From positions 1 to 64,000 of the forward strand of contig CAJAIK010000047.1 of assembly GCA_903939765.1 (NCBI GenBank): a stretch of 64,000 nucleotides of DNA, in the 5' to 3' direction. The notes below the pieces were generated by a model. The model saw only the letters and a list, made by a program, of their open reading frames with translations, ran no database searches and had not been told where the DNA came from. Shown here in pieces: positions 1-64,000 of this stretch (positions within the stretch are counted from its first letter, which is position 1; each line of letters opens with the position of its first letter). Origin of the DNA: an uncultured Chlorobiaceae bacterium (GTDB lineage: Bacteria; Bacteroidota; Chlorobiia; Chlorobiales; Chlorobiaceae). The translations under genes and the position numbers were made by a program.

Positions 1-971
1 CGATTCTCCAGCCACGCCTTGTCATCAAGAAAGCGGCGCAACTGCTCGGAAAGGCGGGCCACGGTGCGCTGGGTATGCTCTCCGGCCTCCAGCCAGTCGT
101 AGTGAACGCGCCGCAGACGGCTGTCGGGGCGCATGGAGAGAATCGGCGGCAAGGCGAGCACCTCTTCAAGCAGCAGGCTCAGCTCCTCCTGGCGGGACTG
201 CGACATGAGAAAGTCCCAGAATGCCCGAAAGCTTTTCCCCTGATCTGAGTCGGCGATGGCATCACGTTCGCCCATGATCTGCTCCAGCAGCGCCCCCTTG
301 GCACCCTCCCAGAGGGCAATGCGCTCACGCACGCGGCGGTCGAGGGTGCGAAAGTTATGCTCCACCTCGCGAAAATCGGTCAGCAATTCACGCGCCAGTT
401 GCAGAAACTGCTGAAAGCGATCCTTCAGGCCGGTATCATCAAGCAGCGATATCTCTCCGGCACGGATGCGGGTAATTTCGGCATCAATGTCGTCACGCCG
501 CTTTTGCAGCTCCGCAATCCGCACTTCAGGGTCGGCCTGGCTCCCCATACTCATCTGCCGCAAGAGTTCAAAGAGGGTGAGCAGTCGCGACTCTGTGCCC
601 ACAAAAGCACGCTCGGCTAACCCCTCCAGCCATGCCAGCGCCTTTTCGGTAGAGGCCGTCAGGTCAAAGTGAGGCTCATCCGTCCCGTCCGGATAAAATT
701 TGCGCAGCCACCCCTTGTCGTTGTCGGCCCAATCGTTCAGGTAGCTTTGCGCCGTACCGGGAAGTGCGTCGCCACACAGTTGCTGCCGCAAGGCAAAAAG
801 CTCATCCTCCAGCGCCTCAACCAGATCGGCCTGCGAGAGAATCCGCACATTGGGCACAATAAAGACCCGGTGCAGAAACCCGGCCACGAGCGGCGCGTGC
901 TGGGCGCACAAAAGTCGCCACGCAGGATGGTTCTGACGGAGCAGGTTCAGGGTGGTGTAGTCGAGAGCCAA
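1..971 (-). CDS. jetA: Wadjet defence protein JetA (DUF3375), N-terminal part, runs off the left edge
   Basis: Reading the minus strand from 971 gives an open frame of about 323 residues that continues past base 1. It begins MALDYTTLNLLRQNHPAW and continues with HAPLVAGFLHRVF, ILSQADLVEALEDELFAL and, further on, DPEVRIAELQKRRDDIDAEI; I recognise these as hallmarks of DUF3375, the JetA (MukF/kleisin-like) subunit of Wadjet anti-plasmid SMC systems. Family members are about 480-500 residues, so roughly the C-terminal third is outside. The start is inferred: an in-frame stop lies near 1045 and no ATG follows it, so TTG at 971 fits the conserved N-terminus, though no clear ribosome binding site precedes it. 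JetB, JetC and JetD would be expected further left, outside the window. Family assignment is from memory of the motifs. Confidence 0.85.
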   Translation of the reverse strand, partial: MALDYTTLNLLRQNHPAWRLLCAQHAPLVAGFLHRVFIVPNVRILSQADLVEALEDELFALRQQLCGDALPGTAQSYLNDWADNDKGWLRKFYPDGTDEPHFDLTASTEKALAWLEGLAERAFVGTESRLLTLFELLRQMSMGSQADPEVRIAELQKRRDDIDAEITRIRAGEISLLDDTGLKDRFQQFLQLARELLTDFREVEHNFRTLDRRVRERIALWEGAKGALLEQIMGERDAIADSDQGKSFRAFWDFLMSQSRQEELSLLLEEVLALPPILSMRPDSRLRRVHYDWLEAGEHTQRTVARLSEQLRRFLDDKAWLEN

Positions 972-1303
972 AAGTGCACGATTGATTTCTGGTTGAAAAA
1001 GTGCCGCCGGAAGCGGGCCTGTTTTGGGGGTGAAGTTAAAGCTTTTTCAGCGGTTTTCTCCCCCTTCTGGAAGGATTTGTGATGTTGGTATCTCTGTTCA
1101 GGATGCAAACTGGAGTTTTCTTGATGAAACAATGTGAGCATCTTTCTTCGCGGGGAGGAAAGAAAATCGAATTTCTTCTTTCCCGCAAAGAAAGAATACG
1201 GTATTTAGGTGAGTTGCTGCGTTGAAAAAAGCTTATTGCTTCTGACCAAACAATTCTGGATGCCTTTCGAATGCCCGTCACAAGGTGGTATGCGAGGGCA
1301 GGG
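972..1303. other. Gene-free spacer between jetA and the tacAT pair
   Basis: No convincing gene is seen on either strand. The short open frames here have no recognisable family and no plausible ribosome binding sites. The notable content is the long inverted repeat at 1141-1195, listed separately. The jetA promoter should lie in this spacer, but I could not pick a convincing -10/-35 pair. Confidence 0.5.
1141..1195. repeat. Long imperfect inverted repeat (hairpin) upstream of jetA
   Basis: The left arm TCTTTCTTCGCGGG (1141-1154) is the reverse complement of CCCGCAAAGAAAGA (1182-1195) with one mismatch. Pairing resumes inside, with AAAGAAA facing TTTCTT around a small loop near 1168. Neither side has a long T run, so it does not look like a standard terminator. 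It could be a transcribed hairpin in the jetA leader, or a remnant of a small repeat element. Confidence 0.55.
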
Positions 1304-1807
1304 CTAAACCTCTATAATCCGACGCAGATCTTTGAGTAAAAGGAACAGGTGATACGGGTCAGTCGGTGAGGGAATAAAATCAAAATGCGCATAAAATTGC
1401 TGAGCGGCATCATCTTTCGCATGGACGGCGAAAGCTCGGATGCCAGCAATATCAGCAGCCTGAATGGTTCGCCGCATCGCGTCTTTCAACAGGCCAGCGC
1501 CAATCCCGCGCTTTTGCCATTTGTTGCTCACAGCCAAACGAGCAAGTAACATAATTGGAACTGGATGATGTGCGAGCCCCTTGGTCAGGCGTTGCGGGGA
1601 ATCTTCGTGGCTCACCTGACCGACGGAAAGTGTATAGAACCCGACAATCGACATATCTGCAAGCCCGACCCAGGTTTGCGATGAAGAAGCCCGTTGACTT
1701 GAAAGGGCATAGCGAACAAAAAATCGGTTAAGCTCTTCGCTGCCGCAATCAAACCCGGCAATGGCATGATCACTGCGCAGCTTTTCAATGAAGAAGCGTG
1801 TAGGCAT
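1304..1807 (-). CDS. GNAT-family toxin of a TacA/TacT-type toxin-antitoxin pair
   Basis: A 167-residue GNAT acetyltransferase. TacT-type toxins acetylate the amino group of aminoacyl-tRNAs and stop translation. The family N-terminus is visible: IEKLRSDHAIAGFDCGSEEL, then NRFF. It is followed by the strand carrying GFYTLS, the acetyl-CoA loop QKRGIGAGLL and a late AAQQFYAHFDF segment. The reading frame could extend upstream to 1993, but that would overlap the antitoxin completely. ATG at 1807 gives the family N-terminus and leaves 7 bases after the antitoxin stop, so that start was chosen. The gene is co-directional with and directly downstream of the DUF1778 antitoxin, the usual order. Confidence 0.85.
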   Translation of the reverse strand: MPTRFFIEKLRSDHAIAGFDCGSEELNRFFVRYALSSQRASSSQTWVGLADMSIVGFYTLSVGQVSHEDSPQRLTKGLAHHPVPIMLLARLAVSNKWQKRGIGAGLLKDAMRRTIQAADIAGIRAFAVHAKDDAAQQFYAHFDFIPSPTDPYHLFLLLKDLRRIIEV

Positions 1808-1814
1808 AAGGATG

Positions 1815-2096
1815 TTACGCTTGCTCGAAAATACTTTTTTCCTGAAAAAGCTTCTTGAGCCTTGGCAACTCTCGTGGCGGGGCATCAAGTGCGGCAACAA
1901 ATGCTGTCCACTGTTCATCATCAAGGCTAAACGATCGGCGATTTGCCAGAGTCTCTTCGGCACGAGCGAGAGCGCTCTCAAGCACAAACTCACTTACGGA
2001 GCGATGTGCGGCAATTGCGGCAATGCGCAACACCTCTTTGGCTTGCCGTGACAAGCGGAGGTCAAGTTTTTCGGTTTTGGCAGTTTGTGCACTCAT
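1815..2096 (-). CDS. DUF1778 ribbon-helix-helix antitoxin (TacA-like)
   Basis: A 93-residue protein whose N-terminal half (KLDLRLSRQAKEVLRIAA, then SVSEFVLESAL) is the DUF1778 ribbon-helix-helix fold. It is followed by SLDDEQWTAFVAALD and a C-terminal tail that in this family wraps around and neutralises the GNAT toxin. As a DNA-binding antitoxin it probably represses its own promoter; a palindrome lies 43 bases upstream of its start (2140-2152). It is the first gene of the two-gene operon. Confidence 0.88.
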   Translation of the reverse strand: MSAQTAKTEKLDLRLSRQAKEVLRIAAIAAHRSVSEFVLESALARAEETLANRRSFSLDDEQWTAFVAALDAPPRELPRLKKLFQEKSIFEQA

Positions 2097-2129
2097 GAAA
2101 AATATATTTTTGTTGCTATCAGCATGGCA

Positions 2130-2165
2130 ATGTATAAAAAATGTCAGACATTGTCATGACGGTTT
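2130..2165 (-). promoter_or_regulatory. Candidate tacAT promoter/operator
   Basis: The palindrome AATGTCAGACATT occupies 2140-2152, just upstream of the antitoxin start. On the minus strand a TATACA hexamer abuts it and an ATGACA hexamer lies upstream, with a short spacer of about 15 bases. A ribbon-helix-helix antitoxin bound at the palindrome would cover the promoter. The palindrome is seen directly; promoter use and binding are inferred. Confidence 0.4.
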
Positions 2166-2189
2166 GATGCAACTGAATGTCGTTATTCA

Positions 2190-2417
2190 TCAAGATCGAT
2201 TCCCTTCCGGGACGAATGGTGTCGAGTGCGATATCCCCTTTGCCCGTGCAACCAGAAGTTCCCGAATTAAATCGATTGGCAAATCAGGATTGTCGAGAGC
2301 TGCACGTTCGATCATTACCCAAAACTCAATCTGCCGAGCAATGGTACGGTGCTCAGCCATGGCTTGGGCTCTTGCCTGACCATACAAGCTATCATCTATT
2401 CGTACCATCATTCTCAT
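2190..2417 (-). CDS. ParD-like antitoxin, apparently without a toxin
   Basis: A 75-residue protein starting MRMMVRIDDSLYGQARAQAM, with RTIARQIEFWVMIERAAL in the middle. This resembles the ParD-like (PF11903) antitoxin family, which has a small ribbon-helix-helix N-terminus. The start at 2417 is preceded by AGAAGAGA about 6 bases upstream; the frame is open further up to 2474, but that extension has no support. No toxin gene lies on either side: the flanking gaps are 93 and 69 bases. It is therefore either a solitary regulator or a leftover of a decayed pair. Family assignment is moderate. Confidence 0.6.
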   Translation of the reverse strand: MRMMVRIDDSLYGQARAQAMAEHRTIARQIEFWVMIERAALDNPDLPIDLIRELLVARAKGISHSTPFVPEGNRS

Positions 2418-2486
2418 AATTATCTCTTCTGGATAACTTTGCGCGCGGCGCAAGTTCACCTCAAAGCCGCTCAAGCGCCACAGGTG

Positions 2487-3191
2487 TCAGGCCTGTGATG
2501 CTGTCGCTGGTCTGAACCCGGTAGCCGAGTGTTCCATAGTGGTTTCGACCATGTTGAAATCCTTGATTTGCAAAGTCCGGAAGGGGGAGTGGCGCACCAG
2601 TTCATAGTCGTGGGTGCCGATGATGACGGTGATCCCTTTCTGGTGGATTCGTTTCAGGTATTCGAGGATTTCAAGCGAGGTGTCGGGGTCGAGGTTGCCG
2701 GTCGGTTCGTCGGCAAGGATGACGAGGGGTTCACGTACCAGTGCCCTTGCTATAGCTATTCTCTGCTGCTCACCTCCTGAGAGAAGGAGAGGCATCAGTT
2801 TGGCCGCATGTTCAAGACCGACGCTTTCGAGCGCGTGCATCACCTTTGCCGGGATGAGTGCATCCTTTGTGCCGGTTACCTGCAGCACAAAGGCCAAATT
2901 CTCGTAGACGTTGCGGTCTTCGAGAAGGCGAAAATCCTGGAACACAATTCCAAGTTTGCGGCGCAGGTGCGGGATCTGCCGCTTTTTGATGGTGCGTGAG
3001 CTGTATCCGGCAATGCGTATCTCCCCCTTTTTCGGGCGCACATCCATGTAGAGCGACTTGAGCAGCGTTGTTTTTCCGCTACCGCTTTTGCCGACAATAT
3101 AGACAAGCTCTCCGGACTCAATGGTCAGGTTGAGATTTTTGAAAACCGGTTTTTTATCGAGTTCGAGGTCAACGTTGCTGAAGGAGATCAT
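2487..3191 (-). CDS. ftsE: ABC transporter ATPase, FtsE-like
   Basis: A 234-residue ABC ATPase with Walker [10 protein letters not shown] (near residue 34), Q-loop [19 protein letters not shown], signature LSGGEQQR, Walker [14 protein letters not shown] and switch His in GTHD. Length and the [13 protein letters not shown] motif match FtsE, the cytoplasmic ATPase that with FtsX controls peptidoglycan hydrolases at division. No ftsX is adjacent; the gene's start overlaps the end of pdxA by 4 bases, so the two are probably co-transcribed. A LolD-like lipoprotein ATPase is the main alternative. Confidence 0.82.
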
Positions 3192-4186
3192 AGCTCTGGT
3201 TCTGTTTTTTTTCTGTTCTGGGCGATAGTTATGGCAAGCAGGGTTGCTTCATAATAGCTTCTTTCGTAGGCGACTCCTTTTCCGGCAATGGCAAAACCGG
3301 TGCCGTGGTCGGGCGATGTGCGCACAACAGGCAGGCCAAGGGTGACGTTTACCCCGGTGTCGAAGGCGAGCACCTTGAAGGGGAGCAGCCCCTGATCGTG
3401 ATACATTGCCACAACAATATCATAGTTACGGTACATTTTTGAGCCGAAAAAGCCATCGGCCGGAAAGGGGCCGTCTATCCGGAGTTGTCCTGAGAGCCTT
3501 TCGATGCAGGGACGGATAATCTCCTGCTCTTCGGAGCCCATCACCCCGCCGTCGGAGGCGTGGGGGTTGAGGCCGAGCAGGGCAATGCGGGGCGCGGCAA
3601 GGGCGAAATCTCTTTTCAGTGAGAGGGCCAATGCAGAGAGAAAGGCGTCAAGATCCATTGTTCGGATCAGGCCGGGAACACGCTGAAGGGGCTCATGAAT
3701 GGTGGCAAGGGCGACCTTGAGCTCCGTGACCGGGTCATAGAACATCATGGTGGGGGAGGGAACGGCGAACATTCGACCGAGAAAGCCCGTATGCCCCTTT
3801 TCGCTGGAGCCTGCCAGTGCAATTGATTCCTTGTTGATCGGAGCGGTAACGAGGGCGTTGCACACTCCTTCGCGGCAGAGTTCCGCCGCCGCACGGAGTG
3901 ACTCCAGGGCGAGCCTTCCCGCTTCAGCCGACAGGGTGCCGGGTATGATGTTTTCAGGTTCCGCAATGCTCAGCACAGGGAGGACGCCGCAAGGCACCTC
4001 AGTAGTCGCGCTTTCGACCAGTTTCAGCTCCACCGGCAGGTCAAGCGCATCCCGGTAATACTCCATCACACGGTATGAACCGGCGACAAGAAAGGAGTGG
4101 CCAAATCGAGCAAGCTTCAGAAAGCTTTTCAGTATGATTTCCGGCCCGATGCCGTGGGGGTCACCGATTGACCAGACAATGCGCAT
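3188..4186 (-). CDS. pdxA: 4-hydroxythreonine-4-phosphate dehydrogenase
   Basis: A 332-residue PdxA, which oxidises 4-phosphohydroxy-L-threonine in the DXP-dependent pyridoxal phosphate pathway. Family motifs are present throughout: GDPHGIGPEI at the N-terminus, LVTAPINKESI, GHTGFL, LNPHASDGG and VAMYHDQGLLPFK with the metal-ligand His, then RTSPDHGTGF. Length is normal. It lies 3 bases downstream of the DUF4293 gene and overlaps ftsE by 4 bases, forming a three-gene minus-strand run. Confidence 0.95.
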   Translation of the reverse strand: MRIVWSIGDPHGIGPEIILKSFLKLARFGHSFLVAGSYRVMEYYRDALDLPVELKLVESATTEVPCGVLPVLSIAEPENIIPGTLSAEAGRLALESLRAAAELCREGVCNALVTAPINKESIALAGSSEKGHTGFLGRMFAVPSPTMMFYDPVTELKVALATIHEPLQRVPGLIRTMDLDAFLSALALSLKRDFALAAPRIALLGLNPHASDGGVMGSEEQEIIRPCIERLSGQLRIDGPFPADGFFGSKMYRNYDIVVAMYHDQGLLPFKVLAFDTGVNVTLGLPVVRTSPDHGTGFAIAGKGVAYERSYYEATLLAITIAQNRKKTEPEL

Positions 4187-4189
4187 TGT

Positions 4190-4651
4190 TCAGAGCCGTT
4201 TGTATGCGTTGGCAATCTTGTCATCCTTTTTCACCCCTTTCAGCGCCATCCAGAGGAGTACTGGTTCCGGCAAAAGAATGAATAATCCTGCTTCAGGCTT
4301 GTGGGTGAACGCAACGCAGGTGCACAAATACTGGTTGAGGAAATGTGCAGCGGCAAGGCCCGAAAGCAGGTCTCCAAGGAAAAAGAGCATGCCAAGCAGA
4401 ATAAGTTTCTGCTGAAGCGCTCTTTTTTTATAAAAAAAAATGGCGGCAAGAGCGGCGACTGCGGTCAAGGGAGAAAAGATAGCTGCGGAATAGTTGCTGG
4501 TGACTTGCAGGATTCCCGCATCGGGGAATGAGGAGAAATCAGTGACAAAAAATAGCTTTGTGGTACTGAAACTCCAGAAAGGGAACATCATGCTCAATGC
4601 AGCAAGCAGAGCGACAAGAAAAAGGTAAAGAGTCTGAATTCTGGCGATCAT
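4190..4651 (-). CDS. DUF4293 family membrane protein
   Basis: A 153-residue protein with four hydrophobic segments. The first (IQTLYLFLVALLAALSMMF) follows MIAR, which is the typical opening of DUF4293, a family found in Bacteroidetes and Chlorobi. The start at 4651 was chosen over 4693 because it gives that N-terminus. Function is unknown. It heads the pdxA-ftsE run and is divergent from htpX, leaving a 178-base spacer that must carry both promoters. Confidence 0.75.
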   Translation of the reverse strand: MIARIQTLYLFLVALLAALSMMFPFWSFSTTKLFFVTDFSSFPDAGILQVTSNYSAAIFSPLTAVAALAAIFFYKKRALQQKLILLGMLFFLGDLLSGLAAAHFLNQYLCTCVAFTHKPEAGLFILLPEPVLLWMALKGVKKDDKIANAYKRL

Positions 4652-4829
4652 GGCTGTTACAGGGTTAAAGGTCATGAAAACATATAGCGCCAATATACAT
4701 AATCAGGAGAAAAGAGTCATTTATCTCCCGCTCTTTGCTGCGGCCAAATTTTATGGTAATTTCGTGAAATTTCTGTTGCCGGACATCGTCAAAATCAATA
4801 CCCATACCCATAACCTGTTTGAGAAAAAT

Positions 4830-5711
4830 ATGAAGCGCATTTTTTACTTTCTTGTGACCAACCTTGCCATTATGCTGGTGCTCTCGGTCACCCTGAGCGT
4901 CCTTGGTGTACAGCCTTATCTGAACGCCTCCGGCCTTGATTTGGGTAACCTGCTGGTTTTTTCCTTTATCATCGGGTTTGGTGGCGCCTTTCTCTCACTG
5001 GCGCTTTCAAAATGGTCTGCCAAGCGCATGTCGGGCGCTGTTGTGATTAAAAACCCCGCCACACCAACGGAACAATGGCTGATCAATACCGTAAGAAATC
5101 AGGCGCAGAGGGTTGGCATCACCATGCCCGAAGTGGCCATTTTCAACTCGCCGGAAGTCAACGCATTTGCCACCGGCATGACAAAAAACCGTTCACTGGT
5201 AGCCGTCTCTTCCGGCTTGCTCAATGCAATGACGCATGACGAGGCAGAAGGGGTGCTGGCGCATGAGATGTCGCACATCACCAATGGCGACATGGTGACG
5301 CTGACGTTGATTCAGGGCGTTCTGAACACTTTCGTCGTCTTCCTTTCACGCGTTATCGGCTATGCGGTCGATAAATTTGTTTTCGACACCAGACGGGGTA
5401 CGGGTCCGGCATATTTTTTGATCCGTATCGTTGCAGAGATCTTGCTTGGTATAGGGGCCTCTGTTGTGGTGATGTGGTTCTCGCGTCAGCGGGAGTTCCG
5501 TGCTGATGCCGGAGCGGCGGTGCTGGCAGGCAAACAAAAGATGATTGCTGCGCTCGAAAAGTTGCAGGCACAGCAGCTCCCAGCAGCCCTGCCCAGGCAA
5601 ATTGCCGCATTTGGAATTTCAGGCCGGGAGAGCCGGGGGCTCAGGAGGTTATTCTCCACTCACCCAACTCTGGATGAGCGCATTGCTCGGCTGCGCGGGC
5701 AGCAGTCATAA
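4830..5711 (+). CDS. htpX: Membrane protease HtpX
   Basis: A 293-residue M48B zinc metalloprotease that degrades damaged inner-membrane proteins. Two N-terminal membrane segments (MKRIFYFLVTNLAIML and a second near residue 40) precede the zinc site HEMSHITNGD. Two more hydrophobic segments follow, then the third zinc-ligand region REFRADAGAAVLAG, and the end TLDERIARLR is typical. The frame is open from 4650, but that extension reads into the divergent promoter region; ATG at 4830 gives the conserved N-terminus. No frameshift or missing residue is seen. Confidence 0.95.
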   Translation: MKRIFYFLVTNLAIMLVLSVTLSVLGVQPYLNASGLDLGNLLVFSFIIGFGGAFLSLALSKWSAKRMSGAVVIKNPATPTEQWLINTVRNQAQRVGITMPEVAIFNSPEVNAFATGMTKNRSLVAVSSGLLNAMTHDEAEGVLAHEMSHITNGDMVTLTLIQGVLNTFVVFLSRVIGYAVDKFVFDTRRGTGPAYFLIRIVAEILLGIGASVVVMWFSRQREFRADAGAAVLAGKQKMIAALEKLQAQQLPAALPRQIAAFGISGRESRGLRRLFSTHPTLDERIARLRGQQS

Positions 5712-5790
5712 GCTATAGTTCGTCGGTTCCGGTAGCCGCTTTCCGTTTGTACATTACCTTCCATTTTGCCAAAGCATTGAGAAACAAACC

Positions 5791-6963
5791 ATGCTGACAA
5801 AAACAGAATCAGAAGAGCGGGTATTCCGTTTGCAGGGAATGCTCCAGAGCAAGAATATCCATGCAGCCCTGTTCATCCTGCCGATTGACGTTTACTATTT
5901 TGCGGGTACCCGGCAGAACGCCATACTCTGGATTCCGGCAGAGGGGGAGCCCATGCTTCTGGTACGCAAAAGCCTCTCGCGAGCGAAGGAGGAGAGTCCG
6001 ATTGCCGATATCCGCCCTTTTCCCCCAAGCAAGGAGTTTGCCTCCCTGTTCAGTGAGCATCAGCTCTGCATCGGTATGACCTTTGATGCTGTGCCGGTTC
6101 AACAGCATCTCTTTTACACCCGGGCTCTTCCGGGGCGCACGTTTGTGGATATTTCATTGATGCTGCGTGAACTTCGCTCAGTCAAGTCGCCCTTCGAATA
6201 TGAGCAGCTCTGCCTGAGTGCAGGCAAGCTTGCATCGGTCTTTGCCGAAGTGCCGCAATTCCTCAAAGCGGGGATGCGGGAGCTTGATGTGTCGGCAGAA
6301 ATGGAATACCGCCTCCGCAAGGCCGGGCATGAGGGATATGTAAGGATGCGGGCTTTTAACCAGGAGCTTTTCTTTGGTCTGGCCGTCTCTTCCGGAGGTT
6401 TGAATGGCGGATTCTTTGACGGCCCGGTGACCGGAAAGGGGTTGTCGAGCGCATCACCGCACGGCGCCTCCTGCGATGTGATTGGGGTGAACCAGCCGAT
6501 TCTTCTCGATTTCGGAGGGGTGTTCAACGGGTACATTGCTGATATGACACGCATGTTTGTGATCGGAGCGCTTGATGCAGAATTGCAGCGGGCATTTGAT
6601 GTTGCCATTACAATCCAGGAGATGGTACGGCAGGGCATGAAGCCGGGGATAATCGGCGAAAATCTTTTTCTTTCTGCCCTCGCTATGGCCGAATCGGAGG
6701 GGCTTGGCTCGTGTTTCATGGGTATGCCGGGTGAACAGTCGAAATTTGTCGGTCATGGCGTGGGCCTTGAGCTTGATGAGCTGCCGGTACTTGCCAAAGG
6801 GTTTACCATGCCTTTGCAGGCAGGACAGGTTATTGCAGTCGAGCCCAAGTTTGTCATCCCCGGCAAAGGGGTAATCGGCATCGAAAATACCTTTGCCGTC
6901 ACTGATAATGGCGGCCTCCGGTTGAGTGATCTTCCTGACGATATTGTGTATCTGGAGGCTTGA
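5791..6963 (+). CDS. M24 family Xaa-Pro peptidase
   Basis: A 390-residue protein with an N-terminal creatinase-like domain (about 1-155) and a C-terminal pita-bread metallopeptidase domain. The dinuclear metal ligands are visible: LLDFGGVFNGYIADMTRMF (two Asp), GHGVGLELDELP (His), IAVEPKF (Glu) and GVIGIENTFAV (Glu). It cleaves dipeptides or peptides with proline in the second position. It stands alone, 79 bases after htpX. PepQ or YpdF-type specificity cannot be told apart from sequence alone. Confidence 0.88.
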   Translation: MLTKTESEERVFRLQGMLQSKNIHAALFILPIDVYYFAGTRQNAILWIPAEGEPMLLVRKSLSRAKEESPIADIRPFPPSKEFASLFSEHQLCIGMTFDAVPVQQHLFYTRALPGRTFVDISLMLRELRSVKSPFEYEQLCLSAGKLASVFAEVPQFLKAGMRELDVSAEMEYRLRKAGHEGYVRMRAFNQELFFGLAVSSGGLNGGFFDGPVTGKGLSSASPHGASCDVIGVNQPILLDFGGVFNGYIADMTRMFVIGALDAELQRAFDVAITIQEMVRQGMKPGIIGENLFLSALAMAESEGLGSCFMGMPGEQSKFVGHGVGLELDELPVLAKGFTMPLQAGQVIAVEPKFVIPGKGVIGIENTFAVTDNGGLRLSDLPDDIVYLEA

Positions 6964-7322
6964 ACTTTCTGAACTTCGGATTAAGCTGTTCGATGTTCAA
7001 CTGATCCCTGTAGAGCAGACTCTCCATTAAAGCAACATAGCCCCAAGGGTGAGCATCGGGCGGAACGTAGCAGGGTAGATCTGTATCCGGAAGAGTTGCA
7101 GGTCTTAAAAAAACTGTAAATTACTGTGGTAAAATACTGCGTAGAGAGGAGCGTTGTGCTTTGAGCAGAACTACTCAATCCTGCTAACGAGGGTGTTTTT
7201 TTAAGCAGGGGAATGCAGGTGGACAGCTAATCAAAGACTTGCACGTTTCCTTGTATCAGCCGTCGATCTGTAGCTTCGTTAGGGCACTCAACAAAGGCTT
7301 TTTGCTGCACTGATATAAAAAA
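6964..7322. other. Gene-poor spacer with a coding-like relic on the minus strand
   Basis: No complete gene is supported. On the minus strand, from about 7102 to 6972, one frame without a start reads protein-like text (LPDTDLPCYVPPDAHPWGY, then ALMESLLYRDQLNIEQLNP) and is visibly richer in G and C than the following A/T-rich stretch. It is cut by a stop near 7120 and would run into the tail of the upstream gene. It may be a gene relic. I do not recognise a family. The rest of the spacer shows nothing. Confidence 0.3.
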
Positions 7323-7904
7323 ATGAAAAAGAAAATCACGATAATTCTTGGGAATCCAGACTCTGATAGTTATTGCGCTTCAATTGCAAGTGCATATCAA
7401 AATGCAGCAGAAAATTCAGGCCACGAAGTGAAGCTCTTCAAGCTTGGCGAATTGGAATTTGATCCCATCCTCCACAAAGGCTACAAAGAGATTCAGCCCG
7501 TCGAAAGATCTCTTCAGGATGCTCAGGAGGCGATCAAATGGGCAAGCCATTTGGTTTTTGTTTATCCCATTTGGTGGGGCACCATGCCCTCTTTGTTAAA
7601 GGGCTTTTTTGATCGAGCATTCTTGCCTGGTTATGCTTTCAAGTACCGGCCAAACTCCCAATTCTGGGATAAGTTGCTCACAGGTCGAAGTGCGCACGTT
7701 TTCTCGACTATGGACACGCCGCCATGGTACTACTGGCTGATTTATAAAATGCCCGGTCACAATCAGATAAAACGGACAATTCTTGAATTTTCAGGCATCA
7801 AGCCTGTGAAAATATCATCTTTCGGTCCTGTTCGATTCGCCACAGATGCGCAAAAAGAAAAATGGCTTGCAAAGGTGGCTCGTTATGCTTTTCAATTGTC
7901 CTGA
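7323..7904 (+). CDS. Flavodoxin-fold NAD(P)H oxidoreductase (quinone reductase type)
   Basis: A 193-residue protein of the PF02525 flavodoxin-like family (MdaB/KefF/NQO type), which reduces quinones with NAD(P)H using FMN or FAD. The phosphate-binding start IILGNPDSDSY, the strand-loop VFVYPIWWGTMPSLLKGFFD and the following RAFLPGYAF are diagnostic. Length is normal. It is 21 bases before a DinB-family gene in the same direction and may share its transcript. Substrate unknown. Confidence 0.88.
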   Translation: MKKKITIILGNPDSDSYCASIASAYQNAAENSGHEVKLFKLGELEFDPILHKGYKEIQPVERSLQDAQEAIKWASHLVFVYPIWWGTMPSLLKGFFDRAFLPGYAFKYRPNSQFWDKLLTGRSAHVFSTMDTPPWYYWLIYKMPGHNQIKRTILEFSGIKPVKISSFGPVRFATDAQKEKWLAKVARYAFQLS

Positions 7905-7925
7905 AAACAAACGGAGATAATCGTC

Positions 7926-8456
7926 ATGGATGCGACCGCAATAATCGGAGAGCTGATACAGCACATGGAATGGGCTGATTCTGTGGTGTTCTCAGCGATT
8001 CTTGGAAAACCGCAGGCGGAAGAGGATGAAGTTCTGTTGAAGAGGCTTCGCCATATTCATCTGGTGCAGAAAGTCTTCTTTGATGTCTGGCAAAATCAGC
8101 CCGTCAACCCTCATGCAACCGACTCGTTCAACGCCCTTGAACTGGCCGGTTTTGCCAAATCACTGCACCGGGAGATTCAGGAATTTCTGAACGCTCTTTC
8201 AGCCGATGAGTTGGACCGGGTTGTTCACCTTCCCTGGGCAGCGCTGGTGAGCCGTAATCTTGGATTCGAGATTGCCAATCCGTCGCTTGGCCAGACGCTC
8301 CTGCAGGTAACCGCCCACAGCTCCTACCATCGCGGGCAGGTTAACGCACGGCTCCGTGAACTTGGTATTGATCCGCCGATGACGGACTTCATTGCCTGGA
8401 TCTGGGCTGGCAAACCCTCACCTTCGTGGCCCTCCGGTGCCGGATCTCCGGAATGA
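7926..8456 (+). CDS. DinB-family protein
   Basis: A 176-residue four-helix-bundle DinB/DUF664-type protein. The metal-ligand histidines that mark the family are visible: the HIHLVQKVFF segment and the pair in TAHSSYHRGQV near residue 135. Members act as thiol-dependent S-transferases or have unknown roles. A GGAGAT ribosome binding site lies at 7912-7917, a normal distance from the start. It lies in a small co-directional group with an oxidoreductase and a hydrolase; no pathway is implied. Confidence 0.85.
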   Translation: MDATAIIGELIQHMEWADSVVFSAILGKPQAEEDEVLLKRLRHIHLVQKVFFDVWQNQPVNPHATDSFNALELAGFAKSLHREIQEFLNALSADELDRVVHLPWAALVSRNLGFEIANPSLGQTLLQVTAHSSYHRGQVNARLRELGIDPPMTDFIAWIWAGKPSPSWPSGAGSPE

Positions 8457-8479
8457 TGGCCTGAAAAATGGAAAGTGAT

Positions 8480-9565
8480 ATGCTGACTATAGCTGCTGTA
8501 TTTCTTGTTGCTCTCTTGATTCTTGCGGCTTTGTTGCTGGCATGCAGCTCCGGAAAAACCCAACCCTTACTGGATGAAAATGGAAGGGTGATCGAGGGGA
8601 GTATTTCAGAGAAAGTGTTTGTTCCAATCAATGGCGTGAAGCAGGGGATGTTTATCAAGAGCAAGAGTGCTTCCAATCCTGTTTTGCTCTACCTCCACGG
8701 AGGAATGCCTGATTACTTCCTTACACAGAGGTACCCGACAGGTCTTGAAGAGTTATTCACCGTCGTATGGTGGGAACAGCGCGGTTCAGGCCTCTCCTTC
8801 AATGCCTCCATTCCACCGGAGATGATGACGCTGGAGCAGATGATTGCTGATACGCTGGAGATAACGAATTACCTGCGCTGCCGGTTTGGTCAGGAGAAGA
8901 TCTACCTGATGGGACATTCGGGGGGAACTTTCATTGGTATACAGGCGGTAGCGCGTGCGCCGGAGTTATACCGTGCTTACCTTGGGGTTGCCCAGATGTC
9001 GTATCAGCTCAAATCTGAGAAATTGGCGTATGACTATATGTTGAAGCAGTTCAAAGCGATGGGCAACAGAAAAATGATTCAAAAACTTGAGGATGCACCG
9101 GTTACTATGACAGACGGTACACCTGTTGCATACCTAAAGGTGCGTGACAAAGCCATGCACAGTCTTGGTGTCGGCACGATTCGTGAGATGCATTCGATCA
9201 TAACCGGTATTTTTCTATCCTCTTTGCTATGCCGTGAGTATACCCTGCGTGAAAAACTCAATATGTGGCTCGGTAAATCCCGCTCAGGCGTCAGCATCCT
9301 CTATGATACGATGATGTCTACGGATTTGAGCAAAGTGGTATCAAGGATTGACCTTCCGGTCTATTTCTTTGAGGGTATATTCGATTACACATGCTCCTTC
9401 ACCGAAGCAAAAGCCTATTTTGAAAAACTCAAGGCCCCTTTGAAAGGATTTTACATCTTTGAGCACTCCGCACACAGCCCACTGTTCGAAGAAGCTGAAA
9501 AAATGCAGAAAATCCTGCGAGAGGATGTACTGGCAGGAGTGAATGACCTTGCTGATGCAAAATAG
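8480..9565 (+). CDS. Alpha/beta hydrolase with lipoprotein-type signal
   Basis: A 361-residue alpha/beta hydrolase. The N-terminus MLTIAAVFLVALLILAA, then LLLACSSG, has a lipobox with Cys near residue 22, suggesting a membrane-anchored lipoprotein. The oxyanion region LYLHGGMPD, nucleophile elbow GHSGG and a late EHSAHSP carrying the likely catalytic His resemble proline-iminopeptidase-like hydrolases. Start ATG at 8480 was preferred because GGAAAG lies just upstream; ATG at 8468 is the alternative and adds four residues. Substrate unknown. Confidence 0.8.
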   Translation: MLTIAAVFLVALLILAALLLACSSGKTQPLLDENGRVIEGSISEKVFVPINGVKQGMFIKSKSASNPVLLYLHGGMPDYFLTQRYPTGLEELFTVVWWEQRGSGLSFNASIPPEMMTLEQMIADTLEITNYLRCRFGQEKIYLMGHSGGTFIGIQAVARAPELYRAYLGVAQMSYQLKSEKLAYDYMLKQFKAMGNRKMIQKLEDAPVTMTDGTPVAYLKVRDKAMHSLGVGTIREMHSIITGIFLSSLLCREYTLREKLNMWLGKSRSGVSILYDTMMSTDLSKVVSRIDLPVYFFEGIFDYTCSFTEAKAYFEKLKAPLKGFYIFEHSAHSPLFEEAEKMQKILREDVLAGVNDLADAK

Positions 9566-9821
9566 ATGGGCGGACGAAATTCCTTTTTACCTCCGGGAAA
9601 CGGTGTATGAAATGAGTTTCCTGAAAACCATGTTTCGGATGAGCCGATCACGAACTCTTATGAACAGGGTCACGGTATAATGAACGCTAAAAACATAGCA
9701 TTGTTTTCTTGATAATTGGTACTCTTCTGACGTAGCTCTTGGCATGATAGGGATGCGCTCATTTGTTTGCCTGATATCCCTTTTAACATGGTTGCACAAT
9801 CCAGACATTTGGAGAATCGAG

Positions 9822-10046
9822 ATGACTGCACATTCCAATGTTACACACCGTGATCCGGATATACTCAGTGGAACTCCTGTGTTCATGGGCGCTCGTGTTT
9901 CTGTTCGTTCCCTGTTCGATTATCTGGAGGGAGACGACACGTTGGAAGAATTTTTACATCGGTTTCCTTCCATTACACGCGAACAAGCCATTGCCGTTCT
10001 TGATGCCGTCTGTGAATTCGTGAAAGCCGATGCGCATACTGTTTGA
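9822..10046 (+). CDS. DUF433 antitoxin-like protein
   Basis: A 74-residue DUF433 protein: VTHRDPDILSGTPVFMGARV, then LFDYLEGDDTLEEFLHRFP and a winged-helix-like end. These pair with DUF5615 PIN-like proteins as putative toxin-antitoxin systems. ATG at 9822 follows GGAGAATCGAG, a good ribosome binding site; an upstream extension to 9744 is not supported. Its stop overlaps the start of the downstream PIN-like reading frame by 17 bases, the normal arrangement. The partner toxin is frameshifted. Confidence 0.85.
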   Translation: MTAHSNVTHRDPDILSGTPVFMGARVSVRSLFDYLEGDDTLEEFLHRFPSITREQAIAVLDAVCEFVKADAHTV

Positions 10047-10351
10047 TGAAAATTTCCCGGTTGACGTTGCAAAAATGTTGCCAGGGCATGAGATCGTAAC
10101 GATCCATACCTCTTGGTTGGTCAGGCATTAAAAATGGCGACCTGCTCCGTCGAGCACATCTTGTCTGTGATGTATTTGTCACACTTGACCGAAATCTGGA
10201 GTTTCAGCAAAACATCAAAATCCTGTCTTTCGGTGTCGTTGTTGTACGCGCTCGTTCCAAGCGCATTCCGGATCTTGCTCCCCACATTACAAGCATTTTG
10301 GAGGTGGCTTGTCGTGTTGTGCCAGGTCAAGTCGAGAAAGCTGGTGTATAA
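10030..10351 (+). pseudogene. Frameshifted DUF5615 PIN-like toxin
   Basis: The frame from ATG 10030 reads MRILFDENFPVDVAKMLPGH and onward, the typical start of DUF5615 PIN-like proteins, and stops at a TAA at about 10129. The third reading frame then continues the same protein: GIKNGDLLRRAHLVCDVFVT, then LDRNLEFQQNIK and VVVVRARSKRIPDL, ending at 10351. The break lies in the seven bases between 10116 and 10124. A single-base insertion or two-base loss would restore one continuous protein of about 107 residues. The acidic catalytic-type residues DEN and TLDRN are both still present, split over two frames. Confidence 0.8.
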
Positions 10352-10582
10352 AACCGTCGAGTCTCTCTTTGCCTCTCTGCGGTAGATTCTTTTCCTGTAA
10401 TATCCCCGATGATAGAGCTTGAATATCATTACTTAACCTTACGACTTTTATGAGCGAGAGCAAATCAACCAATGCCGAAGAGTATCGCATTACTGGCATT
10501 TATTTTCCTCATTTTCAGTTTTATTTGTTTTCTTTTGAAAAGTAAATGTTTATTCTTAAAAAAAGATAAATTCGTAATATGC

Positions 10583-10999
10583 ATGGAAGAGGAAACTAAT
10601 CTTGGTGCAAAAATTGCACATTTGGGCTTCATTCAGGGTGTGATTGATCGCATGGGCTCAAACTCATTCCTCTTGAAGGGATGGAGTGTAACGCTTGTGG
10701 CCGCTGTATTTGCGCTGTCCTCAAAAGATGCCGATCAGAGATTTATCCTTTTGGCGTATTTTCCGGTGATTGTTTTCTGGGTACTTGATGCCTATTTTTT
10801 GCATCAAGAGAAGCTTTTCAGGAAGCTGTATGAAAAAGTAGCCTCTGGCGATATATCCAGTAAAGAATTTGTTCTGAATACTGCCATAGTGCGAGACGAA
10901 GTGGCATCCGTAAGCAGTGTCTTTTTTTCAAAAACACTTTTTCTTTTTCATGGGCTTATTGTCAGTATTGTGACATTTGCGATGTGTTATCTGACTTAA
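10583..10999 (+). CDS. Small membrane protein of unknown function, next to the TIR gene
   Basis: A 138-residue protein with an amphipathic N-terminus (IAHLGFIQGVIDRMGSNSF), the motif LLKGWSVTLVAA leading into a hydrophobic hairpin (about residues 34-72), a charged central helix (HQEKLFRKLYEKV) and a last membrane helix near residues 118-136. I recall similar proteins widely in bacterial accessory regions but cannot name a family. ATG at 10583 is preferred because homologues, as I recall them, begin near here. The frame is open to ATG 10472, which would add another membrane helix; neither start has a strong ribosome binding site. It could be an effector acting on the membrane. Confidence 0.6.
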   Translation: MEEETNLGAKIAHLGFIQGVIDRMGSNSFLLKGWSVTLVAAVFALSSKDADQRFILLAYFPVIVFWVLDAYFLHQEKLFRKLYEKVASGDISSKEFVLNTAIVRDEVASVSSVFFSKTLFLFHGLIVSIVTFAMCYLT

Positions 11000-11168
11000 T
11001 AATAAGGGAATTTGTATGATGGGTTGTAAGCTTTTATAAAAAGATTGTTAGCCAGTTGATAATGAAAGCTGTACAATTTGCATTAGGATACTATAAAAAC
11101 AGATTTCAAACTATCTGCTTTTTTGTGACTTATCGTGAAGCGCTTTTTGAAAAAGCAAGATAAAATCT

Positions 11169-12515
11169 ATGAGCATTCGTGTATTCATAAGCCACAGTAC
11201 TATACCAAAAGAGGGTACCGCTATAGAAAATCGAGCAAAGCCTGCTCATGCAATACTTCTTCAGGAATTGCGCTTATACTTGGAGATGCAAACACATCCG
11301 AAATTTGATATAAGTTTAGATGAAAAAATAGCCGGCTCTAAAAATTGGCTTAAAACGACTCATACATATATAGAAAAATGTCAGGCAGCAATTATTCTTG
11401 TCAACAAGCAGGCATTAGGGCATTCTGATTGGATAACTACAGAAGTAATAATCCTTGGCCATCGTGCAATTTGCAATAAAAATTTTCGTCTTATTATTGT
11501 TCCTTTTGACAATGTCTCTGTGGAAGAGATAAAAAATAACGAATTATGGAAACCAATCGCACTTAGTACAACACAATTTGTCCCAAGAAATGGCCTGAAT
11601 GAAAATAATATAAAAGAAAAAACATCATTTTTTCGTGATGTGTTCAGTATTTTAAATGGGATTGAAGATTACGATGAACCTATACCTTCAGAGTGGTTAT
11701 TTCATTTGTTATGTGATTTGCTTCCTGATGATGATGATGTACTTCAACAGATTGCGGCTAAATTGGATATTATATATGATGAATATAAAAAATTATACAT
11801 AAAACGTAAAATTTCAAATTATTTATATTTAAATGGCCCGTTAGCCCTTCTTGAGTTAAAGAACTGTACAAAGCTTGTAAAAAAAGATTGGAATGGAGCA
11901 TTGATTCGTGATGTTCTGTGTACTTATTGGGTACATGCATCAGCATCTATTCGGATGTTTTCATGTTGTCATCCCAAGAAGGATTGCCATATATTTGCGA
12001 TCAATGGTAAGCAGGCGGGTTATACTCCAAGAACATATATCAGAAAAATATGTGGTGATAATGAGCCCTGGCCTGTAATTGAGGTTTTTGTAGATCATGC
12101 TGCAAGATATCAACAAGATTTTCAACAAAGTGTGACTGGACAGATTTGTAAATTACTTACTGAATACAAAGGATTTAAATCATCTGTAGATGTTATTTTG
12201 AAAGGAAAAGATTTAGCTCACTTGTCTGACAACGAGAAACTCATTCAAGCGTTAAACATTGTTCTCGAAAAAACAAGGGAAATACCGGTATTTGTTACTT
12301 TTGAACAAGTTGGCGGATTTATTTTAGACCACATTATCAACGAGATTCACGATAAATTTCGGCACCTGAATATCATTGTTTGCACGGGTAGTAAACCAGA
12401 AGAAAATCTGGATCTTCCTGGCTATATACATATGCTGACACCTCAATTAGATTTAGATAAAGAACAGAAAGAATTGAAAGCGTTTTTTACGGTAAACAGA
12501 ACATTAAATCTTTAA
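11169..12515 (+). CDS. TIR-domain protein, predicted NAD-consuming immune effector
   Basis: A 448-residue protein. Residues 1-150 are a TIR domain: the opening strand RVFISHS, the middle ISLDEKIAGSKNW, the strand AAIILVNKQAL and the catalytic helix S86-D87-W88 with Glu92, the SxWxxxE pattern of active TIR NADases. The C-terminal 250 residues have no motif I can name; a VFVTFEQVG strand and an IIVCTGSKPE strand resemble the Walker B and sensor strands of a P-loop NTPase, but no Walker A is seen, so an inactive STAND-like module is possible. The gene is visibly A/T-rich compared with its neighbours, as expected of transferred DNA. It ends 10 bases before the AAA gene, so the trio looks like one operon. 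Confidence 0.85.
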   Translation: MSIRVFISHSTIPKEGTAIENRAKPAHAILLQELRLYLEMQTHPKFDISLDEKIAGSKNWLKTTHTYIEKCQAAIILVNKQALGHSDWITTEVIILGHRAICNKNFRLIIVPFDNVSVEEIKNNELWKPIALSTTQFVPRNGLNENNIKEKTSFFRDVFSILNGIEDYDEPIPSEWLFHLLCDLLPDDDDVLQQIAAKLDIIYDEYKKLYIKRKISNYLYLNGPLALLELKNCTKLVKKDWNGALIRDVLCTYWVHASASIRMFSCCHPKKDCHIFAINGKQAGYTPRTYIRKICGDNEPWPVIEVFVDHAARYQQDFQQSVTGQICKLLTEYKGFKSSVDVILKGKDLAHLSDNEKLIQALNIVLEKTREIPVFVTFEQVGGFILDHIINEIHDKFRHLNIIVCTGSKPEENLDLPGYIHMLTPQLDLDKEQKELKAFFTVNRTLNL

Positions 12516-12525
12516 ATGTAAACTA

Positions 12526-13545
12526 ATGGAAAGCATAACTGAATCACTTCCATACGAGCCAATAGTCAAGATTGAGAATATTGAGGACTTTCGTGATAAA
12601 AAAAATATGGTTGCCTATGGTGATCGGCGTGATGGCCTGCTCTATCGATATACCGATGAAGCAAAACTTGCAATCAATATTGCATTGGCGACAGGTCGCC
12701 CGCTTTTGATACTTGGCGCAACCGGATGCGGCAAGTCTTCACTCGCCTACAATCTCGCAAGGGTGATGAAGAGGCGATACTACGAGTTTGTTGTCACTTC
12801 CCGCAGTCAGGCGCGTGATCTGTTCTATCGGTATGATGCTGTACGAAGATTGGGAGACTCTCAGTTGGGTCGGAATGTCGATAAAAGATCAGGAGAAGCA
12901 TTTCAAGCTTGTGATTTTGCCTGGCAAACCTCTTTTCCTTATATCGAACCTGCTCCTCTTTGGTGGATCTTTGATCATGCTGGTGCCGCAAATCGGGGAT
13001 GTTCCGATGTTAACGTGTTATCGCATATTAAAAAGGCTAAAGATCCCGGAATTTACCCGGAAAAGTCTTATCCTGATGCCAGCTCAATACTGCTTATTGA
13101 CGAGATTGACAAAGCTGATCCCGATTTTCCGAACAATTTGCTGGTACCTCTTGGATCAAGGCAGTTTACCGTTGAGGAAATTGCGACAACCATAGCTATT
13201 GATTCCGCCAGACAGAGTGATGAACCTCTCAATCAACCACTGATTATTATTACCTCTAACCAGCAAAGAGAGCTTCCCGACACTTTTTTGCGGAGATGTA
13301 TTGTATTTAAAATTTCTTCGCCTGCACCAGAAGAGCTTGTTACACTTGCTGAAACGACGTTTGGTATTCGGAACGATAAGTTCTACAAAAATATTGCGAG
13401 TCGTCTGGAAGAGATACATGGAAAAGAACTCAGTGCAGCAGAGTTTTTGGACGCAGTGCAGGCTATAGAAAAGTTGAAAGCATCTAAATCAGCACACTCT
13501 GAAATCATTGAGCGAAGTTCATGGCGTTCAATAGAACGATATTAG
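12526..13545 (+). CDS. MoxR-like AAA+ ATPase of a conflict system
   Basis: A 339-residue AAA+ ATPase. Walker A is GATGCGKSS (64-72), Walker B LLIDEIDK (189-196), sensor 1 IITSN (241-245) and the arginine finger region FLRRC (254-258). The sequence after Walker A, TSRSQARDLFYRYDAVRRL, is typical of the MoxR-type ATPases encoded beside SAV_2336/vWA-like proteins in Streptomyces and cyanobacteria. Here too the next gene, 13 bases downstream, begins with a vWA-like region. Such ATPases are thought to remodel or license their partner; here that would be the giant NACHT protein. The specific role is inference. Confidence 0.85.
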   Translation: MESITESLPYEPIVKIENIEDFRDKKNMVAYGDRRDGLLYRYTDEAKLAINIALATGRPLLILGATGCGKSSLAYNLARVMKRRYYEFVVTSRSQARDLFYRYDAVRRLGDSQLGRNVDKRSGEAFQACDFAWQTSFPYIEPAPLWWIFDHAGAANRGCSDVNVLSHIKKAKDPGIYPEKSYPDASSILLIDEIDKADPDFPNNLLVPLGSRQFTVEEIATTIAIDSARQSDEPLNQPLIIITSNQQRELPDTFLRRCIVFKISSPAPEELVTLAETTFGIRNDKFYKNIASRLEEIHGKELSAAEFLDAVQAIEKLKASKSAHSEIIERSSWRSIERY

Positions 13546-13558
13546 GATACAAGGTATT

Positions 13559-16500
13559 ATGGACACTCTCTTACCAATCAGTCTGGCAGATGTAGCATAT
13601 GCTGTTCGGAGGCTTTCGCCCGATCAGGAAGCTTTTGAGTTAATTGCGGGGGTACTTGGTTTCAAAATAGAGAGTGATGATGTTATTGATAAAACAAAAA
13701 ACCCGTTACATCCTTTCATAGATACTGGTGGCAGGGTAAAATCAATAACGGAAATACCAAATTTACCCCAAAAAAACGAAGCTCCACCAAAGTCGTCACA
13801 CAAGAAGCCAGATGTGAATCTTGAAGGGGATTCTGATGGAGCTATCGTTGTTGAAACATTATCTCCCAGACGTTCCTGGGAGCTTCCTCCATATATCGAG
13901 CAGTTCGCCCCTCTGGACTCCGCTGCATTTTCATTACTTGCAACGCAACCACGACCTTTGCTGCCACGACACCAGGCAAGGAGCTTTGTATGGGAAATGC
14001 TTGCCCAGGATCTCCCTTCAACTGAGATTGATTGCGATGCCATTATAGATCAATTATCCAGAGGGTTGATTCCTGAACTACGATTTCTCAACAGAAAGTC
14101 TATTCGAAAAAGAGTGCATCTTCTGGTTGACGAGAGCCAGGTTATGCTGCCCTACAGCAATGATATGCTTGATTTGCAGCGCTCTATTAAAAACGTCGCA
14201 GGGCAAAGCTTGTCAGGTGTTTTTTCTTTCGATGAACTGCCAGACAGGGGTGTTGCAAAATCTACAGGTGAACAATTATCGAGCTATCCTTTTCCCGGCC
14301 CAGAAACAACGATTTTGCTGGTTAGTGACCTTGGTGTTACTCGGCCTTTTGGTTACCAGCATGTTTCAGCCAACGAATGGGCTGGCTTTTTGAAGAGGCT
14401 TGTGGGATCGGGCTGTCGTGTTCTTGTTGTTTCACCCTATGACGAAGATCGGCTGGGTAAGTTACACTACGAAGGGGTTTCAATTGTTCATTGGGCAACA
14501 AAGCATCATTCAAACACCACAGTTTCTGTTCAGGATTTTGCACGACTCCTTTCTCCGGCAGCATTATTGGATATGGCATTTATTCGAGAAGCGCGAATAA
14601 AGCTCTTTCCTGAAGCCAGTCCAGGATTGGAAGCTGACCTGCTTTTCAGTTGGCTGATTGCAGTATTCAATTCGCGAGTGGTCTCTTTTCGGCAGGAAAC
14701 GGTTCGAGCGTTGCGTGAAGAGCTGAAAAGTAAACCATTTGAATTAGAAAAAGCGCTCGATTTTTTGAAAAAGTATCGTGCTGGTGAAAACGAGCAATCT
14801 CGGTTTCGATTACCAGAGAGAGTTATATTTGAGGAGCAATTGGTCACGGATGCATTGACTGAAAATAAAGCGAGTGTTGAGCAAGCTTTAGAGAGAATAA
14901 TTCGTTCACTGGTTGACGACGACATGAATCCCAAGCTTGCTCGATGGGCAATAGCTGTTGCTGAAGAATTGCCTGCATCGGTTACTGATGCCCCATCATA
15001 CCGTGATCTTAAATTGGCAGCCCAGTTAAGGCTTGGAATTATTTCGCAAGATTTTCATGCACCTGATCGTGACAATACCTCTGATGGAAATCGTTCATGG
15101 CTGTTACCAAAAGAGGTCAAGCTTGGAATTAGACGGGAGAACGGGAAGCTTATTATTAGCGATTCTCTTAAGGGTGCAGAAAGAAGCATCAACGTACCCG
15201 GAACAGTACCGCGTCATTTAGTCGTTGAGAAAGAGAAAGAACGAGTCTCTGTTCAAATATGGCCTGGGCAACCAGATGTTTCTCTGCCTTTTGGTTTGCC
15301 GATGGAGATTTCTTCTCCTTTGTCAGGGGTGCGTTATGATTTGCATAAAACTGAATTTCCGCCGGATGAGCTTCTGATTTTCATCGGGCATAGTGACGAT
15401 GCTTCAGCAGAGGCGCAAGCCATTGTTGAATTGCAATCGGAGATTGAGATGGAATTTGAACTGTTGAGAAAAGTATCTGACGGACGTTCACCATTTCGCC
15501 GCATCAGGCTATGGGAGTGGAGTATTGATGAACGAGCAACAACCGCCGATCAGGAAGCGGTGGTGACACCGGCTCTTGATCACGCCCATATAGCCATTTT
15601 TGTTTTCAGGGATCGGGTTGGAAAAGTCACCTGGCAAAAGCTTGAAAAGGCCAGAAAGGGGAGCCCGGCAACACAGCCTTATGTTTTTGCGTTTTTCCCT
15701 GAGACTCCTCCTCTTCGGGAAACGCATCCAAATGATCAAGCCAAAGAGCAGGCCGCTCGTGATTGGGCAACACTAATGAAACGTAAGGAAGAGTTGACGA
15801 GGGCGTGGACAAACCCTTATTCCACTGCAGTGACGCCTTGCCCAACCTATCAGGATAGCGAAGGACTCAAGACCGTGGTGCGTGAAAAGGTGCGGAGTGC
15901 GATTGCTGACATTCTTTTAGACGATATATCCCGCCCGACAGCAGTGGAGCTGACGAACAATGCAGATGCGTTGCGTCGTTATCAGGAAGCGCTCAAAGAA
16001 GAACTTGGCACTATCAGCTTGCTAGGTATCCCAATGCTTGAGAGCGTTCCGGTAAATCTGACCGATACTTTTGTTCCTTTGCATATTTCCGATATCTGGA
16101 GAAGTGAGAAGCGTTATATACGGCAAACGGAAACGCAAAGTTCTTCTCCAGAAAAAGTCATGAGTGTGGCTTTCACAAATAACAGACTTCTTCTTGTTAT
16201 TGGCGACCTTGGTTCAGGCAAAACAACGCTTTTAAAGTATTACGCTTTATCTTGCCTTGACAACAAGGGGTATAAAAAGCTTGGTTTTAAAAAGCCTGTG
16301 GTGGTTCTTTACCTCCCGTTGCGTGAACTCATGCGGGCAGAACGTGGCGATTACGAATCTCTTCCTTTCAACTTGTCTGCATGGTCTGATAAACATTCGC
16401 TCAATGTTTCGGAATCCTTTTTTTCCGATTGGCTGCATACCCGTCAAACCCTTCTTCTGCTCGATGGCCTTGACGAAATCAGAGAGCCAGAACAGAGGGT

Positions 16501-18454
16501 GAAGGCGTGTTATTGGATTGATCAAGTCGTAAACGCTTTTCCAAAAACCCGCGTTGTGGTAACTTCCCGTTCTACCGGCTACCGAAAAGATGACGGGATA
16601 GAACTTCAATCCCTGCATGTTCGAGCTGATATCATGGACTTTTCTCCAGAGCAGCAGGCAGCGTTTTTGCATCGCTGGTTCAAAGCGGCGTTTCTTGCAG
16701 AGCTTCCTCCAGATAGAGCTGAAAAGGCGGAGTGGCAAAAACAGCAGAAAGAGAAGGCTGCCAAAATTGAAAAGGCCATTGTTACATTTCTTGCTGAAGA
16801 GAGCAATAAACGGTTACGTCTGCTGGCAGGAGTGCCTTTGCTGTTGCAGATTATGGCTATGCTCTGGAAAGAACGCAATTATTTGCCGAAATCTCGTGTG
16901 GAGTTATTTGATGTCGCTATAAAATATATACTTGATTATCGAGACCGACGACGGAAGATTTCTCTCTTGCTGAGTGCTGAAGATGCCCTGCGGGTGCTAA
17001 GTCCGGTTGCTCTCTGGATGCAGGAAGAGCTGCAAACAGATGAGGCAGATCGGGAGACCATGCAGGAGAAAATGCAGGAGTTGCTCAATACGCTCAACCA
17101 TTCACTCGATACGCGCAACAATTCACTGCCTGCCACAGATTTTTGCCGGAACCTTGTTGACCGGGCTGGTCTGCTGGTTGAGTATGGTGAAAAAGAGTAT
17201 GTTTTTCGCCATAAATCATTCCGCGAGTACCTTGCGAGTGTTGCATTAGTCAGAAAAGTTAGCAGAACTTCCGGTTATCTTGACCAGCTTGTTACTCGCT
17301 TTGGCGACGACTGGTGGGAAGAAACACTTCTTTTTTTTATTGGACAGGTTGATGGGGAGGTTTTTGACGCCTTTCTGCAACGGCTTTTCGATTCGCCAAT
17401 CAGTGACGAGTTGTCACAAAAGCAGCAGTATTTGCTGATTACCCTCGTTGAGGAAGCACCAGAGCGACGGATTGATGCGTTGCGGAAGAAACTGCTTGAC
17501 CCATCAACGACTCCCAACAGGCAGCGATATATCTTAGAATGCCTGAAAACCATAGGTACAACAGATGCCCACGACGCGGTGCAGAGGTCCATTGAAACGG
17601 GCATTGCCGATAACGCTGTTCTACATTTCGCCTGTGATATCAGCGGAACCAAAGAGCTGCCTTTTTCGGTAGTGCTGTCTGACAAGCTTGGTGCGCAATA
17701 CGTTTTAATTAAGGGAGGAACGTTCATGTACTCATTGACAAAAAAAACAGAAAATGTTCCGGACCTTTATTTTGCTAAATACAAGCTTACAAACGAGCTT
17801 TATCGATGCTTTATCAATTATCTGGATGCAAAAGAGCCATCTTATGAGCGTGTTGTCCCATTAGAAAAGTTCAAAGAAATGCTGTTGGCGAAGTCAAGAG
17901 GTATTAAGGGATTCAGTGACTATCTGAAAAATGAAACGTCGCTCGTCAAGAGTTTTTGTTCAGATTCGGACAATAATATACAGTTCAATAAAAAGGATCA
18001 ACCCGTTGTGGCGGTATGTTGGTATGCGGCGACAGCTTATTGTTATTGGCTCTCCCTTGTTGAGAGCGGCGGAGATGATACTAACCTGTATCGTTTGCCA
18101 ACAGAAAAAGAGTGGGAATATGCCGCTGGCGGACAAGAGGGCAGAATCTATCCATGGGGCAACCAGGCACCGTCATCAACACTGGCGAACTACAACGAAA
18201 ATGAGGGTGCAACAACACCTGTGGGGCGTTATCCTGATGGCGCTACACCGGAGGGCTTGTTTGATATGGCCGGTAATGCGAGAGAGTGGATGGAGTCCTG
18301 GTATGATAAAGATGTTCGTTCATTGCGTGGGGGTTCGTGGCTCAGTGAAGTTGATGCGTTATGTTGCTCTTCACGAGGAGGAAACTTTCCGGGGAGTAAA
18401 GCCTATGATTATGGGTTTCGGGTCGTTCGTTCAAGTGCGTCTGTGATCTTGTAA
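13559..18454 (+). CDS. 1631-residue vWA-like / TIR-like / NACHT / FGE-like multidomain protein
   Basis: Four modules can be read. (1) Residues 186-312 resemble a vWA domain as in SAV_2336-type proteins: VHLLVDESQV with a degenerate metal site (DESQV instead of DxSxS), later LLVSDLG and RVLVVSPYD. (2) Residues 604-715 look like a TIR- or DUF4062-like Rossmann module (LLIFIGHSDD, then HAHIAIFVFRDR). (3) Residues 877-1010 are a NACHT NTPase: Walker A GDLGSGKTT (882-890), Walker B LLLLDGLDE (965-973), sensor VVVTSRSTGYR; a helical region follows to about 1370. (4) Residues 1379-1627 are formylglycine-generating-enzyme-like: KGGTFM, YRLPTEKEWEYAA, YPWGN, GLFDMAGNAREWM, LRGGSW, GFRVVR; the catalytic cysteine pair of true FGEs is not conserved, so this is probably a recognition fold. 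No signal peptide or membrane segment is seen. Best guess: a cytoplasmic STAND-type sensor. Confidence 0.85.
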   Translation: MDTLLPISLADVAYAVRRLSPDQEAFELIAGVLGFKIESDDVIDKTKNPLHPFIDTGGRVKSITEIPNLPQKNEAPPKSSHKKPDVNLEGDSDGAIVVETLSPRRSWELPPYIEQFAPLDSAAFSLLATQPRPLLPRHQARSFVWEMLAQDLPSTEIDCDAIIDQLSRGLIPELRFLNRKSIRKRVHLLVDESQVMLPYSNDMLDLQRSIKNVAGQSLSGVFSFDELPDRGVAKSTGEQLSSYPFPGPETTILLVSDLGVTRPFGYQHVSANEWAGFLKRLVGSGCRVLVVSPYDEDRLGKLHYEGVSIVHWATKHHSNTTVSVQDFARLLSPAALLDMAFIREARIKLFPEASPGLEADLLFSWLIAVFNSRVVSFRQETVRALREELKSKPFELEKALDFLKKYRAGENEQSRFRLPERVIFEEQLVTDALTENKASVEQALERIIRSLVDDDMNPKLARWAIAVAEELPASVTDAPSYRDLKLAAQLRLGIISQDFHAPDRDNTSDGNRSWLLPKEVKLGIRRENGKLIISDSLKGAERSINVPGTVPRHLVVEKEKERVSVQIWPGQPDVSLPFGLPMEISSPLSGVRYDLHKTEFPPDELLIFIGHSDDASAEAQAIVELQSEIEMEFELLRKVSDGRSPFRRIRLWEWSIDERATTADQEAVVTPALDHAHIAIFVFRDRVGKVTWQKLEKARKGSPATQPYVFAFFPETPPLRETHPNDQAKEQAARDWATLMKRKEELTRAWTNPYSTAVTPCPTYQDSEGLKTVVREKVRSAIADILLDDISRPTAVELTNNADALRRYQEALKEELGTISLLGIPMLESVPVNLTDTFVPLHISDIWRSEKRYIRQTETQSSSPEKVMSVAFTNNRLLLVIGDLGSGKTTLLKYYALSCLDNKGYKKLGFKKPVVVLYLPLRELMRAERGDYESLPFNLSAWSDKHSLNVSESFFSDWLHTRQTLLLLDGLDEIREPEQRVKACYWIDQVVNAFPKTRVVVTSRSTGYRKDDGIELQSLHVRADIMDFSPEQQAAFLHRWFKAAFLAELPPDRAEKAEWQKQQKEKAAKIEKAIVTFLAEESNKRLRLLAGVPLLLQIMAMLWKERNYLPKSRVELFDVAIKYILDYRDRRRKISLLLSAEDALRVLSPVALWMQEELQTDEADRETMQEKMQELLNTLNHSLDTRNNSLPATDFCRNLVDRAGLLVEYGEKEYVFRHKSFREYLASVALVRKVSRTSGYLDQLVTRFGDDWWEETLLFFIGQVDGEVFDAFLQRLFDSPISDELSQKQQYLLITLVEEAPERRIDALRKKLLDPSTTPNRQRYILECLKTIGTTDAHDAVQRSIETGIADNAVLHFACDISGTKELPFSVVLSDKLGAQYVLIKGGTFMYSLTKKTENVPDLYFAKYKLTNELYRCFINYLDAKEPSYERVVPLEKFKEMLLAKSRGIKGFSDYLKNETSLVKSFCSDSDNNIQFNKKDQPVVAVCWYAATAYCYWLSLVESGGDDTNLYRLPTEKEWEYAAGGQEGRIYPWGNQAPSSTLANYNENEGATTPVGRYPDGATPEGLFDMAGNAREWMESWYDKDVRSLRGGSWLSEVDALCCSSRGGNFPGSKAYDYGFRVVRSSASVIL

Positions 18455-18500
18455 AAACACCCTTATTTGGTTTCATTAATACAATAATAATTCATTGGAG

Positions 18501-19565
18501 ATGATAAAGTCGGTAACGCTTGAAAATTTTATGGGCTATAGCAAATTTGAGAGCAAGGAATTTGCGGCAGTCAATGTGATAATTGGGAAAAATGATACGG
18601 GCAAGTCTGGTTTGTTGAAATTGCTGTATTGTGCTGCTAAAACAGTGGATATATATAGCATGAGGTCAAAAAATAGCGATGTTGAGCTCAAAAAGCTTTT
18701 GGCCGAAAAAATGCTTGATACTTTTCAACCGGGCAAGAAAGGGTTGGGTGAGTTGGTCAGTAAAATCACAAAAGAAAAACTTTCTGTTGATATTGAGTTT
18801 AAACACTTGAAGTTGTCTTACGAAGACAGGTTGCATTTTACTTTTGGAGATGCGACAACCAATACCATTGTGGATTGCCAGAAAAGTATAAAACCAATCA
18901 CGGAAAATTTTCGATGTTTGTTTATTCCTTCGAAAGAAGTTCTTACTTCCCTCAAAGCAATACGTGCAACACGTGACAATTTACATATACCTGGTTTTGA
19001 TGATACGTATCAGGATTTAATAAGAGCTTTGGTTATTCCTGGACAAAAAGGAAATGTCAAGGTTGAGCTTAAAGATGTAAATATAATGTTGGAAGATCTG
19101 TTTGAAGGTCAAATTGAACAGGGAAGCGATGACGATTTTATTTTCAAGAAAGGAAATACTGAATATCCTATACAACTCACTTCAGAAGGTGTGAAAAAAA
19201 TCGGGATACTGACGACATTAATTCGCAACAGGCAACTTAATGCTAACTCTTTATTATTTTTGGATGAACCTGAAACGACCTTGCATCCTGAAGCGGCAAG
19301 AGAACTGGTTGAAATGCTTATGCTGATGGCCAAATCAGGAATTCAGATATTTTTAGCTACCCATAATTATTTTGTTTTAAAACAACTGCACCTTTCTGCT
19401 ATGCGTGATGATGTTACAACGAATTGCTATTCTTTGAGTCGTGAAAAAGGGAGATCAATTGAGTATTCAGTGAGTGACTTGAAAAATGAGTTTCCTGATA
19501 ACCAGATATCAAATGAAGCCATAAGAATGTCTGATGAAGAAGTGCGACTTGATTTAGGCCTTTAA
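18501..19565 (+). CDS. AAA_15/AAA_21-type ATPase
   Basis: A 354-residue ABC/OLD-like ATPase. It opens MIKSVTLENFMGYSKF, with Walker A GKNDTGKS (29-36), a signature-like LTSEGVKKIGIL, Walker B SLLFLDEPETTLHP and a switch His in ATHN. This single-domain form occurs in many defence pairs where it gates a small effector. TTG at 18495 would add two residues; ATG 18501 is given as start, although the GGAG just before it is too close to be an ideal ribosome binding site. The next gene begins 4 bases after its stop, so the two are surely co-expressed. The spacing of 46 bases from the NACHT gene leaves it open whether all five genes form one operon. Confidence 0.85.
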   Translation: MIKSVTLENFMGYSKFESKEFAAVNVIIGKNDTGKSGLLKLLYCAAKTVDIYSMRSKNSDVELKKLLAEKMLDTFQPGKKGLGELVSKITKEKLSVDIEFKHLKLSYEDRLHFTFGDATTNTIVDCQKSIKPITENFRCLFIPSKEVLTSLKAIRATRDNLHIPGFDDTYQDLIRALVIPGQKGNVKVELKDVNIMLEDLFEGQIEQGSDDDFIFKKGNTEYPIQLTSEGVKKIGILTTLIRNRQLNANSLLFLDEPETTLHPEAARELVEMLMLMAKSGIQIFLATHNYFVLKQLHLSAMRDDVTTNCYSLSREKGRSIEYSVSDLKNEFPDNQISNEAIRMSDEEVRLDLGL

Positions 19566-19569
19566 ATTT

Positions 19570-20091
19570 GTGATTATGCCAGGATTTAAAGAAAGTAATA
19601 TTACGCTTGAGTTCCCTGATGAAAATTTTTTTCGCTTTTCATCGTGTGCAGGGTATAAGGTCCTCTCTGGAAATCATTTTAAAGAGATGGATGCTTGCTG
19701 GTATGATTCTGTGAGCAATTCATATTGGCTTATTGAGCTGAAAGATTTTTCATTGGCATCGCTGACGACACCCGATACTATTGAGAAAAAATCGTGGGAT
19801 ATGGTGAAGAAGGCTATTGACAGTCTTTGTATGTTTCTTTCAAGTAAGCATTTTTATCCATACGCAGCATCTCTTAATCCATGCTTTCCTTTTGTTCCGG
19901 ATTCGCGTACTCAATATTACTTTATAACTATAGTACATTGTGATAACTCGCAAAAACCTGATATTCAACTGTTAAATGAGAAATTCAGGCGTAAATTTAG
20001 TCCTTATGCTAAATTATTTGGAATTACTAATTATTCCGTAATGGAACATTCAACTGCAATAAGAGTTATTCCAAATAATATGGTACTGTAA
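19570..20091 (+). CDS. Small PD-(D/E)XK-like protein paired with the ATPase
   Basis: A 173-residue protein with no family I recognise. The segment from residue 38, KEMDACWYDSVSNSYWLIEL, then KDF, has Asp41, Glu56 and Lys58 on two adjoining strands: the D-(X)n-E-x-K spacing of restriction-like nucleases. Later RTQYYFITIVHC is a hydrophobic strand as in that fold. It starts with GTG at 19570 (ATG at 19576 is the alternative), 4 bases after the ATPase stop. If the motif is real, it would be the nuclease effector of a two-gene ATPase/nuclease system. The call rests on one motif and context only. Confidence 0.5.
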   Translation: MIMPGFKESNITLEFPDENFFRFSSCAGYKVLSGNHFKEMDACWYDSVSNSYWLIELKDFSLASLTTPDTIEKKSWDMVKKAIDSLCMFLSSKHFYPYAASLNPCFPFVPDSRTQYYFITIVHCDNSQKPDIQLLNEKFRRKFSPYAKLFGITNYSVMEHSTAIRVIPNNMVL

Positions 20092-20259
20092 TAAGCGATC
20101 AATAATAAGTCATTCCGTCATGTCAACTTGTTTCCGTATGGGTGTTGAGTGTCCTGCCTTGTTTTATTACGGAATCAATTTCTGGTGAGCGCTTATTGGG
20201 GACGCATACGACACCTATGGAGCTTGAAATTGTCAGTTATCCCCCCAAGAGGTTTATGA

Positions 20260-22488
20260 ATGAGTGAGAGCCTGTCTGGCGCTCCCGGTGAAGAGCGTAT
20301 TACCGGTATTGTTGAAAAGGTGAGCTTTTTCAGCGAATCGTCGGGGTTCAGTGTTCTGCGTCTTGGCAGAAAAGGGGAGCGTGATGCGGTGACGGTGGTG
20401 GGCCATGTTGCTGCGGTGAATACGGGGCAGCATATTGAGGCTGTGGGCTGCTGGCATAACGATAAAATATGGGGTGTCCAGTTCAAGGCGACGCATCTCG
20501 GTGTTATTCCACCCGATACGCTTGAAGGAATAACCAGTTATCTATCCTCCGGTATGGTAAAGGGAGTTGGTCCCCATCTGGCGAAGCTGCTGGTGCGGGC
20601 TTATGGGCTGGAGCTTTTCACGGTTATTGAGGATCATCCTCAGCAACTGCTTGGGCTTCCCGGCATTGGCAAGAAAAAGTTGCAGCAGATTGTTGCTGCA
20701 TGGGCGGAGCAGAAGGCGATTAAAAAAATCATGCTTTTTCTTCATTCGCATGGGGTCAGCACATCGCGAATTGTCCGGATTTTCCGCGCTTATGGTGATG
20801 ATGCTGTGGCGGTGGTGAGCGCCAATCCCTATCGGCTTATCCTCGATATACCCGGAATCGGTTTCAAGAGTGCTGACCAGATTGCCCGGAATATCGGCAT
20901 ACCGATAGATTCTCCGTTGCGGGCCCGGGCGGGAATTGGCCATGCGCTTCTGGAGCTTTCGCTGGAAGGACATTGCCGGGTTCCTGAACCGATGCTGCTT
21001 GCCGCCTGCAGGAAGTTGCTTTCTCTTCCTGAACCGGTTCTTGAGGAGGCCATCCGCCAGGAACTTTCGATTGGCACTATCGTGGCTGTTGAGGAGGAAG
21101 GTGAAAAGAGCTATTACCTTCTTTCGCTGTTTCGTGCCGAGACGGGAGTTGCCAAAAGTATCCGCCGGATTATGGATGGAGCACTTCCCTGGGGAACTCT
21201 TGATGCGGCAACGGTTATTCCTGAAGCGGAGAAGCTTTCCTCTATTGAGCTGTCGGAATCGCAGCGGAGTGCCGTGTCGCTTGCGCTGTCGAGCAAGTTT
21301 ATGGTTATAACCGGCGGGCCGGGGGTAGGCAAGACAACGATCATCAACACCATTCTCAAAATTCTCGCGACGGCCAAGCTCAATGTTCTGCTTTGTGCTC
21401 CAACGGGCAGGGCGGCCAAACGCATGGCTGAGGCAACTGGCTTGGAGGCAAAAACCATCCACCGTCTGCTTGAGTTTGATCCCTTTGTTCGCGACTTCAG
21501 ACGGGGCAACTCTTATCCGCTGGAAGCTGATCTGGTGATTGTTGATGAGGCCTCTATGATTGATGTGGTGCTGATGAACCGTTTGCTGGCGGCGGTATCC
21601 AGCCGTTCAGCTCTGATTTTTGCGGGTGATGTTGACCAGCTTCCTCCGGTTGGGCCGGGATTTGTGCTGGCTGATATGATCAATTCGGGCGTACTTCCGG
21701 TGGTGCGTCTGACGGAGATTTATCGGCAGGCGCAATCATCCATGATTATTGTCAATGCTCACCGCATCAACTGCGGGGAGTTGCCCTTTCCTTCCCCTCA
21801 GGCTGGAGCTGCCGATGAGGGCGCGGCGGAGTTGTCCGACTTTTATGTTGTTCCGTCAGGGAGTACAGCAGATATTTTGCGACGGATGCTGCTTGTGGTG
21901 GCTGACCGTATTCCTGTCCGATTCGGTATGGAGCCGTTTCGTGATATTCAGGTACTGACGCCGATGAACAAGGGAGCTCTTGGTACCAAAGCGCTGAACA
22001 GGCTTCTTCAGGAGAGGTTGAACCCTCATGCGGCAAGGAAGATTGTGCGTTTTGAGACGATTTATGCGGAGGGCGATAAGGTGATCCAGATGGTCAATAA
22101 TTACGACAAGGAGGTTTTTAACGGTGATATCGGGCGTATTACACTGGTTGATGAGGAGGAGAGTACACTTCGGGTGGAGTATGATGGCCGGGAGGTGCTC
22201 TATGAGTTTGGCGAGCTTGATGAAATCGCCCTCGCATACGCCATCACCATCCATAAGAGTCAAGGTTCGGAGTACCCGGCGGTGGTGATACCGCTCTCTA
22301 TGCACCACTTTTCGCTTCTTGAACGAAACCTTATCTATACGGCTGTGACAAGGGCAAAAAAACTGGTGATGATTATCGGTGACCCACAGGCACTTGCCAT
22401 GGCCATCGGCAACAAACGTTCTTCGCAGAGGTTGACCGGTCTTGGCGCTCTGCTTGCAGAGGGAAAGGACGATCACCTGCGTCAGTAA
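20260..22488 (+). CDS. recD2: RecD2-type DNA helicase
   Basis: A 742-residue superfamily 1B helicase of the RecD2 type, a 5'-3' helicase working in repair outside RecBCD. The N-terminal OB-like and helix-hairpin-helix region (LPGIGKKKLQQI near residue 140, IPGIGFKSADQIA near 200) precedes motif I GGPGVGKTT, motif Ia LLCAPTGRAAKRM, motif II VIVDEASMID, motif III FAGDVDQLPPVGPG, and the C-terminal motif YAITIHKSQGSEYPAV with LIYTAVTRAK. AGAGG precedes the ATG at 20260 by about 6 bases. No recB or recC is near. Confidence 0.93.
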   Translation: MSESLSGAPGEERITGIVEKVSFFSESSGFSVLRLGRKGERDAVTVVGHVAAVNTGQHIEAVGCWHNDKIWGVQFKATHLGVIPPDTLEGITSYLSSGMVKGVGPHLAKLLVRAYGLELFTVIEDHPQQLLGLPGIGKKKLQQIVAAWAEQKAIKKIMLFLHSHGVSTSRIVRIFRAYGDDAVAVVSANPYRLILDIPGIGFKSADQIARNIGIPIDSPLRARAGIGHALLELSLEGHCRVPEPMLLAACRKLLSLPEPVLEEAIRQELSIGTIVAVEEEGEKSYYLLSLFRAETGVAKSIRRIMDGALPWGTLDAATVIPEAEKLSSIELSESQRSAVSLALSSKFMVITGGPGVGKTTIINTILKILATAKLNVLLCAPTGRAAKRMAEATGLEAKTIHRLLEFDPFVRDFRRGNSYPLEADLVIVDEASMIDVVLMNRLLAAVSSRSALIFAGDVDQLPPVGPGFVLADMINSGVLPVVRLTEIYRQAQSSMIIVNAHRINCGELPFPSPQAGAADEGAAELSDFYVVPSGSTADILRRMLLVVADRIPVRFGMEPFRDIQVLTPMNKGALGTKALNRLLQERLNPHAARKIVRFETIYAEGDKVIQMVNNYDKEVFNGDIGRITLVDEEESTLRVEYDGREVLYEFGELDEIALAYAITIHKSQGSEYPAVVIPLSMHHFSLLERNLIYTAVTRAKKLVMIIGDPQALAMAIGNKRSSQRLTGLGALLAEGKDDHLRQ

Positions 22489-22575
22489 TCATCCGGCTTT
22501 TTTGTTATATTGCGTGTCTTTCGTTTCTGCTGAGTGCAAGCTGGCTGGTATTTCCGAAATCATTAGCGCTGTTTT

Positions 22576-23934
22576 ATGAAGATCGTGAAGACATTCAATC
22601 TGGTACGTCTCTGTATGTTCCAGATGGGTTTCGGCCTCATGCTCGGCTTCATTCAGGATATCCTGAACCGGGTCATGATCAAGGAGCTCCTGCTGCCGGC
22701 AACTATCGCACTGGGGCTTATCAGCCTTAAGGAGCTTCTGGCCATTTTCGGTGTCAAGGTATGGATCGGCAACCTTTCTGACCGGTTCAGCATTTTCGGT
22801 TACCACAGGACACCCTACATCCTTCTCGGGTTGTTGAGCTGCGTTGTTGCCTTCGTGCTTTCACCCACCGCGGCCTATGAAGTGAAGATAGGCGGTACAG
22901 CATTTTCAGAGATGCTTCCTGCTCTCCTGACCGATGTCGGTCTGTGGAAGCTCGCCTTTATTTTTCTCCTGTTCGGTTTCGGTCTGCAGGTGGCGACCAC
23001 GGCCTATTACGCGCTGATTGCTGATGTTGTGCCTGAAGAGCATATCGGCAAGATAACCGGAGCAAGCTGGACCCTCATGGTTCTGACTGCTATCATTTCG
23101 AACTGGAACATCGGCAATTATCTGAAGGTTTTTACTCCTGAGCGGCTGACGCAGGTGGCTGAAATCGGCGGTCTCATCACCCTCTGTTTCGGGCTTGTAG
23201 CCATTCTTGGTGTAGAAAACCGCAATGCGGAAACAGGTCAGGGAAAGGGCAAGCACAGCATCACCTTTTTCCAGTCGGTGCGTCTGCTCTCCTCGTCTCC
23301 GAGGACGCTACAGTTCGCCTTCTACATTTTCATCTCCATCTTTGCCCTCTTCGCCAACGAAGTTGTCATGGATCCTTTTGGTGCGGAAGTTTTCGGAATG
23401 CCGGTTTCAGAAACGACCAAGCTGTTCAAGCCGATGATGGGCGGCACGCAGCTCATTTTCATGCTTCTTACCGGCTTTCTGCTTTCACGGATCGGGTTCA
23501 AGCGGGGTGCCTATTTCGGTAATACGTTCAGTGCTATTGGATTCAGCATCATCATTGCCGCAGGTTTCATGCACGACCAGTCACTGCTTCGCATCGGTCT
23601 TGTCGTGACCGGTATGGGCCTTGGTGCGGCAAGCGTTTCCAACATATCTATGATGATGAACATGACAGCGGGTCGCAGCGGCATCTATATCGGCCTCTGG
23701 GGCACCGCCCAGAGCCTTGCCATATTTATCGGCCATTCCGGCGCGGGCGTTATCCGCGATGTGGTCTATACCCTTTCCGGCAACCACATGTTGGCCTATG
23801 CCGTCATATTTGTTATTGAGATCCTTGCCTTTACGGCATCGAGCCTCTTGCTGCCCCATATTTCAAAAGAGGCGTTTGAGGCCGAGAGCCAGGCTAAAAT
23901 GTCGGAATTCACCGTTACAGCGAAGGCCGGCTGA
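22576..23934 (+). CDS. PucC/Bch2-type MFS carrier (bacteriochlorophyll delivery family)
   Basis: A 452-residue MFS protein with about 12 membrane segments. The start FNLVRLCMFQMGFGLMLGFI and the loop GNLSDRFSIFGYHRTPYILL are hallmarks of the BCD (PucC/LhaA/Bch2) family, whose members help load bacteriochlorophyll into light-harvesting complexes; GFGLQVATTAYYALIADVVP is another family motif. In green sulfur bacteria the likely clients are the chlorosome or FMO antenna, but this is inference. It lies 22 bases before a radical SAM gene in the same direction. Confidence 0.85.
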   Translation: MKIVKTFNLVRLCMFQMGFGLMLGFIQDILNRVMIKELLLPATIALGLISLKELLAIFGVKVWIGNLSDRFSIFGYHRTPYILLGLLSCVVAFVLSPTAAYEVKIGGTAFSEMLPALLTDVGLWKLAFIFLLFGFGLQVATTAYYALIADVVPEEHIGKITGASWTLMVLTAIISNWNIGNYLKVFTPERLTQVAEIGGLITLCFGLVAILGVENRNAETGQGKGKHSITFFQSVRLLSSSPRTLQFAFYIFISIFALFANEVVMDPFGAEVFGMPVSETTKLFKPMMGGTQLIFMLLTGFLLSRIGFKRGAYFGNTFSAIGFSIIIAAGFMHDQSLLRIGLVVTGMGLGAASVSNISMMMNMTAGRSGIYIGLWGTAQSLAIFIGHSGAGVIRDVVYTLSGNHMLAYAVIFVIEILAFTASSLLLPHISKEAFEAESQAKMSEFTVTAKAG

Positions 23935-23956
23935 CTGTAAAATGGAATCACCAACT

Positions 23957-24952
23957 ATGAAGTACGTTTTTGGACCGGTCTCCTCAAAACGGCTCGGGCA
24001 GTCACTTGGCGTTGACCTTCTTCCCCCGAAAAGCTGTACCTGGAACTGTGTTTACTGCCAGTTGGGAAAGACCCGGAAATTTGTCACCGAGCGGCAGGAA
24101 TTTTTCCCCCGTGAGGAGATTCTCCAGGAGATTTTTGAGGCGCTTGAGATTCACAAGGGGCTCGACTGGATCACCTTTGTCGGATCTGGCGAAACCATGC
24201 TCTATCGAGGGATCGGCTGGCTTATCGGGGAGGTGAAAAAGCTGACCACCATTCCTGTTGCGGTCATTACCAACGGATCACTTTTGTATCTGCCCGATGT
24301 CCGTGAAGAGCTGCTTCAGGCTGACGCAGTGCTTCCATCGCTCAATGCCGGTTCTGAGGCTCTGCACATGCAGATTGACCGGCCGGTCGCAGGTTTGACT
24401 TTCCGCCAGCATATCGAGGGTCTTGCGGCATTCCGCAGGGAGTATGCCGGTAGGCTCTGGATTGAGGTTATGCTGCTTGGGGGTATCAACGACTCTGATG
24501 AAGCGCTTCACGATCTTGCGGCTGTTCTTAAAGAGATTAATCCTGACATGGTGCATATCGTGCTGCCCACAAGGCCGGCTCCCGAGCAGGAGATTCGCCT
24601 TCCTTCCGACGAACGCATCGAGCGTGCAATTGCCATTCTTTCAGAGGTCACCACGGTGGTGCATCCACTCAAGGGGAGCATGGATCTGAAGAGTGCCCCC
24701 GACCTGCTTCGTGCGGTCACCGATATTGTTTCCCGCCACCCGGTGCAGCAGCGTGAGTTGCAGAAAGCCATTGTGGACCGATTTCCCGGTGAGGACAATA
24801 AAGCTGATGAGGTCATGCAAAAGATGCTTGCTATGGGGCGTTTCAAACTGGTTGAGCATGGAGGGGAACCATACTGGGTGATGGTGCCGGGTGATTCGGT
24901 TACGCCGGCACAAAGTGGTCGGAGCAGTGAACCTCCGCTGCTGGAAAGGTGA
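23957..24952 (+). CDS. Radical SAM protein (MoaA/NifB-like)
   Basis: A 331-residue radical SAM enzyme. The start MKYVFGPVSSKRLGQSLGVD and the cluster motif CTWNCVYC (Cys-x3-Cys-x2-Cys) with following QLGKTRKF are typical of the family related to wyosine/NifB-like proteins. The SAM-contact strand TFVGSGETMLY is present. The C-terminal 80 residues look like a winged helix (QQRELQKAIVDRF, then VMQKMLAMGRFKLVEHGG). ATG 23957 was chosen over 23942 because it gives the conserved start with GGA upstream. Its 3' end overlaps the histidine kinase gene tail to tail by 53 bases. Substrate unknown. Confidence 0.82.
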   Translation: MKYVFGPVSSKRLGQSLGVDLLPPKSCTWNCVYCQLGKTRKFVTERQEFFPREEILQEIFEALEIHKGLDWITFVGSGETMLYRGIGWLIGEVKKLTTIPVAVITNGSLLYLPDVREELLQADAVLPSLNAGSEALHMQIDRPVAGLTFRQHIEGLAAFRREYAGRLWIEVMLLGGINDSDEALHDLAAVLKEINPDMVHIVLPTRPAPEQEIRLPSDERIERAIAILSEVTTVVHPLKGSMDLKSAPDLLRAVTDIVSRHPVQQRELQKAIVDRFPGEDNKADEVMQKMLAMGRFKLVEHGGEPYWVMVPGDSVTPAQSGRSSEPPLLER

Positions 24953-26411
24953 GGAAAAAGGTTGTTCCCCTGTTTGTTTCGCTGGTGACGCTTACTTTGA
25001 TATGTTGAAGATCTGCAAGCTTTTTGACAATGGAGAGTCCCAGACCAAAACCCCCTGTACCTGAGTTTCTCGATTCATCGACCCGGTAAAAGCGCTCAAA
25101 AATGGAATTCAGCTTCTCCGCAGGAATTCCGATACCCTGATCGCTTATGCTGCAGACAATTGTATCGGCGTTTCGTTGTACGGCTATTGCTATCGAAGAT
25201 CCGGTCGAAGAGTACTTGATGGCATTGGATACAATGTTTTCGCAGATCATGTCAAGCATGCCCGGATCGGCTGCAATCCGGGCGTTTTCCCGGTTGTCGA
25301 TGGTGATCGAAATGTTTTTTGTGTCGGCAGATGGCTGCATTCTTTCACGAAGACTCTCAAGATTTTTTGAAAGCTCTACCGTCTCAATGTGTGGCTGCAT
25401 CTTGTTGCTCTCATGACGCGCAATCATGAGTAACTGGTCGATCAGGCGTGCCATGCGGTTTAACTCCTTCAGGCAGAACTGTATCCTCGTTTCATAGTGC
25501 TCTCTTTCGCGCGGCTTGCGAACCAGCACTTCAAGGGTACCTTTGACGATGGAGAGTGGTGTTTTCAGCTCGTGCGAAGCGTTGGCCGTAAAGTGTTTTT
25601 CACGTTGAAACGCATCCTCCATCCTGTCGATCAGGGCATTGAAGGTGGCAGAGAGGCGATACAATTCGTCATGATGATAGGGAAGCGGGATGCGCTGATC
25701 GAGATGTGCCTGTGTCATTTTTTCGGCTGTGGCAATAACCTTTTCGATGGGCCTTATGCTTTTGCCGGCAATCAGGCGCGTCAGCATGAACAGCGTCAGA
25801 ATGATGACCGGAAAGGAAAAGAAAAAAATATCATGCAGGTCGTGCAGCACGATCATGGCGTTTTTCAGAGGAACCGCAACAATAAGGTACCCCAGGGTTT
25901 TTCCGCTGCTATTGATAAGAGGCACCTGTGCCTGCCGGACCATTGAACCACCGAAACTGCTGTTGAAGTAGGCGGCTCCATCCTGATCCGGATTAAATGC
26001 AAGGACGCACCAGGAAAGACTGGATGATTTATTGATGACCTGTCCGGTACTGTCAACCAGTTGGATAAATTCCGTATCAACATTTACCGTTTTTTTCTTT
26101 ATCGAGTCGTTGTCACTGTCTCCATCGCCGGCATCAATATCGCGGTTCTGAAAGCTGTCAAACCCTTTAAAGTCGTGGGTTGATATATTTGCGTCTGAAA
26201 GGATTTCGGAAACCTCTTTTTTTATCTCCTCATCGAATTGCCTGTAAACAATGCGTTCAACCGTGACGTAGATGGTCGCAAAAACAAGTGCGATTAAAAC
26301 TGCTGTCATGATGGTATAGTAAAATGCGATTCTGTTTCGCAAACTCATGACTGACCACGCTTTAAAAAAAGAGTGGCTTTTTTTGACAGAATTTTTCGCT
26401 TTTATAATCAT
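24900..26411 (-). CDS. Sensor histidine kinase (HAMP, OmpR partner type)
   Basis: A 503-residue membrane kinase. A first membrane helix (FYYTIMTAVLIALVFATIYV), a periplasmic domain of about 130 residues, a second helix (FFFSFPVIILTLFML), a HAMP linker, the dimerisation/phosphorylation motif ASHELKTPLS, and HATPase boxes MICENIVSNAIKYS, DQGIGIP and GGFGLGLSIVKKLA are all intact. The periplasmic domain carries a short acidic stretch (IDAGDGDSDND). ATG at 26411 overlaps the response-regulator stop by 4 bases. Its ligand is unknown; the DUF4405 protein upstream is the likely partner gene. Confidence 0.93.
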   Translation of the reverse strand: MIIKAKNSVKKSHSFFKAWSVMSLRNRIAFYYTIMTAVLIALVFATIYVTVERIVYRQFDEEIKKEVSEILSDANISTHDFKGFDSFQNRDIDAGDGDSDNDSIKKKTVNVDTEFIQLVDSTGQVINKSSSLSWCVLAFNPDQDGAAYFNSSFGGSMVRQAQVPLINSSGKTLGYLIVAVPLKNAMIVLHDLHDIFFFSFPVIILTLFMLTRLIAGKSIRPIEKVIATAEKMTQAHLDQRIPLPYHHDELYRLSATFNALIDRMEDAFQREKHFTANASHELKTPLSIVKGTLEVLVRKPREREHYETRIQFCLKELNRMARLIDQLLMIARHESNKMQPHIETVELSKNLESLRERMQPSADTKNISITIDNRENARIAADPGMLDMICENIVSNAIKYSSTGSSIAIAVQRNADTIVCSISDQGIGIPAEKLNSIFERFYRVDESRNSGTGGFGLGLSIVKKLADLQHIKVSVTSETNRGTTFFLTFPAAEVHCSDHFVPA

Positions 26412-27085
26412 GACATGCCTGGTTCGCGAACGATATAGCCTACTCCACGTATAGTTTGAATGATGTTTCCGCATCCTGCAGCTTCAAGTTTTCTGCGCAG
26501 AAAGGTAATGTAGACATCAATCACCGAGGTATCGGAATCAAAATGGATATCCCAGACATGTTCAATGATCCTGCTTCTGGTACACACCCGGTCTTTGTTG
26601 CGCACAAGGTATTCAAGCAGGGCAAATTCCTTGGGGGTAAGGGTGATTTCATTTGAAGCGGAGAATACCTGATGGGTTACAGGGTTGATGGTGAGGCTTC
26701 CGGCGCTTAATGAATCTTCAGTCTTGTTTTTATTTCGCAACTGCACACGGATGCGTGCAAGCAATTCTTCAAATTCAAAGGGTTTTTTTATGTAATCATT
26801 GGCGCCGGCATCAAGTCCGAACACGACGTCTTCAAGTGTGTCTTTGGCGGTCAGAAAGAGTAGTGGAACCGTGCTGCCAGCTTTTCGTACCTGCCGGCAG
26901 ACCTCAATACCACTCAGAGCAGGAATCATCCAGTCAACAATGAGCAGGTCATACTCGTTGATCAGGGCCATATCAAGCCCACTCTTGCCGTCGTAGGCAA
27001 CATCGACGGCAAAATACTCTTCTTCAAGTCCATCGCGGAGGAATCCGGCGATTCCCGGCTCATCTTCAATAATAAGAAGTCTCAT
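26408..27085 (-). CDS. OmpR/PhoB-family response regulator
   Basis: A 225-residue regulator with an N-terminal receiver domain (acidic pocket EDE at 7-9, phospho-acceptor Asp51 in LLIVDWMIP, switch LFLTAK) and a C-terminal winged helix (LTPKEFALLEYLV, then VWDIHFDSDTSVIDVYI and RRKLEAAG, ending IRGVGYIVRE). It would bind DNA as a dimer after phosphorylation by the kinase encoded next. It is 21 bases downstream of the DUF4405 gene. Confidence 0.95.
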   Translation of the reverse strand: MRLLIIEDEPGIAGFLRDGLEEEYFAVDVAYDGKSGLDMALINEYDLLIVDWMIPALSGIEVCRQVRKAGSTVPLLFLTAKDTLEDVVFGLDAGANDYIKKPFEFEELLARIRVQLRNKNKTEDSLSAGSLTINPVTHQVFSASNEITLTPKEFALLEYLVRNKDRVCTRSRIIEHVWDIHFDSDTSVIDVYITFLRRKLEAAGCGNIIQTIRGVGYIVREPGMS

Positions 27086-27106
27086 ACACTGAAATATTTT
27101 TCGGTA

Positions 27107-27655
27107 TTAATCGTTATCACCATCGTTTCCTGCAAAACCTTTTGCTTGTCCTAACACTGCACCAAGAATCTCCCGCTTATTTTTTCCGTTGTTGCTGGCA
27201 ATTTCCTGAATGGTTAAGGATGGCGCCTTGACCATGATACCGTTTTTTTCAAGTTGTTCAACGAGAAGCTTCGGCGTGGTTTTTGTAACCAGAGCTATGG
27301 TTTCCAGCGATGATGATTCAAGAAGTTGTGCAGCAACTTTCCCAGTCCTCTCTTTTCCGCCCTCTTTTCCCTCGTCATCTTTACCGAAAATCGGCAGAAG
27401 GGAGGCAACGGTGACGATGAGTGCTGCGCCAATGATGCCCAATGCAGGTTTTATTGAAAAATATCTGGTGAACCCATTCCAGTTTGAGCTGAGGTGGAGA
27501 AGAACTCCAGTCACAAGAAGCCAGCTCAGCCACTTGTGAACAGGCTCTATAATACCGATTTCCAAATCAAAAAAAATCAGAATGCCGGTGACTGCTGATA
27601 TCGTAAATGCCCCTATGGCAAGAGGGGTCGCCCAGGATTTAAGCGTTTGTGCCAT
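27107..27655 (-). CDS. DUF4405 membrane protein with C-terminal helical repeats
   Basis: A 182-residue protein. Residues 1-90 form three membrane helices with histidines in VHKWLSWLLVTGVLLHL, as in DUF4405/cytochrome-b-like proteins. After a charged linker (GKDDEGKEGGKERTGK) the last 70 residues contain two similar units, LETIALVTKTTPKLLVEQL and LTIQEIASNNGKNKREILGA, each a helix-turn-helix-like pattern. It is the first gene of an operon with an OmpR-type two-component system, so it may take part in sensing. Function unknown. Confidence 0.75.
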   Translation of the reverse strand: MAQTLKSWATPLAIGAFTISAVTGILIFFDLEIGIIEPVHKWLSWLLVTGVLLHLSSNWNGFTRYFSIKPALGIIGAALIVTVASLLPIFGKDDEGKEGGKERTGKVAAQLLESSSLETIALVTKTTPKLLVEQLEKNGIMVKAPSLTIQEIASNNGKNKREILGAVLGQAKGFAGNDGDND

Positions 27656-27931
27656 GGTGTCGAAAGTGGTTTTGTGCGTCGTTGCAAGTTTGAATTACTA
27701 TTTCACATCATCCAATGTAGCGGAGAGATTCTTAAAGAAGTATGAGAGAAAGCTTAATTTTTGCTTAAAATCGTTGAAAGGAAAAAAGTTTTTGCGCTTC
27801 AAGCGGCGGATGTTGAAGAACGAACTACTTTTGAAATGAGTTAATTTACTCTGTGTGCACTGTTTCCTGGTGGTTAAGCAAGGTTTTACACTGTTGTTGC
27901 AGAGCCCGTTTAATGCCACTCCCTCAAAACC

Positions 27932-28816
27932 ATGCCCATGCATTTTGATCATGAAGCTCTCAGGATACATGAAGGCGAGCGAGTCAATCTCGTCAGTCGT
28001 CCAACGTTGGTTGAACCGGTTTATGGTTCAAAAAAAGAGTATAAAGAGTTGCTTGCCGATCATGTTGCGCAGTTAAGCAAACTCCAGCAGGTGCATTATG
28101 CTGATAATCGTTACGCCCTGTTGCTGATTTTTCAGGCGATGGATGCTGCGGGTAAAGATGGGGTCATACGCCATGTGATGACGGGCGTCAACCCTCAGGG
28201 GTGTCAGGTATTCAGTTTCAAGCACCCTTCTGCGCAGGAGCTGGATCATGATTTTCTCTGGAGAAGCAACCGATCTCTCCCGCCACGGGGTCATATTGGC
28301 ATATTCAATCGTTCCTATTATGAGGAGGTGCTTATTGTTCGTGTGCATCCTGAAATACTTGCCGTCCAGGGTATTCCGGATGAGCTGATTCGGGGGGGTA
28401 AAGTATGGGAACACCGTTATCAGTCGATTGTCGATATGGAAAATCATCTCTATCGTAACGGGACAAGGATTGTCAAGTTTTTTCTTCACCTGTCGAAAGA
28501 AGAGCAGAGAAAACGGTTTCTCGGCAGGATAGACGCTCCGGCAAAGAACTGGAAATTCAGTGCGGCTGATGTTGAGGAGCGAAAGTATTGGACACAATAT
28601 ATGCGTGCATACGAGGCTTGCCTTGGTGCAACAAGCAGCAAACATGCGCCCTGGTACGTTGTTCCGGCCGATGACAAACAGAACGCACGGCTGATTGTGT
28701 CACAAATCATTGTTCATACCCTCAGCTCTCTCGGTTTGTCTTATCCGGAAGCCTCTGTGCAGCGCCACAAGGAGCTGGCTGATATTCGCAAGCGGCTGAT
28801 GGAAGAGGGTGGCTGA
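27932..28816 (+). CDS. ppk2: Polyphosphate kinase 2 family phosphotransferase
   Basis: A 294-residue PPK2 enzyme, which moves phosphate between polyphosphate and nucleotides. The Walker A-like loop is in [17 protein letters not shown]; the lid and Walker B-like motifs [16 protein letters not shown] and [15 protein letters not shown] are clear, and [15 protein letters not shown] is typical of the class I (ADP/AMP) branch. Length is normal for single-domain members. It converges with hisF, with 11 bases between the two stops. Confidence 0.92.
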
Positions 28817-28827
28817 CAGCCTGTCGC

Positions 28828-29583
28828 TCAGATCCTGACAGGGATTCCTCTCTCCCGCAGGTACTCCTTTGCCTCAAGGATTGAATGTTGCCGGAAGTGG
28901 AAGATCGATGCGGCAAGTGCGGCGTCGGCGTGGCCTTTTGTAAATCCGTCATAGAGGTGTTCAAGATTTCCCGCTCCTCCGGATGCGATGACGGGAATAT
29001 GTACTGATGTGGAGACTCGGCTGAGAATATCGTTGTCATACCCCTCTTTGGTGCCGTCCCTGTCCATGCTGGTCAAAAGAATTTCACCGGCACCAAGTTC
29101 CTGTACCTTATGTGCCCATTCGAGCGCTTCATAGCATGTTGGATTTTTCCCGGAGTGCGTGTAGACAAGGTACTCATCCCCTGTTTTCTTGATGTCGATG
29201 GCAACTACTACAGCCTGCGAGCCGTATTTTTCTGCAATCCGTGAAATCAGGAAGGGGTCGTTGACCGCTGCGGTATTGACCGAAACCTTGTCGGCACCAT
29301 GCAGAAAGACCTCCCGTGCACGCTCAACAGAACTGATTCCGCCGCCGACAGTGAGAGGAATGAAGACCTCTCCGGAGACTTTCAGTACCTCTTCAAGTGT
29401 TGTTTTGCGTGATTCAAGTGATGCTGAAATATCAAGGAAAACAAGCTCATCAGCCAGTTCATTGTTGTAGAAGCGTGCCTGCTCAAGAATGGAGCCTGCA
29501 TCTCTTAACCCCTCAAAGTTTATTCCTTTTACCACCCTGCCGTCGCGAACATCGAGACAGGGTATAATTCGCTTGGCTAACAT
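28828..29583 (-). CDS. hisF: Imidazole glycerol phosphate synthase cyclase subunit
   Basis: A 251-residue TIM barrel forming imidazole glycerol phosphate and AICAR in histidine synthesis, using ammonia from HisH. MLAKRIIPCLDVRDGRVVKG carries the catalytic Asp11; TSMDRDGTKEGYD carries the second catalytic Asp near 130; phosphate-binding loops VGGGISS and ASGGAGN are intact. hisH is not next to it. It lies 88 bases downstream of the polysaccharide cluster in the same direction, with no obvious terminator between. Confidence 0.96.
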   Translation of the reverse strand: MLAKRIIPCLDVRDGRVVKGINFEGLRDAGSILEQARFYNNELADELVFLDISASLESRKTTLEEVLKVSGEVFIPLTVGGGISSVERAREVFLHGADKVSVNTAAVNDPFLISRIAEKYGSQAVVVAIDIKKTGDEYLVYTHSGKNPTCYEALEWAHKVQELGAGEILLTSMDRDGTKEGYDNDILSRVSTSVHIPVIASGGAGNLEHLYDGFTKGHADAALAASIFHFRQHSILEAKEYLRERGIPVRI

Positions 29584-29671
29584 TTATTGTAGAGAGCTGA
29601 AAACGCATTTATGAAAATCGTGACACAAGAAATCAATAAAGTTCGAACTCTCCAACAATATTTTCCGTCTG

Positions 29672-31438
29672 TCACGAACTCTTTTCATTTTTTCTGGAAG
29701 CGGAAAATGGCAATAAGGCGATAGCCTGTTTTTTTTCACCGTCATTCAAGACCGTGAACCAAAACAGTGTAATGGTCATCAGTAAATATCCCACGCCACA
29801 GGCAAGGAGCTGCACTATTATGGAGATGCGGCCTGTAACAGGAAAGAGTACCGTAACAGCGTAGAAGAAGCAACCCGGGAGAACCGGTACCAGCGCAGGA
29901 AGGAGAGAGCGTACAACAAATTCCCTGATTCGGACCTGAAAAGTGTAGCCGCTTCGCCAAAAAAGAAACAGGGTGCTGCTTATTGAGCTGAGAGCTATGG
30001 CCGCAGCAGCACCTGACAAACCGTATGCAATTATTGCAGCCGGAATCCAGATCAGCATCAATAAACCCTGAACAAGCATATACTCAAGCTCTTTTCCGGT
30101 TCTGTTTATTCCCCGAAAAATCATATTTACCGGCCCGGTACATTGCTGGACGGCGTAACCTATTGAAAGAAAGATCATGACTGTTGCGGCCTCAGAGTAG
30201 TTTGGGCCAACCCACCCGTCAATAAGGGGGTGCGCCATAAAGACAAGAAAAACAAAAAGTGTTGAGCTTATAATATTGGTAAAGCGGATTCCATTGAGAT
30301 AGAGCTCCTTCAGTTCATCACTGTCGAGATAATTACTGTTTTGCTGTTCACGGTGAAGCAGAAAAAAAAGAGCGCAAAAAAGTGCTGCAATGACTGACGC
30401 CATGACAACAGGAGATACCGGAAGATATTGCTGAAGAATCGGTAAGAAACAGATGGGGACAATGGCGAACAGAGTGGCCATCAACGCTATTTTTATATAG
30501 GTTTGAATTCTATCCCCAACGGTATCGCTCTGCTCTCCGGTCCAGGAGCCGTCAAGATGGGCTGCTGTAGATAAAAATGGGGCAAAAGCAGAATTGGCAA
30601 TACCGCCAGCGGTTGAGGGAAGCTTTCGTCCCAGTTCAAACATTCCGCCAGACGCAAGCCCTGAAATGGCTGTAATAAACATCCTGTCAATTGCCGTAAG
30701 AAAAATGCCAATAATGCCGAGAACCTGGACTTTCCCGCCAAACCCTATAAAATGACGAAAGTGCTCACGAGTTACCAGTTTCCATGATATCGTCAACGAT
30801 GGCAAAAGGGTACGGGCAACTTTCCAGCAAAGTGCACTTGCCATGATAAGCCGTAATGCAAAAGCGTAGAGCAATCCCTTCACTCCTGATCCAAGGGCAA
30901 GAAAGAGAAGGATAAAGACAATTTCAAAAAGTCCGGCAATGGTCGATATTATCTTTTCTTTTGCAAACTCATGCATTCCATTGATAATAAATGCAAGTCC
31001 TCCCAAAGTAAGTTCAAGACTGAAGACAATTGCCGTTCCAATAAATATGGTTGAGGCCAGTTCCTGTTGTGACGGCCCTATGTGAAATTGTTGAAGAATA
31101 AACGGCATCATCAGAAAGAGCAGCGAGCAAAAAAGCAGGCTGAAGGTCAACATATATGCTATACCAGTTGAAAGCAGCTTGCTTATTTCACTCTCTTTCC
31201 CTTCGGCAAGGTAGCGTGCAGAGTATCGGATATAGGTGCTGTTAACTCCGAATCCTCCCATCCCGGCATAGGAAAGAATGATAAAGGAGAGTGACCATAG
31301 GCCGAATTCCGCAAGCGAGAGAAAGTGCAGGATATAGGGTGTCAAGAGAATACGGCTTACCATGTAAATAATCGTTGCGACCATACCGGACAAGGCGTTT
31401 CCGGCAAGTTTTTTATGTGCGTTGCTTTGATTTTGCAT
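29672..31438 (-). CDS. Oligosaccharide flippase (Wzx-like, MOP superfamily)
   Basis: A 588-residue polytopic protein with about 14 hydrophobic segments. The N-terminus (KKLAGNALSGMVATIIYMVS, then RILLTPYILHFLSLAEFGLW) is the standard opening of polysaccharide biosynthesis proteins that flip lipid-linked repeat units. A charged loop (REQQNSNYLDSDELK) splits the two halves, making it longer than the usual 420-480 residues. It is the last clear gene of the 25-kb cluster, separated by 305 bases from the acyltransferase gene. Confidence 0.85.
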   Translation of the reverse strand: MQNQSNAHKKLAGNALSGMVATIIYMVSRILLTPYILHFLSLAEFGLWSLSFIILSYAGMGGFGVNSTYIRYSARYLAEGKESEISKLLSTGIAYMLTFSLLFCSLLFLMMPFILQQFHIGPSQQELASTIFIGTAIVFSLELTLGGLAFIINGMHEFAKEKIISTIAGLFEIVFILLFLALGSGVKGLLYAFALRLIMASALCWKVARTLLPSLTISWKLVTREHFRHFIGFGGKVQVLGIIGIFLTAIDRMFITAISGLASGGMFELGRKLPSTAGGIANSAFAPFLSTAAHLDGSWTGEQSDTVGDRIQTYIKIALMATLFAIVPICFLPILQQYLPVSPVVMASVIAALFCALFFLLHREQQNSNYLDSDELKELYLNGIRFTNIISSTLFVFLVFMAHPLIDGWVGPNYSEAATVMIFLSIGYAVQQCTGPVNMIFRGINRTGKELEYMLVQGLLMLIWIPAAIIAYGLSGAAAAIALSSISSTLFLFWRSGYTFQVRIREFVVRSLLPALVPVLPGCFFYAVTVLFPVTGRISIIVQLLACGVGYLLMTITLFWFTVLNDGEKKQAIALLPFSASRKNEKSS

Positions 31439-31743
31439 GATGATTCGCAGTTACGAGATGGGGTTGTATTTTTTTTGCGAATTTCCGGTTAACTTTTGTT
31501 CCGGTTCTTCTGAGCAGGCACACCTCTGGAGGCAGGGAATAGTGTCAGGTGCAATTGCACAGCACTGGATGAACGGTGGTTGAAATTCGATAGAAATATA
31601 GGTTAAATTTTCTCTCTTTAAGAATCTTGATCAGAATCTTCTTTTCACCTGAATCCTGCGTGACCTTTATGCAACTCTCTTCCTGAGGACTCTTTTTTGT
31701 GCTGTGTTCAGCATGGAAGAGGGTTGCACTCGGGGGAATCCGG
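31439..31743. other. Spacer within the polysaccharide cluster
   Basis: No gene is seen on either strand in these 305 bases. It separates the acyltransferase gene from the flippase gene and so may carry a promoter for the flippase. I saw no convincing terminator hairpin or promoter hexamers. Confidence 0.4.
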
Positions 31744-32730
31744 TCAACTCTTTTTTATTGGTCGCTTGCCAAGGAGCAATATGCGTGAGGGGTTGTATTT
31801 TGAGGCAATCTGTTCCAGAAAAATCGGCCCGATGAGTCCAAAGGTAAGGCCAAGGATAAAAAGCCACCAAATGCTGGTTATGCCGATTTTTTCAAAGATG
31901 ATTCTCGATGCTGCCGTAAAAAAAATATGAAACAGGTAGATGGAGTAGGAGTAGATGCCAATTCTCGCAAGAAACGCAGACTCAACCTCTGTAAAGAGTA
32001 GCGCAGTGCAGAAGGTGGTACCGATGATGAGCGCATTTAATGAGCGTCGTTGCCCGCCATATTGTTGACCGTAGAAAACAAGAAAGAGCATGAGAGCCGT
32101 GAGAAGCAGATAGCCGAGTGCTTTTTGGTTTTTGAAATGCATCGGAAAGCGGGAGCAGTAGAGACCGGCGAGAAAGTAGGGAAAGAGATAGATGGCACCA
32201 GCAATCGACAACCATGGCGTTCCGGCATTGGTGACATAAAGGATTGCTGCAATGACAAAAAGGAGTGCAAAGCTTTTTTTGTTATGCAAAACCCTGAAGT
32301 GTTCAAGGGGTATGAGAAGGAGAAAAAGAAGAAAAAGCGATTCAATGAACCAGTAGTGCGCTACAGGAAGCAGGTGCAAAAAACGCCAGTCAGTTACGGT
32401 GGAGTTTGTTCCTGGGGTAAATGTTTTAAAAAGGGCGAAGAGTGTCCCGACAAAAAGCATAGGAATGATCAGGCGTCGTATTTTGCCAGATACAAATTTT
32501 TTCCAGTCAGATGAAAAGGGTCGCCAGGCATAGACAATACCAGAAAGAAAGGTGAAGATCGGCATGCGGATATAGAGAAGGAGCGCGTTTGCATCTTTCA
32601 GTACTCCTTCTTGCACATGAAGTCCGTTGTCTGGAGCGATGCCGATGACATGGTAGGCAACCAGAAGAATGCAGGCAAAGCCTCTGAGTGTATCAATAGA
32701 GCTGTTTCTGTTTACAGTGAGTGTTGTCAT
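31744..32730 (-). CDS. Acyltransferase family 3 membrane protein
   Basis: A 328-residue acyltransferase-3 (OafA/WecH-like) with about 10 membrane helices. The N-terminal SIDTLRGFACILLVAYHVIG, with its conserved Arg and His, is diagnostic. Such enzymes acetylate or succinylate extracellular polysaccharide. ATG 32730 was chosen: it overlaps the stop of the preceding gene by 4 bases and gives the family start; the longer form from 32793 would overlap that gene much further. Confidence 0.88.
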   Translation of the reverse strand: MTTLTVNRNSSIDTLRGFACILLVAYHVIGIAPDNGLHVQEGVLKDANALLLYIRMPIFTFLSGIVYAWRPFSSDWKKFVSGKIRRLIIPMLFVGTLFALFKTFTPGTNSTVTDWRFLHLLPVAHYWFIESLFLLFLLLIPLEHFRVLHNKKSFALLFVIAAILYVTNAGTPWLSIAGAIYLFPYFLAGLYCSRFPMHFKNQKALGYLLLTALMLFLVFYGQQYGGQRRSLNALIIGTTFCTALLFTEVESAFLARIGIYSYSIYLFHIFFTAASRIIFEKIGITSIWWLFILGLTFGLIGPIFLEQIASKYNPSRILLLGKRPIKKS

Positions 32731-33236
32731 GTGATTGATTCTTTGTGTTTTATCTTTCTGATGGAGCTTGTAAGCCATACAAGGAGAGCCCAAAACATCA
32801 GGAACAGTTCAAGACCGAATCCCCATTGTGTAAAATAATGCCCTCCTTCTGAACTCTCAGTTATCAGTGAAAATTGTTTGTCTGAGAATGGTGCCAACCA
32901 AAGGATATGGCCGGTAACGGTATCGAGTATCAGATGAATAAGGGCGTTCAGCGTGAAAATAAAACATAATGCCGGAACTTTGCTCCATGTTTTCTGGAGT
33001 CGTAACCATAAGAGTGAAATCAGCAACAGGGAAAGCCAGAAAATCGGGAAGTGGGTAACGTAGTTGTGATGATAGGCCTGATCAATCAGGAGGGAATAGA
33101 GCAAATCGGTATCGGGCGCAATTGCACCAAACAGGCCCCAGAATATGAATGTTTTGTAAAACAACAAGCAATTTTCAAGCCTTTCCGATAGTAACTTTGA
33201 GATAACATATCCGGCAGGCAGATGTCCAAAAATCAT
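32727..33236 (-). CDS. YdjM-like (DUF457) membrane metal-dependent hydrolase
   Basis: A 169-residue membrane protein with five hydrophobic segments. The opening FGHLPAGYVISKLL and GAIAPDTDLLYSLL, followed by YHHNYVTHF and LIHLILDTVTGHI, fit the DUF457/YdjM family of predicted membrane-bound metal-dependent hydrolases. It overlaps the acyltransferase gene by 4 bases. Its role in polysaccharide metabolism is unknown. Confidence 0.75.
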   Translation of the reverse strand: MIFGHLPAGYVISKLLSERLENCLLFYKTFIFWGLFGAIAPDTDLLYSLLIDQAYHHNYVTHFPIFWLSLLLISLLWLRLQKTWSKVPALCFIFTLNALIHLILDTVTGHILWLAPFSDKQFSLITESSEGGHYFTQWGFGLELFLMFWALLVWLTSSIRKIKHKESIT

Positions 33237-33315
33237 TGTTCGTCCTTAAACTGCTCTGTTTGGGTAAGGGTTGATTTTATTGAAACCCGATCTGTTGGCT
33301 TTTTCATGCAAAACT

Positions 33316-34026
33316 TTACAGTATAATTTGTGTGGCTATATGGTAGATAATTCTGAGATCATCAAACATGGAGGCCATCTCATAGGTTGTAAGAAAGAGG
33401 AGCATATAAAAGAGGGCTGGAGATTTTTCAGACCAGACAATCAGCGGCTTTACAACCAGCATGTTGATTTTTTTGCTGTTGTGCAGAAGGAGTGTAATCA
33501 AAACCCCGATAACAGCTCCAGCGATAATGTCTGTAGGATAGTGCAATCCAAGGTAGATTCTCGGAAGAAGAACAATTGATATGACGTAAAATAATGTGGC
33601 AACTCCGACTCTTTTTGATATCAGCCATATTCCCGTTGCAAGACTGAGCATGAATGTTGCATGGTCACTTGGAAAAGAGCTCATGCCATCGAATATGCGG
33701 TGACCAAGACCGTAAGGAATAACAAAATGCATGGCAATATTTGTTATTGGTCTTGGTCTGAATGGAAGCGTCAAGGCAAGCAATCTGCCGATGAAAATCG
33801 CGACAAAACATGCAAGTAACGTTATTATAACCTGCTCCCGCAGACGCGATGATGAGGCATCGTTCCTCTTCTCTTTATGGAACCAGAAAAACCAGAGTAC
33901 TGTAATTGGAATAGCTCCCTTCAAGAGATGATTTTCGGAAATTGCCCATAACAGGTAATCGAAATGGCGTGATGTTTGCGCAAAGCTGTTAACGTATGCA
34001 AGTATTGACGCGTCAAAAGTATTCAT
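33316..34026 (-). CDS. PAP2-family membrane phosphatase
   Basis: A 236-residue membrane phosphatase. The three PAP2 signatures are visible: KEKRNDASSSRLRE preceding a helix (motif 1 is weak), MSSFPSDHATF with its catalytic His and RIYLGLHYPTDIIAG with the second His and Asp. In a polysaccharide cluster it could dephosphorylate undecaprenyl diphosphate released after polymerisation. It lies 26 bases after the upstream glycosyltransferase. Confidence 0.87.
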   Translation of the reverse strand: MNTFDASILAYVNSFAQTSRHFDYLLWAISENHLLKGAIPITVLWFFWFHKEKRNDASSSRLREQVIITLLACFVAIFIGRLLALTLPFRPRPITNIAMHFVIPYGLGHRIFDGMSSFPSDHATFMLSLATGIWLISKRVGVATLFYVISIVLLPRIYLGLHYPTDIIAGAVIGVLITLLLHNSKKINMLVVKPLIVWSEKSPALFYMLLFLTTYEMASMFDDLRIIYHIATQIIL

Positions 34027-34052
34027 GTTTTTCCGCTCATAAGATCGTTTTG

Positions 34053-35243
34053 TTACTTTTTTTCAGGTTCTCGTGTTGTTCTGACCCATGTATTGCTTTT
34101 TTTGTGAACAACCATTGCAATATAGAGTGGAATTTTCCAGACAACATAGAGTGGGGCGGCTGCGAGGTAAAGCCATGTTGAGAGCGGTGCATGGCGCTGG
34201 ATCTGCCCTGAGATGACGTAGAGTATCAAAATAAGCCAGAATGATGCAGCAAGCATAAGCCATAAACCCTTGAGCGCCAAAAAAGCTCCTGCTGTTGCTG
34301 CCGTGAAGAGCATGACGAGAAGGGAGAGCGGGGGGGTTGCCAGTTCGGCAAGGGCATAAAGGTAGCGTGAATTGCCTGTTGAAGCAAAAAGTTTGAGCAG
34401 TGGGCCTGCCATTTTTTGCACAAGCATGAAACGGCCACCTTCCCATCGGCTTCTTTGCGTTGAGGCGCTGCTGCCAGAGGTCACCATTTCACTTCGTATA
34501 ACGGCGTCGGGATTGTAATGGACGCTGATGTTGTCTTGAAGCAGGCGCAGGGTGAACTCCATGTCTTCGACAATAGAGTGGCATGGCCAGCCATATCGCT
34601 GGAGGAGGCTGGTACGGAAGGCCATGCCATTGCCTTTCAGGACAGCCGTTCCTGACAGCCTGACCGAACCGGCCATACGCAGATGGTTGAAGACGTTGAA
34701 GGCAGCATCGATCAGTGCTGGCCGCCATCCTGCATCCGGGTTACTGACACCGTTATAGGCCTGAACAGCCTGAATAGCCGGATTACTGAGGGTTGCACTG
34801 ATTTCACGAAGGTAGTTTTTATCGGGCGCGACATCAGCATCGATAATGGTGATAAGGTCGGTGTGGCCATAGATATCCGCGTGGTTTTTCAAAAACCAGT
34901 CGAGTGCCTGACCCTTTCCCCGGCTGACATTGTCAAAGCGTTCGCAGGCAATCGCTCCTGCATGACGTGCCTGCTGTGCGGTATTGTCGGTACAGTTGTC
35001 GGCAATAACGTACACTTCAAATCGGTCGGGAGGGTAATCAGATGCGAGGATGGCTTTAACCGTGCGTTTAATTCCCTCTTCTTCGTTATGGGCGGGGATC
35101 AGAACACCAATGCTGAGTAACCGGTTTTCACCATATACCTCTTTTTTGAAGAGATATGCGGCGAAGGTCGTCATCAGCAGATAGCCTGCAGGCAAGGCAA
35201 GTATGATAAGCAGGCATTTGAGCAGGATTTCTATTAGCATCAT
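34053..35243 (-). CDS. Membrane glycosyltransferase family 2 (processive-type motifs)
   Basis: A 396-residue GT2. An N-terminal membrane helix is followed by the GT-A fold: VLIPAHNEEEGI, the metal-binding DAD in LITIIDADVAPDKN, an acceptor-site SIVEDMEFTL and the QRSRWEGGR motif, matching D,D,D,QxxRW of cellulose- or hyaluronan-synthase-like enzymes. Three to four membrane helices close the protein. Its stop lies 26 bases before PAP2 and its start overlaps the previous gene by 4 bases. Confidence 0.88.
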   Translation of the reverse strand: MMLIEILLKCLLIILALPAGYLLMTTFAAYLFKKEVYGENRLLSIGVLIPAHNEEEGIKRTVKAILASDYPPDRFEVYVIADNCTDNTAQQARHAGAIACERFDNVSRGKGQALDWFLKNHADIYGHTDLITIIDADVAPDKNYLREISATLSNPAIQAVQAYNGVSNPDAGWRPALIDAAFNVFNHLRMAGSVRLSGTAVLKGNGMAFRTSLLQRYGWPCHSIVEDMEFTLRLLQDNISVHYNPDAVIRSEMVTSGSSASTQRSRWEGGRFMLVQKMAGPLLKLFASTGNSRYLYALAELATPPLSLLVMLFTAATAGAFLALKGLWLMLAASFWLILILYVISGQIQRHAPLSTWLYLAAAPLYVVWKIPLYIAMVVHKKSNTWVRTTREPEKK

Positions 35244-36460
35244 GGTGTCAGCTCTTCCTCCTGAAAAAGGGTAACCATACCCTGGTTATTGGTATGCTGG
35301 TTATAGAGCGCAATAACTTTTTTTCTGCCTGCTGTTCCAAGTTCGCGGCGTTGTTGGGGGTTGCCAAGGAGTTTTCGGATCTGGTTGGCAAGATCCGCCT
35401 CGTCTCCAGGCGTGGCAAGCAGTCCATCTTTTTCGTGTTCAATCAGTTCCGGTATGCCGGTAATACGGGTAGAAATAACGGCGATCTCTTTCGCCATGGC
35501 CTCCATCAGTACGACCGGGACTCCTTCGGCAAAGCTTGCAAGCACAAAGAGATCTGCCCGGTCATAAACGTCGCGGACTTTATCCTGCCCGAGTGCACCA
35601 GTAAAGGTGACTGTGCCGTTCAGATTGCCTGATGTTGCAGCTTTTTCAAGTATTTGCCGGTCAGGGCCGTCGCCTACAATGGTGAGGTGAAATTGAAGAC
35701 CCTCATTTTTCAGGAGTGCGCAAGCTTTGAGCAGGATATATTGCCCTTTGGCTGCTACCAGCCTGCCGACACAGAGAATGTTTGGCAGAGCGTTGCCAGG
35801 TTCTGGTCTCGGAGTATAGAGGTCAGGATCGACTCCGCAGCGGACAATGTGGAGTTTGTGCCAGGCTTCTGGTGCGCTGATGCGCATGATCTGGCTCAGG
35901 CAGTAGTGGCTTATGCAGCGCACAAAGGCGGCTTTGCTGATTTTTTCGGCAAGCATGGCCGAATCAACCGTGTAGAAGATATCCGGGCCATGCACGGAGA
36001 TGCTGTAGCTTACTCCGCCATAACTCTTCATCAGTATTGCTACGATGGCGGTAGGGTTTGCAAAGTGCTCGTGAATGTGGGTAATGTTGTGCCGGTGCAG
36101 CCATTGCAGAAGAATACCTGCTTCGGCAAAATAGGCAGCGGCTTTCAGCGGGCTTTTCGGTCCATTGGTCAGCAGTCGCAAGCCAGATGCGGCCATGCGC
36201 AGGTATCCGGCAGGGTTTTTCTTCAGACAGTGCAGATGAGCGCCAAGCATTGAGAGGAAAGGCATGGAAAGAACCATAAGGGTTCGATTCGCCTCCTCTT
36301 GTTCCGCAGGAGTCATGACGGCAAGGTTTTCCGGCAGTCTTATGGATGCCGTATGTACCGTCATTCCGCCTTTTCGGAGTGACTCGATTTCCCGGTAGAT
36401 AAAGGTGTGGGAAATTGCAGGGTACTGGCTGCAGAGATAGGCTATCGCTTTTGCTGTCAT
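35240..36460 (-). CDS. Glycosyltransferase family 4 (group 1)
   Basis: A 406-residue GT-B glycosyltransferase. The N-terminal domain has YLCSQYPAISHTFIYREIES and a HEHFANPTAIVAIL strand; the C-terminal nucleotide-sugar site is LPNILCVGRLVAAKGQYILL, VGDGPDR and ADLFVLASFAEGVPVVLMEA with the EX7E pattern. It overlaps both neighbours by 4 bases. Donor and acceptor cannot be predicted. Confidence 0.9.
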   Translation of the reverse strand: MTAKAIAYLCSQYPAISHTFIYREIESLRKGGMTVHTASIRLPENLAVMTPAEQEEANRTLMVLSMPFLSMLGAHLHCLKKNPAGYLRMAASGLRLLTNGPKSPLKAAAYFAEAGILLQWLHRHNITHIHEHFANPTAIVAILMKSYGGVSYSISVHGPDIFYTVDSAMLAEKISKAAFVRCISHYCLSQIMRISAPEAWHKLHIVRCGVDPDLYTPRPEPGNALPNILCVGRLVAAKGQYILLKACALLKNEGLQFHLTIVGDGPDRQILEKAATSGNLNGTVTFTGALGQDKVRDVYDRADLFVLASFAEGVPVVLMEAMAKEIAVISTRITGIPELIEHEKDGLLATPGDEADLANQIRKLLGNPQQRRELGTAGRKKVIALYNQHTNNQGMVTLFQEEELTP

Positions 36461-37548
36461 GTGGAGGGAGTTGAAAGGCCTGTTTTGAGAGTGCTGCGTC
36501 GGTTTTTTAAAGGCTTGTTAACAAGCTTGCCGGCATAAAAACGGATCATTCCGAAGAGTTGCGGAAGAACCACTACAGAACAGTGCCAGGCATATCTTTT
36601 TGCCTCCCTTTTGTTCAGGTTGTCTTCATGCATGAACTTTTTAATCCTGAACAAACGAGGCGAAAGCAGCATTATTGTGCCAAAGGCGAGCAAGAGAAGC
36701 ACAAAAACAACTGTTATATTTGACCGATATCCTGATAAAAACAGCAGAAAAGAGAGTGCCCAGCAACACAGAAATCCACCGCCTTTAATGATTATTTTCA
36801 GAAAATCATATTTCCAGAAGGATGTGCCCGCTTTTGCCTCCCGGTTCCTTACGGCTGCAAAGCCATATCCTGAACGGAATGCCCGGCGAAGGTACTGTTT
36901 AATGGTTTTCATGGCGAGATCATGCCTTGTCATCAGGGCATCAAGTCGGATTATTTCCCATCCGGCTCTGATAACCCTCCGGCTGAGTTCAGGATCTTCG
37001 CCACCAACCAGAATTTCATCATATCCCCCTGTTTTTTCGAGAGCTTGACGGCGAATGAGGACATCTCCCCCAAAACAGTCTGATTTGCCGACAGCCCTTC
37101 CCCATTCAATATCTCCTATCCAGTTATACACCGAGTGCTCCGGGTACATTTCTTTACGAAATCCAATCACTGCTCCCAATTGCTCGTCATTCATGGCGTT
37201 GACAGCCTTGCGCAGCCAATCGGCATCAAGCAGCGTATCGGAATCCAGAAATTGAACCAATGATGAAGTGCCCTCTTTCCAGCCATGATTTCTACCCGCT
37301 CCAGGGGTCGGATATTCAAGGTTGAGTGCTATTGCCTTAACTCCTTCATAGTGTTCTGCGATGGCAATACTCTTGTCGGTTGAGCCCCCATCCACATAGT
37401 AGAGATGTAACTTCTCACGCGGGTAGTCGGCAGAGATGATTGATGCAAGACAACTGCCCAACGTTTTGCTGCAGTTAACCCCTATAAGGACACAATCGAT
37501 ATCGGGCAGTTGTACACGTTCTCCCGTATGGGGGCTGTTGGTAGTCAT
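36457..37548 (-). CDS. Glycosyltransferase family 2 with C-terminal membrane helices
   Basis: A 363-residue GT2. The GT-A domain has DCVLIGVNCSKTLGSCLASI, YYVDGGSTDKSIAIAEHYEG and the DSD metal site in LVQFLDSDTLLDADWL; GGEDPELSRRVIRAGW is the acceptor-site region. Two membrane helices follow near residues 255-300. It overlaps the GT4 gene by 4 bases and is 7 bases from the radical SAM gene. Confidence 0.88.
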   Translation of the reverse strand: MTTNSPHTGERVQLPDIDCVLIGVNCSKTLGSCLASIISADYPREKLHLYYVDGGSTDKSIAIAEHYEGVKAIALNLEYPTPGAGRNHGWKEGTSSLVQFLDSDTLLDADWLRKAVNAMNDEQLGAVIGFRKEMYPEHSVYNWIGDIEWGRAVGKSDCFGGDVLIRRQALEKTGGYDEILVGGEDPELSRRVIRAGWEIIRLDALMTRHDLAMKTIKQYLRRAFRSGYGFAAVRNREAKAGTSFWKYDFLKIIIKGGGFLCCWALSFLLFLSGYRSNITVVFVLLLLAFGTIMLLSPRLFRIKKFMHEDNLNKREAKRYAWHCSVVVLPQLFGMIRFYAGKLVNKPLKNRRSTLKTGLSTPST

Positions 37549-37555
37549 TGTCAGA

Positions 37556-38653
37556 TTAATGAAGATGGTCGGTTTTTTTCTGACGAGAAAGAATGGTCAA
37601 CGCCTGGCTGAATTTGTTTGTCAGTGATTTGTGCGAAAGGCATGTCAACAGACACAATTTATCACATTTGATGGTTGCATCACGGATTTTTTTTGCCTGG
37701 GGGCCTCTCCATATCTCTTTTGCGGACTGCTTTGTTGTGTTTCCGATAGAGGGGAAGTGAAAACACAATTTGACATCTCCGTCAGGGCGGATATAAAATT
37801 CCTGCAGGCCAATCCGGCAGGGCATGTGTTCGGGGGATGCTTTTTTTTCCTGGAAGCTTTCTGTGACCAGTCCAAGAACTTCTTCGCTGTTCATAATCGG
37901 TGCGCCGGAGCGTTTCATGGCAATCAATTTTTCCATTGAACGATCAAGTTCCGGCCAATCTTTCTCTTCAATCCAGAGTTCATCATAGGTTTCACGAGTC
38001 CATCTTCCGAGCGGTTGAAAGTTTATCGCTGTTGCTCCAATATTCATCGCCCATTCGACAATCTCGGGCAGTGCCCGGAAGTTCAGCGACATGATGGTGG
38101 GCTTTATGATAATCGGAAAGGTTATCTTTTGCTTTGCCTGTTCCTGCTGCAGCAGAGCGATGCCCTTTGTAATCTTGTTGAACAGACCATTCATCCCTCT
38201 GACATAGTCATGAACTTCCGCGAGATGGGAGTCACAGGAGATATTGAGGTTGAAGGGTCTTGCTGCCACAATCTCTGCGGCATTTTTTTCGTTCAGTAAC
38301 GCTCCATTCGTAGTAACTCCGGCATGAATATCATGGTCTCTGCAAAAAACGAGCAGTTCCATAAACCCTTTTTTTATAAAGGGCTCACCTCCGCTGAAGT
38401 TGACAGCAAAGGATCCTGTAAATTCTTTTATGCTCAGAAGGCTCTTTTTCCACTCTTCAATAGAGAGTTCCGGGATATATTCTTCCTGTCTCCAGTATTC
38501 GCAGTGACGGCATTTGCAGTTGCAGCGCTCATTGACAAGTGCATGAAAGGTTATGGGGCGTGTAACATCTATTTTTGTTTTAAGATAGATTGCTTCAGCA
38601 ATTGCGTTGCGTGTATGGCTAACTCCCAGTGTCACTAATTCTGTTATATTCAT
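37556..38653 (-). CDS. Radical SAM/SPASM protein in the polysaccharide cluster
   Basis: A 365-residue radical SAM enzyme. The cluster motif is in NERCNCKCRHCEYWRQ (Cys-x3-Cys-x2-Cys), with VNFSGGEPFIKKG as the SAM-contact strand. A C-terminal SPASM-like region has Cys in HMPCRIGLQEFYIRPDGDVKLC and CDKLCLLTC, for auxiliary iron-sulfur clusters. It sits 6-7 bases from genes on either side, so it belongs to the operon. Peptide or sugar modification are both possible; no precursor peptide gene was found nearby. Confidence 0.85.
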   Translation of the reverse strand: MNITELVTLGVSHTRNAIAEAIYLKTKIDVTRPITFHALVNERCNCKCRHCEYWRQEEYIPELSIEEWKKSLLSIKEFTGSFAVNFSGGEPFIKKGFMELLVFCRDHDIHAGVTTNGALLNEKNAAEIVAARPFNLNISCDSHLAEVHDYVRGMNGLFNKITKGIALLQQEQAKQKITFPIIIKPTIMSLNFRALPEIVEWAMNIGATAINFQPLGRWTRETYDELWIEEKDWPELDRSMEKLIAMKRSGAPIMNSEEVLGLVTESFQEKKASPEHMPCRIGLQEFYIRPDGDVKLCFHFPSIGNTTKQSAKEIWRGPQAKKIRDATIKCDKLCLLTCLSHKSLTNKFSQALTILSRQKKTDHLH

Positions 38654-38659
38654 GCTCTG

Positions 38660-39073
38660 TTATAGTTTGTGGTGAGTTATGGAGTTTTCCTGTATTGCAT
38701 TGATATCTGTCGATTCATTTTCAAAATGTTTTTTCAGACGCACCAAAAGTCCTATCGTAATTCCAATCATGATTCCGATGTTATTGGCAAAAGCGTCTAT
38801 CCATTCGAATCCCCATCCGCTTTCTTGTCCGTGCAATAATTCAAAAAGGAAGCTCAACGGTGCCACAGCAAGTGAAAGAAGAAAGGCTGTCTTTCGCTTG
38901 CGGAATATAATCATCGGAAGAAACGAAAGAATGCTGTAGATAAACATGTGAATAATGATATCAATATTGAGCACATGGAAAATTGCCGTTGTGGTCAAAA
39001 AGCTGCCTGTAAACACTAGTGCAATGAGTATGAGCCAGAATCGTAATGGCTTTACATGGTTTGGCTGCATCAT
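38660..39073 (-). CDS. VanZ-like small membrane protein
   Basis: A 137-residue protein with four membrane helices. The ending QESGWGFEWIDAFANNIGIM followed by a last helix, and the acidic/aromatic pattern between helices, match the VanZ-like family, common in exopolysaccharide and exosortase loci. The C-terminal tail is soluble. It is 6 bases upstream of the radical SAM gene. Its function is unknown. Confidence 0.78.
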   Translation of the reverse strand: MMQPNHVKPLRFWLILIALVFTGSFLTTTAIFHVLNIDIIIHMFIYSILSFLPMIIFRKRKTAFLLSLAVAPLSFLFELLHGQESGWGFEWIDAFANNIGIMIGITIGLLVRLKKHFENESTDINAIQENSITHHKL

Positions 39074-39136
39074 TGTTCATTATTTGATCTAAGAATGTTA
39101 TCGATGTAATTGCAATAGCAAAAAAGCTCAGGGCGA

Positions 39137-40540
39137 TCAGGCGATAAAACGTGTTGCTGGCAATGCCGTTGCTGCAACCTGTTGAATTTCTGTGGTTTCT
39201 GAATTATCATCAATTGAAAGGCTGTTATTGAGCGCCATTCCTGTCAGAGCGCCACTGAAAAGGGTATAAATCGGATTGATCATGGCATTGAGCAGGTTGT
39301 CGATCATCGAGAGAGCAAGAAAGATGGCCATGACAGCGGGCCCGGCAAGTGCTATTTTGTTCCACTCTCCAGGTTTGAAGCGTAACATGAAGAGAATGGC
39401 TGGCAGTTGAATACTGAAAACCAGCAACATTAAACCGTAGATGCCGTTCTGCCCAAGGGTGATGATCCACAAGCCGTCGGCAACTGTGAGATCCTTTCCT
39501 TTATCATTAAAAACTCTTGAACGACCAAACCCACCCCATCCGAAAAAGGTACCCTCCATTGCCTTGACAATCAGAACGGTTTCATTGTCGAAGCGGAACT
39601 GTAACGACTGAGCCCGGGTTGGACTGAATTTTTCAGCCACAAAATCGGAAAGGTTCCGCCCATCCCAAATGCCAGTAACTCTTGTGTAGATATAGAGGTA
39701 AGGGGGAATCAAGAGTATCACCAGGAGAACGATTTTTTTTAATTTGAATGAAAAATAGAGAACCATAACGCCAATAATAAGCAGAACAATAGCCCCCTGC
39801 GACTGCATCATGATGAAGGTGAATACAAGCATGAGCAGGACGTAATCCGCGCGTACAGAAAAAATTTTTTTTTGTAAACACTTGCAATAATATAGCCAAC
39901 TTCCAAGAAAAATAGCAAGCATCATCCACATTGAGGTCATAAGACCGTGATCCATGTAGACCATTGGCCTGAATCCTCCTCCATCCCGGAGAGTCTGAAG
40001 GAAATTATGCTGGTGAAAACCATAGGTCATGCGGTGCAGTTGAGGGCTTATGATCATCTCAACCCAGCAGAAGGGGATATAGATGACTCCTCCAAGCACA
40101 ATAGTGGTTGCGAGGATTTTCAATGCTTCAGGCTCAGCAAAATAAATGCGTCCGATATAGTAGGGCAATCCCCATTGTATAGTCTGGTAGAGGGTTTGTG
40201 ACAAGCCGTCATAGGGTCCGAGATCGTTAAAGATCGAGGAAAAAAAAGGAGCCGTGCACCACAGTAACATTGGAATATCGAACACACCAAACTTGAAATT
40301 TGATGTTCTCTCCTTGTCGAAAAAATTGACACTTAAAAGAATACCGATGGCAATTACGGTTGTTTTTGTATGGTGAAGGAGGAAGATATTGTATTCGGCA
40401 ACTGGCAGAAACATCCACCCGGCAACATAGGCTGTTGCGGCAGCCTGACGGTGTTCCAGCTTTTTAAAGAGGAACATGACGACGGCTGGAAACCCGAACA
40501 GGGTAACCGGAACCAGAATATTTCCAGGGGCACCACCCAT
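39137..40540 (-). CDS. O-antigen ligase/polymerase-like membrane protein
   Basis: A 467-residue polytopic protein with about 12 helices. A large loop after residue 300 (RFDNETVLIVKAMEGTFFGW, then GGFGRSRVFNDKG and VADGLWIITLGQNGIYG) is the periplasmic loop of the Wzy/WaaL (O-antigen ligase) superfamily. It is the best candidate for the polymerase of this locus. ATG 40540 lies 13 bases after the acetyltransferase stop; the frame remains open to 40645 inside that gene, which is not credible. No separate Wzy candidate is seen in the cluster. Confidence 0.82.
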   Translation of the reverse strand: MGGAPGNILVPVTLFGFPAVVMFLFKKLEHRQAAATAYVAGWMFLPVAEYNIFLLHHTKTTVIAIGILLSVNFFDKERTSNFKFGVFDIPMLLWCTAPFFSSIFNDLGPYDGLSQTLYQTIQWGLPYYIGRIYFAEPEALKILATTIVLGGVIYIPFCWVEMIISPQLHRMTYGFHQHNFLQTLRDGGGFRPMVYMDHGLMTSMWMMLAIFLGSWLYYCKCLQKKIFSVRADYVLLMLVFTFIMMQSQGAIVLLIIGVMVLYFSFKLKKIVLLVILLIPPYLYIYTRVTGIWDGRNLSDFVAEKFSPTRAQSLQFRFDNETVLIVKAMEGTFFGWGGFGRSRVFNDKGKDLTVADGLWIITLGQNGIYGLMLLVFSIQLPAILFMLRFKPGEWNKIALAGPAVMAIFLALSMIDNLLNAMINPIYTLFSGALTGMALNNSLSIDDNSETTEIQQVAATALPATRFIA

Positions 40541-40553
40541 AGTGTACTTGTAA

Positions 40554-41045
40554 TTAACGAATTTTTGCGGGTATGCCGACGGCAGTGGCTCCGCCTGGCA
40601 CATCATGAAGAACGACGGCATTTGCTCCAATCCGGGCATGAGCACCTATACGGATGTTGCCGATTATTTTTGCACCTGCACCGATATCAACATGCCCTTC
40701 TATGACCGGAAGCCCTGGCTTCAGACCGGCCCCGATCGTGACCTGCTGAAAAATAAGACAGTTGGGACCGATTTCCGCTTCAGGGTGAATGACGATACCG
40801 TTTGGATGGGGCATCATCAACCCACCGCCGATTTTTGAGTTGAGAGGTATATCCGCCCCACTGACGGCACTCCAGAAGCGGTGGAGCAGTACAAAAAATG
40901 GGGAGAGCATTTTTGCTCCGGGATCAGTTTTCAGCTTGAGCCGCTGATAGTTACGAATGGCCGAAAGCAGATATTTTGCGGGTTCATAACCTCCGGGAAC
41001 TTTTTTTTCCCTTTCCCAGTCCGGTTCTGTCGCTGAGATTATCAT
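40554..41045 (-). CDS. Serine acetyltransferase-like left-handed beta-helix protein
   Basis: A 163-residue hexapeptide-repeat acetyltransferase of the CysE/EpsC-like group. The helical N-terminus leads to the repeats ALS-free region MLSPFFVLLHRFWSAVSGAD, then GGGLMMPHPNGIVIHPEAEI, with further hexapeptides (IGPNCLIFQQVTIGAG, IGNIRIGAHARIGANAVV) and the end PAKIR. The acetyl-CoA-dependent His is in MPHPNG. It overlaps the Wzc-like gene by 4 bases. It probably acetylates a sugar in the repeat unit and not serine. Confidence 0.82.
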   Translation of the reverse strand: MIISATEPDWEREKKVPGGYEPAKYLLSAIRNYQRLKLKTDPGAKMLSPFFVLLHRFWSAVSGADIPLNSKIGGGLMMPHPNGIVIHPEAEIGPNCLIFQQVTIGAGLKPGLPVIEGHVDIGAGAKIIGNIRIGAHARIGANAVVLHDVPGGATAVGIPAKIR

Positions 41046-43306
41046 CTTTTATTGATTTTTTTTGATTTCCGGAAATTTCTGAATGGTTTTGAAATGTTAT
41101 CAATCAGTTCAAGGGTAGATGGTGAATTTTTAATAAACTCTTTCAACGTTTTAGGAAAAATTTTGTGAAGAATCGCGGGCGGATTATCAAACAATTCGTC
41201 GAGTGACAATGTCTGTTTATTGCCACCAAAGTTCAGTATCGGTGCAATTGCAGGAACGTCCAGCCGGACAAGCAGTTCTGCGGCATTTCTCAGATCGTTG
41301 AATTTGGAACTCTCTCCCAGACAAATCAGTGCAATGATATCTGAAGAGATCGCAAAGTGTTCGGTAAGGTTACTCTTGAGTACTGGCAAGGCATCAATAC
41401 AGACAAAGTCATACTCTTTTTTTGCCTCCTGAAGAAGCTCCCTTACCCGCTGCAAGGGAATAAGGGTTTTTGTGGCATTTCCTGCATAGAGGATATCGAT
41501 ATTATCTCCCGGCGTGGAGATAACATATTCTTTCCACGTGTTACTGCTGTTGAGAAAGTCGCGAAGTCCGGGTAGATTTGGAAAAAAATCTTCAAATTGT
41601 TCAACATCAGCAGATACGATGTCGCCATCGATCCAGAGCACTTTCGGTGCAACTTTCGCAAGTGCTTTGGCGCAACTGAATGCAATAGAGGATGATCCAA
41701 CCCCCTGTTCGAGACCGGTAAAGAGGAGTATCCGACTGTTGTCTTTATCCTTTTCACGGAAAAGCTTGGCACAGAGGGTTCCAATTGCCTGAACCTGAAA
41801 TTCATCTGTTCCAAGGTTCAGCTCCTGAGCATCGCCTTTCTGTTTTTTTACTTTGACAATTGTTTGCGTGGGGAGGCAGCCAAGAGCCTGCTTTATATCT
41901 TCTGGCCGGCGAATGGTGTTGTCGAGAAATTCATAGACAACAAAAGGACCACAGACAACGCAGAAAGCAATTCCCAAAAGCATCATCAGCAGTTTGTTGG
42001 TGTTTGAGCTCACGGGAAATTTAGGTTCTCTTGCCAGTGACTCAATGCTGATTCGTAATGGGGCTTTTCGTTCAATTTCGATTTCAGCGCTTCTGCGCTC
42101 AAGCATGTCGAGCAGATCCTGATTATGTTTCCAGGAGGCCGTGAGATATTCGCCTTTATGAATTCCTATGGAGATTCTTTGCGACTCTTTGATGTTTTTT
42201 TCAAGTTCTGTTTTAAGAGCTTCAACTGTTTTTGTTGATTTTTCAAAATCATATTTGGCCTGTATCAAGGACTTTTGCATGTCGAGCTTTCGCTTCCCAA
42301 GAGTGATACCATTTGCGGTATTTCGAAGCTCCTTTCGCTGTTTCTTTTCGTATTGCTGCATGGCGTTCATGCGTTTTTCAACGTAGATACGGTCAGGATT
42401 AGCTTCTGTAAGCCCGTCGGTTGTGCTTCTCATCTCCTGAAGCTGCTGGTAGGTCCAGGAGCTTGTAAAGTGAAGAGATTGATCGTTCATTACTATTTCA
42501 TCAACCAGAGGGTCTAATGACAGAGATTGTAATTCATGAGTTGCTTTTTCAACTGCCCAATAATTATTCATCGCCTTCAGGTTATCCGTAAACGAATTAT
42601 CATACTGCCGCTGAAGTTCCTCGGTATTTTTTGATGCCATGTTAAATGACTCTGAGTACGATGCCATAGAAATCTCTTTGGTCAGCTCATTAAGACTTTT
42701 TTCATAGGCATTCATTTGATTCTGTATCAATTCTTTTTTTATACTCAGAGAATTCAATTGTTCCTGATCAGACTCTGCACTGCTGTTGCGGACTTTATCA
42801 AGGTAGACACTCATCAGTTTATTGACAAGAGGAGCAAGTCCCTCGGGTTTGCTGCCTGAAGCAACGATCTCAATCAGGTGAGTTCCCGGAAGTGGCTTGA
42901 TAATGATAACATGATCAAGAATTTCTGCGCATTTGTCTGACGGAAGGCCGAGGGGAAGTAAAGAAGCTTTTTCGCGAGGAGTCAGTTTTTCTACAGTTTT
43001 TTGGAGAATCTCAAAAGTCTTCATCGAGTGTGCCTGTGTATTGGCATATTGGTCGTAATAGTTGGTAATTGAGGTCTCTGCTTTTTGTGTGATCAATGTG
43101 GCTATAACCGGGTCTATTTTCATGAATGCATGAACTTCATAAAATGGCTTCTTTATCACAAAAACAATTGGAGTTGTAATGGTAAAAAAGAATGAGCCAA
43201 AAACCAGCATGTAGATGCCATAGCGTTTTATAAACCCGAAAACGTCAAAAGATTTTGAGGGCTTTCCAAAAGGAAGAGCTTCTCTGAGAGCATTTGCCTT
43301 GAGCAT
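41042..43306 (-). CDS. Wzc/GumC-like chain-length protein with a non-canonical P-loop
   Basis: A 754-residue protein with an N-terminal Wzz domain between two membrane helices (near residues 30-55 and 440-465), long coiled coils between them, and a cytoplasmic CpsD-like ATPase domain. The Walker A region reads GLEQGVGSSSIAF: the essential Lys of GxxGxGK(S/T) is replaced by Ser (codon TCA at 41693-41695). Walker A' VLWIDGDIV and a Walker B-like FVCIDALPV remain, and there is no Tyr-rich tail. It is probably a structural chain-length regulator without kinase activity. It overlaps the acetyltransferase gene by 4 bases. Confidence 0.9.
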   Translation of the reverse strand: MLKANALREALPFGKPSKSFDVFGFIKRYGIYMLVFGSFFFTITTPIVFVIKKPFYEVHAFMKIDPVIATLITQKAETSITNYYDQYANTQAHSMKTFEILQKTVEKLTPREKASLLPLGLPSDKCAEILDHVIIIKPLPGTHLIEIVASGSKPEGLAPLVNKLMSVYLDKVRNSSAESDQEQLNSLSIKKELIQNQMNAYEKSLNELTKEISMASYSESFNMASKNTEELQRQYDNSFTDNLKAMNNYWAVEKATHELQSLSLDPLVDEIVMNDQSLHFTSSWTYQQLQEMRSTTDGLTEANPDRIYVEKRMNAMQQYEKKQRKELRNTANGITLGKRKLDMQKSLIQAKYDFEKSTKTVEALKTELEKNIKESQRISIGIHKGEYLTASWKHNQDLLDMLERRSAEIEIERKAPLRISIESLAREPKFPVSSNTNKLLMMLLGIAFCVVCGPFVVYEFLDNTIRRPEDIKQALGCLPTQTIVKVKKQKGDAQELNLGTDEFQVQAIGTLCAKLFREKDKDNSRILLFTGLEQGVGSSSIAFSCAKALAKVAPKVLWIDGDIVSADVEQFEDFFPNLPGLRDFLNSSNTWKEYVISTPGDNIDILYAGNATKTLIPLQRVRELLQEAKKEYDFVCIDALPVLKSNLTEHFAISSDIIALICLGESSKFNDLRNAAELLVRLDVPAIAPILNFGGNKQTLSLDELFDNPPAILHKIFPKTLKEFIKNSPSTLELIDNISKPFRNFRKSKKINKR

Positions 43307-43466
43307 AGTCAGCCCTTTTTCAGTTTAAAGTGTGCAATTATTACCGCATCACTTCCGGATTTTATGATACTAACCGTCGTGATAGAGGTTGGACTTGCAG
43401 TATGCGTGATGACAAGTGAATGAACAAGGTTCACCATATGTATGTATTATCTTATAAAGAAAGTTG

Positions 43467-44384
43467 TCAGCGATGTGAAATTCTTTTGATAAGTGATTTG
43501 ATTTGTTTTTTAAAATCTGCCGGAATTATTGATTTCAAGAGATTCAAAGGCATCAGATCCGAGTATATAGCGTGTTTGTATCTTGTCATCTTTAAATATT
43601 TCCAATAAAGATATTTATAGGGATGGGTATTTGTTGAATGCCATGGTTTTGAACCGCTGGTGTAGTGAATTATTACTGGCCTATTTCTTGCCTCTTCTAA
43701 CTCTGCTTTGTCGAAGCAATCAAATTTTTCATCAAATGAAGGGCTGAATATTGACGATTGCTGGTTATACTTCAAAGGAACTTTTTTCCATTGGCCATTG
43801 ATAATCGCATTTAAGCCGCATTGATCAGGGAACCAGATTGATTGTGGATTTTTTTCAATAAAATCAATAACTTTTTTTTGTAGCCCTGATTTTTTCCAGA
43901 GTGCTAAATTAATCAGCATCATTCCGGAGTTGAAATATTTGGAAGTTATATTCATTTCTAATTGAACGTGTCGGTCAAAACCCGGATCTTCAATTGCGCA
44001 GACATAATAATCACCCAACTCCTGTTCATACAATTCTTTTATTGAGCCATTGACAATAATGTCGCAGTCGAGATAGAGTATCTTTTCCGTATTAATAAGT
44101 TCCGGAATCAGCAAGCGATAATATGTCCCTTTTGGATAATAGGGATGGGTGACGGCTAACGTAGCAAAAAGTTCATCTGAAATAATGATATGTTTTACTC
44201 GGCAGTTATATTTGTCAGTAATTTCTTTTATGTTTCGATAGCTTTTTTTTGACATACCACTGCTGATAATATAGATATCAATGGAAAGATCCTTATTGTT
44301 TTCCAATAATGATACCAATGCAGCACACAAGTGCTGGATATAGTTCCTGTCCGTAGCAAAGACGATGTTAATAATGTCGTTCAT
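43467..44384 (-). CDS. Glycosyltransferase family 8
   Basis: A 305-residue GT8 (LgtC/galactosyltransferase-like). INIVFATDRNYIQHLCAALV opens the nucleotide-sugar site; the DxD metal motif is in KILYLDCDIIVNG, and IWFPDQCGLNAII plus VIIHYTSGSKPWH complete the family pattern. It overlaps the upstream GT4 gene by 4 bases and is followed by a 160-base gap before the Wzc-like gene. The gene is more A/T-rich than most of the cluster. Confidence 0.92.
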   Translation of the reverse strand: MNDIINIVFATDRNYIQHLCAALVSLLENNKDLSIDIYIISSGMSKKSYRNIKEITDKYNCRVKHIIISDELFATLAVTHPYYPKGTYYRLLIPELINTEKILYLDCDIIVNGSIKELYEQELGDYYVCAIEDPGFDRHVQLEMNITSKYFNSGMMLINLALWKKSGLQKKVIDFIEKNPQSIWFPDQCGLNAIINGQWKKVPLKYNQQSSIFSPSFDEKFDCFDKAELEEARNRPVIIHYTSGSKPWHSTNTHPYKYLYWKYLKMTRYKHAIYSDLMPLNLLKSIIPADFKKQIKSLIKRISHR

Positions 44385-45577
44385 GTGACTGGGTGGTTTT
44401 CAGTGTGTTCAAGCGTTGACAAGAGGTGATCAACTCTTTTATCAAATGTTGTTTCAAAATCGTGCAGTCGTGAAAACAAAATACTTGCCCTGGACTTCTC
44501 CGAAATATCAGTTCTGTTTTTGTTGAGATTGATGATTATGTTTTTAATCTCATTGAGATCGTTTAATTTTGATCCCCATCCAATATCAGCCAACTCCAAC
44601 AACCCGGCAAAAGCCTTGTTTTTATACCCCACAATAGGCAAACCGCACGACAAGGTTTCCAGATAGGTGCAGGATGGGTCGCTTTGCCGGTGAAGAGAGA
44701 CAAATAAATCAACTTTTTGTTTGAGATCAGGGATAAGTTCGGTATAAAAATCTACTGCACCTGGCATGGATACGTAATTTTCAAGCTTATGCTCCCGAAT
44801 ACTTCTTTTCATCTCATTTTCCAGTTCCCCCGTGCCATATATGGTCATGAGAAAAGGAAAAGCCTCTTTTTTCAACATGCGGGCAAGAGTTATCAAGTGA
44901 TCCGCACCTTTCATCTGAATCAGGCGACCGGAAAAAGCGAGACGGAGCGGGTTGCCCTGAGAGAGGTAATCCAATCTTTTTTCAAGATCGGTATCGCTGA
45001 TACTGTGTTGGTTGTCAACGCGTGTATCGAAGTATAACAGGTTATTTTTAAATCTCTTGTATTCGTAATAAGCCGGTGTTCCATTCGACTGAAGAGCGTC
45101 CGCAAGTTGAAATGCGGCAACTCTTTTTTTTTCATGAAGCCAGATGTAAAGAAATCTGCGCAGCTTGACCAAAGGGTTTCTGGAGCTTAAAGAGGCTATT
45201 TGATATCGGGTTTCAGGTATGTACTCAATGACATAAACACATTTAATTTTTTCTTTTCTGCATAGCCCGCTTATGTGCAGTTGATTGTGCGAATCGCCTG
45301 AGGCAAGGACAAGGGAGACTCCCTTCAGATGTTTTGTATTGACTGTATCACCTTGTTCCATGGTGATGCAGCTAAAGGGGAGTTCCTTGGCTGTTTTTTT
45401 TATAGCACCAAATTCAGGGAGTTGAGAGTTCGTGGTCTCCATAAGGCAACTCACTTTTCCTGGCCACTTTTGGCCGTACAGAGCCATGCCATCGTAAAAT
45501 TTACGGTCAAAAATGAGGCTATCGCCCTGCTGCCATACAGGAACTGACGGGATAATAAGTAAATGCGGCTCTTTCAA
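44381..45577 (-). CDS. Glycosyltransferase family 4-like (group 1)
   Basis: A 398-residue GT-B protein. The C-terminal half has PLRLAFSGRLIQMKGADHLI, TIYGTGELENEM and VDLFVSLHRQSDPSCTYLET, the donor-binding pattern of group 1 transferases. The N-terminal half is more divergent. It overlaps the GT8 gene by 4 bases, implying paired action, and follows the Wza-like gene by 77 bases. Specificity unknown. Confidence 0.87.
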   Translation of the reverse strand: MKEPHLLIIPSVPVWQQGDSLIFDRKFYDGMALYGQKWPGKVSCLMETTNSQLPEFGAIKKTAKELPFSCITMEQGDTVNTKHLKGVSLVLASGDSHNQLHISGLCRKEKIKCVYVIEYIPETRYQIASLSSRNPLVKLRRFLYIWLHEKKRVAAFQLADALQSNGTPAYYEYKRFKNNLLYFDTRVDNQHSISDTDLEKRLDYLSQGNPLRLAFSGRLIQMKGADHLITLARMLKKEAFPFLMTIYGTGELENEMKRSIREHKLENYVSMPGAVDFYTELIPDLKQKVDLFVSLHRQSDPSCTYLETLSCGLPIVGYKNKAFAGLLELADIGWGSKLNDLNEIKNIIINLNKNRTDISEKSRASILFSRLHDFETTFDKRVDHLLSTLEHTENHPVT

Positions 45578-45654
45578 GTGGTTGCTCCCTCTTCAAGGTT
45601 AATACTCCTCAGTTTGATCTTCCGGGAACCAGTTTGCCCATGGATCATGTGCCC

Positions 45655-46782
45655 TTACTTCGCTGTGCCTGTTGTGGTCGTGCTGCTGCCGTTGACAAAT
45701 CCGGTTTGATTCCATAGCTTCTTACGCAATTCCTGCATGATTCCGAGTGTTTCAGCATCGGACGTGCCGAGGTTGAAAATCTGTAATGCAGGAGTCATTT
45801 TTTCAAGAGTATAATTGAATTTTGCCATGCCCGTCGCGCTTATATAGATAATGTCGTCAGGCAGCAGAGCAAAGTTTTGACTGAAATCCCCCTGTTCAAT
45901 CAATTTCTTGAGATCAACCTTGATGACGTCCCCCTTGGCATTTTGTTGCCTTATCAAGAAAATTTTTTCGGCATTTGCGTTTTTGTTGATTCCTCCTGCA
46001 AACATAATTGCCTTGAGGATAGTCATACCATCTTTCAACTGAATCGCACCTGGATTGAGCACTTCACCCATGACATAAATCACTTCATCATTAAGTTCAG
46101 GAATAAAAATAACGTCGTTGTTCAGTATCGGTGCATTGAGAGCCATGTTGCCGTTTTTGAGCAAGTCCTGCAAGTCAATCCAGATCACGCTCTCTTTACC
46201 CCGGATGATGGCGCATCTGGTGAGTTTTCCCTGATCGGGAAGTCCCCCGGCGAGAGCGAGCCCTTCAAGAAGCGTTCCTTTCCCCGGAAAATTAATGACG
46301 CCCGGTTTCGCGACACGTCCAAGAACAAATGCCTTGTTGTTGTGAAACTCCCGTAGCCAGACGGTTACCTCCGGCTCAATGTAGAGGGGAGTCAGTTTTT
46401 CGGTTACAAGTTTTTTTACCTCTTCCTGTGTGCAGTTTAAAACATTAATACTGCCTATTCTTGGAACTGCAATTAAGCCGTCAGGCGAGACAACAATATT
46501 TTCTTGCGACAGTTCGGGCCTGCGCCATACCTTGATGTTGACCAGGTCACCCGGCCCGAGACGATACTCATAGCGGCCAAGGGGAGTTATTTTCTCGATT
46601 TGCTCCACGGAGGCAAATTTTTGCTCTTTTTTTGGTTGAGTGGTAATAAAGTCTCTTTCTGGAGGGGAGGGGACACGAGTGGTCTTTGGCGAGAGACCAC
46701 TGCATGCCACCAAAAGCAATGGAATTGCCGTACACAGGAGTGCAATATGAAAAAATGATAAAAAGAGAGATTTATTCTTCAT
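45655..46782 (-). CDS. Polysaccharide export lipoprotein (Wza-like)
   Basis: A 375-residue outer-membrane export protein. The signal peptide (LFLSFFHIALLCTAIPLLLV) ends in the lipobox VACSG. The PES domain follows (YRLGPGDLVNIKVWRRPELS, then VVSPDGLIAVPRIGSINV), with two SLBB-type units (AFVLGRVAKPGVINFPGKGT and VIYVMGEVLNPGAIQLKDGM). It should form the export channel with the Wzc-like protein. 57 bases separate it from the upstream acetyltransferase gene. Confidence 0.93.
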   Translation of the reverse strand: MKNKSLFLSFFHIALLCTAIPLLLVACSGLSPKTTRVPSPPERDFITTQPKKEQKFASVEQIEKITPLGRYEYRLGPGDLVNIKVWRRPELSQENIVVSPDGLIAVPRIGSINVLNCTQEEVKKLVTEKLTPLYIEPEVTVWLREFHNNKAFVLGRVAKPGVINFPGKGTLLEGLALAGGLPDQGKLTRCAIIRGKESVIWIDLQDLLKNGNMALNAPILNNDVIFIPELNDEVIYVMGEVLNPGAIQLKDGMTILKAIMFAGGINKNANAEKIFLIRQQNAKGDVIKVDLKKLIEQGDFSQNFALLPDDIIYISATGMAKFNYTLEKMTPALQIFNLGTSDAETLGIMQELRKKLWNQTGFVNGSSTTTTGTAK

Positions 46783-46839
46783 TGTATAACGAGTGCTGAG
46801 TGTCAGGGATTGAAGATGTCAAGAGTACTTGTTTCTCAT

Positions 46840-47352
46840 CTATCCTTCTTTTTTAAGAATGATTTTTGCAGGAACTCCTACGGCAATAGCGTTATTTGGT
46901 ACCGCTGAAATGACGACAGCATTTGCCCCGATATCGACATTATTACCGATGGTGATGTTCCCCAAAATTTTTGCCCCAGCCCCGATATTGACATTGTTAC
47001 CAATACGGGGAGCCGCCTTCTCTTCAATATTTTTCAGGCCTATGGTTACACCGTTTCTCAGAATACAGTTATCACCGAAGCTTGCATATCCGCTGACGAT
47101 GATATCACCAAAATGATCAATGCGGAAATTTGCTCCAACCGGTACTTCGCAGGGAAGTTCAATGCCGGTTACTATCTGGATGAGCTTGTAAAGCAGCCTG
47201 TAGAGCAGGGAAAACGGTTTGCGTATTATGCTGTTTTTTATGGTATAGCGCCACCGTCCGAAACGGTAGACCAGCATCACCCAGAATCCCTGGCTGCTCC
47301 ATGCGCCATCATAGGTTGCAAGATCGGCCTGTATATTGTTGAACAGTTTCAT
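46840..47352 (-). CDS. Serine acetyltransferase-like protein (CysE/EpsC type)
   Basis: A 170-residue hexapeptide-repeat protein. The helical N-terminus has the polysaccharide-locus signature QADLATYDGAWSSQGFWVML with YRFGRWRY; the beta-helix includes GANFRIDHFGDIIVSGYAS, FGDNCILRNGVTIGL and repeats of IGNNV type, ending VPAKIILKK. The acetyl-CoA His is in RIDHFG. It is 8 bases downstream of the GT2 gene. It is the second such acetyltransferase in the cluster. Confidence 0.87.
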   Translation of the reverse strand: MKLFNNIQADLATYDGAWSSQGFWVMLVYRFGRWRYTIKNSIIRKPFSLLYRLLYKLIQIVTGIELPCEVPVGANFRIDHFGDIIVSGYASFGDNCILRNGVTIGLKNIEEKAAPRIGNNVNIGAGAKILGNITIGNNVDIGANAVVISAVPNNAIAVGVPAKIILKKEG

Positions 47353-47360
47353 AGGCAGCG

Positions 47361-48368
47361 TTACCAGGGAGATGGCGGTGAAAAAGTTCCAAATTTTGTT
47401 TCTTTCAATGATTGCACGATCTGCATGATCACTGAAACTGCGGCTGATCGTTTTTTTTCAGCATTACCGAACGGCAAAATCAAGTTTTTCGTGTAGCGGG
47501 CAGCGTGCCAAAGCAGCTCAACCCCAGCGGTTGAGAGTACGGCTATAATCCCTTTGTTTTTAAAGTAATAAAGCCATTCGCTTCGCATTCTGAAGGTCAG
47601 TACCTGTGCAGCTTTATTGTCAAATGTTTTGTCTTTTCTTGTCTTGCTGCAGGCACCACCAATGTGCATGACTTCCGCATCATGGATAAAATAGACTTTC
47701 CATCCTGCCTTTTTTGCCCTGAGACAGAGATCAGTCTCTTCGTAATAGATATAAAACCGTTCATCAAAGGCTCCTATGGCATCAATCATCTCTTTGCGAA
47801 TAATGGTGAATGTGCCTGGTACCCAGTCGACCTCCAGAGGATGATCATGCGCGAAGCCACCGAACTCATGACGATTGAGAAGTGGTGAGTGAGGAAATTT
47901 TCCACTCAACCCCGAGAGGGTAAGGAGTTTTGAAAGTGCTGAAGGGAATCGTCTGGCGCTTGGCTCAAGCCGTCCTTCGGGTGAGATGATTTTTCCGCCC
48001 GCAAGGCCGCATTTTGGAGTCCGTTCCATGAATGCCAGGCAGTTTTCGATTGAGGCAGGTCTGATATAGGCGTCAGGGTTGAGAAGAATGATGTAGCGGC
48101 CCGATGCCAGCGCAAAGGCCTGATTATTTGCCGCTGCAAAGCCGAGATTTTGGTTGTTGGCAATCAGGCGGATAGAGGGGAAATCGCGCTGCACCATGGC
48201 AGCAGAGTCATCGGCGGAGTTGTTGTCGACGACAAAGACCTCCATATCAACACCTTTACTGTTCTCAAAAAGTGCCTCAAGAGCATTGCGGAGAATCTCC
48301 CTTGTGTTATAACTGACAATGATAACCGATACCATTGAATTATCTGGGGTTATTGGTTTATGTGTCAT
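47361..48368 (-). CDS. Glycosyltransferase family 2 (rhamnosyltransferase-like)
   Basis: A 335-residue GT2. VSVIIVSYNTREILRNALEA, VFVVDNNSADDSAAMVQRDF, LLNPDAYIRP (the metal-binding DxD-like region) and VDWVPGTFTIIRKEMID, then YYEETDLCLRAKKAGW, are the classic order for bacterial rhamnosyltransferase-like GT2s. A short C-terminal hydrophobic stretch follows. Its start overlaps the end of the HATPase gene by 11 bases. Confidence 0.92.
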   Translation of the reverse strand: MTHKPITPDNSMVSVIIVSYNTREILRNALEALFENSKGVDMEVFVVDNNSADDSAAMVQRDFPSIRLIANNQNLGFAAANNQAFALASGRYIILLNPDAYIRPASIENCLAFMERTPKCGLAGGKIISPEGRLEPSARRFPSALSKLLTLSGLSGKFPHSPLLNRHEFGGFAHDHPLEVDWVPGTFTIIRKEMIDAIGAFDERFYIYYEETDLCLRAKKAGWKVYFIHDAEVMHIGGACSKTRKDKTFDNKAAQVLTFRMRSEWLYYFKNKGIIAVLSTAGVELLWHAARYTKNLILPFGNAEKKRSAAVSVIMQIVQSLKETKFGTFSPPSPW

Positions 48369-48795
48369 GCGTCATCGTTGCCTGCTTTGTCATTGTCAGT
48401 ATGTTGGTGTCATCTTCTCTTGTGTAGGACACCGTGTCCATAAGTCGATGAATCAAAAAAAGTCCATACCCTCCTTCGGGATAGCTGCTGATGTCCGGCG
48501 CCTGTGTCACAGGATTAAATTGTGAATTAGTATCAATGATACTGACAGCCAGAGAGTTGTTGTCGGAACTGAAGCGTATCGTCACCTGTTTTTCCGGTTG
48601 CGCAGGTTTCGCATAGCGTACCGAGTTTGTAAAGGCTTCACTGACAGAAAGTTCATAAGCGTGACAAAATTCTGCAATGTCCGTAGAATTACAGGTGAAA
48701 TCAGCGAAAATTTCGGCAACATTACAGGCTATAATTGAGGCAACACGCACATAACGAAGGTTCGCCTGCAATGTCAGGGTGATTATCGGGTTCAT
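48358..48795 (-). CDS. RsbW-like HATPase anti-sigma/switch kinase
   Basis: A 145-residue GHKL ATPase of the RsbW/SpoIIAB type. The N box is in YELSVSEAFTNSVRYA; the G1 box is altered (IIDTNSQF instead of DxGxG); the G2-like GGYGLFLIHRLMD is intact. Such kinases phosphorylate a STAS protein on serine and are opposed by a PP2C phosphatase. Both partner types are encoded within the next 6 kb upstream. It lies 36 bases after the STAS gene stop at 48832 and overlaps the GT2 gene by 11 bases. Confidence 0.85.
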   Translation of the reverse strand: MNPIITLTLQANLRYVRVASIIACNVAEIFADFTCNSTDIAEFCHAYELSVSEAFTNSVRYAKPAQPEKQVTIRFSSDNNSLAVSIIDTNSQFNPVTQAPDISSYPEGGYGLFLIHRLMDTVSYTREDDTNILTMTKQATMTHDT

Positions 48796-48831
48796 AAGTA
48801 AGACGATTTACGTTTTCGTTTGCCCCTTTAT

Positions 48832-49155
48832 TCAAGCTTCTGCTGCGGCCGATACATCATCGTAAATATCAAATAATGTATATGCCTGTGTGATTTCAAA
48901 TACTTTTTTTACTCGTTCATTCATTCTTGCCAGTTTCATAACAGCACTGCCTGTCTTTTTTTTCCTGGCGATTCCTACCAGTGCTCCGAGGCCGCTACTG
49001 TCAAGAAACTCAACATTTTCCAGGTCAATTACAAGAGATTGCTCATCCGGCATACCTGCAATATACGTTTTCAGCTTAGGCGCAGACGAGGCATTGAGAA
49101 TGCCCTGCAGAGAGACAATGGCATAGTTGTTGATGGTCTTTTCACTGATATTCAT
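48832..49155 (-). CDS. STAS-domain anti-anti-sigma-type protein (first copy)
   Basis: A 107-residue STAS protein: MNISEKTINNYAIVSLQG, then LVIDLENVEFLDSSGLGALV. The second Ser of the DSSGLG loop is the usual phosphorylation site, and it is conserved. ATG 49167 would add four residues and starts one base after the stop of the preceding gene, so translational coupling is possible. It probably is the substrate of the adjacent HATPase. Confidence 0.87.
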   Translation of the reverse strand: MNISEKTINNYAIVSLQGILNASSAPKLKTYIAGMPDEQSLVIDLENVEFLDSSGLGALVGIARKKKTGSAVMKLARMNERVKKVFEITQAYTLFDIYDDVSAAAEA

Positions 49156-49168
49156 GCGTAAATACATG

Positions 49169-50548
49169 TTAATGAGTTCTGTGGAAAAGGGCTTTTTGCG
49201 TCATAGCAATATCCTTCAGGGGATCGCTGTGAACAGCATAATAATGTTCGACGATTTCTGTATCAATGCCAATTTCAGGCCACTCTTCAGCCTCTGCATA
49301 GCTGAAGACCGCTGGTCGGTAGCCTGCAGGGCTGTTCGGAAGAAGCGGAATGGCAGGGTTGAGTGGTCGTGGCTGATTGCCGATAAGGGCAAGCTTGCCA
49401 CTGAGTACTTTGAAGAGCAGGGTAAAGCGATCAAGAGAGAGTGCTTTGGCAAATGCGCTGAGCGCACCCGTGCACTCAATGGTTGTACTCGTCAGCGTAA
49501 CATATTTTCCTTGCCGTTCAGCGTAGTATTGCTCTTTTTTTCTTTTCCATTTACCTTGCATACCCAATATCGGGCGGAGCAAAAGCCAGGGAAAAAGCTG
49601 CAGAAGAATCAGAAAAGTGGCTCCAAGGGTGTGTACCAAACGCCGAAGCAGTGCGCCTGCCACTTTTGACTTTGTCATAGTGGTCAAAAGGTGAGGGTCT
49701 TCCATGACAATGACGGTACCGCTTTCAGGATCAATAAGGAGGTTGCCTGCCGCTATCTTGTTTTTAACCTCAAGATGTTCACCGATATACGTGTTGCCGA
49801 TGACTATACTGCCTGAAATGACACTTTCCCTGTCGATAATGACGTTGCTCCCGATGACGCTGTTTCTGTCTATAATCGCATTGGTCATGATCTGCACATT
49901 ATTGCCAATAATGACCGGCTTTATTATTTCTGCGCTTTTTGGGATGATGACATTCCTGCCGATATAGCAGTCCTCTTCGCTGCTGTAGCCTGGTATGACA
50001 TAGTGGGTTAATCCTGTGCGGAGGATTTCCATGGATAGCTCATAATACTTGCCGATTGAGTCAAGAGCGGCAAGTGAAAATGGTAACGTTCCGGGAGCCT
50101 CTGTTTTTGTTGTTGAGGTACCTGCAAGGCTGATGCTGCCGTGCGGGCAACCGAGAAGCTCTCCGGTGGGGAGTGAAGCAAAAAGTGATGCGTACTCTCT
50201 CTTTTTGTTGTAGCGGATAAAGAGGAAGCCGCTGATGATGATGACCCGTCCGTCCAGACAGAAACGCCGGTTTTTGTCAATGACGGTAGAGATATCGTCT
50301 CCAGGACGCATGCTCCCATAGCTTATTTCAACGCCCCATCGGCTTCCGTTTTCGCAGTAATGCTCCACATCTCCAAGCACTCCGTCGCTTACTATTCGCA
50401 GGGCATCGCTGCCTGCAAGGATCGCAAAGTCTACAAGGAATTCGATAAAAGGCTTGTTGCATATCGGAACAAGCAAAGGATGAACGCCGGGAAACAGATC
50501 GATAAGCCACTCATACTCCTGCTTTTTGATGACAAGAAGTGTTTTCAT
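49169..50548 (-). CDS. Nucleotidyltransferase-like / beta-helix / degenerate sugar transferase fusion
   Basis: A 459-residue fusion. Residues 1-170 resemble a sugar nucleotidyltransferase (HPLLVPICNKPFIEFLVDFA) but the catalytic GGxGTRL loop is missing; residues about 195-265 form hexapeptide repeats (VIIGNNVQIMTNAIIDRNSV); residues 300-459 contain a membrane segment (LGATFLILLQLFPWLLL) and a sugar-transferase-like end (SLDRFTLLFKVLSGKLALIG, then NQPRPLN) that lacks the DELPQ and KFRSM catalytic motifs. It is probably a non-catalytic or regulatory scaffold. The lone N-terminal Met gives a normal operon spacing of 11 bases after the second STAS gene. Confidence 0.72.
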   Translation of the reverse strand: MKTLLVIKKQEYEWLIDLFPGVHPLLVPICNKPFIEFLVDFAILAGSDALRIVSDGVLGDVEHYCENGSRWGVEISYGSMRPGDDISTVIDKNRRFCLDGRVIIISGFLFIRYNKKREYASLFASLPTGELLGCPHGSISLAGTSTTKTEAPGTLPFSLAALDSIGKYYELSMEILRTGLTHYVIPGYSSEEDCYIGRNVIIPKSAEIIKPVIIGNNVQIMTNAIIDRNSVIGSNVIIDRESVISGSIVIGNTYIGEHLEVKNKIAAGNLLIDPESGTVIVMEDPHLLTTMTKSKVAGALLRRLVHTLGATFLILLQLFPWLLLRPILGMQGKWKRKKEQYYAERQGKYVTLTSTTIECTGALSAFAKALSLDRFTLLFKVLSGKLALIGNQPRPLNPAIPLLPNSPAGYRPAVFSYAEAEEWPEIGIDTEIVEHYYAVHSDPLKDIAMTQKALFHRTH

Positions 50549-50559
50549 GGAGCTTTTTG

Positions 50560-50913
50560 TTATTTCGGACTAACCGTCCTGAATGATTGTATAGCCTCAG
50601 AGCTGCTTGAAAAAACCGAAAAGAGTTGTTTTGCCTTTGTGAGCTCAAAAACCATGGCGACTTTCGGGCTGAGAGCTGCAAGTTTCACGTCACCATGATG
50701 TTCAAGCGCTTTGCGCAGACAGGAGACAATCGCCCCGAGCCCCGAGCTATCGATAAAGTCAAGCTCTGTGCAGTCAAAAACAAAATTGCTTGCCTGCAGT
50801 AACCATTGAGCGAAAGCCTTTTGCAGCTCGTTGCTGTTACTGGCATCAACTCTTTTTTTTAGAAGTACAACACCGAGAGGTTGGGTTGTTGATGTGTCGA
50901 GATGAAAAATCAT
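50560..50913 (-). CDS. STAS-domain anti-anti-sigma-type protein (second copy)
   Basis: A 117-residue STAS protein with FVFDCTELDFIDSSGLGAIV; the phosphorylatable Ser is present. Its N-terminus (LDTSTTQPLGVVLLKKRVDA) differs clearly from the other STAS copy 1.4 kb away, so the two are not recent duplicates. Spacing to the neighbours is 11 and 14 bases. It may answer to the same HATPase and phosphatase, or to a different output. Confidence 0.87.
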   Translation of the reverse strand: MIFHLDTSTTQPLGVVLLKKRVDASNSNELQKAFAQWLLQASNFVFDCTELDFIDSSGLGAIVSCLRKALEHHGDVKLAALSPKVAMVFELTKAKQLFSVFSSSSEAIQSFRTVSPK

Positions 50914-50927
50914 TGCGTTCTCCAGTG

Positions 50928-51647
50928 TTAATAAGCACCCTTTCCGGTCAGGACGGCAGGGATGGTTTTCAGAAGCAGAAGAATATCATTAAGAAAACTT
51001 GCACTTTGGATGTACTGCATATCAAGCTTGACCTGATCAGTAAATGGAATGTCGCTTCTTCCGCTGACCTGCCACAAACAGGTGATTCCAGGGATGACGT
51101 GCAGCCGCTTGCGTTGCTCAAGGGTATACTTTGCAACTTCTCCCGGCAAGGGAGGTCTTGGTCCGACAAGGCTCATATCGCCAATCAGAACGTTGAGGAG
51201 TTGTGGCAGCTCATCAATACTGAACTTACGGATGATTTTTCCTACCCTCGTAATTCTCGGATCTTTTTTCATTTTGAAAATCACGCCGGCAGCAGATTCA
51301 TTCCGATCGGCCAACTCCTGTTTGAATTTTTCGGCATTGACAACCATTGAACGGAATTTATAAAACCTGAAATGCCTGCCGTTCTGGCCAACACGTATCT
51401 GAGCATAAAAGATCGATCCAGGGTCTTCCATCCAGATGGCACAGGCAGTAACACACAGAAGAGGGAGCAAAACAACCAGCGCGGCTACTGAGACGCTGAT
51501 ATCAAGCACTCTTTTCAGTATGTAGGAAAATCTGATGGTTGATTCCCATGCGGCAACTTTCATGGCTCGCCGGTAACGTACCTTTGGGTTGAGTGAGCCA
51601 CTGATTTGTCGAATCAGTTCCTTTCTTACGGTCGGATCGAGATCCAT
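50928..51647 (-). CDS. Initiating sugar transferase (undecaprenyl-phosphate phosphoglycosyltransferase)
   Basis: A 239-residue small phosphoglycosyltransferase that starts repeat-unit assembly by moving a sugar-phosphate to undecaprenyl phosphate. After one membrane-inserted helix (RVLDISVSVAALVVLLPLLC) come the catalytic motifs FRFYKFRSMVVNAEKF, RKFSIDELPQLLNVL, GDMSLVGPRPPLP and PGITCLWQVSGRS, all intact. The N-terminal 40 residues are soluble, and no five-helix WbaP-type membrane domain is present. It is the only PGT in the cluster with full catalytic motifs. Confidence 0.93.
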   Translation of the reverse strand: MDLDPTVRKELIRQISGSLNPKVRYRRAMKVAAWESTIRFSYILKRVLDISVSVAALVVLLPLLCVTACAIWMEDPGSIFYAQIRVGQNGRHFRFYKFRSMVVNAEKFKQELADRNESAAGVIFKMKKDPRITRVGKIIRKFSIDELPQLLNVLIGDMSLVGPRPPLPGEVAKYTLEQRKRLHVIPGITCLWQVSGRSDIPFTDQVKLDMQYIQSASFLNDILLLLKTIPAVLTGKGAY

Positions 51648-51652
51648 GAAAT

Positions 51653-52996
51653 TTAACGGCTATTGCTTTGAGTAAACATTTTCCATTTTATGACACGATA
51701 GAGAAAAAGGGGATTGCCGACTACATATCTTCGCCACATGCGCCCCGGTTCCTGAAGCATCCTGTAGACCCATTCAAAACCGATTTCCCTGATCCAGTCA
51801 GGTGCACGTCTGGTGGTTCCTGAATAGAAGTCGAAAAGTCCGCCAACTCCCATGAGCACATCAGGCTTGAGTTTATGGCGGTGCATGCTGATCCATTTCT
51901 CCTGCAGTGGCGCTCCAAATCCAACAAGAAGAATTGCTGCACCGGAGTTGTTGATTTTCTCGATAACCCCATCACTTTCAGTTTGGTGATCGAAATAACC
52001 ATGTGCGGTTCCTGCAAGGGCTACGCCATACGCAGCCTTGATATTTTCTCCGGCCTTCTCGGCGATTCCTGGTTTTCCTCCAAGGAGAAAGATGGAATAA
52101 CCATTTGATGTCGCCATTCTGCAAATATATGGAAGCATATCTGTTCCATTGATATTTTCCTTGAGCGGTGTCTGAAGCATTTTTCCGGCAATAACAAGTC
52201 CTATACCGTCGGGGAAGATATAATCGCCTGTTTTAAGAATGTTAAAATACTTCTGGTCGGAAATCATTTTATTCAGGCAGTCCGGATTTGCAAAAAAAAT
52301 GGAGCACTGTTTTTTTTGCTTAAGATTTGCTCCGATAAGAGCAACGGCCTCAACCATTGTAAGGTTTTTCAGGTCGAGATCCAGCAACTGAAACACCGAA
52401 GACGACGTCACGCATCTTTCACTGTAAAACATGGCTGGAAGCGCACGTAACAGAAGCATGAAATCATAAAATGGACGCTTCTTGAAGATATACTCCCATT
52501 CAATCAGCATTCGTCCTTCGTGAGCAATTTTGCTGGAGCTCCGAATATCCCACAGCGAGATCACCCCAGGCCTCACTGCATTAATATACCCTTTTTGAGG
52601 AGTTGGACTGCTATCGCCCCACTCTTTTATTGCAGTTCCAACAAGAGCAAGTTGTCCGGTAAGAACTTCAAAAAAGAGGGGCAGGTCACGATAGGGCGAC
52701 GCGACAATGTTGAAGCGAAGAACCCTTAGTGGCTTGGCGAGTGCCCCGAAAATGGTTCTTGATGTAAAGAGTGGTCTTCCCGTAAAGAGTTTCCGAAACA
52801 AAAGGATAAGAAGAAATGGAAAAGTAATGGCAAGCGTCACGATAAGTGCCACCGATATCTCAATGATTCTTGCAAGTGCCTCTGCTGTTGCGGCACTGAG
52901 TTTGAACATACTGCGCGTCAGGAGGCTTCTCAGCCCCGATGAACGTCCAGAGAGCCTTTCTTCCAAACCAGTGATGAATTCTTTGCCTTGATTCAC
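51653..52996 (-). CDS. Degenerate sugar transferase fused to a WecG/TagA/CpsF glycosyltransferase
   Basis: A 447-residue fusion. Residues 1-200 look like a sugar transferase: a membrane helix (ISVALIVTLAITFPFLLILL), LRFNIVASPYRDLPLFFEVL, then GQLALVGTA and the PGVISLWDIR equivalent of the PGITGLWQV motif, but KFRSM and DELPQ are lost. Residues about 210-447 are a GT26 domain (FFANPDCLNKM, DYIFPDGIGLVIAGK, IFLLGGKPG, LLVGFGAPLQEKW, GVGGLFDFYSG). It overlaps the upstream regulator gene by 4 bases and precedes the active transferase by 5 bases. Confidence 0.88.
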   Translation of the reverse strand: MNQGKEFITGLEERLSGRSSGLRSLLTRSMFKLSAATAEALARIIEISVALIVTLAITFPFLLILLFRKLFTGRPLFTSRTIFGALAKPLRVLRFNIVASPYRDLPLFFEVLTGQLALVGTAIKEWGDSSPTPQKGYINAVRPGVISLWDIRSSSKIAHEGRMLIEWEYIFKKRPFYDFMLLLRALPAMFYSERCVTSSSVFQLLDLDLKNLTMVEAVALIGANLKQKKQCSIFFANPDCLNKMISDQKYFNILKTGDYIFPDGIGLVIAGKMLQTPLKENINGTDMLPYICRMATSNGYSIFLLGGKPGIAEKAGENIKAAYGVALAGTAHGYFDHQTESDGVIEKINNSGAAILLVGFGAPLQEKWISMHRHKLKPDVLMGVGGLFDFYSGTTRRAPDWIREIGFEWVYRMLQEPGRMWRRYVVGNPLFLYRVIKWKMFTQSNSR

Positions 52997-54687
52997 GGCA
53001 CGATATCCTCTTCGTTGATTGTTTCTTTGTTGCCAGGACGTTTCACGACGATAGTTTCCGGGGAGCCTATACGGATAACGATGCAGGTTGCATCATCATC
53101 GAAGCTCTTGCGACCGGTAGATTCATAAACATATTCGCTGATTTTCTTGATCAATGCATCAGGCTGGAGCTTTTGATGTTTTACAATGAAATCGCGAAGT
53201 CGTTCTGTTCCGAACATGGTATTGTCAGGCAAAAGGCATTCGGTAATCCCATCGGAATACATCACGACAATGTCATTCTCTTTGAGCGGAAAGCAAATGG
53301 TATGGTATTCCTGCTTTTCAATCATACCGACAGGCAGGTTTTCTCCCTTCAGCAGCGTGCAGACTCCCTCATCGGCATGAAAATGAATGGTAGGGGTATG
53401 GCCGCAGTCAATGAGTGAAAATTCTCTTTTTTCCAGATCGAGACGTATAAATAACAGTGTCGCATAAATGCCGATATCAAGAAGTTCAAGAATGCATTGC
53501 TCATGTAACTGAGTGGCAATGCCCTGCAGTTCAGGCAGTTCATCGGCCTGGTGTTTTTTTTGTGCAACTGTTTTCAGAAAAAGTGACTTTAATCCAGCGC
53601 CGACCAGAGCTGACAGAATACCATGCCCCATAACATCGCCAATAAAAATATCAGCATGCTTGTTATCATAAAGAATAAACTCAGTAAAGTCACCGTTAAG
53701 ATGACCTGAGGAGACGGTAAACTGGCTCATTGACGCGCCATTCAGAGAACTGGGGATCGCACTTTGTAACAGCTTTTGTTCAATTTGCGTTTCCAGTTCC
53801 TGCTGCATATTTTCGTAACGTTCCCGGCTTTCTTCTTCTTCAATCCGTGTCGAAATATCCCGCGCAATAATAACGGTGTGGTGAAGTCCGTCAAAGGTGA
53901 GTGCCCCTGTTGTTACCTCAAGAGGTATGGAACTGCCATCTTTTTTTATGCCATCGATTCGTCGCACATGACCATCTTTCGTTGATGCAAGTTTGTCGGC
54001 AGGGTTATTGCAACCATCATAAAGAGAGCATGCCTCAGCCTGAGGCAAAATAATGTCGAGAAAATTTTTCGCGTGGAACGCCTCCTCGGTTATGCCGAAA
54101 AGGGTTTCAGCGGCGATGTTTACATAAACAATGAATCCCTGGTCATTCAGCAGAAAAATGGGATCAAGCGCGGCATCGTTCATTGAACGAAACTGCGTTT
54201 CGCTCTGACGCAATTCTGCGGAGATAACGCGAAGTGCTTCATTTGCCGTTAACAAGTCCTGATTTTTTTTTGCAAGCTGGTTGAACAGTATTTCCCGTTC
54301 ATTTTTCAGCCGGTAATAGTCAATGGTATCCGTTATGATTTTTTTAAATCCATGAGGTTCGATCGGCTTTGGAATAAAGCGGAAAACTTCTCCTGTATTG
54401 ATGGACTCGATAATCTGGTCGATATCATGAATACCACTGAGAATAATGCGAACAATATTCGGATGGCTTGTTTTTACCTGGCTGATCAGTTCCATTCCCG
54501 ACATTTCAGGCATGCGCAGGTCGGTTAACAGAATTGCGACATTGCAGGTTTGAAGCAGTTCAAGCGCCTGTTTGCCGCTTGTTGCAAAGTACTTTGTATA
54601 GGGCTCCTTGCGTAAAAAACGGCTTAATGAATCAAGCGTGTCTTGTTCATCATCAACAAAAAGGAGGGCAATGTCAGAGTCGTTCAT
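52993..54687 (-). CDS. Receiver-PAS-PP2C (SpoIIE-type) phosphatase, head of the polysaccharide operon
   Basis: A 564-residue signalling protein. Residues 1-125 are a receiver domain (VDDEQD, phospho-acceptor Asp56 in LLTDLRMPEMSG); a helical linker leads to a PAS domain near 165-285 (LNDQGFIVYVNIAAETLFGI); a second coiled coil leads to a SpoIIE/RsbU phosphatase domain (NGDFTEFILYDNKHADIFIG, then DVMGHG, LIDCGHTP, VVMYSDGITE and SFDDDATCIVIRI). Metal-binding Asps are present. It probably dephosphorylates one or both STAS proteins. It is the first gene of the minus-strand cluster; no cognate histidine kinase is adjacent. Confidence 0.92.
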   Translation of the reverse strand: MNDSDIALLFVDDEQDTLDSLSRFLRKEPYTKYFATSGKQALELLQTCNVAILLTDLRMPEMSGMELISQVKTSHPNIVRIILSGIHDIDQIIESINTGEVFRFIPKPIEPHGFKKIITDTIDYYRLKNEREILFNQLAKKNQDLLTANEALRVISAELRQSETQFRSMNDAALDPIFLLNDQGFIVYVNIAAETLFGITEEAFHAKNFLDIILPQAEACSLYDGCNNPADKLASTKDGHVRRIDGIKKDGSSIPLEVTTGALTFDGLHHTVIIARDISTRIEEEESRERYENMQQELETQIEQKLLQSAIPSSLNGASMSQFTVSSGHLNGDFTEFILYDNKHADIFIGDVMGHGILSALVGAGLKSLFLKTVAQKKHQADELPELQGIATQLHEQCILELLDIGIYATLLFIRLDLEKREFSLIDCGHTPTIHFHADEGVCTLLKGENLPVGMIEKQEYHTICFPLKENDIVVMYSDGITECLLPDNTMFGTERLRDFIVKHQKLQPDALIKKISEYVYESTGRKSFDDDATCIVIRIGSPETIVVKRPGNKETINEEDIVP

Positions 54688-55166
54688 ATACGTTTATTCT
54701 TTATGAGAACATTTCAGTTGTGGTGACGGTCATGGGACGCGATAAGGCAAAATCAATAAAAAAACAGCAAGGCACAGATTCCAGTTAAAAGCGGAAATGC
54801 GTAACGGCAATGATCCTGTTTAAAAAGGTCAGCCGACATTATCACTAACGCACAATTAAAATGAGCTTACAAGTGCTGATAACAATATAAGTCAAACACT
54901 GAAAAAAGCTGTTCAGTTCAATGTGTAGTAGTTGAAAAATTTTTGAAGATGGCTGGTGTGACCGTTTGCCTCGCTCTCGGTGCTTGCCCGGGTGACGCTC
55001 ATTTTGCGTAACAACTTCCACGTGTCAGGAGTTGATGCGGTCGCAAGTATCAGGGCAGCACACTCATTCAACAACATCGCCATGATTTTTTGCAGGGATG
55101 CAGATGGATTGGAAATGTGTTATATTAGCTGGTCATTTGTATCCGGAAAAAAAAGATAGTGAAATT
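54688..55166. other. Divergent spacer between the polysaccharide cluster and the FNR region
   Basis: This stretch must contain the promoter of the long minus-strand polysaccharide cluster and that of the plus-strand genes from 55167. No convincing promoter hexamers with proper spacing were found. It also holds one small minus-strand open frame at 54913-55083, listed separately as doubtful. Confidence 0.4.
54913..55083 (-). CDS. Doubtful 56-residue reading frame
   Basis: An open frame beginning MAMLLNECAALILATA and ending QKFFNYYTLN, with an in-frame stop close upstream. It is more G/C-rich than its surroundings, but has no clear ribosome binding site and no family I recognise. It could be a small gene or chance. 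Confidence 0.2.
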   Translation of the reverse strand: MAMLLNECAALILATASTPDTWKLLRKMSVTRASTESEANGHTSHLQKFFNYYTLN

Positions 55167-55517
55167 ATGAAGTTTCCTGTTTGTGAATATGCTGAATCAG
55201 AGGAGGGTTTTTACTCTCAGTGTGCCTCTTGCCCCATAGACTCCTCATCTTCGGGGTGCGCACTTGATAGGCTGGATGACGGTACTTACCAGTTTGAGGG
55301 GGTTACTCCCAATGGCGGAGTCAAGGCTCTCTTTTATTTCAGGGATAACGAGGGTAATCGGGTCACAAAGCGGGAAGCCATACATGTGGAGATTCATGAG
55401 TTGGACGATCTGGGCCATCTAATAACGATCCTTTACGGCATGGTTGATCCTGAAGGGATGATTTATCTGAAAAGTTCGAACCCTGAAAAAACTCATAATC
55501 AGCAAAATATACAGTAA
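55167..55517 (+). CDS. Small Cys-rich protein of unknown function, beside FNR
   Basis: A 116-residue protein. The N-terminus MKFPVCEYAESEEGFYSQCA, then SCPID with SSGC, has four cysteines at 6, 19, 22 and 31, a likely zinc or iron-sulfur site; the rest is a beta-rich domain (YQFEGVTPNGGVKALFYF) with no named family. ATG 55167 was chosen over 55098 because the upstream part reads as non-coding and the Cys cluster then forms the N-terminus. It lies 19 bases before the ferredoxin-NADP reductase gene and is probably co-transcribed. Confidence 0.65.
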   Translation: MKFPVCEYAESEEGFYSQCASCPIDSSSSGCALDRLDDGTYQFEGVTPNGGVKALFYFRDNEGNRVTKREAIHVEIHELDDLGHLITILYGMVDPEGMIYLKSSNPEKTHNQQNIQ

Positions 55518-55533
55518 TACAGTATCCCCTTAG

Positions 55534-57493
<1,960 letters not shown>

Positions 57494-57508
57494 TCACACG
57501 CCCCCGTC

Positions 57509-58384
57509 ATGCACTCTGAAATGGTTCCGATAGCGCTCGTTCAAACCGCTTGTACAAGCTCCCCGACTGAAAATCTTGCCAGAGCCTGCGGTAAAATACG
57601 GGAAGCTTCCGCCGGTGGCGCCAGGATTATATGCCTGCAGGAGCTTTTTATTACCCGTTATTTCTGCCAGACGGAGGATTATGAATCGTTTACATATGCC
57701 GAACCTGTGCCCGGCCCATCGACACTGGTGATGCAGGAGCTGGCACGTGAGCTTGAGGTTGTGCTTGTTGTCTCACTTTTTGAAACAAGAGCGAGGGGAC
57801 TGTATCACAACACCGCCGTCGTTATTGATGCTGACGGGAGCTATCTCGGCAAGTACCGTAAAATGCACATTCCTGACGATCCCGGCTTTTACGAAAAGTT
57901 TTATTTTACACCGGGCGATCTGGGCTACAAGGTTTTTAAAACCCGCTATGCTACTATTGGCGTCCTGATCTGCTGGGATCAGTGGTACCCTGAAGCGGCA
58001 AGGCTGACAGCGCTCAAAGGGGCGGAAATTTTGTTCTATCCAACAGCAATCGGATGGGCAACCAGTGAATGTTCAGCCGAAGTGCGTCGGGCGCAGCAGG
58101 AGGCATGGATAACCATACAAAAGAGCCACGCCATTGCCAACGGGGTTTTTGTGGCTGCGGCCAACAGGGTGGGAACCGAAGGTGATCTGGAGTTCTGGGG
58201 CAACAGTTTTGTCTGCGATCCATTTGGCCAGATCATCAAGGAGGCCGCACATCAACAGGAAGCCGTTCTTATTGCCGGGTGTGACCGGAGTCGTATGGCC
58301 TTTTACCGCTCGCACTGGCCATTTTTGCGTGATCGCCGGATTGAAACGTACTCCGAGTTGCAGAAACGCTATCTTGATGAATAA
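57509..58384 (+). CDS. aguB: N-carbamoylputrescine amidase
   Basis: A 291-residue nitrilase-superfamily enzyme hydrolysing N-carbamoylputrescine to putrescine. The Glu-Lys-Cys triad is present in LQELFITRYFCQTED, KYRKMHIPDDPGFYEKFYF and VLICWDQWYPEAARL; the segment after the Lys, with PDDPGFYEKFYFTPGD, is typical of AguB. Agmatine deiminase, which makes its substrate, is encoded 1.3 kb downstream in the same direction, supporting the call. Confidence 0.93.
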   Translation: MHSEMVPIALVQTACTSSPTENLARACGKIREASAGGARIICLQELFITRYFCQTEDYESFTYAEPVPGPSTLVMQELARELEVVLVVSLFETRARGLYHNTAVVIDADGSYLGKYRKMHIPDDPGFYEKFYFTPGDLGYKVFKTRYATIGVLICWDQWYPEAARLTALKGAEILFYPTAIGWATSECSAEVRRAQQEAWITIQKSHAIANGVFVAAANRVGTEGDLEFWGNSFVCDPFGQIIKEAAHQQEAVLIAGCDRSRMAFYRSHWPFLRDRRIETYSELQKRYLDE

Positions 58385-58423
58385 CCCTCTTGATTGGCCT
58401 TTTTTTAAATACATTTTTTTCTT

Positions 58424-59680
58424 ATGAATCTCTTTGGTACGGTCGTCTTTTGTACGCTGCTCATTACGTTTTTCGTCAAGCTGGTTTCGGAACTGCTGAA
58501 TCTCAAAGCAGCGGGAGCCGGAGTGCCTGATGAGTTTGCTGGACTTTTTGATGAGGAGGCTTACCGGAAGTCATGCGACTATCTGCGTACCTCAACCCGC
58601 TTTTCATTATTTGGCGCGGCTGTTGATCTCTCTTTTCTTCTCATTTTCTGGTTTTCCGGGGGATTTAACTTGCTCGACCAGTTTTTGAGGGGGTACGGCC
58701 TTCATCCGATTGTGTGCGGTGTGCTTTATATCGGAGCGCTGTTGCTGCTCCAGTCGTTGATCGATCTGCCCTTCAGTATCTACAAAACCTTTGTTATTGA
58801 GGAGAAATTCGGATTTAACAAAACCACCCCGGCGCTTTTTGCGGCGGATATGTTCAAAACCCTTGCTCTTTCCCTTCTTCTTGGTATCCCTCTGCTTGGC
58901 GCAGTGCTCTGGTTCTTTGAGGCAGCCGGCTCGATGGCCTGGCTCTGGGCATGGGGCGGTATTACGATGGTCTCCCTTATCCTCCAGTATATTGCTCCAA
59001 CCTGGATTATGCCGCTGTTCAACAAATTTGTGCCGCTTGAAGAGGGCGAACTGAAGAGCGCGATCATGCACTATGCCGCCAAAGTAGCCTTTCCGCTCAC
59101 CGGCATTTACGTTCTTGATGGATCAAAGCGCTCGGCAAAGGCCAACGCCTTTTTTACCGGCTTTGGAAAACGCAAGCGAATCGCCCTTTTCGACACCCTC
59201 ATCTCCGCTCATCCGGTTCCAGAACTGGTAGCGGTGCTCGCCCACGAAATAGGCCATTTCAAGAAAAAGCACATCATTATCACCATGGTGCTGACTCTCT
59301 GCAACCTCGGGGCACTCTTTTTTCTTCTCTCTCTCTTCATGAAAAACCGCACTCTTTTTGATGCGTTTTTCATGCATGATCTCTCCGTCTATGGCAGCCT
59401 GATCTTTTTCTCGCTGCTCTATACGCCTGTGCAGTGGCTGCTCTCTCTTGTCATGCAGGCTCTCTCACGCAAACATGAGTTCGAAGCCGATGCTTTCGCT
59501 GTATCGACCTTTGAAGGGGGCGCCACTCTGGCCGATGCCCTGAAGAAGTTATCGCGCAACAATCTCTCGAATTTGACACCGCACCCCTTCTACGTTTTTC
59601 TCAACTACTCCCACCCGCCGGTGCTGCAACGTATTCTGCGCATCAGAGAGCTTGCTGCCAGCAGCAAAGCAAAACCCTGA
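58424..59680 (+). CDS. M48-family (Ste24-like) membrane zinc peptidase
   Basis: A 418-residue integral membrane metallopeptidase. About seven hydrophobic helices surround the zinc site LAHEIGHFKKKH and the third ligand in SRKHEFEADAFAV. The regions FSIYKTFVIEEKFGFNKTTP and PLFNKFVPLEEGELK are characteristic of Ste24-type CAAX peptidases. It sits between aguB (39 bases before) and aguA (14 bases after), apparently in one operon, with no known link to polyamines. Confidence 0.92.
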   Translation: MNLFGTVVFCTLLITFFVKLVSELLNLKAAGAGVPDEFAGLFDEEAYRKSCDYLRTSTRFSLFGAAVDLSFLLIFWFSGGFNLLDQFLRGYGLHPIVCGVLYIGALLLLQSLIDLPFSIYKTFVIEEKFGFNKTTPALFAADMFKTLALSLLLGIPLLGAVLWFFEAAGSMAWLWAWGGITMVSLILQYIAPTWIMPLFNKFVPLEEGELKSAIMHYAAKVAFPLTGIYVLDGSKRSAKANAFFTGFGKRKRIALFDTLISAHPVPELVAVLAHEIGHFKKKHIIITMVLTLCNLGALFFLLSLFMKNRTLFDAFFMHDLSVYGSLIFFSLLYTPVQWLLSLVMQALSRKHEFEADAFAVSTFEGGATLADALKKLSRNNLSNLTPHPFYVFLNYSHPPVLQRILRIRELAASSKAKP

Positions 59681-59694
59681 ACGTATCTATTTTT

Positions 59695-60747
59695 ATGACT
59701 GAGTCGAGTTATTTTATGCCCCCCGAATGGGCTTTTCATAAGGCAACCTGGCTCTCCTGGCCACACAGGCTTGAAACCTGGCCCGGCAAGTTTGAGCCGG
59801 TACCCGCCGTTTTTGTTGCAATCGCATCCTGGCTGAGCTCTTCCGAAGAGGTGCATATCAACGTGCTCGATGAAGCGATGGAGCGTGAAGTACTAACCCT
59901 CTTCCACAACGCACCGCACGAGCAACTGCGCATGGAGCGCATATTTCTTCACCGGATTCCAACCAATGACGCATGGTGCCGCGATCACGGGCCGAACTAC
60001 GTTTTTCGTCAGAGCGTGGGGAAGCGTGAAAAAATTATCATGAACTGGGAGTACAATGCCTGGGGCAAAAAATACAGCTCCTACCATGAAGACAATGCCG
60101 TGCCGGATCGTATTGCCGCTCTGCAGCAGTTGCCGCTGGTGTCGCCCGGAATGATTCTTGAAGGAGGATCAATTGATGTTAACGGAAAAGGGCTGGTGCT
60201 GACGAGTGAAGCGTGCCTGCTCAATGTAAACCGCAACCCCGAACTGAGTCGTGAGCAGATTGAGCAGAAACTCGGTCGCTACCTTGGTATTGAAAAAGTT
60301 CTCTGGCTCGGTGACGGTATTGCTGGCGACGATACCGATGGCCATGTTGATGATATGGCCCGTTTTGTCAATGAGACGACCGTGGTGATTGCGGTTGAGG
60401 ATGACCCGACTGACGTCAATTATGAAGCGTTGCAGGAGAACTACAGAAGGCTTCAAGGTTTTACCGACCTCAGCGGCAACCCGCTGAACGTCGTGAAACT
60501 TCCGATGCCTTCATCTCTTTCGTTCGAAGGGTTCCGTCTGCCGGCAAGTTATGCCAATTTCTATATCGCCAATACGGTGGTGCTTGTTCCGACCTACAAC
60601 TGCTGGCAGGATCAGTCTGCTCTGGAGATCTTGCAGGAGTTTTTTCCCGGCAGGAGGGTTGTCGGCATTGACTCTACCGATCTTGTCTGGGGTCTCGGCT
60701 CCATTCACTGCATCACGCACGAAGAGCCTGAGTTACCCGCTTTATAG
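59695..60747 (+). CDS. aguA: Agmatine deiminase
   Basis: A 350-residue guanidino-group-modifying enzyme converting agmatine to N-carbamoylputrescine. PPEWAFHKATWLSWPH opens it; NDAWCRDHGPNYVF, EGGSIDVNGKG, DGIAGDDTDGHVDDMARFV carry the catalytic Asp, Glu and His, and GLGSIHCITHEEP near the end holds the nucleophile Cys. Together with aguB it makes putrescine from agmatine. A bidirectional terminator follows at 60754-60787. Confidence 0.95.
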   Translation: MTESSYFMPPEWAFHKATWLSWPHRLETWPGKFEPVPAVFVAIASWLSSSEEVHINVLDEAMEREVLTLFHNAPHEQLRMERIFLHRIPTNDAWCRDHGPNYVFRQSVGKREKIIMNWEYNAWGKKYSSYHEDNAVPDRIAALQQLPLVSPGMILEGGSIDVNGKGLVLTSEACLLNVNRNPELSREQIEQKLGRYLGIEKVLWLGDGIAGDDTDGHVDDMARFVNETTVVIAVEDDPTDVNYEALQENYRRLQGFTDLSGNPLNVVKLPMPSSLSFEGFRLPASYANFYIANTVVLVPTYNCWQDQSALEILQEFFPGRRVVGIDSTDLVWGLGSIHCITHEEPELPAL

Positions 60748-60753
60748 CAGTAA

Positions 60754-60787
60754 CAAAAAAAGCGGATGGCTGCCATCCGCTTTTTTT
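60754..60787. terminator. Bidirectional terminator between aguA and mdh
   Basis: A GC-rich palindrome AGCGGATGGCTGCCATCCGCT (60761-60781, read here as its arms AGCGGATGG and CCATCCGCT) is flanked by an A run on the left and a T run on the right, so it can stop transcription of both convergent genes. Confidence 0.92.
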
Positions 60788-60808
60788 GTAGTCTTCGTAA
60801 TCAGTTTG

Positions 60809-61806
<998 letters not shown>

Positions 61807-61841
61807 CCTCGATTTAAACTTCTTATATCGGCAACTCCAAA

Positions 61842-62096
61842 TCAGCAAGGCATAATGTTGACCTGCTTTTTGTTGTTCCGTCCGTTGCGGAAGGTCACTA
61901 CACCGTCGATCAGAGCAAAAATGGTATGATCACGTCCCAACCCGGCATTGATGCCCGGCTTGATAACGGTGCCTCTCTGACGAAGGATAATGGTACCCGC
62001 GGCTACGGTAGAACCGCCTGCAGCTTTTACTCCGAGATATTTCGGATTACTGTCGCGACCGTTTTTTGTCGATCCGCCACCTTTTTTATGAGCCAT
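61842..62096 (-). CDS. rpmA: Ribosomal protein bL27
   Basis: An 84-residue protein, [20 protein letters not shown], with [20 protein letters not shown] and [19 protein letters not shown], fully matching bL27, which reaches into the peptidyl-transferase centre. There is no N-terminal cleavable extension of the Firmicutes kind. It is 36 bases downstream of rplU. Confidence 0.98.
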
Positions 62097-62132
62097 AACA
62101 AAAAATTAACGTTAAAAATCCTGTGAATTCTC

Positions 62133-62423
62133 TTAAAGCGAAATAACTTCGATCTGGGTCATCTGCTGACGGTGTCCGTTCCTTGACTGGTAACGTTTTC
62201 TGCGTTTCTTCTTGAAAACGATAACCTTTGTATCCTTGACATGATCAAGAACTTTTGCCTGAATACTGCCGTCAGGATTCAGAACGGTATTTGCTCCGTC
62301 AATGTGGGCCATGGTTTTGATTTCCATGGTTTCGCCAATTGCGTTTTTTTGCTTGGGGACGAAGAGCGTATCTCCCTGTCTTACCAGATATTGTTTGTCG
62401 GAAATCTTGATCAGCGCCTGCAT
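62133..62423 (-). CDS. rplU: Ribosomal protein bL21
   Basis: A 96-residue protein, MQALIKISDKQYLVRQGDTL, ending FKKKRRKRYQSRNGHRQQMT, then QIEVISL, the bL21 pattern with its RNA-binding basic stretch. It leads the rplU-rpmA operon and is divergent from mutS across a 208-base spacer. Confidence 0.97.
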   Translation of the reverse strand: MQALIKISDKQYLVRQGDTLFVPKQKNAIGETMEIKTMAHIDGANTVLNPDGSIQAKVLDHVKDTKVIVFKKKRRKRYQSRNGHRQQMTQIEVISL

Positions 62424-62631
62424 TACACAAATATTTTAGTGATAAAGGTCTCAAATATAATATTAATTCCCTGAAAATCAAATTACTGAAAGAAGTGTCT
62501 TTAATTGATAATTGAGGGTGGAGAGGTATTTGGGGGGGTTGTTTATTAAGTTGCGCTGCAGTAGCTTCTTTTTCATGAAGCGGTCGGCGCTTGCCGCTCT
62601 CTAACAGGTTTCATAATTGATTATTAACACA

Positions 62632-64000
62632 ATGAGCAAAGCCGAGGTTTCAACCCAGAAAGAGCATTCTCCCATGATGCGCCAATATCTGGAGGTAAAG
62701 GAGCGCTATCCTGATTTTCTGCTGCTCTTCAGGGTCGGAGATTTTTACGAAACCTTTTTTGACGATGCGTGCACGATTTCGGCCGCCTTGAACATTGTGC
62801 TGACCAAACGCACCGTTGATATACCCATGGCGGGCTTCCCTCATCATGCAAGTGAGGGGTACATTGCCAAACTGGTCAAAAAAGGGTTCAAAGTGGCGGT
62901 CTGCGACCAGGTTGAAGATCCGGCGGACGCCAAAGGAATTGTCCGGCGGGAAATTACCGACATCATCACTCCCGGTATCACCTACAGCGACAAGGTGCTC
63001 GACGACCGGCACAACAACTATCTCTGCGCCGTCGCCTTTCTCAAAGAGGGAAGGACGCAGCTTGCAGGTGTCGCCTTTATTGATGTGACCACGGCTGAAT
63101 TCAAGATCGCCTCACTTCAACCCGAAGAGCTCAAGGAATTCATTCTTTCACTCCACCCCTCGGAAGTGCTGCTCTCCTCCGCCGAGAGAGAGCGCTCGGA
63201 ACTGCTGAAAAAGTTGCTTCCTCCTGAAACGCTTATCACCGAAGTTGATTCATGGATGTTCAGCGAAGATCAGGCGCGGGAGGTGCTTGCCCGGCAGTTT
63301 AAAACCCACTCCCTCAAAGGCTTTGGCATTGATGCCAACCGTGCGGGCAAGGTGGCCGCCGCCGTTATTCTCCAGTACATCGAAGAGAACCGCCAGAACC
63401 GATTGCACTATATCACCAGGATAGGGGAGCTGCACAGCGCCGAGTACATGACCCTCGACCTGCAGACCAAGAGAAATCTTGAAATTATCTCCTCCATGCA
63501 GGATGGCACACTCAACGGCAGCCTCCTCCAGGTGATTGACCGCACCCGCAACCCCATGGGCGCAAGGCTTCTGCGCCGCTGGTTGCAGAGGCCCCTCAAG
63601 CGGGTGGGGGAGATCCAACTGCGTCTTGACGCCGTCGGAGAGCTCTCTGAAAAGCAGGCAATGCGCGAGGGCCTTTGCGAACAATTGTCGGCCATCAACG
63701 ATCTTGAACGCTGCCTTGCGCGTATTGCAACCTTCCGCACCATCCCAAGAGAGGTGCGCCAGCTCGGTCTCTCGCTTTCGGCCATTCCGCTTTTGCAGGA
63801 ACTGTTGAGCGGGGCTCAATCGGCCCGCCTCAGCACCCTCGGGGCCTCACTGAAACCGCTGCCGGAACTTGCCGAATCCATACAAAAAGCTATCGACCCG
63901 GAATCAGGCGCATCAATGCGCGATGGCGGCTACATCCGCAGTGGCTACCACGCCGAGCTCGATGAACTGCGTGCCATTGCCTCGACCGCCAAAGATCGCC
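62632..64000 (+). CDS. mutS: DNA mismatch repair protein MutS, N-terminal part, runs off the right edge
   Basis: The frame from ATG 62632 stays open to the window end, giving about 456 residues. It has the mismatch-binding motif in [16 protein letters not shown] (Phe and Glu of FxE), the connector domain ([16 protein letters not shown], then [16 protein letters not shown]) and the start of the core domain (LTHY-like [35 protein letters not shown]). The ATPase and helix-turn-helix parts are outside. Met at 62632 precedes the usual start region by only a few residues. Confidence 0.97.

Follow-up and report, generated by a model that had tools for sequence, protein, structure and literature searches.

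RESULTS

Gene content of the operon and module order of P0001

The window, the whole 64,000-nucleotide stretch of Chlorobiaceae DNA that was analyzed, carries a tight forward-strand operon that encodes a PDC-M50A protein, a TIR protein, a MoxR ATPase, the large protein P0001, HEC-02A, and HEC-02B. P0001 is read from an ATG start through a single open reading frame of 1,631 residues with no internal stops. The operon genes and the segments of P0001 are as follows.

10472..10999, forward: 175-residue small membrane-type protein (candidate two-transmembrane), PDC-M50A (PADLOC, E 3e-47)
11169..12515, forward: 448-residue protein with a TIR domain and a putative degenerate STAND-like C terminus, candidate iSTAND third component (TIR_2, AlphaFold2, Foldseek)
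12526..13545, forward: MoxR-type AAA+ ATPase (AAA_5, 6e-13; bpMoxR, 9e-7)
13559..18454, forward: P0001, vWA/TIR-like/NACHT/FGE fusion (open reading frame, Pfam profiles, AlphaFold2 model)
14114..14491, forward: candidate vWA-like region of P0001, residues 186-311, with D190 and D257 kept (weak profile match, AlphaFold2, alignment)
14549..15349, forward: conserved core of P0001, residues 331-597, helical and then beta (AlphaFold2, operon comparison)
15359..15928, forward: TIR-like Rossmann module of P0001, residues 601-790 (AlphaFold2, Foldseek, 24-member family)
16184..16687, forward: NACHT NTPase of P0001, residues 876-1043 (Pfam, E 3.5e-16)
17699..18430, forward: FGE/C-type-lectin fold of P0001, residues 1381-1624 (Pfam FGE-sulfatase, E 8e-39)
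18353..18420, forward: segment of P0001 equivalent to the variable repeat of sister genes, not matched by a template repeat (template comparison)
18495..19565, forward: HEC-02A, candidate-defense ATPase (PADLOC, E 2e-101)
19570..20091, forward: HEC-02B partner (PADLOC, E 7.5e-26)

The preliminary description had read P0001 as a fusion of four modules, and that reading holds, at the positions it gave, for a single intact open reading frame in which NACHT and FGE are assigned by Pfam, the Rossmann module by AlphaFold2, and vWA weakly. The NACHT domain has intact Walker A (GDLGSGKTT) and Walker B (LLLLDGLDE) motifs. The closest PDB match of the FGE end is SUMF2, a noncatalytic protein, and the DGR variable protein TvpA (2y3c) was also matched; the cysteines of the FGE segment, judged by inspection, comprise only the adjacent pair C1602-C1603. 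The proposed role of this end in recognition is plausible.

The N-terminal half was assessed with an AlphaFold2 model of residues 1 to 860. Residues 604 to 712 were modeled as a parallel Rossmann sheet with pLDDT values mostly between 70 and 93, and the MAL TIR domain was among the top Foldseek matches for the module spanning residues 601 to 790 (probability 0.99, E 0.02), as were flavodoxin-like folds; no Foldseek match fell below E 0.001, a PDB sequence search with the module profile returned nothing significant, and the alignment contained no unambiguous catalytic Glu. None of the 24 members of the module family matched Pfam TIR or DUF4062 models, so that of the initial label "TIR/DUF4062-like," the TIR-like Rossmann part stands for P0001 and the DUF4062 part is not recognizable; two further operon copies have a DUF4062-like module here instead. 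The vWA fold of P0001 is a candidate assignment drawn from weak profile matches and a low-confidence model. The best vWA profile, VWA_CoxE, matches residues 241 to 315 at E 1e-3, below the curated cutoff, and two relatives weakly match the same part of the profile, while a PDB sequence search with a vWA profile gave nothing significant. Over this stretch pLDDT is mostly 24 to 64, a low-confidence range, and the modeled order fits a vWA domain (strand 186-189, helix 200-214, strand 251-255, helix 271-283, strand 287-292, strand 307-311). Mixed alignments misplaced vWA fragments, and this part was aligned from three sequences only. The earlier description of the metal site as degenerate holds only in part, since both D190 (strand 1) and D257 (strand 4) are present. 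Of the two cores that the preliminary description expected within the first 800 residues, vWA and Rossmann, the Rossmann core was found, and the vWA order fits at low confidence.

MoxR, with intact Walker A (GATGCGKSS) and Walker B (LLIDEID) motifs, adjoins P0001 directly across a 13-bp gap. Of five homologues of the 448-residue protein, four matched TIR_2 (best, 6e-17), and the TIR glutamate E92 is invariant in the alignment of all five. Its AlphaFold2 model (pLDDT 66) has the plant TIR-NB-ARC protein RPP1 as top Foldseek match (E 8e-5); the C-terminal half has no Pfam match, including iSTAND, and no Walker motifs were seen by eye. The model and this one match make the C terminus a candidate STAND region, and the protein is consistent with the inactive-STAND third component described by Kaur et al. 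(2020, PMC7159879). The 175-residue protein has no significant Pfam match and is a candidate SLATT-like protein by position alone, a SLATT_1/DUF4231 protein standing at the equivalent position of a related Streptomyces operon. No operon protein matched the VMAP models (VMAP-M/VMAP-C). Elsewhere in the window, PucC is encoded near the operon, and genes for polysaccharide export and biosynthesis (Poly_export/SLBB, glycosyltransferase, acyltransferase) lie on the reverse strand at 31744-50548.

A constant core and an exchanged payload

A search for the same architecture in other genomes, as the preliminary description had proposed, recovered the operon in four Chlorobiaceae genomes, with differing C-terminal modules. 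Of 395 genomes of the phylum, 4 encode the vWA part (residues 1 to 597), and these four are also the ones that encode the 448-residue TIR protein, each time at the locus of the vWA part. Conservation of the PDC-M50A protein, MoxR, and HEC-02A amounts to 76 to 88% in the G063 and G083 operons. The core gene order recurs on a Streptomyces plasmid (L101) as DUF4231/SLATT, TIR, MoxR, vWA, and CHAT/TPR, with vWA and effector encoded by separate, overlapping genes.

Comparison of three operons, with P0001 as the reference against G063 and G083, placed an exchange junction at about residue 597. Residues 1 to 597 are 72 to 82% identical to those of P0001, and identity at the C terminus falls to 21 to 41% across operons. 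In G063, residues 598 to 798 are 19% identical, a DUF4062-like module standing in their place, followed by NACHT at 51% and FGE at 41%. The G083 operon keeps a TIR-like module at 63% and NACHT at 61 to 64% identity, and has an unrelated end of about 469 residues (L093, 8429-9835) in place of FGE. That end matched no model in Pfam, NCBIfam, or PADLOC, for which reason a Nudix label given by eye was dropped; it is possibly an unknown sensor or effector domain. The HEC-02B gene of G083 (L093, 11054-11263) seems truncated, with similarity only to residues 104 to 173, unlike its HEC-02A, which is 88% conserved. The vWA fusion of the G009 operon is broken by a frameshift at about residue 361 (L092, 8635-9801 and 9638 onward); since the break falls within one continuous homologous region, we rejected a natural split into two genes, and the frameshift may be a sequencing error, a pseudogene, or a programmed shift.

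Residues 598 to 798 of P0001, and especially residues 800 to 1628, belong to a large family of stand-alone proteins. P0001 was matched in 57 of 86 family genomes and its TIR-like module in 18 of 86, and the family commonly includes proteins of about 1,020 to 1,080 residues that lack a vWA part and run in the order TIR-like, NACHT, and FGE. A further payload combination is seen in G070 (G070:C136, L100), where two NACHT-FGE proteins of about 1,500 residues carry HATPase_c_4 (RecG-type) and then DUF4062 before NACHT. The NACHT domain of G083 shares 84% identity with stand-alone genes and 61% with P0001, and for that of G063 the figures are 70 to 72% and 51%; for P0001 itself, the best match is also a stand-alone gene, by the small margin of 64% versus 61% for the G083 operon copy. 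The simplest reading of this comparison is that the C-terminal payload has been replaced repeatedly at one junction, and the identities, rather than a rooted tree, suggest that capture ran from the stand-alone pool into the operon.

In our view P0001 is probably the vWA subunit of a ternary conflict operon comprising MoxR, vWA, and a TIR/STAND-like protein, the subunit that varies and carries the sensor; its C-terminal half is likewise probably an NLR-like payload from the stand-alone TIR/DUF4062-NACHT-FGE family, attached behind the vWA core. An unlikely alternative is that P0001 is a stand-alone NLR with a TIR-like effector, a NACHT domain, and an FGE sensor, which merely has a vWA N terminus; MoxR and the TIR protein upstream would then be bystanders. 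The abundance of family members lacking a vWA part and the Rossmann/TIR-like fold of the internal module speak for this alternative, but the vWA part is always accompanied by MoxR and the 448-residue TIR protein (four of four genomes), a canonical catalytic Glu is not assignable in the internal module, and a DUF4062-like module replaces the TIR-like one in two of the four operons, so that the latter is not the constant effector. It is improbable that the operon is a housekeeping MoxR-vWA chaperone for metal or cofactor insertion rather than a defense system: many MoxR-vWA pairs are maturation chaperones (PMC7159879), and VWA_CoxE is the best vWA profile here, but the patchy distribution of the operon, its rapid module exchange, and its TIR/NACHT/HEC-02/PDC-M50 content all argue against such a role.

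Diversity-generating retroelements act on sister genes but not on P0001

No reverse transcriptase or template repeat had been seen in the window, and a scan of the rest of the assembly (99.4% complete, 128 contigs) found diversity-generating retroelement (DGR) reverse transcriptases, template repeats, and variable repeats. There are six RVT_1 matches in the genome, three of them within DGRs with recognizable template repeats. In the DGRs of contigs C87 and C16, nearly all differences between the template and the variable repeats of adjoining FGE targets fall at template A positions. The third DGR, on contig C97 of the same genome (G000:C97, L046), comprises the following.

4902-4969, reverse: template repeat (read from the contig, codon pattern)
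3665-4714, reverse: reverse transcriptase beside the template (YVDD and IGNLTSQ motifs)

Four contigs carry at least five NACHT-FGE genes whose variable repeats match the C97 template, the non-A mismatches being 0, 0, 0, 1, and 3 at 62 non-A sites and the changes 12 to 17 at the 28 template A sites; shuffled templates gave at least 31 non-A mismatches. Because one template is common to five genes on four contigs, the retroelement acts in trans. Near-identical AAC-repeat templates with the same A pattern occur in G063, G065, G083, and G084. A Fisher test on 23 variable repeats is inflated, since the search pattern fixed the non-A bases, and the unbiased evidence comes from the genes found by protein search.

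A sixth NACHT-FGE locus, frameshifted, matches the C87 template at 66 of 66 non-A sites. On C87 (L048, about 45.3-49.0 kb), the gene is frameshifted just before the variable repeat, and the detached repeat still agrees with the template at every non-A site; the frameshift is either an assembly error or the mark of a recently broken target. By eye, the N terminus of this gene is a candidate phosphoesterase-like region. The C16 locus (L053, 47.8-54.5 kb) is a second defense-like DGR locus, with a reverse transcriptase, a template, an 874-residue FGE target, an AAA gene similar to the MoxR gene of the window, and, by eye, an upstream candidate TIR-like gene.

The corresponding segment of P0001 has 20 non-A mismatches to the C97 template at the same 62 sites, and a search for an A-degenerate template for P0001 that allowed unlimited A mutagenesis and up to 3 mismatches found no site in the genome. 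When the 3' end of P0001 was the BLASTN query, paralogues were recovered and no template repeat, probably because the AAC repeats are of low complexity. The 20 non-A mismatches and the lack of a template in the genome indicate that the P0001 sensor is frozen, which extends to the whole genome the earlier impression, gained from the window, that this gene is not diversified; of the NACHT-FGE loci examined in this genome, only the ternary-operon copy escapes hypermutation. That a DGR nevertheless rewrites the FGE end of P0001 in trans, an idea prompted by the reverse transcriptases in the genome and a template serving at least five dispersed sister genes, is scarcely credible against these mismatches and this search, unless a template sits in a gap of the assembly. 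The G063 and G009 operon copies likewise proved to lack a template in the same test.

DISCUSSION

The constant part of the operon resembles the iSTAND-type MoxR-vWA ternary systems described by Kaur and coworkers (Kaur et al. 2020, PMC7159879), with which it has in common a MoxR ATPase and a candidate vWA subunit, a third component with an N-terminal TIR domain followed by a putative STAND-like region, and an FGS domain at the C terminus of the vWA subunit. In those systems, the C-terminal effectors on the vWA subunit are variable, FGS being the most common and TIR also known (PMC7159879). The preliminary description had remarked that P0001 joins parts usually split between proteins; the fusion stands, but with P0001 probably serving as vWA subunit in an operon conserved across genomes, the remark describes a known theme of ternary systems. 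Unlike the iSTAND type, the 448-residue third component matches no Pfam iSTAND model, P0001 bears the whole TIR-like-NACHT-FGE payload, and a PDC-M50A gene and a HEC-02 pair are attached. A close counterpart in a single protein is the target of DGR 7 of Thiohalocapsa PB-PSB1, which unites vWA, phosphodiesterase, NACHT, and C-type lectin in one MoxR-ternary protein, and the targets of DGR 3 in the same organism are NACHT-C-type lectin proteins (PMC10907252). P0001 has a TIR-like module where the DGR 7 target has the phosphodiesterase; that target is part of a VMAP system and, unlike P0001, undergoes diversification (PMC10907252). P0001 also shares an intact NACHT domain, an N-terminal module, and a C-terminal sensor with bacterial NACHT/STAND (NLR-like) defense proteins, but differs from them in the MoxR-associated vWA core in front and the separate TIR protein alongside. 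Multitarget DGRs are recorded for Pelodictyon phaeoclathratiforme (four variable repeats) and Chlorobium phaeobacteroides (two) in the sections of the DiGReF survey cited here (DiGReF 2012, PMC3521204), which also note distal variable repeats and stable paralogues without a variable repeat; those sections neither tie a stable paralogue to a ternary operon nor mention exchange of a NACHT-FGE payload. What appears to be new is an exchangeable payload common to a constant ternary core and to an NLR-like family hypermutated in trans, with the captured copy frozen.

We suggest that the operon is most likely an abortive-infection sensor-switch that signals through the neighboring TIR protein. The mechanism that we infer takes its frame from Kaur et al. 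2020 (PMC7159879) and, for the sensor, follows the proposal made by Dore et al. 2024 (PMC10907252); the ligand, the order of events, catalysis, and the anti-phage role are predictions. The FGE/C-type-lectin end would bind an invader protein, NACHT would oligomerize with ATP, and the vWA-MoxR pair would then remodel the complex and release or cluster the TIR-STAND-like protein. The TIR domain of the 448-residue protein may cleave NAD+, either depleting it or producing a nucleotide signal that the small membrane-type protein would receive; the infected cell would then die or arrest before the phage matures.

Ternary MoxR-vWA systems and DGR-diversified NLR-like sensors are predicted defense classes that have had little or no experimental testing in the literature compared. 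Earlier descriptions mostly set these two strategies next to each other; P0001 links them, and in this family they have exchangeable parts in common. The junction, the template repeat, and both frozen and diversified siblings are identified, so that experiments on sensor exchange and on what hypermutation does in bacterial immunity become concrete. More tentatively, we raise the possibility of a two-tier repertoire in which a trans-acting DGR hypermutates a pool of NACHT-FGE genes and recombination captures copies behind the MoxR-vWA-TIR core. If this is true, a captured sensor would no longer be rewritten and would be kept as a fixed specificity, in a manner analogous to the storing of a selected receptor.

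Follow-up and report, generated by a model that had tools for sequence, protein, structure and literature searches.

Why does an uncultured Chlorobiaceae bacterium keep the genes of a partner switch inside a polysaccharide operon, interleaved with the gene of the transferase that is predicted to initiate the chain? Canonical RsbU/RsbV/RsbW systems act on sigma factors. We consider it reasonably probable that the system described here is a sigma-less partner switch that acts post-translationally on polysaccharide chain initiation via a degenerate relative of the initiating phosphoglycosyl transferase (pseudo-PGT). The module extends from position 54687 to 48358 on the minus strand of the window, i.e. 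the complete stretch of 64,000 nt that was analysed and to which all coordinates refer (Table 1). The interleaving of switch and transferase genes had been recognized in a preliminary description, and each of these genes was recovered at its place on the minus strand with Pfam matches above cut-off. The ORF coordinates document an operon-like spacing, with gaps of 1-36 nt or overlaps of 4-11 nt between module neighbours; the annotated start of the GT2 gene overlaps the end of the HATPase gene. Comparison with orthologues suggests that the true start of STAS-B is located at 49155, giving a protein of 107 aa.

Table 1. Features of the partner-switch module and the adjoining polysaccharide operon.
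Feature	Coordinates	Strand	Evidence and remarks
Receiver-PAS-PP2C (SpoIIE/RsbU-type), predicted serine phosphatase, 564 aa	52993..54687	-	Pfam Response_reg, PAS, SpoIIE 135.6 bits; putative switch input
Degenerate PGT domain fused to WecG/TagA glycosyltransferase, 447 aa	51653..52996	-	Bac_transf 39.7 bits; Glyco_tran_WecG 212.9 bits
Intact small monotopic PGT (phosphoglycosyl transferase), predicted initiating sugar-1-phosphate transferase, 239 aa	50928..51647	-	Bac_transf 220.9 bits
STAS-A, 117 aa, D-S-S-G-L-G	50560..50913	-	Pfam STAS 64.7 bits
LbH-dPGT, 459 aa: NTase-like domain, left-handed beta-helix, membrane helix, degenerate PGT	49169..50548	-	Pfam hexapeptide; weak NTP_transferase and Bac_transf matches
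STAS-B (RsbV-like), D-S-S-G-L-G	48832..49167	-	Pfam STAS 57.3 bits
Stand-alone HATPase (RsbW-like), predicted serine kinase, 145 aa	48358..48795	-	HATPase_c_2 89.8 bits
GT2 glycosyltransferase, next operon gene	47361..48368	-	Pfam; follows HATPase in nearly all loci
Serine-acetyltransferase-like hexapeptide acetyltransferase	46840..47352	-	Pfam; order conserved in relatives
Wza-like outer-membrane polysaccharide export protein (Poly_export, SLBB)	45655..46782	-	Pfam
Remaining polysaccharide operon: GT4-like, GT8-like, Wzc-like tyrosine kinase, acetyltransferase, Wzy-like polymerase	39137..45577	-	ORFs, named by eye from sequence without Pfam test; homologues in relatives

The switch is complete by sequence, as had been proposed: STAS proteins with the serine of the D-S-[ST]-G motif are accompanied by a stand-alone HATPase_c_2 protein and a PP2C with metal-binding aspartates. 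The alignment documents the conservation of the PP2C metal-site motifs GDF, GDVMGHG, DCGH, SDG and DD, and a genome-wide family search identified the receiver-PAS-PP2C as the sole PP2C of the SpoIIE/RsbU type in this genome. The HATPase, whose best solved match is RsbW (E 1.8e-6), retains the E..N of the N-box in the alignment, and its atypical G1 box reads D-x-N, not D-x-G. A phosphorylatable serine is present in both STAS proteins, in agreement with the preliminary description. This site of STAS-A is kept in 38/38 aligned sequences, with threonine (D-T-S-G) in two of them, and some STAS-B copies deviate (D-T-S-G or N-S-T-G, also D-E-E-G). The solved proteins closest to STAS-A are the anti-sigma factor antagonists TM1442 and SpoIIAA. 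The lack of a sigma factor gene, initially noted for the operon, holds genome-wide for region 3: the search, confined to region-3 sigma factors as distinct from ECF and sigma-54 factors, found no cognate SigB/SigF-type factor, and the only Sigma70_r3 match in the 99.4% complete genome is an RpoD-like protein of 299 aa. The single match places the locus outside the class of sigma-controlling partner switches. Together with the sole PP2C, the lack of a SigB/SigF-type factor makes a distant sigma target, the scenario named beforehand as a refutation, unlikely. Another stand-alone HATPase is encoded near pgi.

The separate PGT has the sequence features of a monotopic PGT of the PglC/WbaP superfamily, with D-X12-P, K, R, the D-E dyad and R in 38/38 sequences, and its nearest solved relatives are WbaP and PglC. 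Two proteins of the locus had been described as fusions of degenerate transferase domains, which applies to both PGT domains and to the NTase-like half of LbH-dPGT, but not to the WecG half of the other fusion, whose Pfam score is that of an intact domain (Table 1). The dyad columns of the WecG-fused PGT domain are mostly A/R and D/T and not conserved, and this fusion is not universal, as many relatives harbor WecG alone (about 247 versus about 450-620 aa). In LbH-dPGT the catalytic Asp-Glu is changed to Asp-Arg, with the arginine in 37/38 sequences, and the C-terminal domain (Bac_transf match of 16.9 bits) has lost the aspartate of D-X12-P. The nucleotide loop G-x-G-[ST]-R is absent from the N-domain across the Chlorobiaceae family, yet the fold is kept, as shown by the match of the AlphaFold N-domain to RmlA (Z 16.0); eIF2B is also among the structural matches, whose rows mainly comprise residues 1-196. 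High confidence in the model (mean pLDDT 67.8) is largely restricted to the membrane helix and the NTase-like half, and with a pLDDT around or under 50 for most of the last 80 residues we make no structural claim on the degenerate PGT domain. Despite the lost dyad, a dN/dS of 0.18-0.27 documents purifying selection on LbH-dPGT. The orthologue of one genome (G025) contains an in-frame stop.

Conservation of the gene order in other green sulfur bacteria, which had been put forward as a check, was found in 37 relatives. Their loci share the order PP2C-WecG-PGT-STAS-A-LbH-dPGT-STAS-B-HATPase-GT2 at protein identities of 42-98%, thus indicating that the arrangement is not due to chance. Cultured carriers of the locus include Chlorobaculum thiosulfatiphilum DSM 249, Chlorobium phaeovibrioides BrKhr17 and Chlorobium sp. 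N1. Full-length LbH-dPGT orthologues were found in Chlorobiaceae only, by a profile search of the window's own phylum and a name-bearing scan for exact peptide patterns. STAS-A is located between PGT and LbH-dPGT in 37/37 loci, and its orthologues accompany LbH-dPGT in 38/38 genomes, while 0/60 genomes that lack LbH-dPGT contain one (98 genomes of the class). PP2C is present in all 38 genomes with LbH-dPGT versus 16 of the 48 other Chlorobiaceae; as these genes are adjacent, their co-occurrence does not count as independent evidence, and the linkage may reflect co-expression and not contact. STAS-B is present in 37/37 loci, in one of them (L059) upstream of the operon and not inside it. Other genomes show a joint relocation of PP2C, STAS-B and HATPase, and in G051 this trio stands alone at the site, without PGT, STAS-A and LbH-dPGT, which suggests either a different target or a relic state in that genome. 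On this genomic evidence, PP2C, STAS-B and HATPase form one separable linkage group, with STAS-A tied to PGT and LbH-dPGT. The STAS-A and STAS-B clades are sisters (support 0.989) in a tree that was rooted at its midpoint and built from short sequences, a result that hinges on both. Most simply, a single STAS would have been duplicated and its copies later specialised for the switch side and the enzyme side.

A related arrangement exists in another class of the same phylum. Here, a STAS gene is located upstream of an NTase-LbH-PGT fusion in 18/18 loci, of which nine also contain a HATPase and six a receiver-PP2C. In most of these loci, the lone STAS adjoins the fusion as well as a HATPase or PP2C, and most of the fusions possess the G-x-G-[ST]-R loop. 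No such STAS gene was present in the controls, i.e. 30 ordinary PGT loci and 29 loci of longer NTase proteins. The conserved order in the 37 relatives and the contrast between 18/18 and 0/30 indicate that the tie between the switch and the initiating transferase is old and specific. The direct action on glycan synthesis that was suggested from the sequence of the window alone thus appears likely: switch genes that are locked beside a PGT and its look-alike, and recur in this way in another class, probably control sugar making directly and not genes. A third form, PGT-WecG-methyltransferase-PP2C-STAS-degenerate fusion, occurs in G140 and G286.

The most serious alternative, which we nevertheless regard as rather unlikely, is that the trio is an ordinary transcriptional switch whose HATPase sequesters a regulator driving the operon (an ECF factor, an RpoD-associated factor or another DNA-binding protein), with co-location keeping regulator and regulon together. 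It agrees with the sigma factor targets of the canonical systems, with the independence of the trio in G051 and with the region-3 scope of our search. However, the genome has no SigB/SigF-type (region-3) factor, and the scenario leaves unexplained both the strict tie between STAS-A and LbH-dPGT and the presence of STAS genes beside NTase-LbH-PGT fusions but not beside other PGTs.

A further scenario, derived from the preliminary description, proposes that the one HATPase phosphorylates both STAS proteins and thereby serves two separate outputs on the two degenerate transferases. The phosphorylatable serine in both proteins, the single HATPase of the locus and the existence of two degenerate PGT fusions accord with it, but many loci with both STAS genes lack the WecG-fused degenerate PGT or contain WecG only, and the genomic companions of STAS-B are HATPase and PP2C instead of a transferase, which makes two outputs improbable. 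Within the 30 sequences used for co-variation (the window plus 29 loci), which share inheritance and yield a weak signal, the strongest co-variation of HATPase is that with STAS-B (partial r 0.58), followed by LbH-dPGT (0.46), and the values of STAS-A are low throughout (HATPase 0.28, LbH-dPGT 0.16, PP2C 0.15). These low values for HATPase and PP2C, the separate trio of G051 and the precedent of MlaB, a STAS subunit of MlaFEDB (PMC7367683), would fit a constitutive structural role of STAS-A and LbH-dPGT in the initiation complex, with the trio unrelated and in the same operon by happenstance, but this is very doubtful given the phospho-site kept in every STAS-A sequence and the finding that most loci of the other class combine the fusion with a lone STAS and an adjacent HATPase or PP2C.

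In the preferred scenario of a post-translational switch, a signal perceived by the receiver and PAS domains would turn on PP2C, which would strip the phosphate from the serine of STAS-B and probably from that of STAS-A, too. Unphosphorylated STAS-B would capture the HATPase kinase and thereby free its other client, the assembly of STAS-A and LbH-dPGT, which would stand in for the sigma factor. The freed assembly would bind PGT at the membrane and set its activity, and phosphorylation of the STAS proteins by HATPase would reverse this state. By analogy with SypA and SiaC, the better guess is that the dephosphorylated form activates PGT rather than inhibits it. We tentatively extend this proposal to a widespread mode of control, in which polysaccharide synthesis would be controlled at its committed step by a partner switch that binds the initiating PGT. 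The NTase-LbH-PGT bound in this way may, in one lineage, have become a pseudoenzyme adaptor and taken the place of the sigma factor as client of an RsbW-like kinase.

A literature search on this locus in green sulfur bacteria gave no match, but individual elements are known. The RsbU/RsbV/RsbW and SpoIIE/SpoIIAA/SpoIIAB switches of Bacillus comprise the same three kinds of protein and a D-S-S-G phospho-site, whereas the present module lacks a cognate sigma factor, contains two STAS proteins and a HATPase with a D-x-N G1 box, and shares its polysaccharide operon with a PGT, a WecG and a pseudo-PGT. Control of enzymes in place of sigma factors has been reported for SiaABC-SiaD, HsbA-HsbD and BgrV-BgrR, where a phosphorylation-controlled STAS or STAS-like partner acts directly on its target (PMC8457831); those targets are diguanylate cyclases, the one proposed here is a phosphoglycosyl transferase. 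Post-translational stimulation of an initiating PGT by a phosphorylation-controlled protein is documented for EpsW-EpsZ of Myxococcus (PMC12802240). Unlike the present receiver, which is fused to PAS-PP2C and accompanied by a small PGT, EpsW is a single receiver domain, EpsZ is a large monoPGT, and a PP2C/HATPase pair and a pseudo-PGT are lacking, so that the locus is not of the EpsW-EpsZ type.

The SypA/SypE system of Vibrio fischeri likewise combines a STAS protein with its PP2C and kinase in a polysaccharide system, and the available parts of PMC4517449 and PMC8256260 describe that unphosphorylated SypA promotes biofilm formation via a target that is not known; they mention no pair of pseudo-PGT and STAS. 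SypE is a single response regulator that unites the functions of kinase and phosphatase, whereas both are separate genes here, which sets the locus apart from SypA/SypE. PMC8256260 also reports HmpU/HmpV/HmpW of Nostoc, a partner switch with no known target that is encoded in a locus for motility and polysaccharide, and all4160 of Anabaena, a glycosyltransferase that according to this description bears a STAS domain at its N-terminus; both belong to another phylum, have other neighbours and are likened by that description, not by sequence. LbH-dPGT itself resembles the degenerate NTase-LbH subunits of the eIF2B/GlgD type, in which catalysis is apparently lost and the role possibly regulatory, but differs by its additional membrane-bound degenerate PGT domain and the adjacent STAS gene.

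Several partner switches of polysaccharide loci, such as SypA and HmpV, have no known target; for the present locus, our comparative genomics points to a specific class of candidate targets, the initiating PGT together with its degenerate relative. If the proposal is true, cells would gate the shared undecaprenyl phosphate pool without a change in transcription, and a function would be assigned to a pseudo-PGT. The other class offers a simpler, reconstitutable version with one STAS, one HATPase and one enzyme with intact motifs. The PP2C systems of L082, L084 and L085 were rejected as relatives due to different neighbours, a PP2C identity of 24-25% and the phospho-site context I-S-S-A-G; these Chlorobiaceae systems encode a PP2C of about 650-670 aa together with ABC-type genes, STAS and HATPase.

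The 2.98 Mb genome of the window (99.4% complete) belongs to a green sulfur bacterium whose closest relatives are Chlorobiaceae. Intergenic gaps within the locus are 1-36 nt, or the genes overlap, and it thus reads as one operon. The preliminary description had recognized a partner-switching module among polysaccharide genes, and the gene order is indeed kept in other green sulfur bacteria, as documented by 37 further loci. The fusion of NTase-like, left-handed beta-helix and degenerate phosphoglycosyl transferase (PGT) domains, termed LbH-dPGT, is present at full length in 38 of the 86 Chlorobiaceae genomes. PGT, STAS-A, LbH-dPGT and HATPase were found in all 37 other fetched loci, always with STAS-A between PGT and LbH-dPGT. 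STAS-B precedes the HATPase in 36 of them; the remaining locus has lost STAS-B from the operon, but a copy lies upstream. STAS-A orthologues (>108 bits; next match 60 bits) occur in exactly the 38 LbH-dPGT genomes and in 0/60 of the rest of the class, and PP2C is present in 38/38 of these genomes versus 16/48 other Chlorobiaceae.

Positions of the features discussed
Feature	Source	Position	Strand	Content
Locus	window	48358-54687	minus	Downward from 54687: receiver-PAS-PP2C phosphatase (PP2C), degenerate PGT-WecG fusion, intact PGT, STAS-A, LbH-dPGT, STAS-B, HATPase
Genes after HATPase	window		minus	GT2, acetyltransferase, Wza-like exporter, then more polysaccharide genes
Defence-like row	window	11169-18454		TIR-like protein, MoxR-type AAA ATPase, 1631-aa NACHT protein
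Candidate HEC-02 pair	window	18495-20091		AAA_15/21 ATPase (HEC-02A, 337.6 bits), then small protein (HEC-02B, 89.1 bits)
Additional STAS-B copy	L065	10215-10559
Additional STAS-B copy	L073	2266-2610
LbH-dPGT with in-frame TGA	L077	G025:C1:1544171-1545538

Catalysis by monotopic PGTs relies on an Asp-Glu dyad (D93-E94 in PglC; PMC12802240), which the separate PGT retains in all 38 genomes. The equivalent of this dyad in LbH-dPGT is Asp-Arg, with Arg in 37/38, and the dyad columns of the WecG fusion are variable. The NTase-like half of LbH-dPGT has no nucleotide loop, but its modelled structure retains the fold (RmlA, Z 16.0, rmsd 3.7, 181 residues). The dN/dS ratio is 0.18-0.27 over full-length LbH-dPGT and 0.24-0.38 within its degenerate PGT part, compared with 0.07-0.10 for the PGT. 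This still purifying selection indicates that LbH-dPGT is a maintained pseudoenzyme rather than a decaying gene. A single in-frame TGA interrupts one LbH-dPGT (L077), whose close relatives are intact.

Three lines of evidence set STAS-A and STAS-B apart. First, genome G051 retains at the same chromosomal site, between the same flanking genes, PP2C, STAS-B and HATPase alone (75, 79 and 74% identity); this site has lost PGT, STAS-A, LbH-dPGT and the glycosyltransferases, and the genome as a whole contains no STAS-A orthologue. Second, G056, G067 and G081 harbor a PP2C-STAS-B-HATPase block, apart from or upstream of the operon, that is 72-90% like that of the window, and the operon's own STAS-B and HATPase are just 56-70% like it, a pattern indicative of movement as a unit. 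Third, after removal of background co-divergence, the strongest co-variation of both HATPase (0.58) and PP2C (0.35) is with STAS-B; LbH-dPGT co-varies with STAS-B (0.47) and HATPase (0.46), and STAS-A only weakly with all partners. In the tree, STAS-A and STAS-B are sister clades (0.989) and STAS from another class of the phylum falls outside them, a topology most simply explained by duplication of one ancestral STAS in the Chlorobiaceae line. In two additional STAS-B copies (L065, L073) D-S-S-G is replaced by D-E-E-G, a change that looks like a mimic of permanent phosphorylation. Some Chlorobiaceae also possess a separate system in one cluster (L082, L084, L085), comprising a PP2C of ~650-670 aa, periplasmic-binding-like proteins, an ABC ATPase, STAS and HATPase.

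A search beyond Chlorobiaceae with the fusion as query recovered two forms in the other class. In G140 and G286, PGT, WecG, methyltransferase, GAF-like PP2C, STAS and a degenerate NTase-LbH-PGT fusion are consecutive. A long NTase-LbH-PGT fusion occurs at 18 loci in 18 genomes (families f10, f33, f39 and f59); 15 of them show the dyad motif S-x-D-E-L-P, the pattern being unmatched in the other 3, and the nucleotide loop is intact in most. A STAS gene (~112 aa, D-S-[ST]-F) lies upstream of the fusion in 18/18, a HATPase in between in 9/18 and a receiver-PP2C directly downstream in 6/18. Fusion similarity was the sole criterion for picking these loci, so their selection does not account for the STAS neighbour. 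STAS, HATPase and PP2C were found near 0/30 ordinary PGTs of this class, at equal flank size, and near 0/29 longer NTase proteins; three STAS matches in the second NTase set were the same fusions re-encountered.

The switch proteins carry the expected catalytic signatures: GDF, GDVMGHG, DCGH, SDG and DD in PP2C, the N-box in the HATPase and, in agreement with the preliminary description, the phosphorylatable Ser in both STAS proteins (D-S-S-G-L-G). Nearly the whole HATPase family has D-x-N in place of the usual D-x-G, and its ATP use is putative. At least 17 loci, including L050, L052, L060 and L062, encode a 667-724-aa protein just before PP2C; the two that were domain-tested are receiver-PAS-PAS-histidine kinases, likely inputs for the PP2C receiver. 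Such a neighbour is absent beside PP2C in the window. Starting from the trio of PP2C, STAS-B and HATPase, the gene association of the client and the catalytic states, all apparent from sequence, we infer binding, phosphorylation, the direction of the effect and the client-to-PGT step as follows. A signal would activate PP2C via receiver and PAS, active PP2C would dephosphorylate STAS-B, and STAS-B would then capture the HATPase, thereby releasing its former client, a STAS-A/LbH-dPGT assembly on the PGT, and altering chain initiation. Such direct post-translational control is, in our judgement, moderately probable; control via an unseen transcription regulator is rather doubtful. The locus PP2C is the only SpoIIE-type one in the genome, and a genome-wide search for sigma factors with region 3 found just one, an RpoD-like protein of 299 aa; these results make a distant output of the SigB/SigF type improbable. 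Other contigs encode the remaining STAS proteins, one being a SulP transporter and the other 208 aa long, and a second stand-alone HATPase adjoins a gene named from its sequence as glucose-6-phosphate isomerase.

Partner switches acting on diguanylate cyclases rather than sigma factors are HsbA-HsbD, BgrV-BgrR and SiaC-SiaD (PMC8457831). PMC4517449 and PMC8256260 describe SypA/SypE, without a sigma target, at a polysaccharide locus with the target given as unknown, and the latter also records a glycosyltransferase fused to a STAS domain (Anabaena all4160). The phosphorylated receiver EpsW is reported to control the initiating PGT EpsZ directly (published in 2025; PMC12802240). No report of a partner switch joined to a PGT or pseudo-PGT was found in the open-licence literature.

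Elsewhere in the window, a row of three genes looks like a conflict or defence system of the MoxR/NACHT kind. The ATPase has a bpMoxR match and the NACHT protein a C-terminal FGE-sulfatase domain; the TIR-like call was made by eye, with no Pfam match. Directly after the NACHT gene lies a candidate HEC-02 anti-phage pair.
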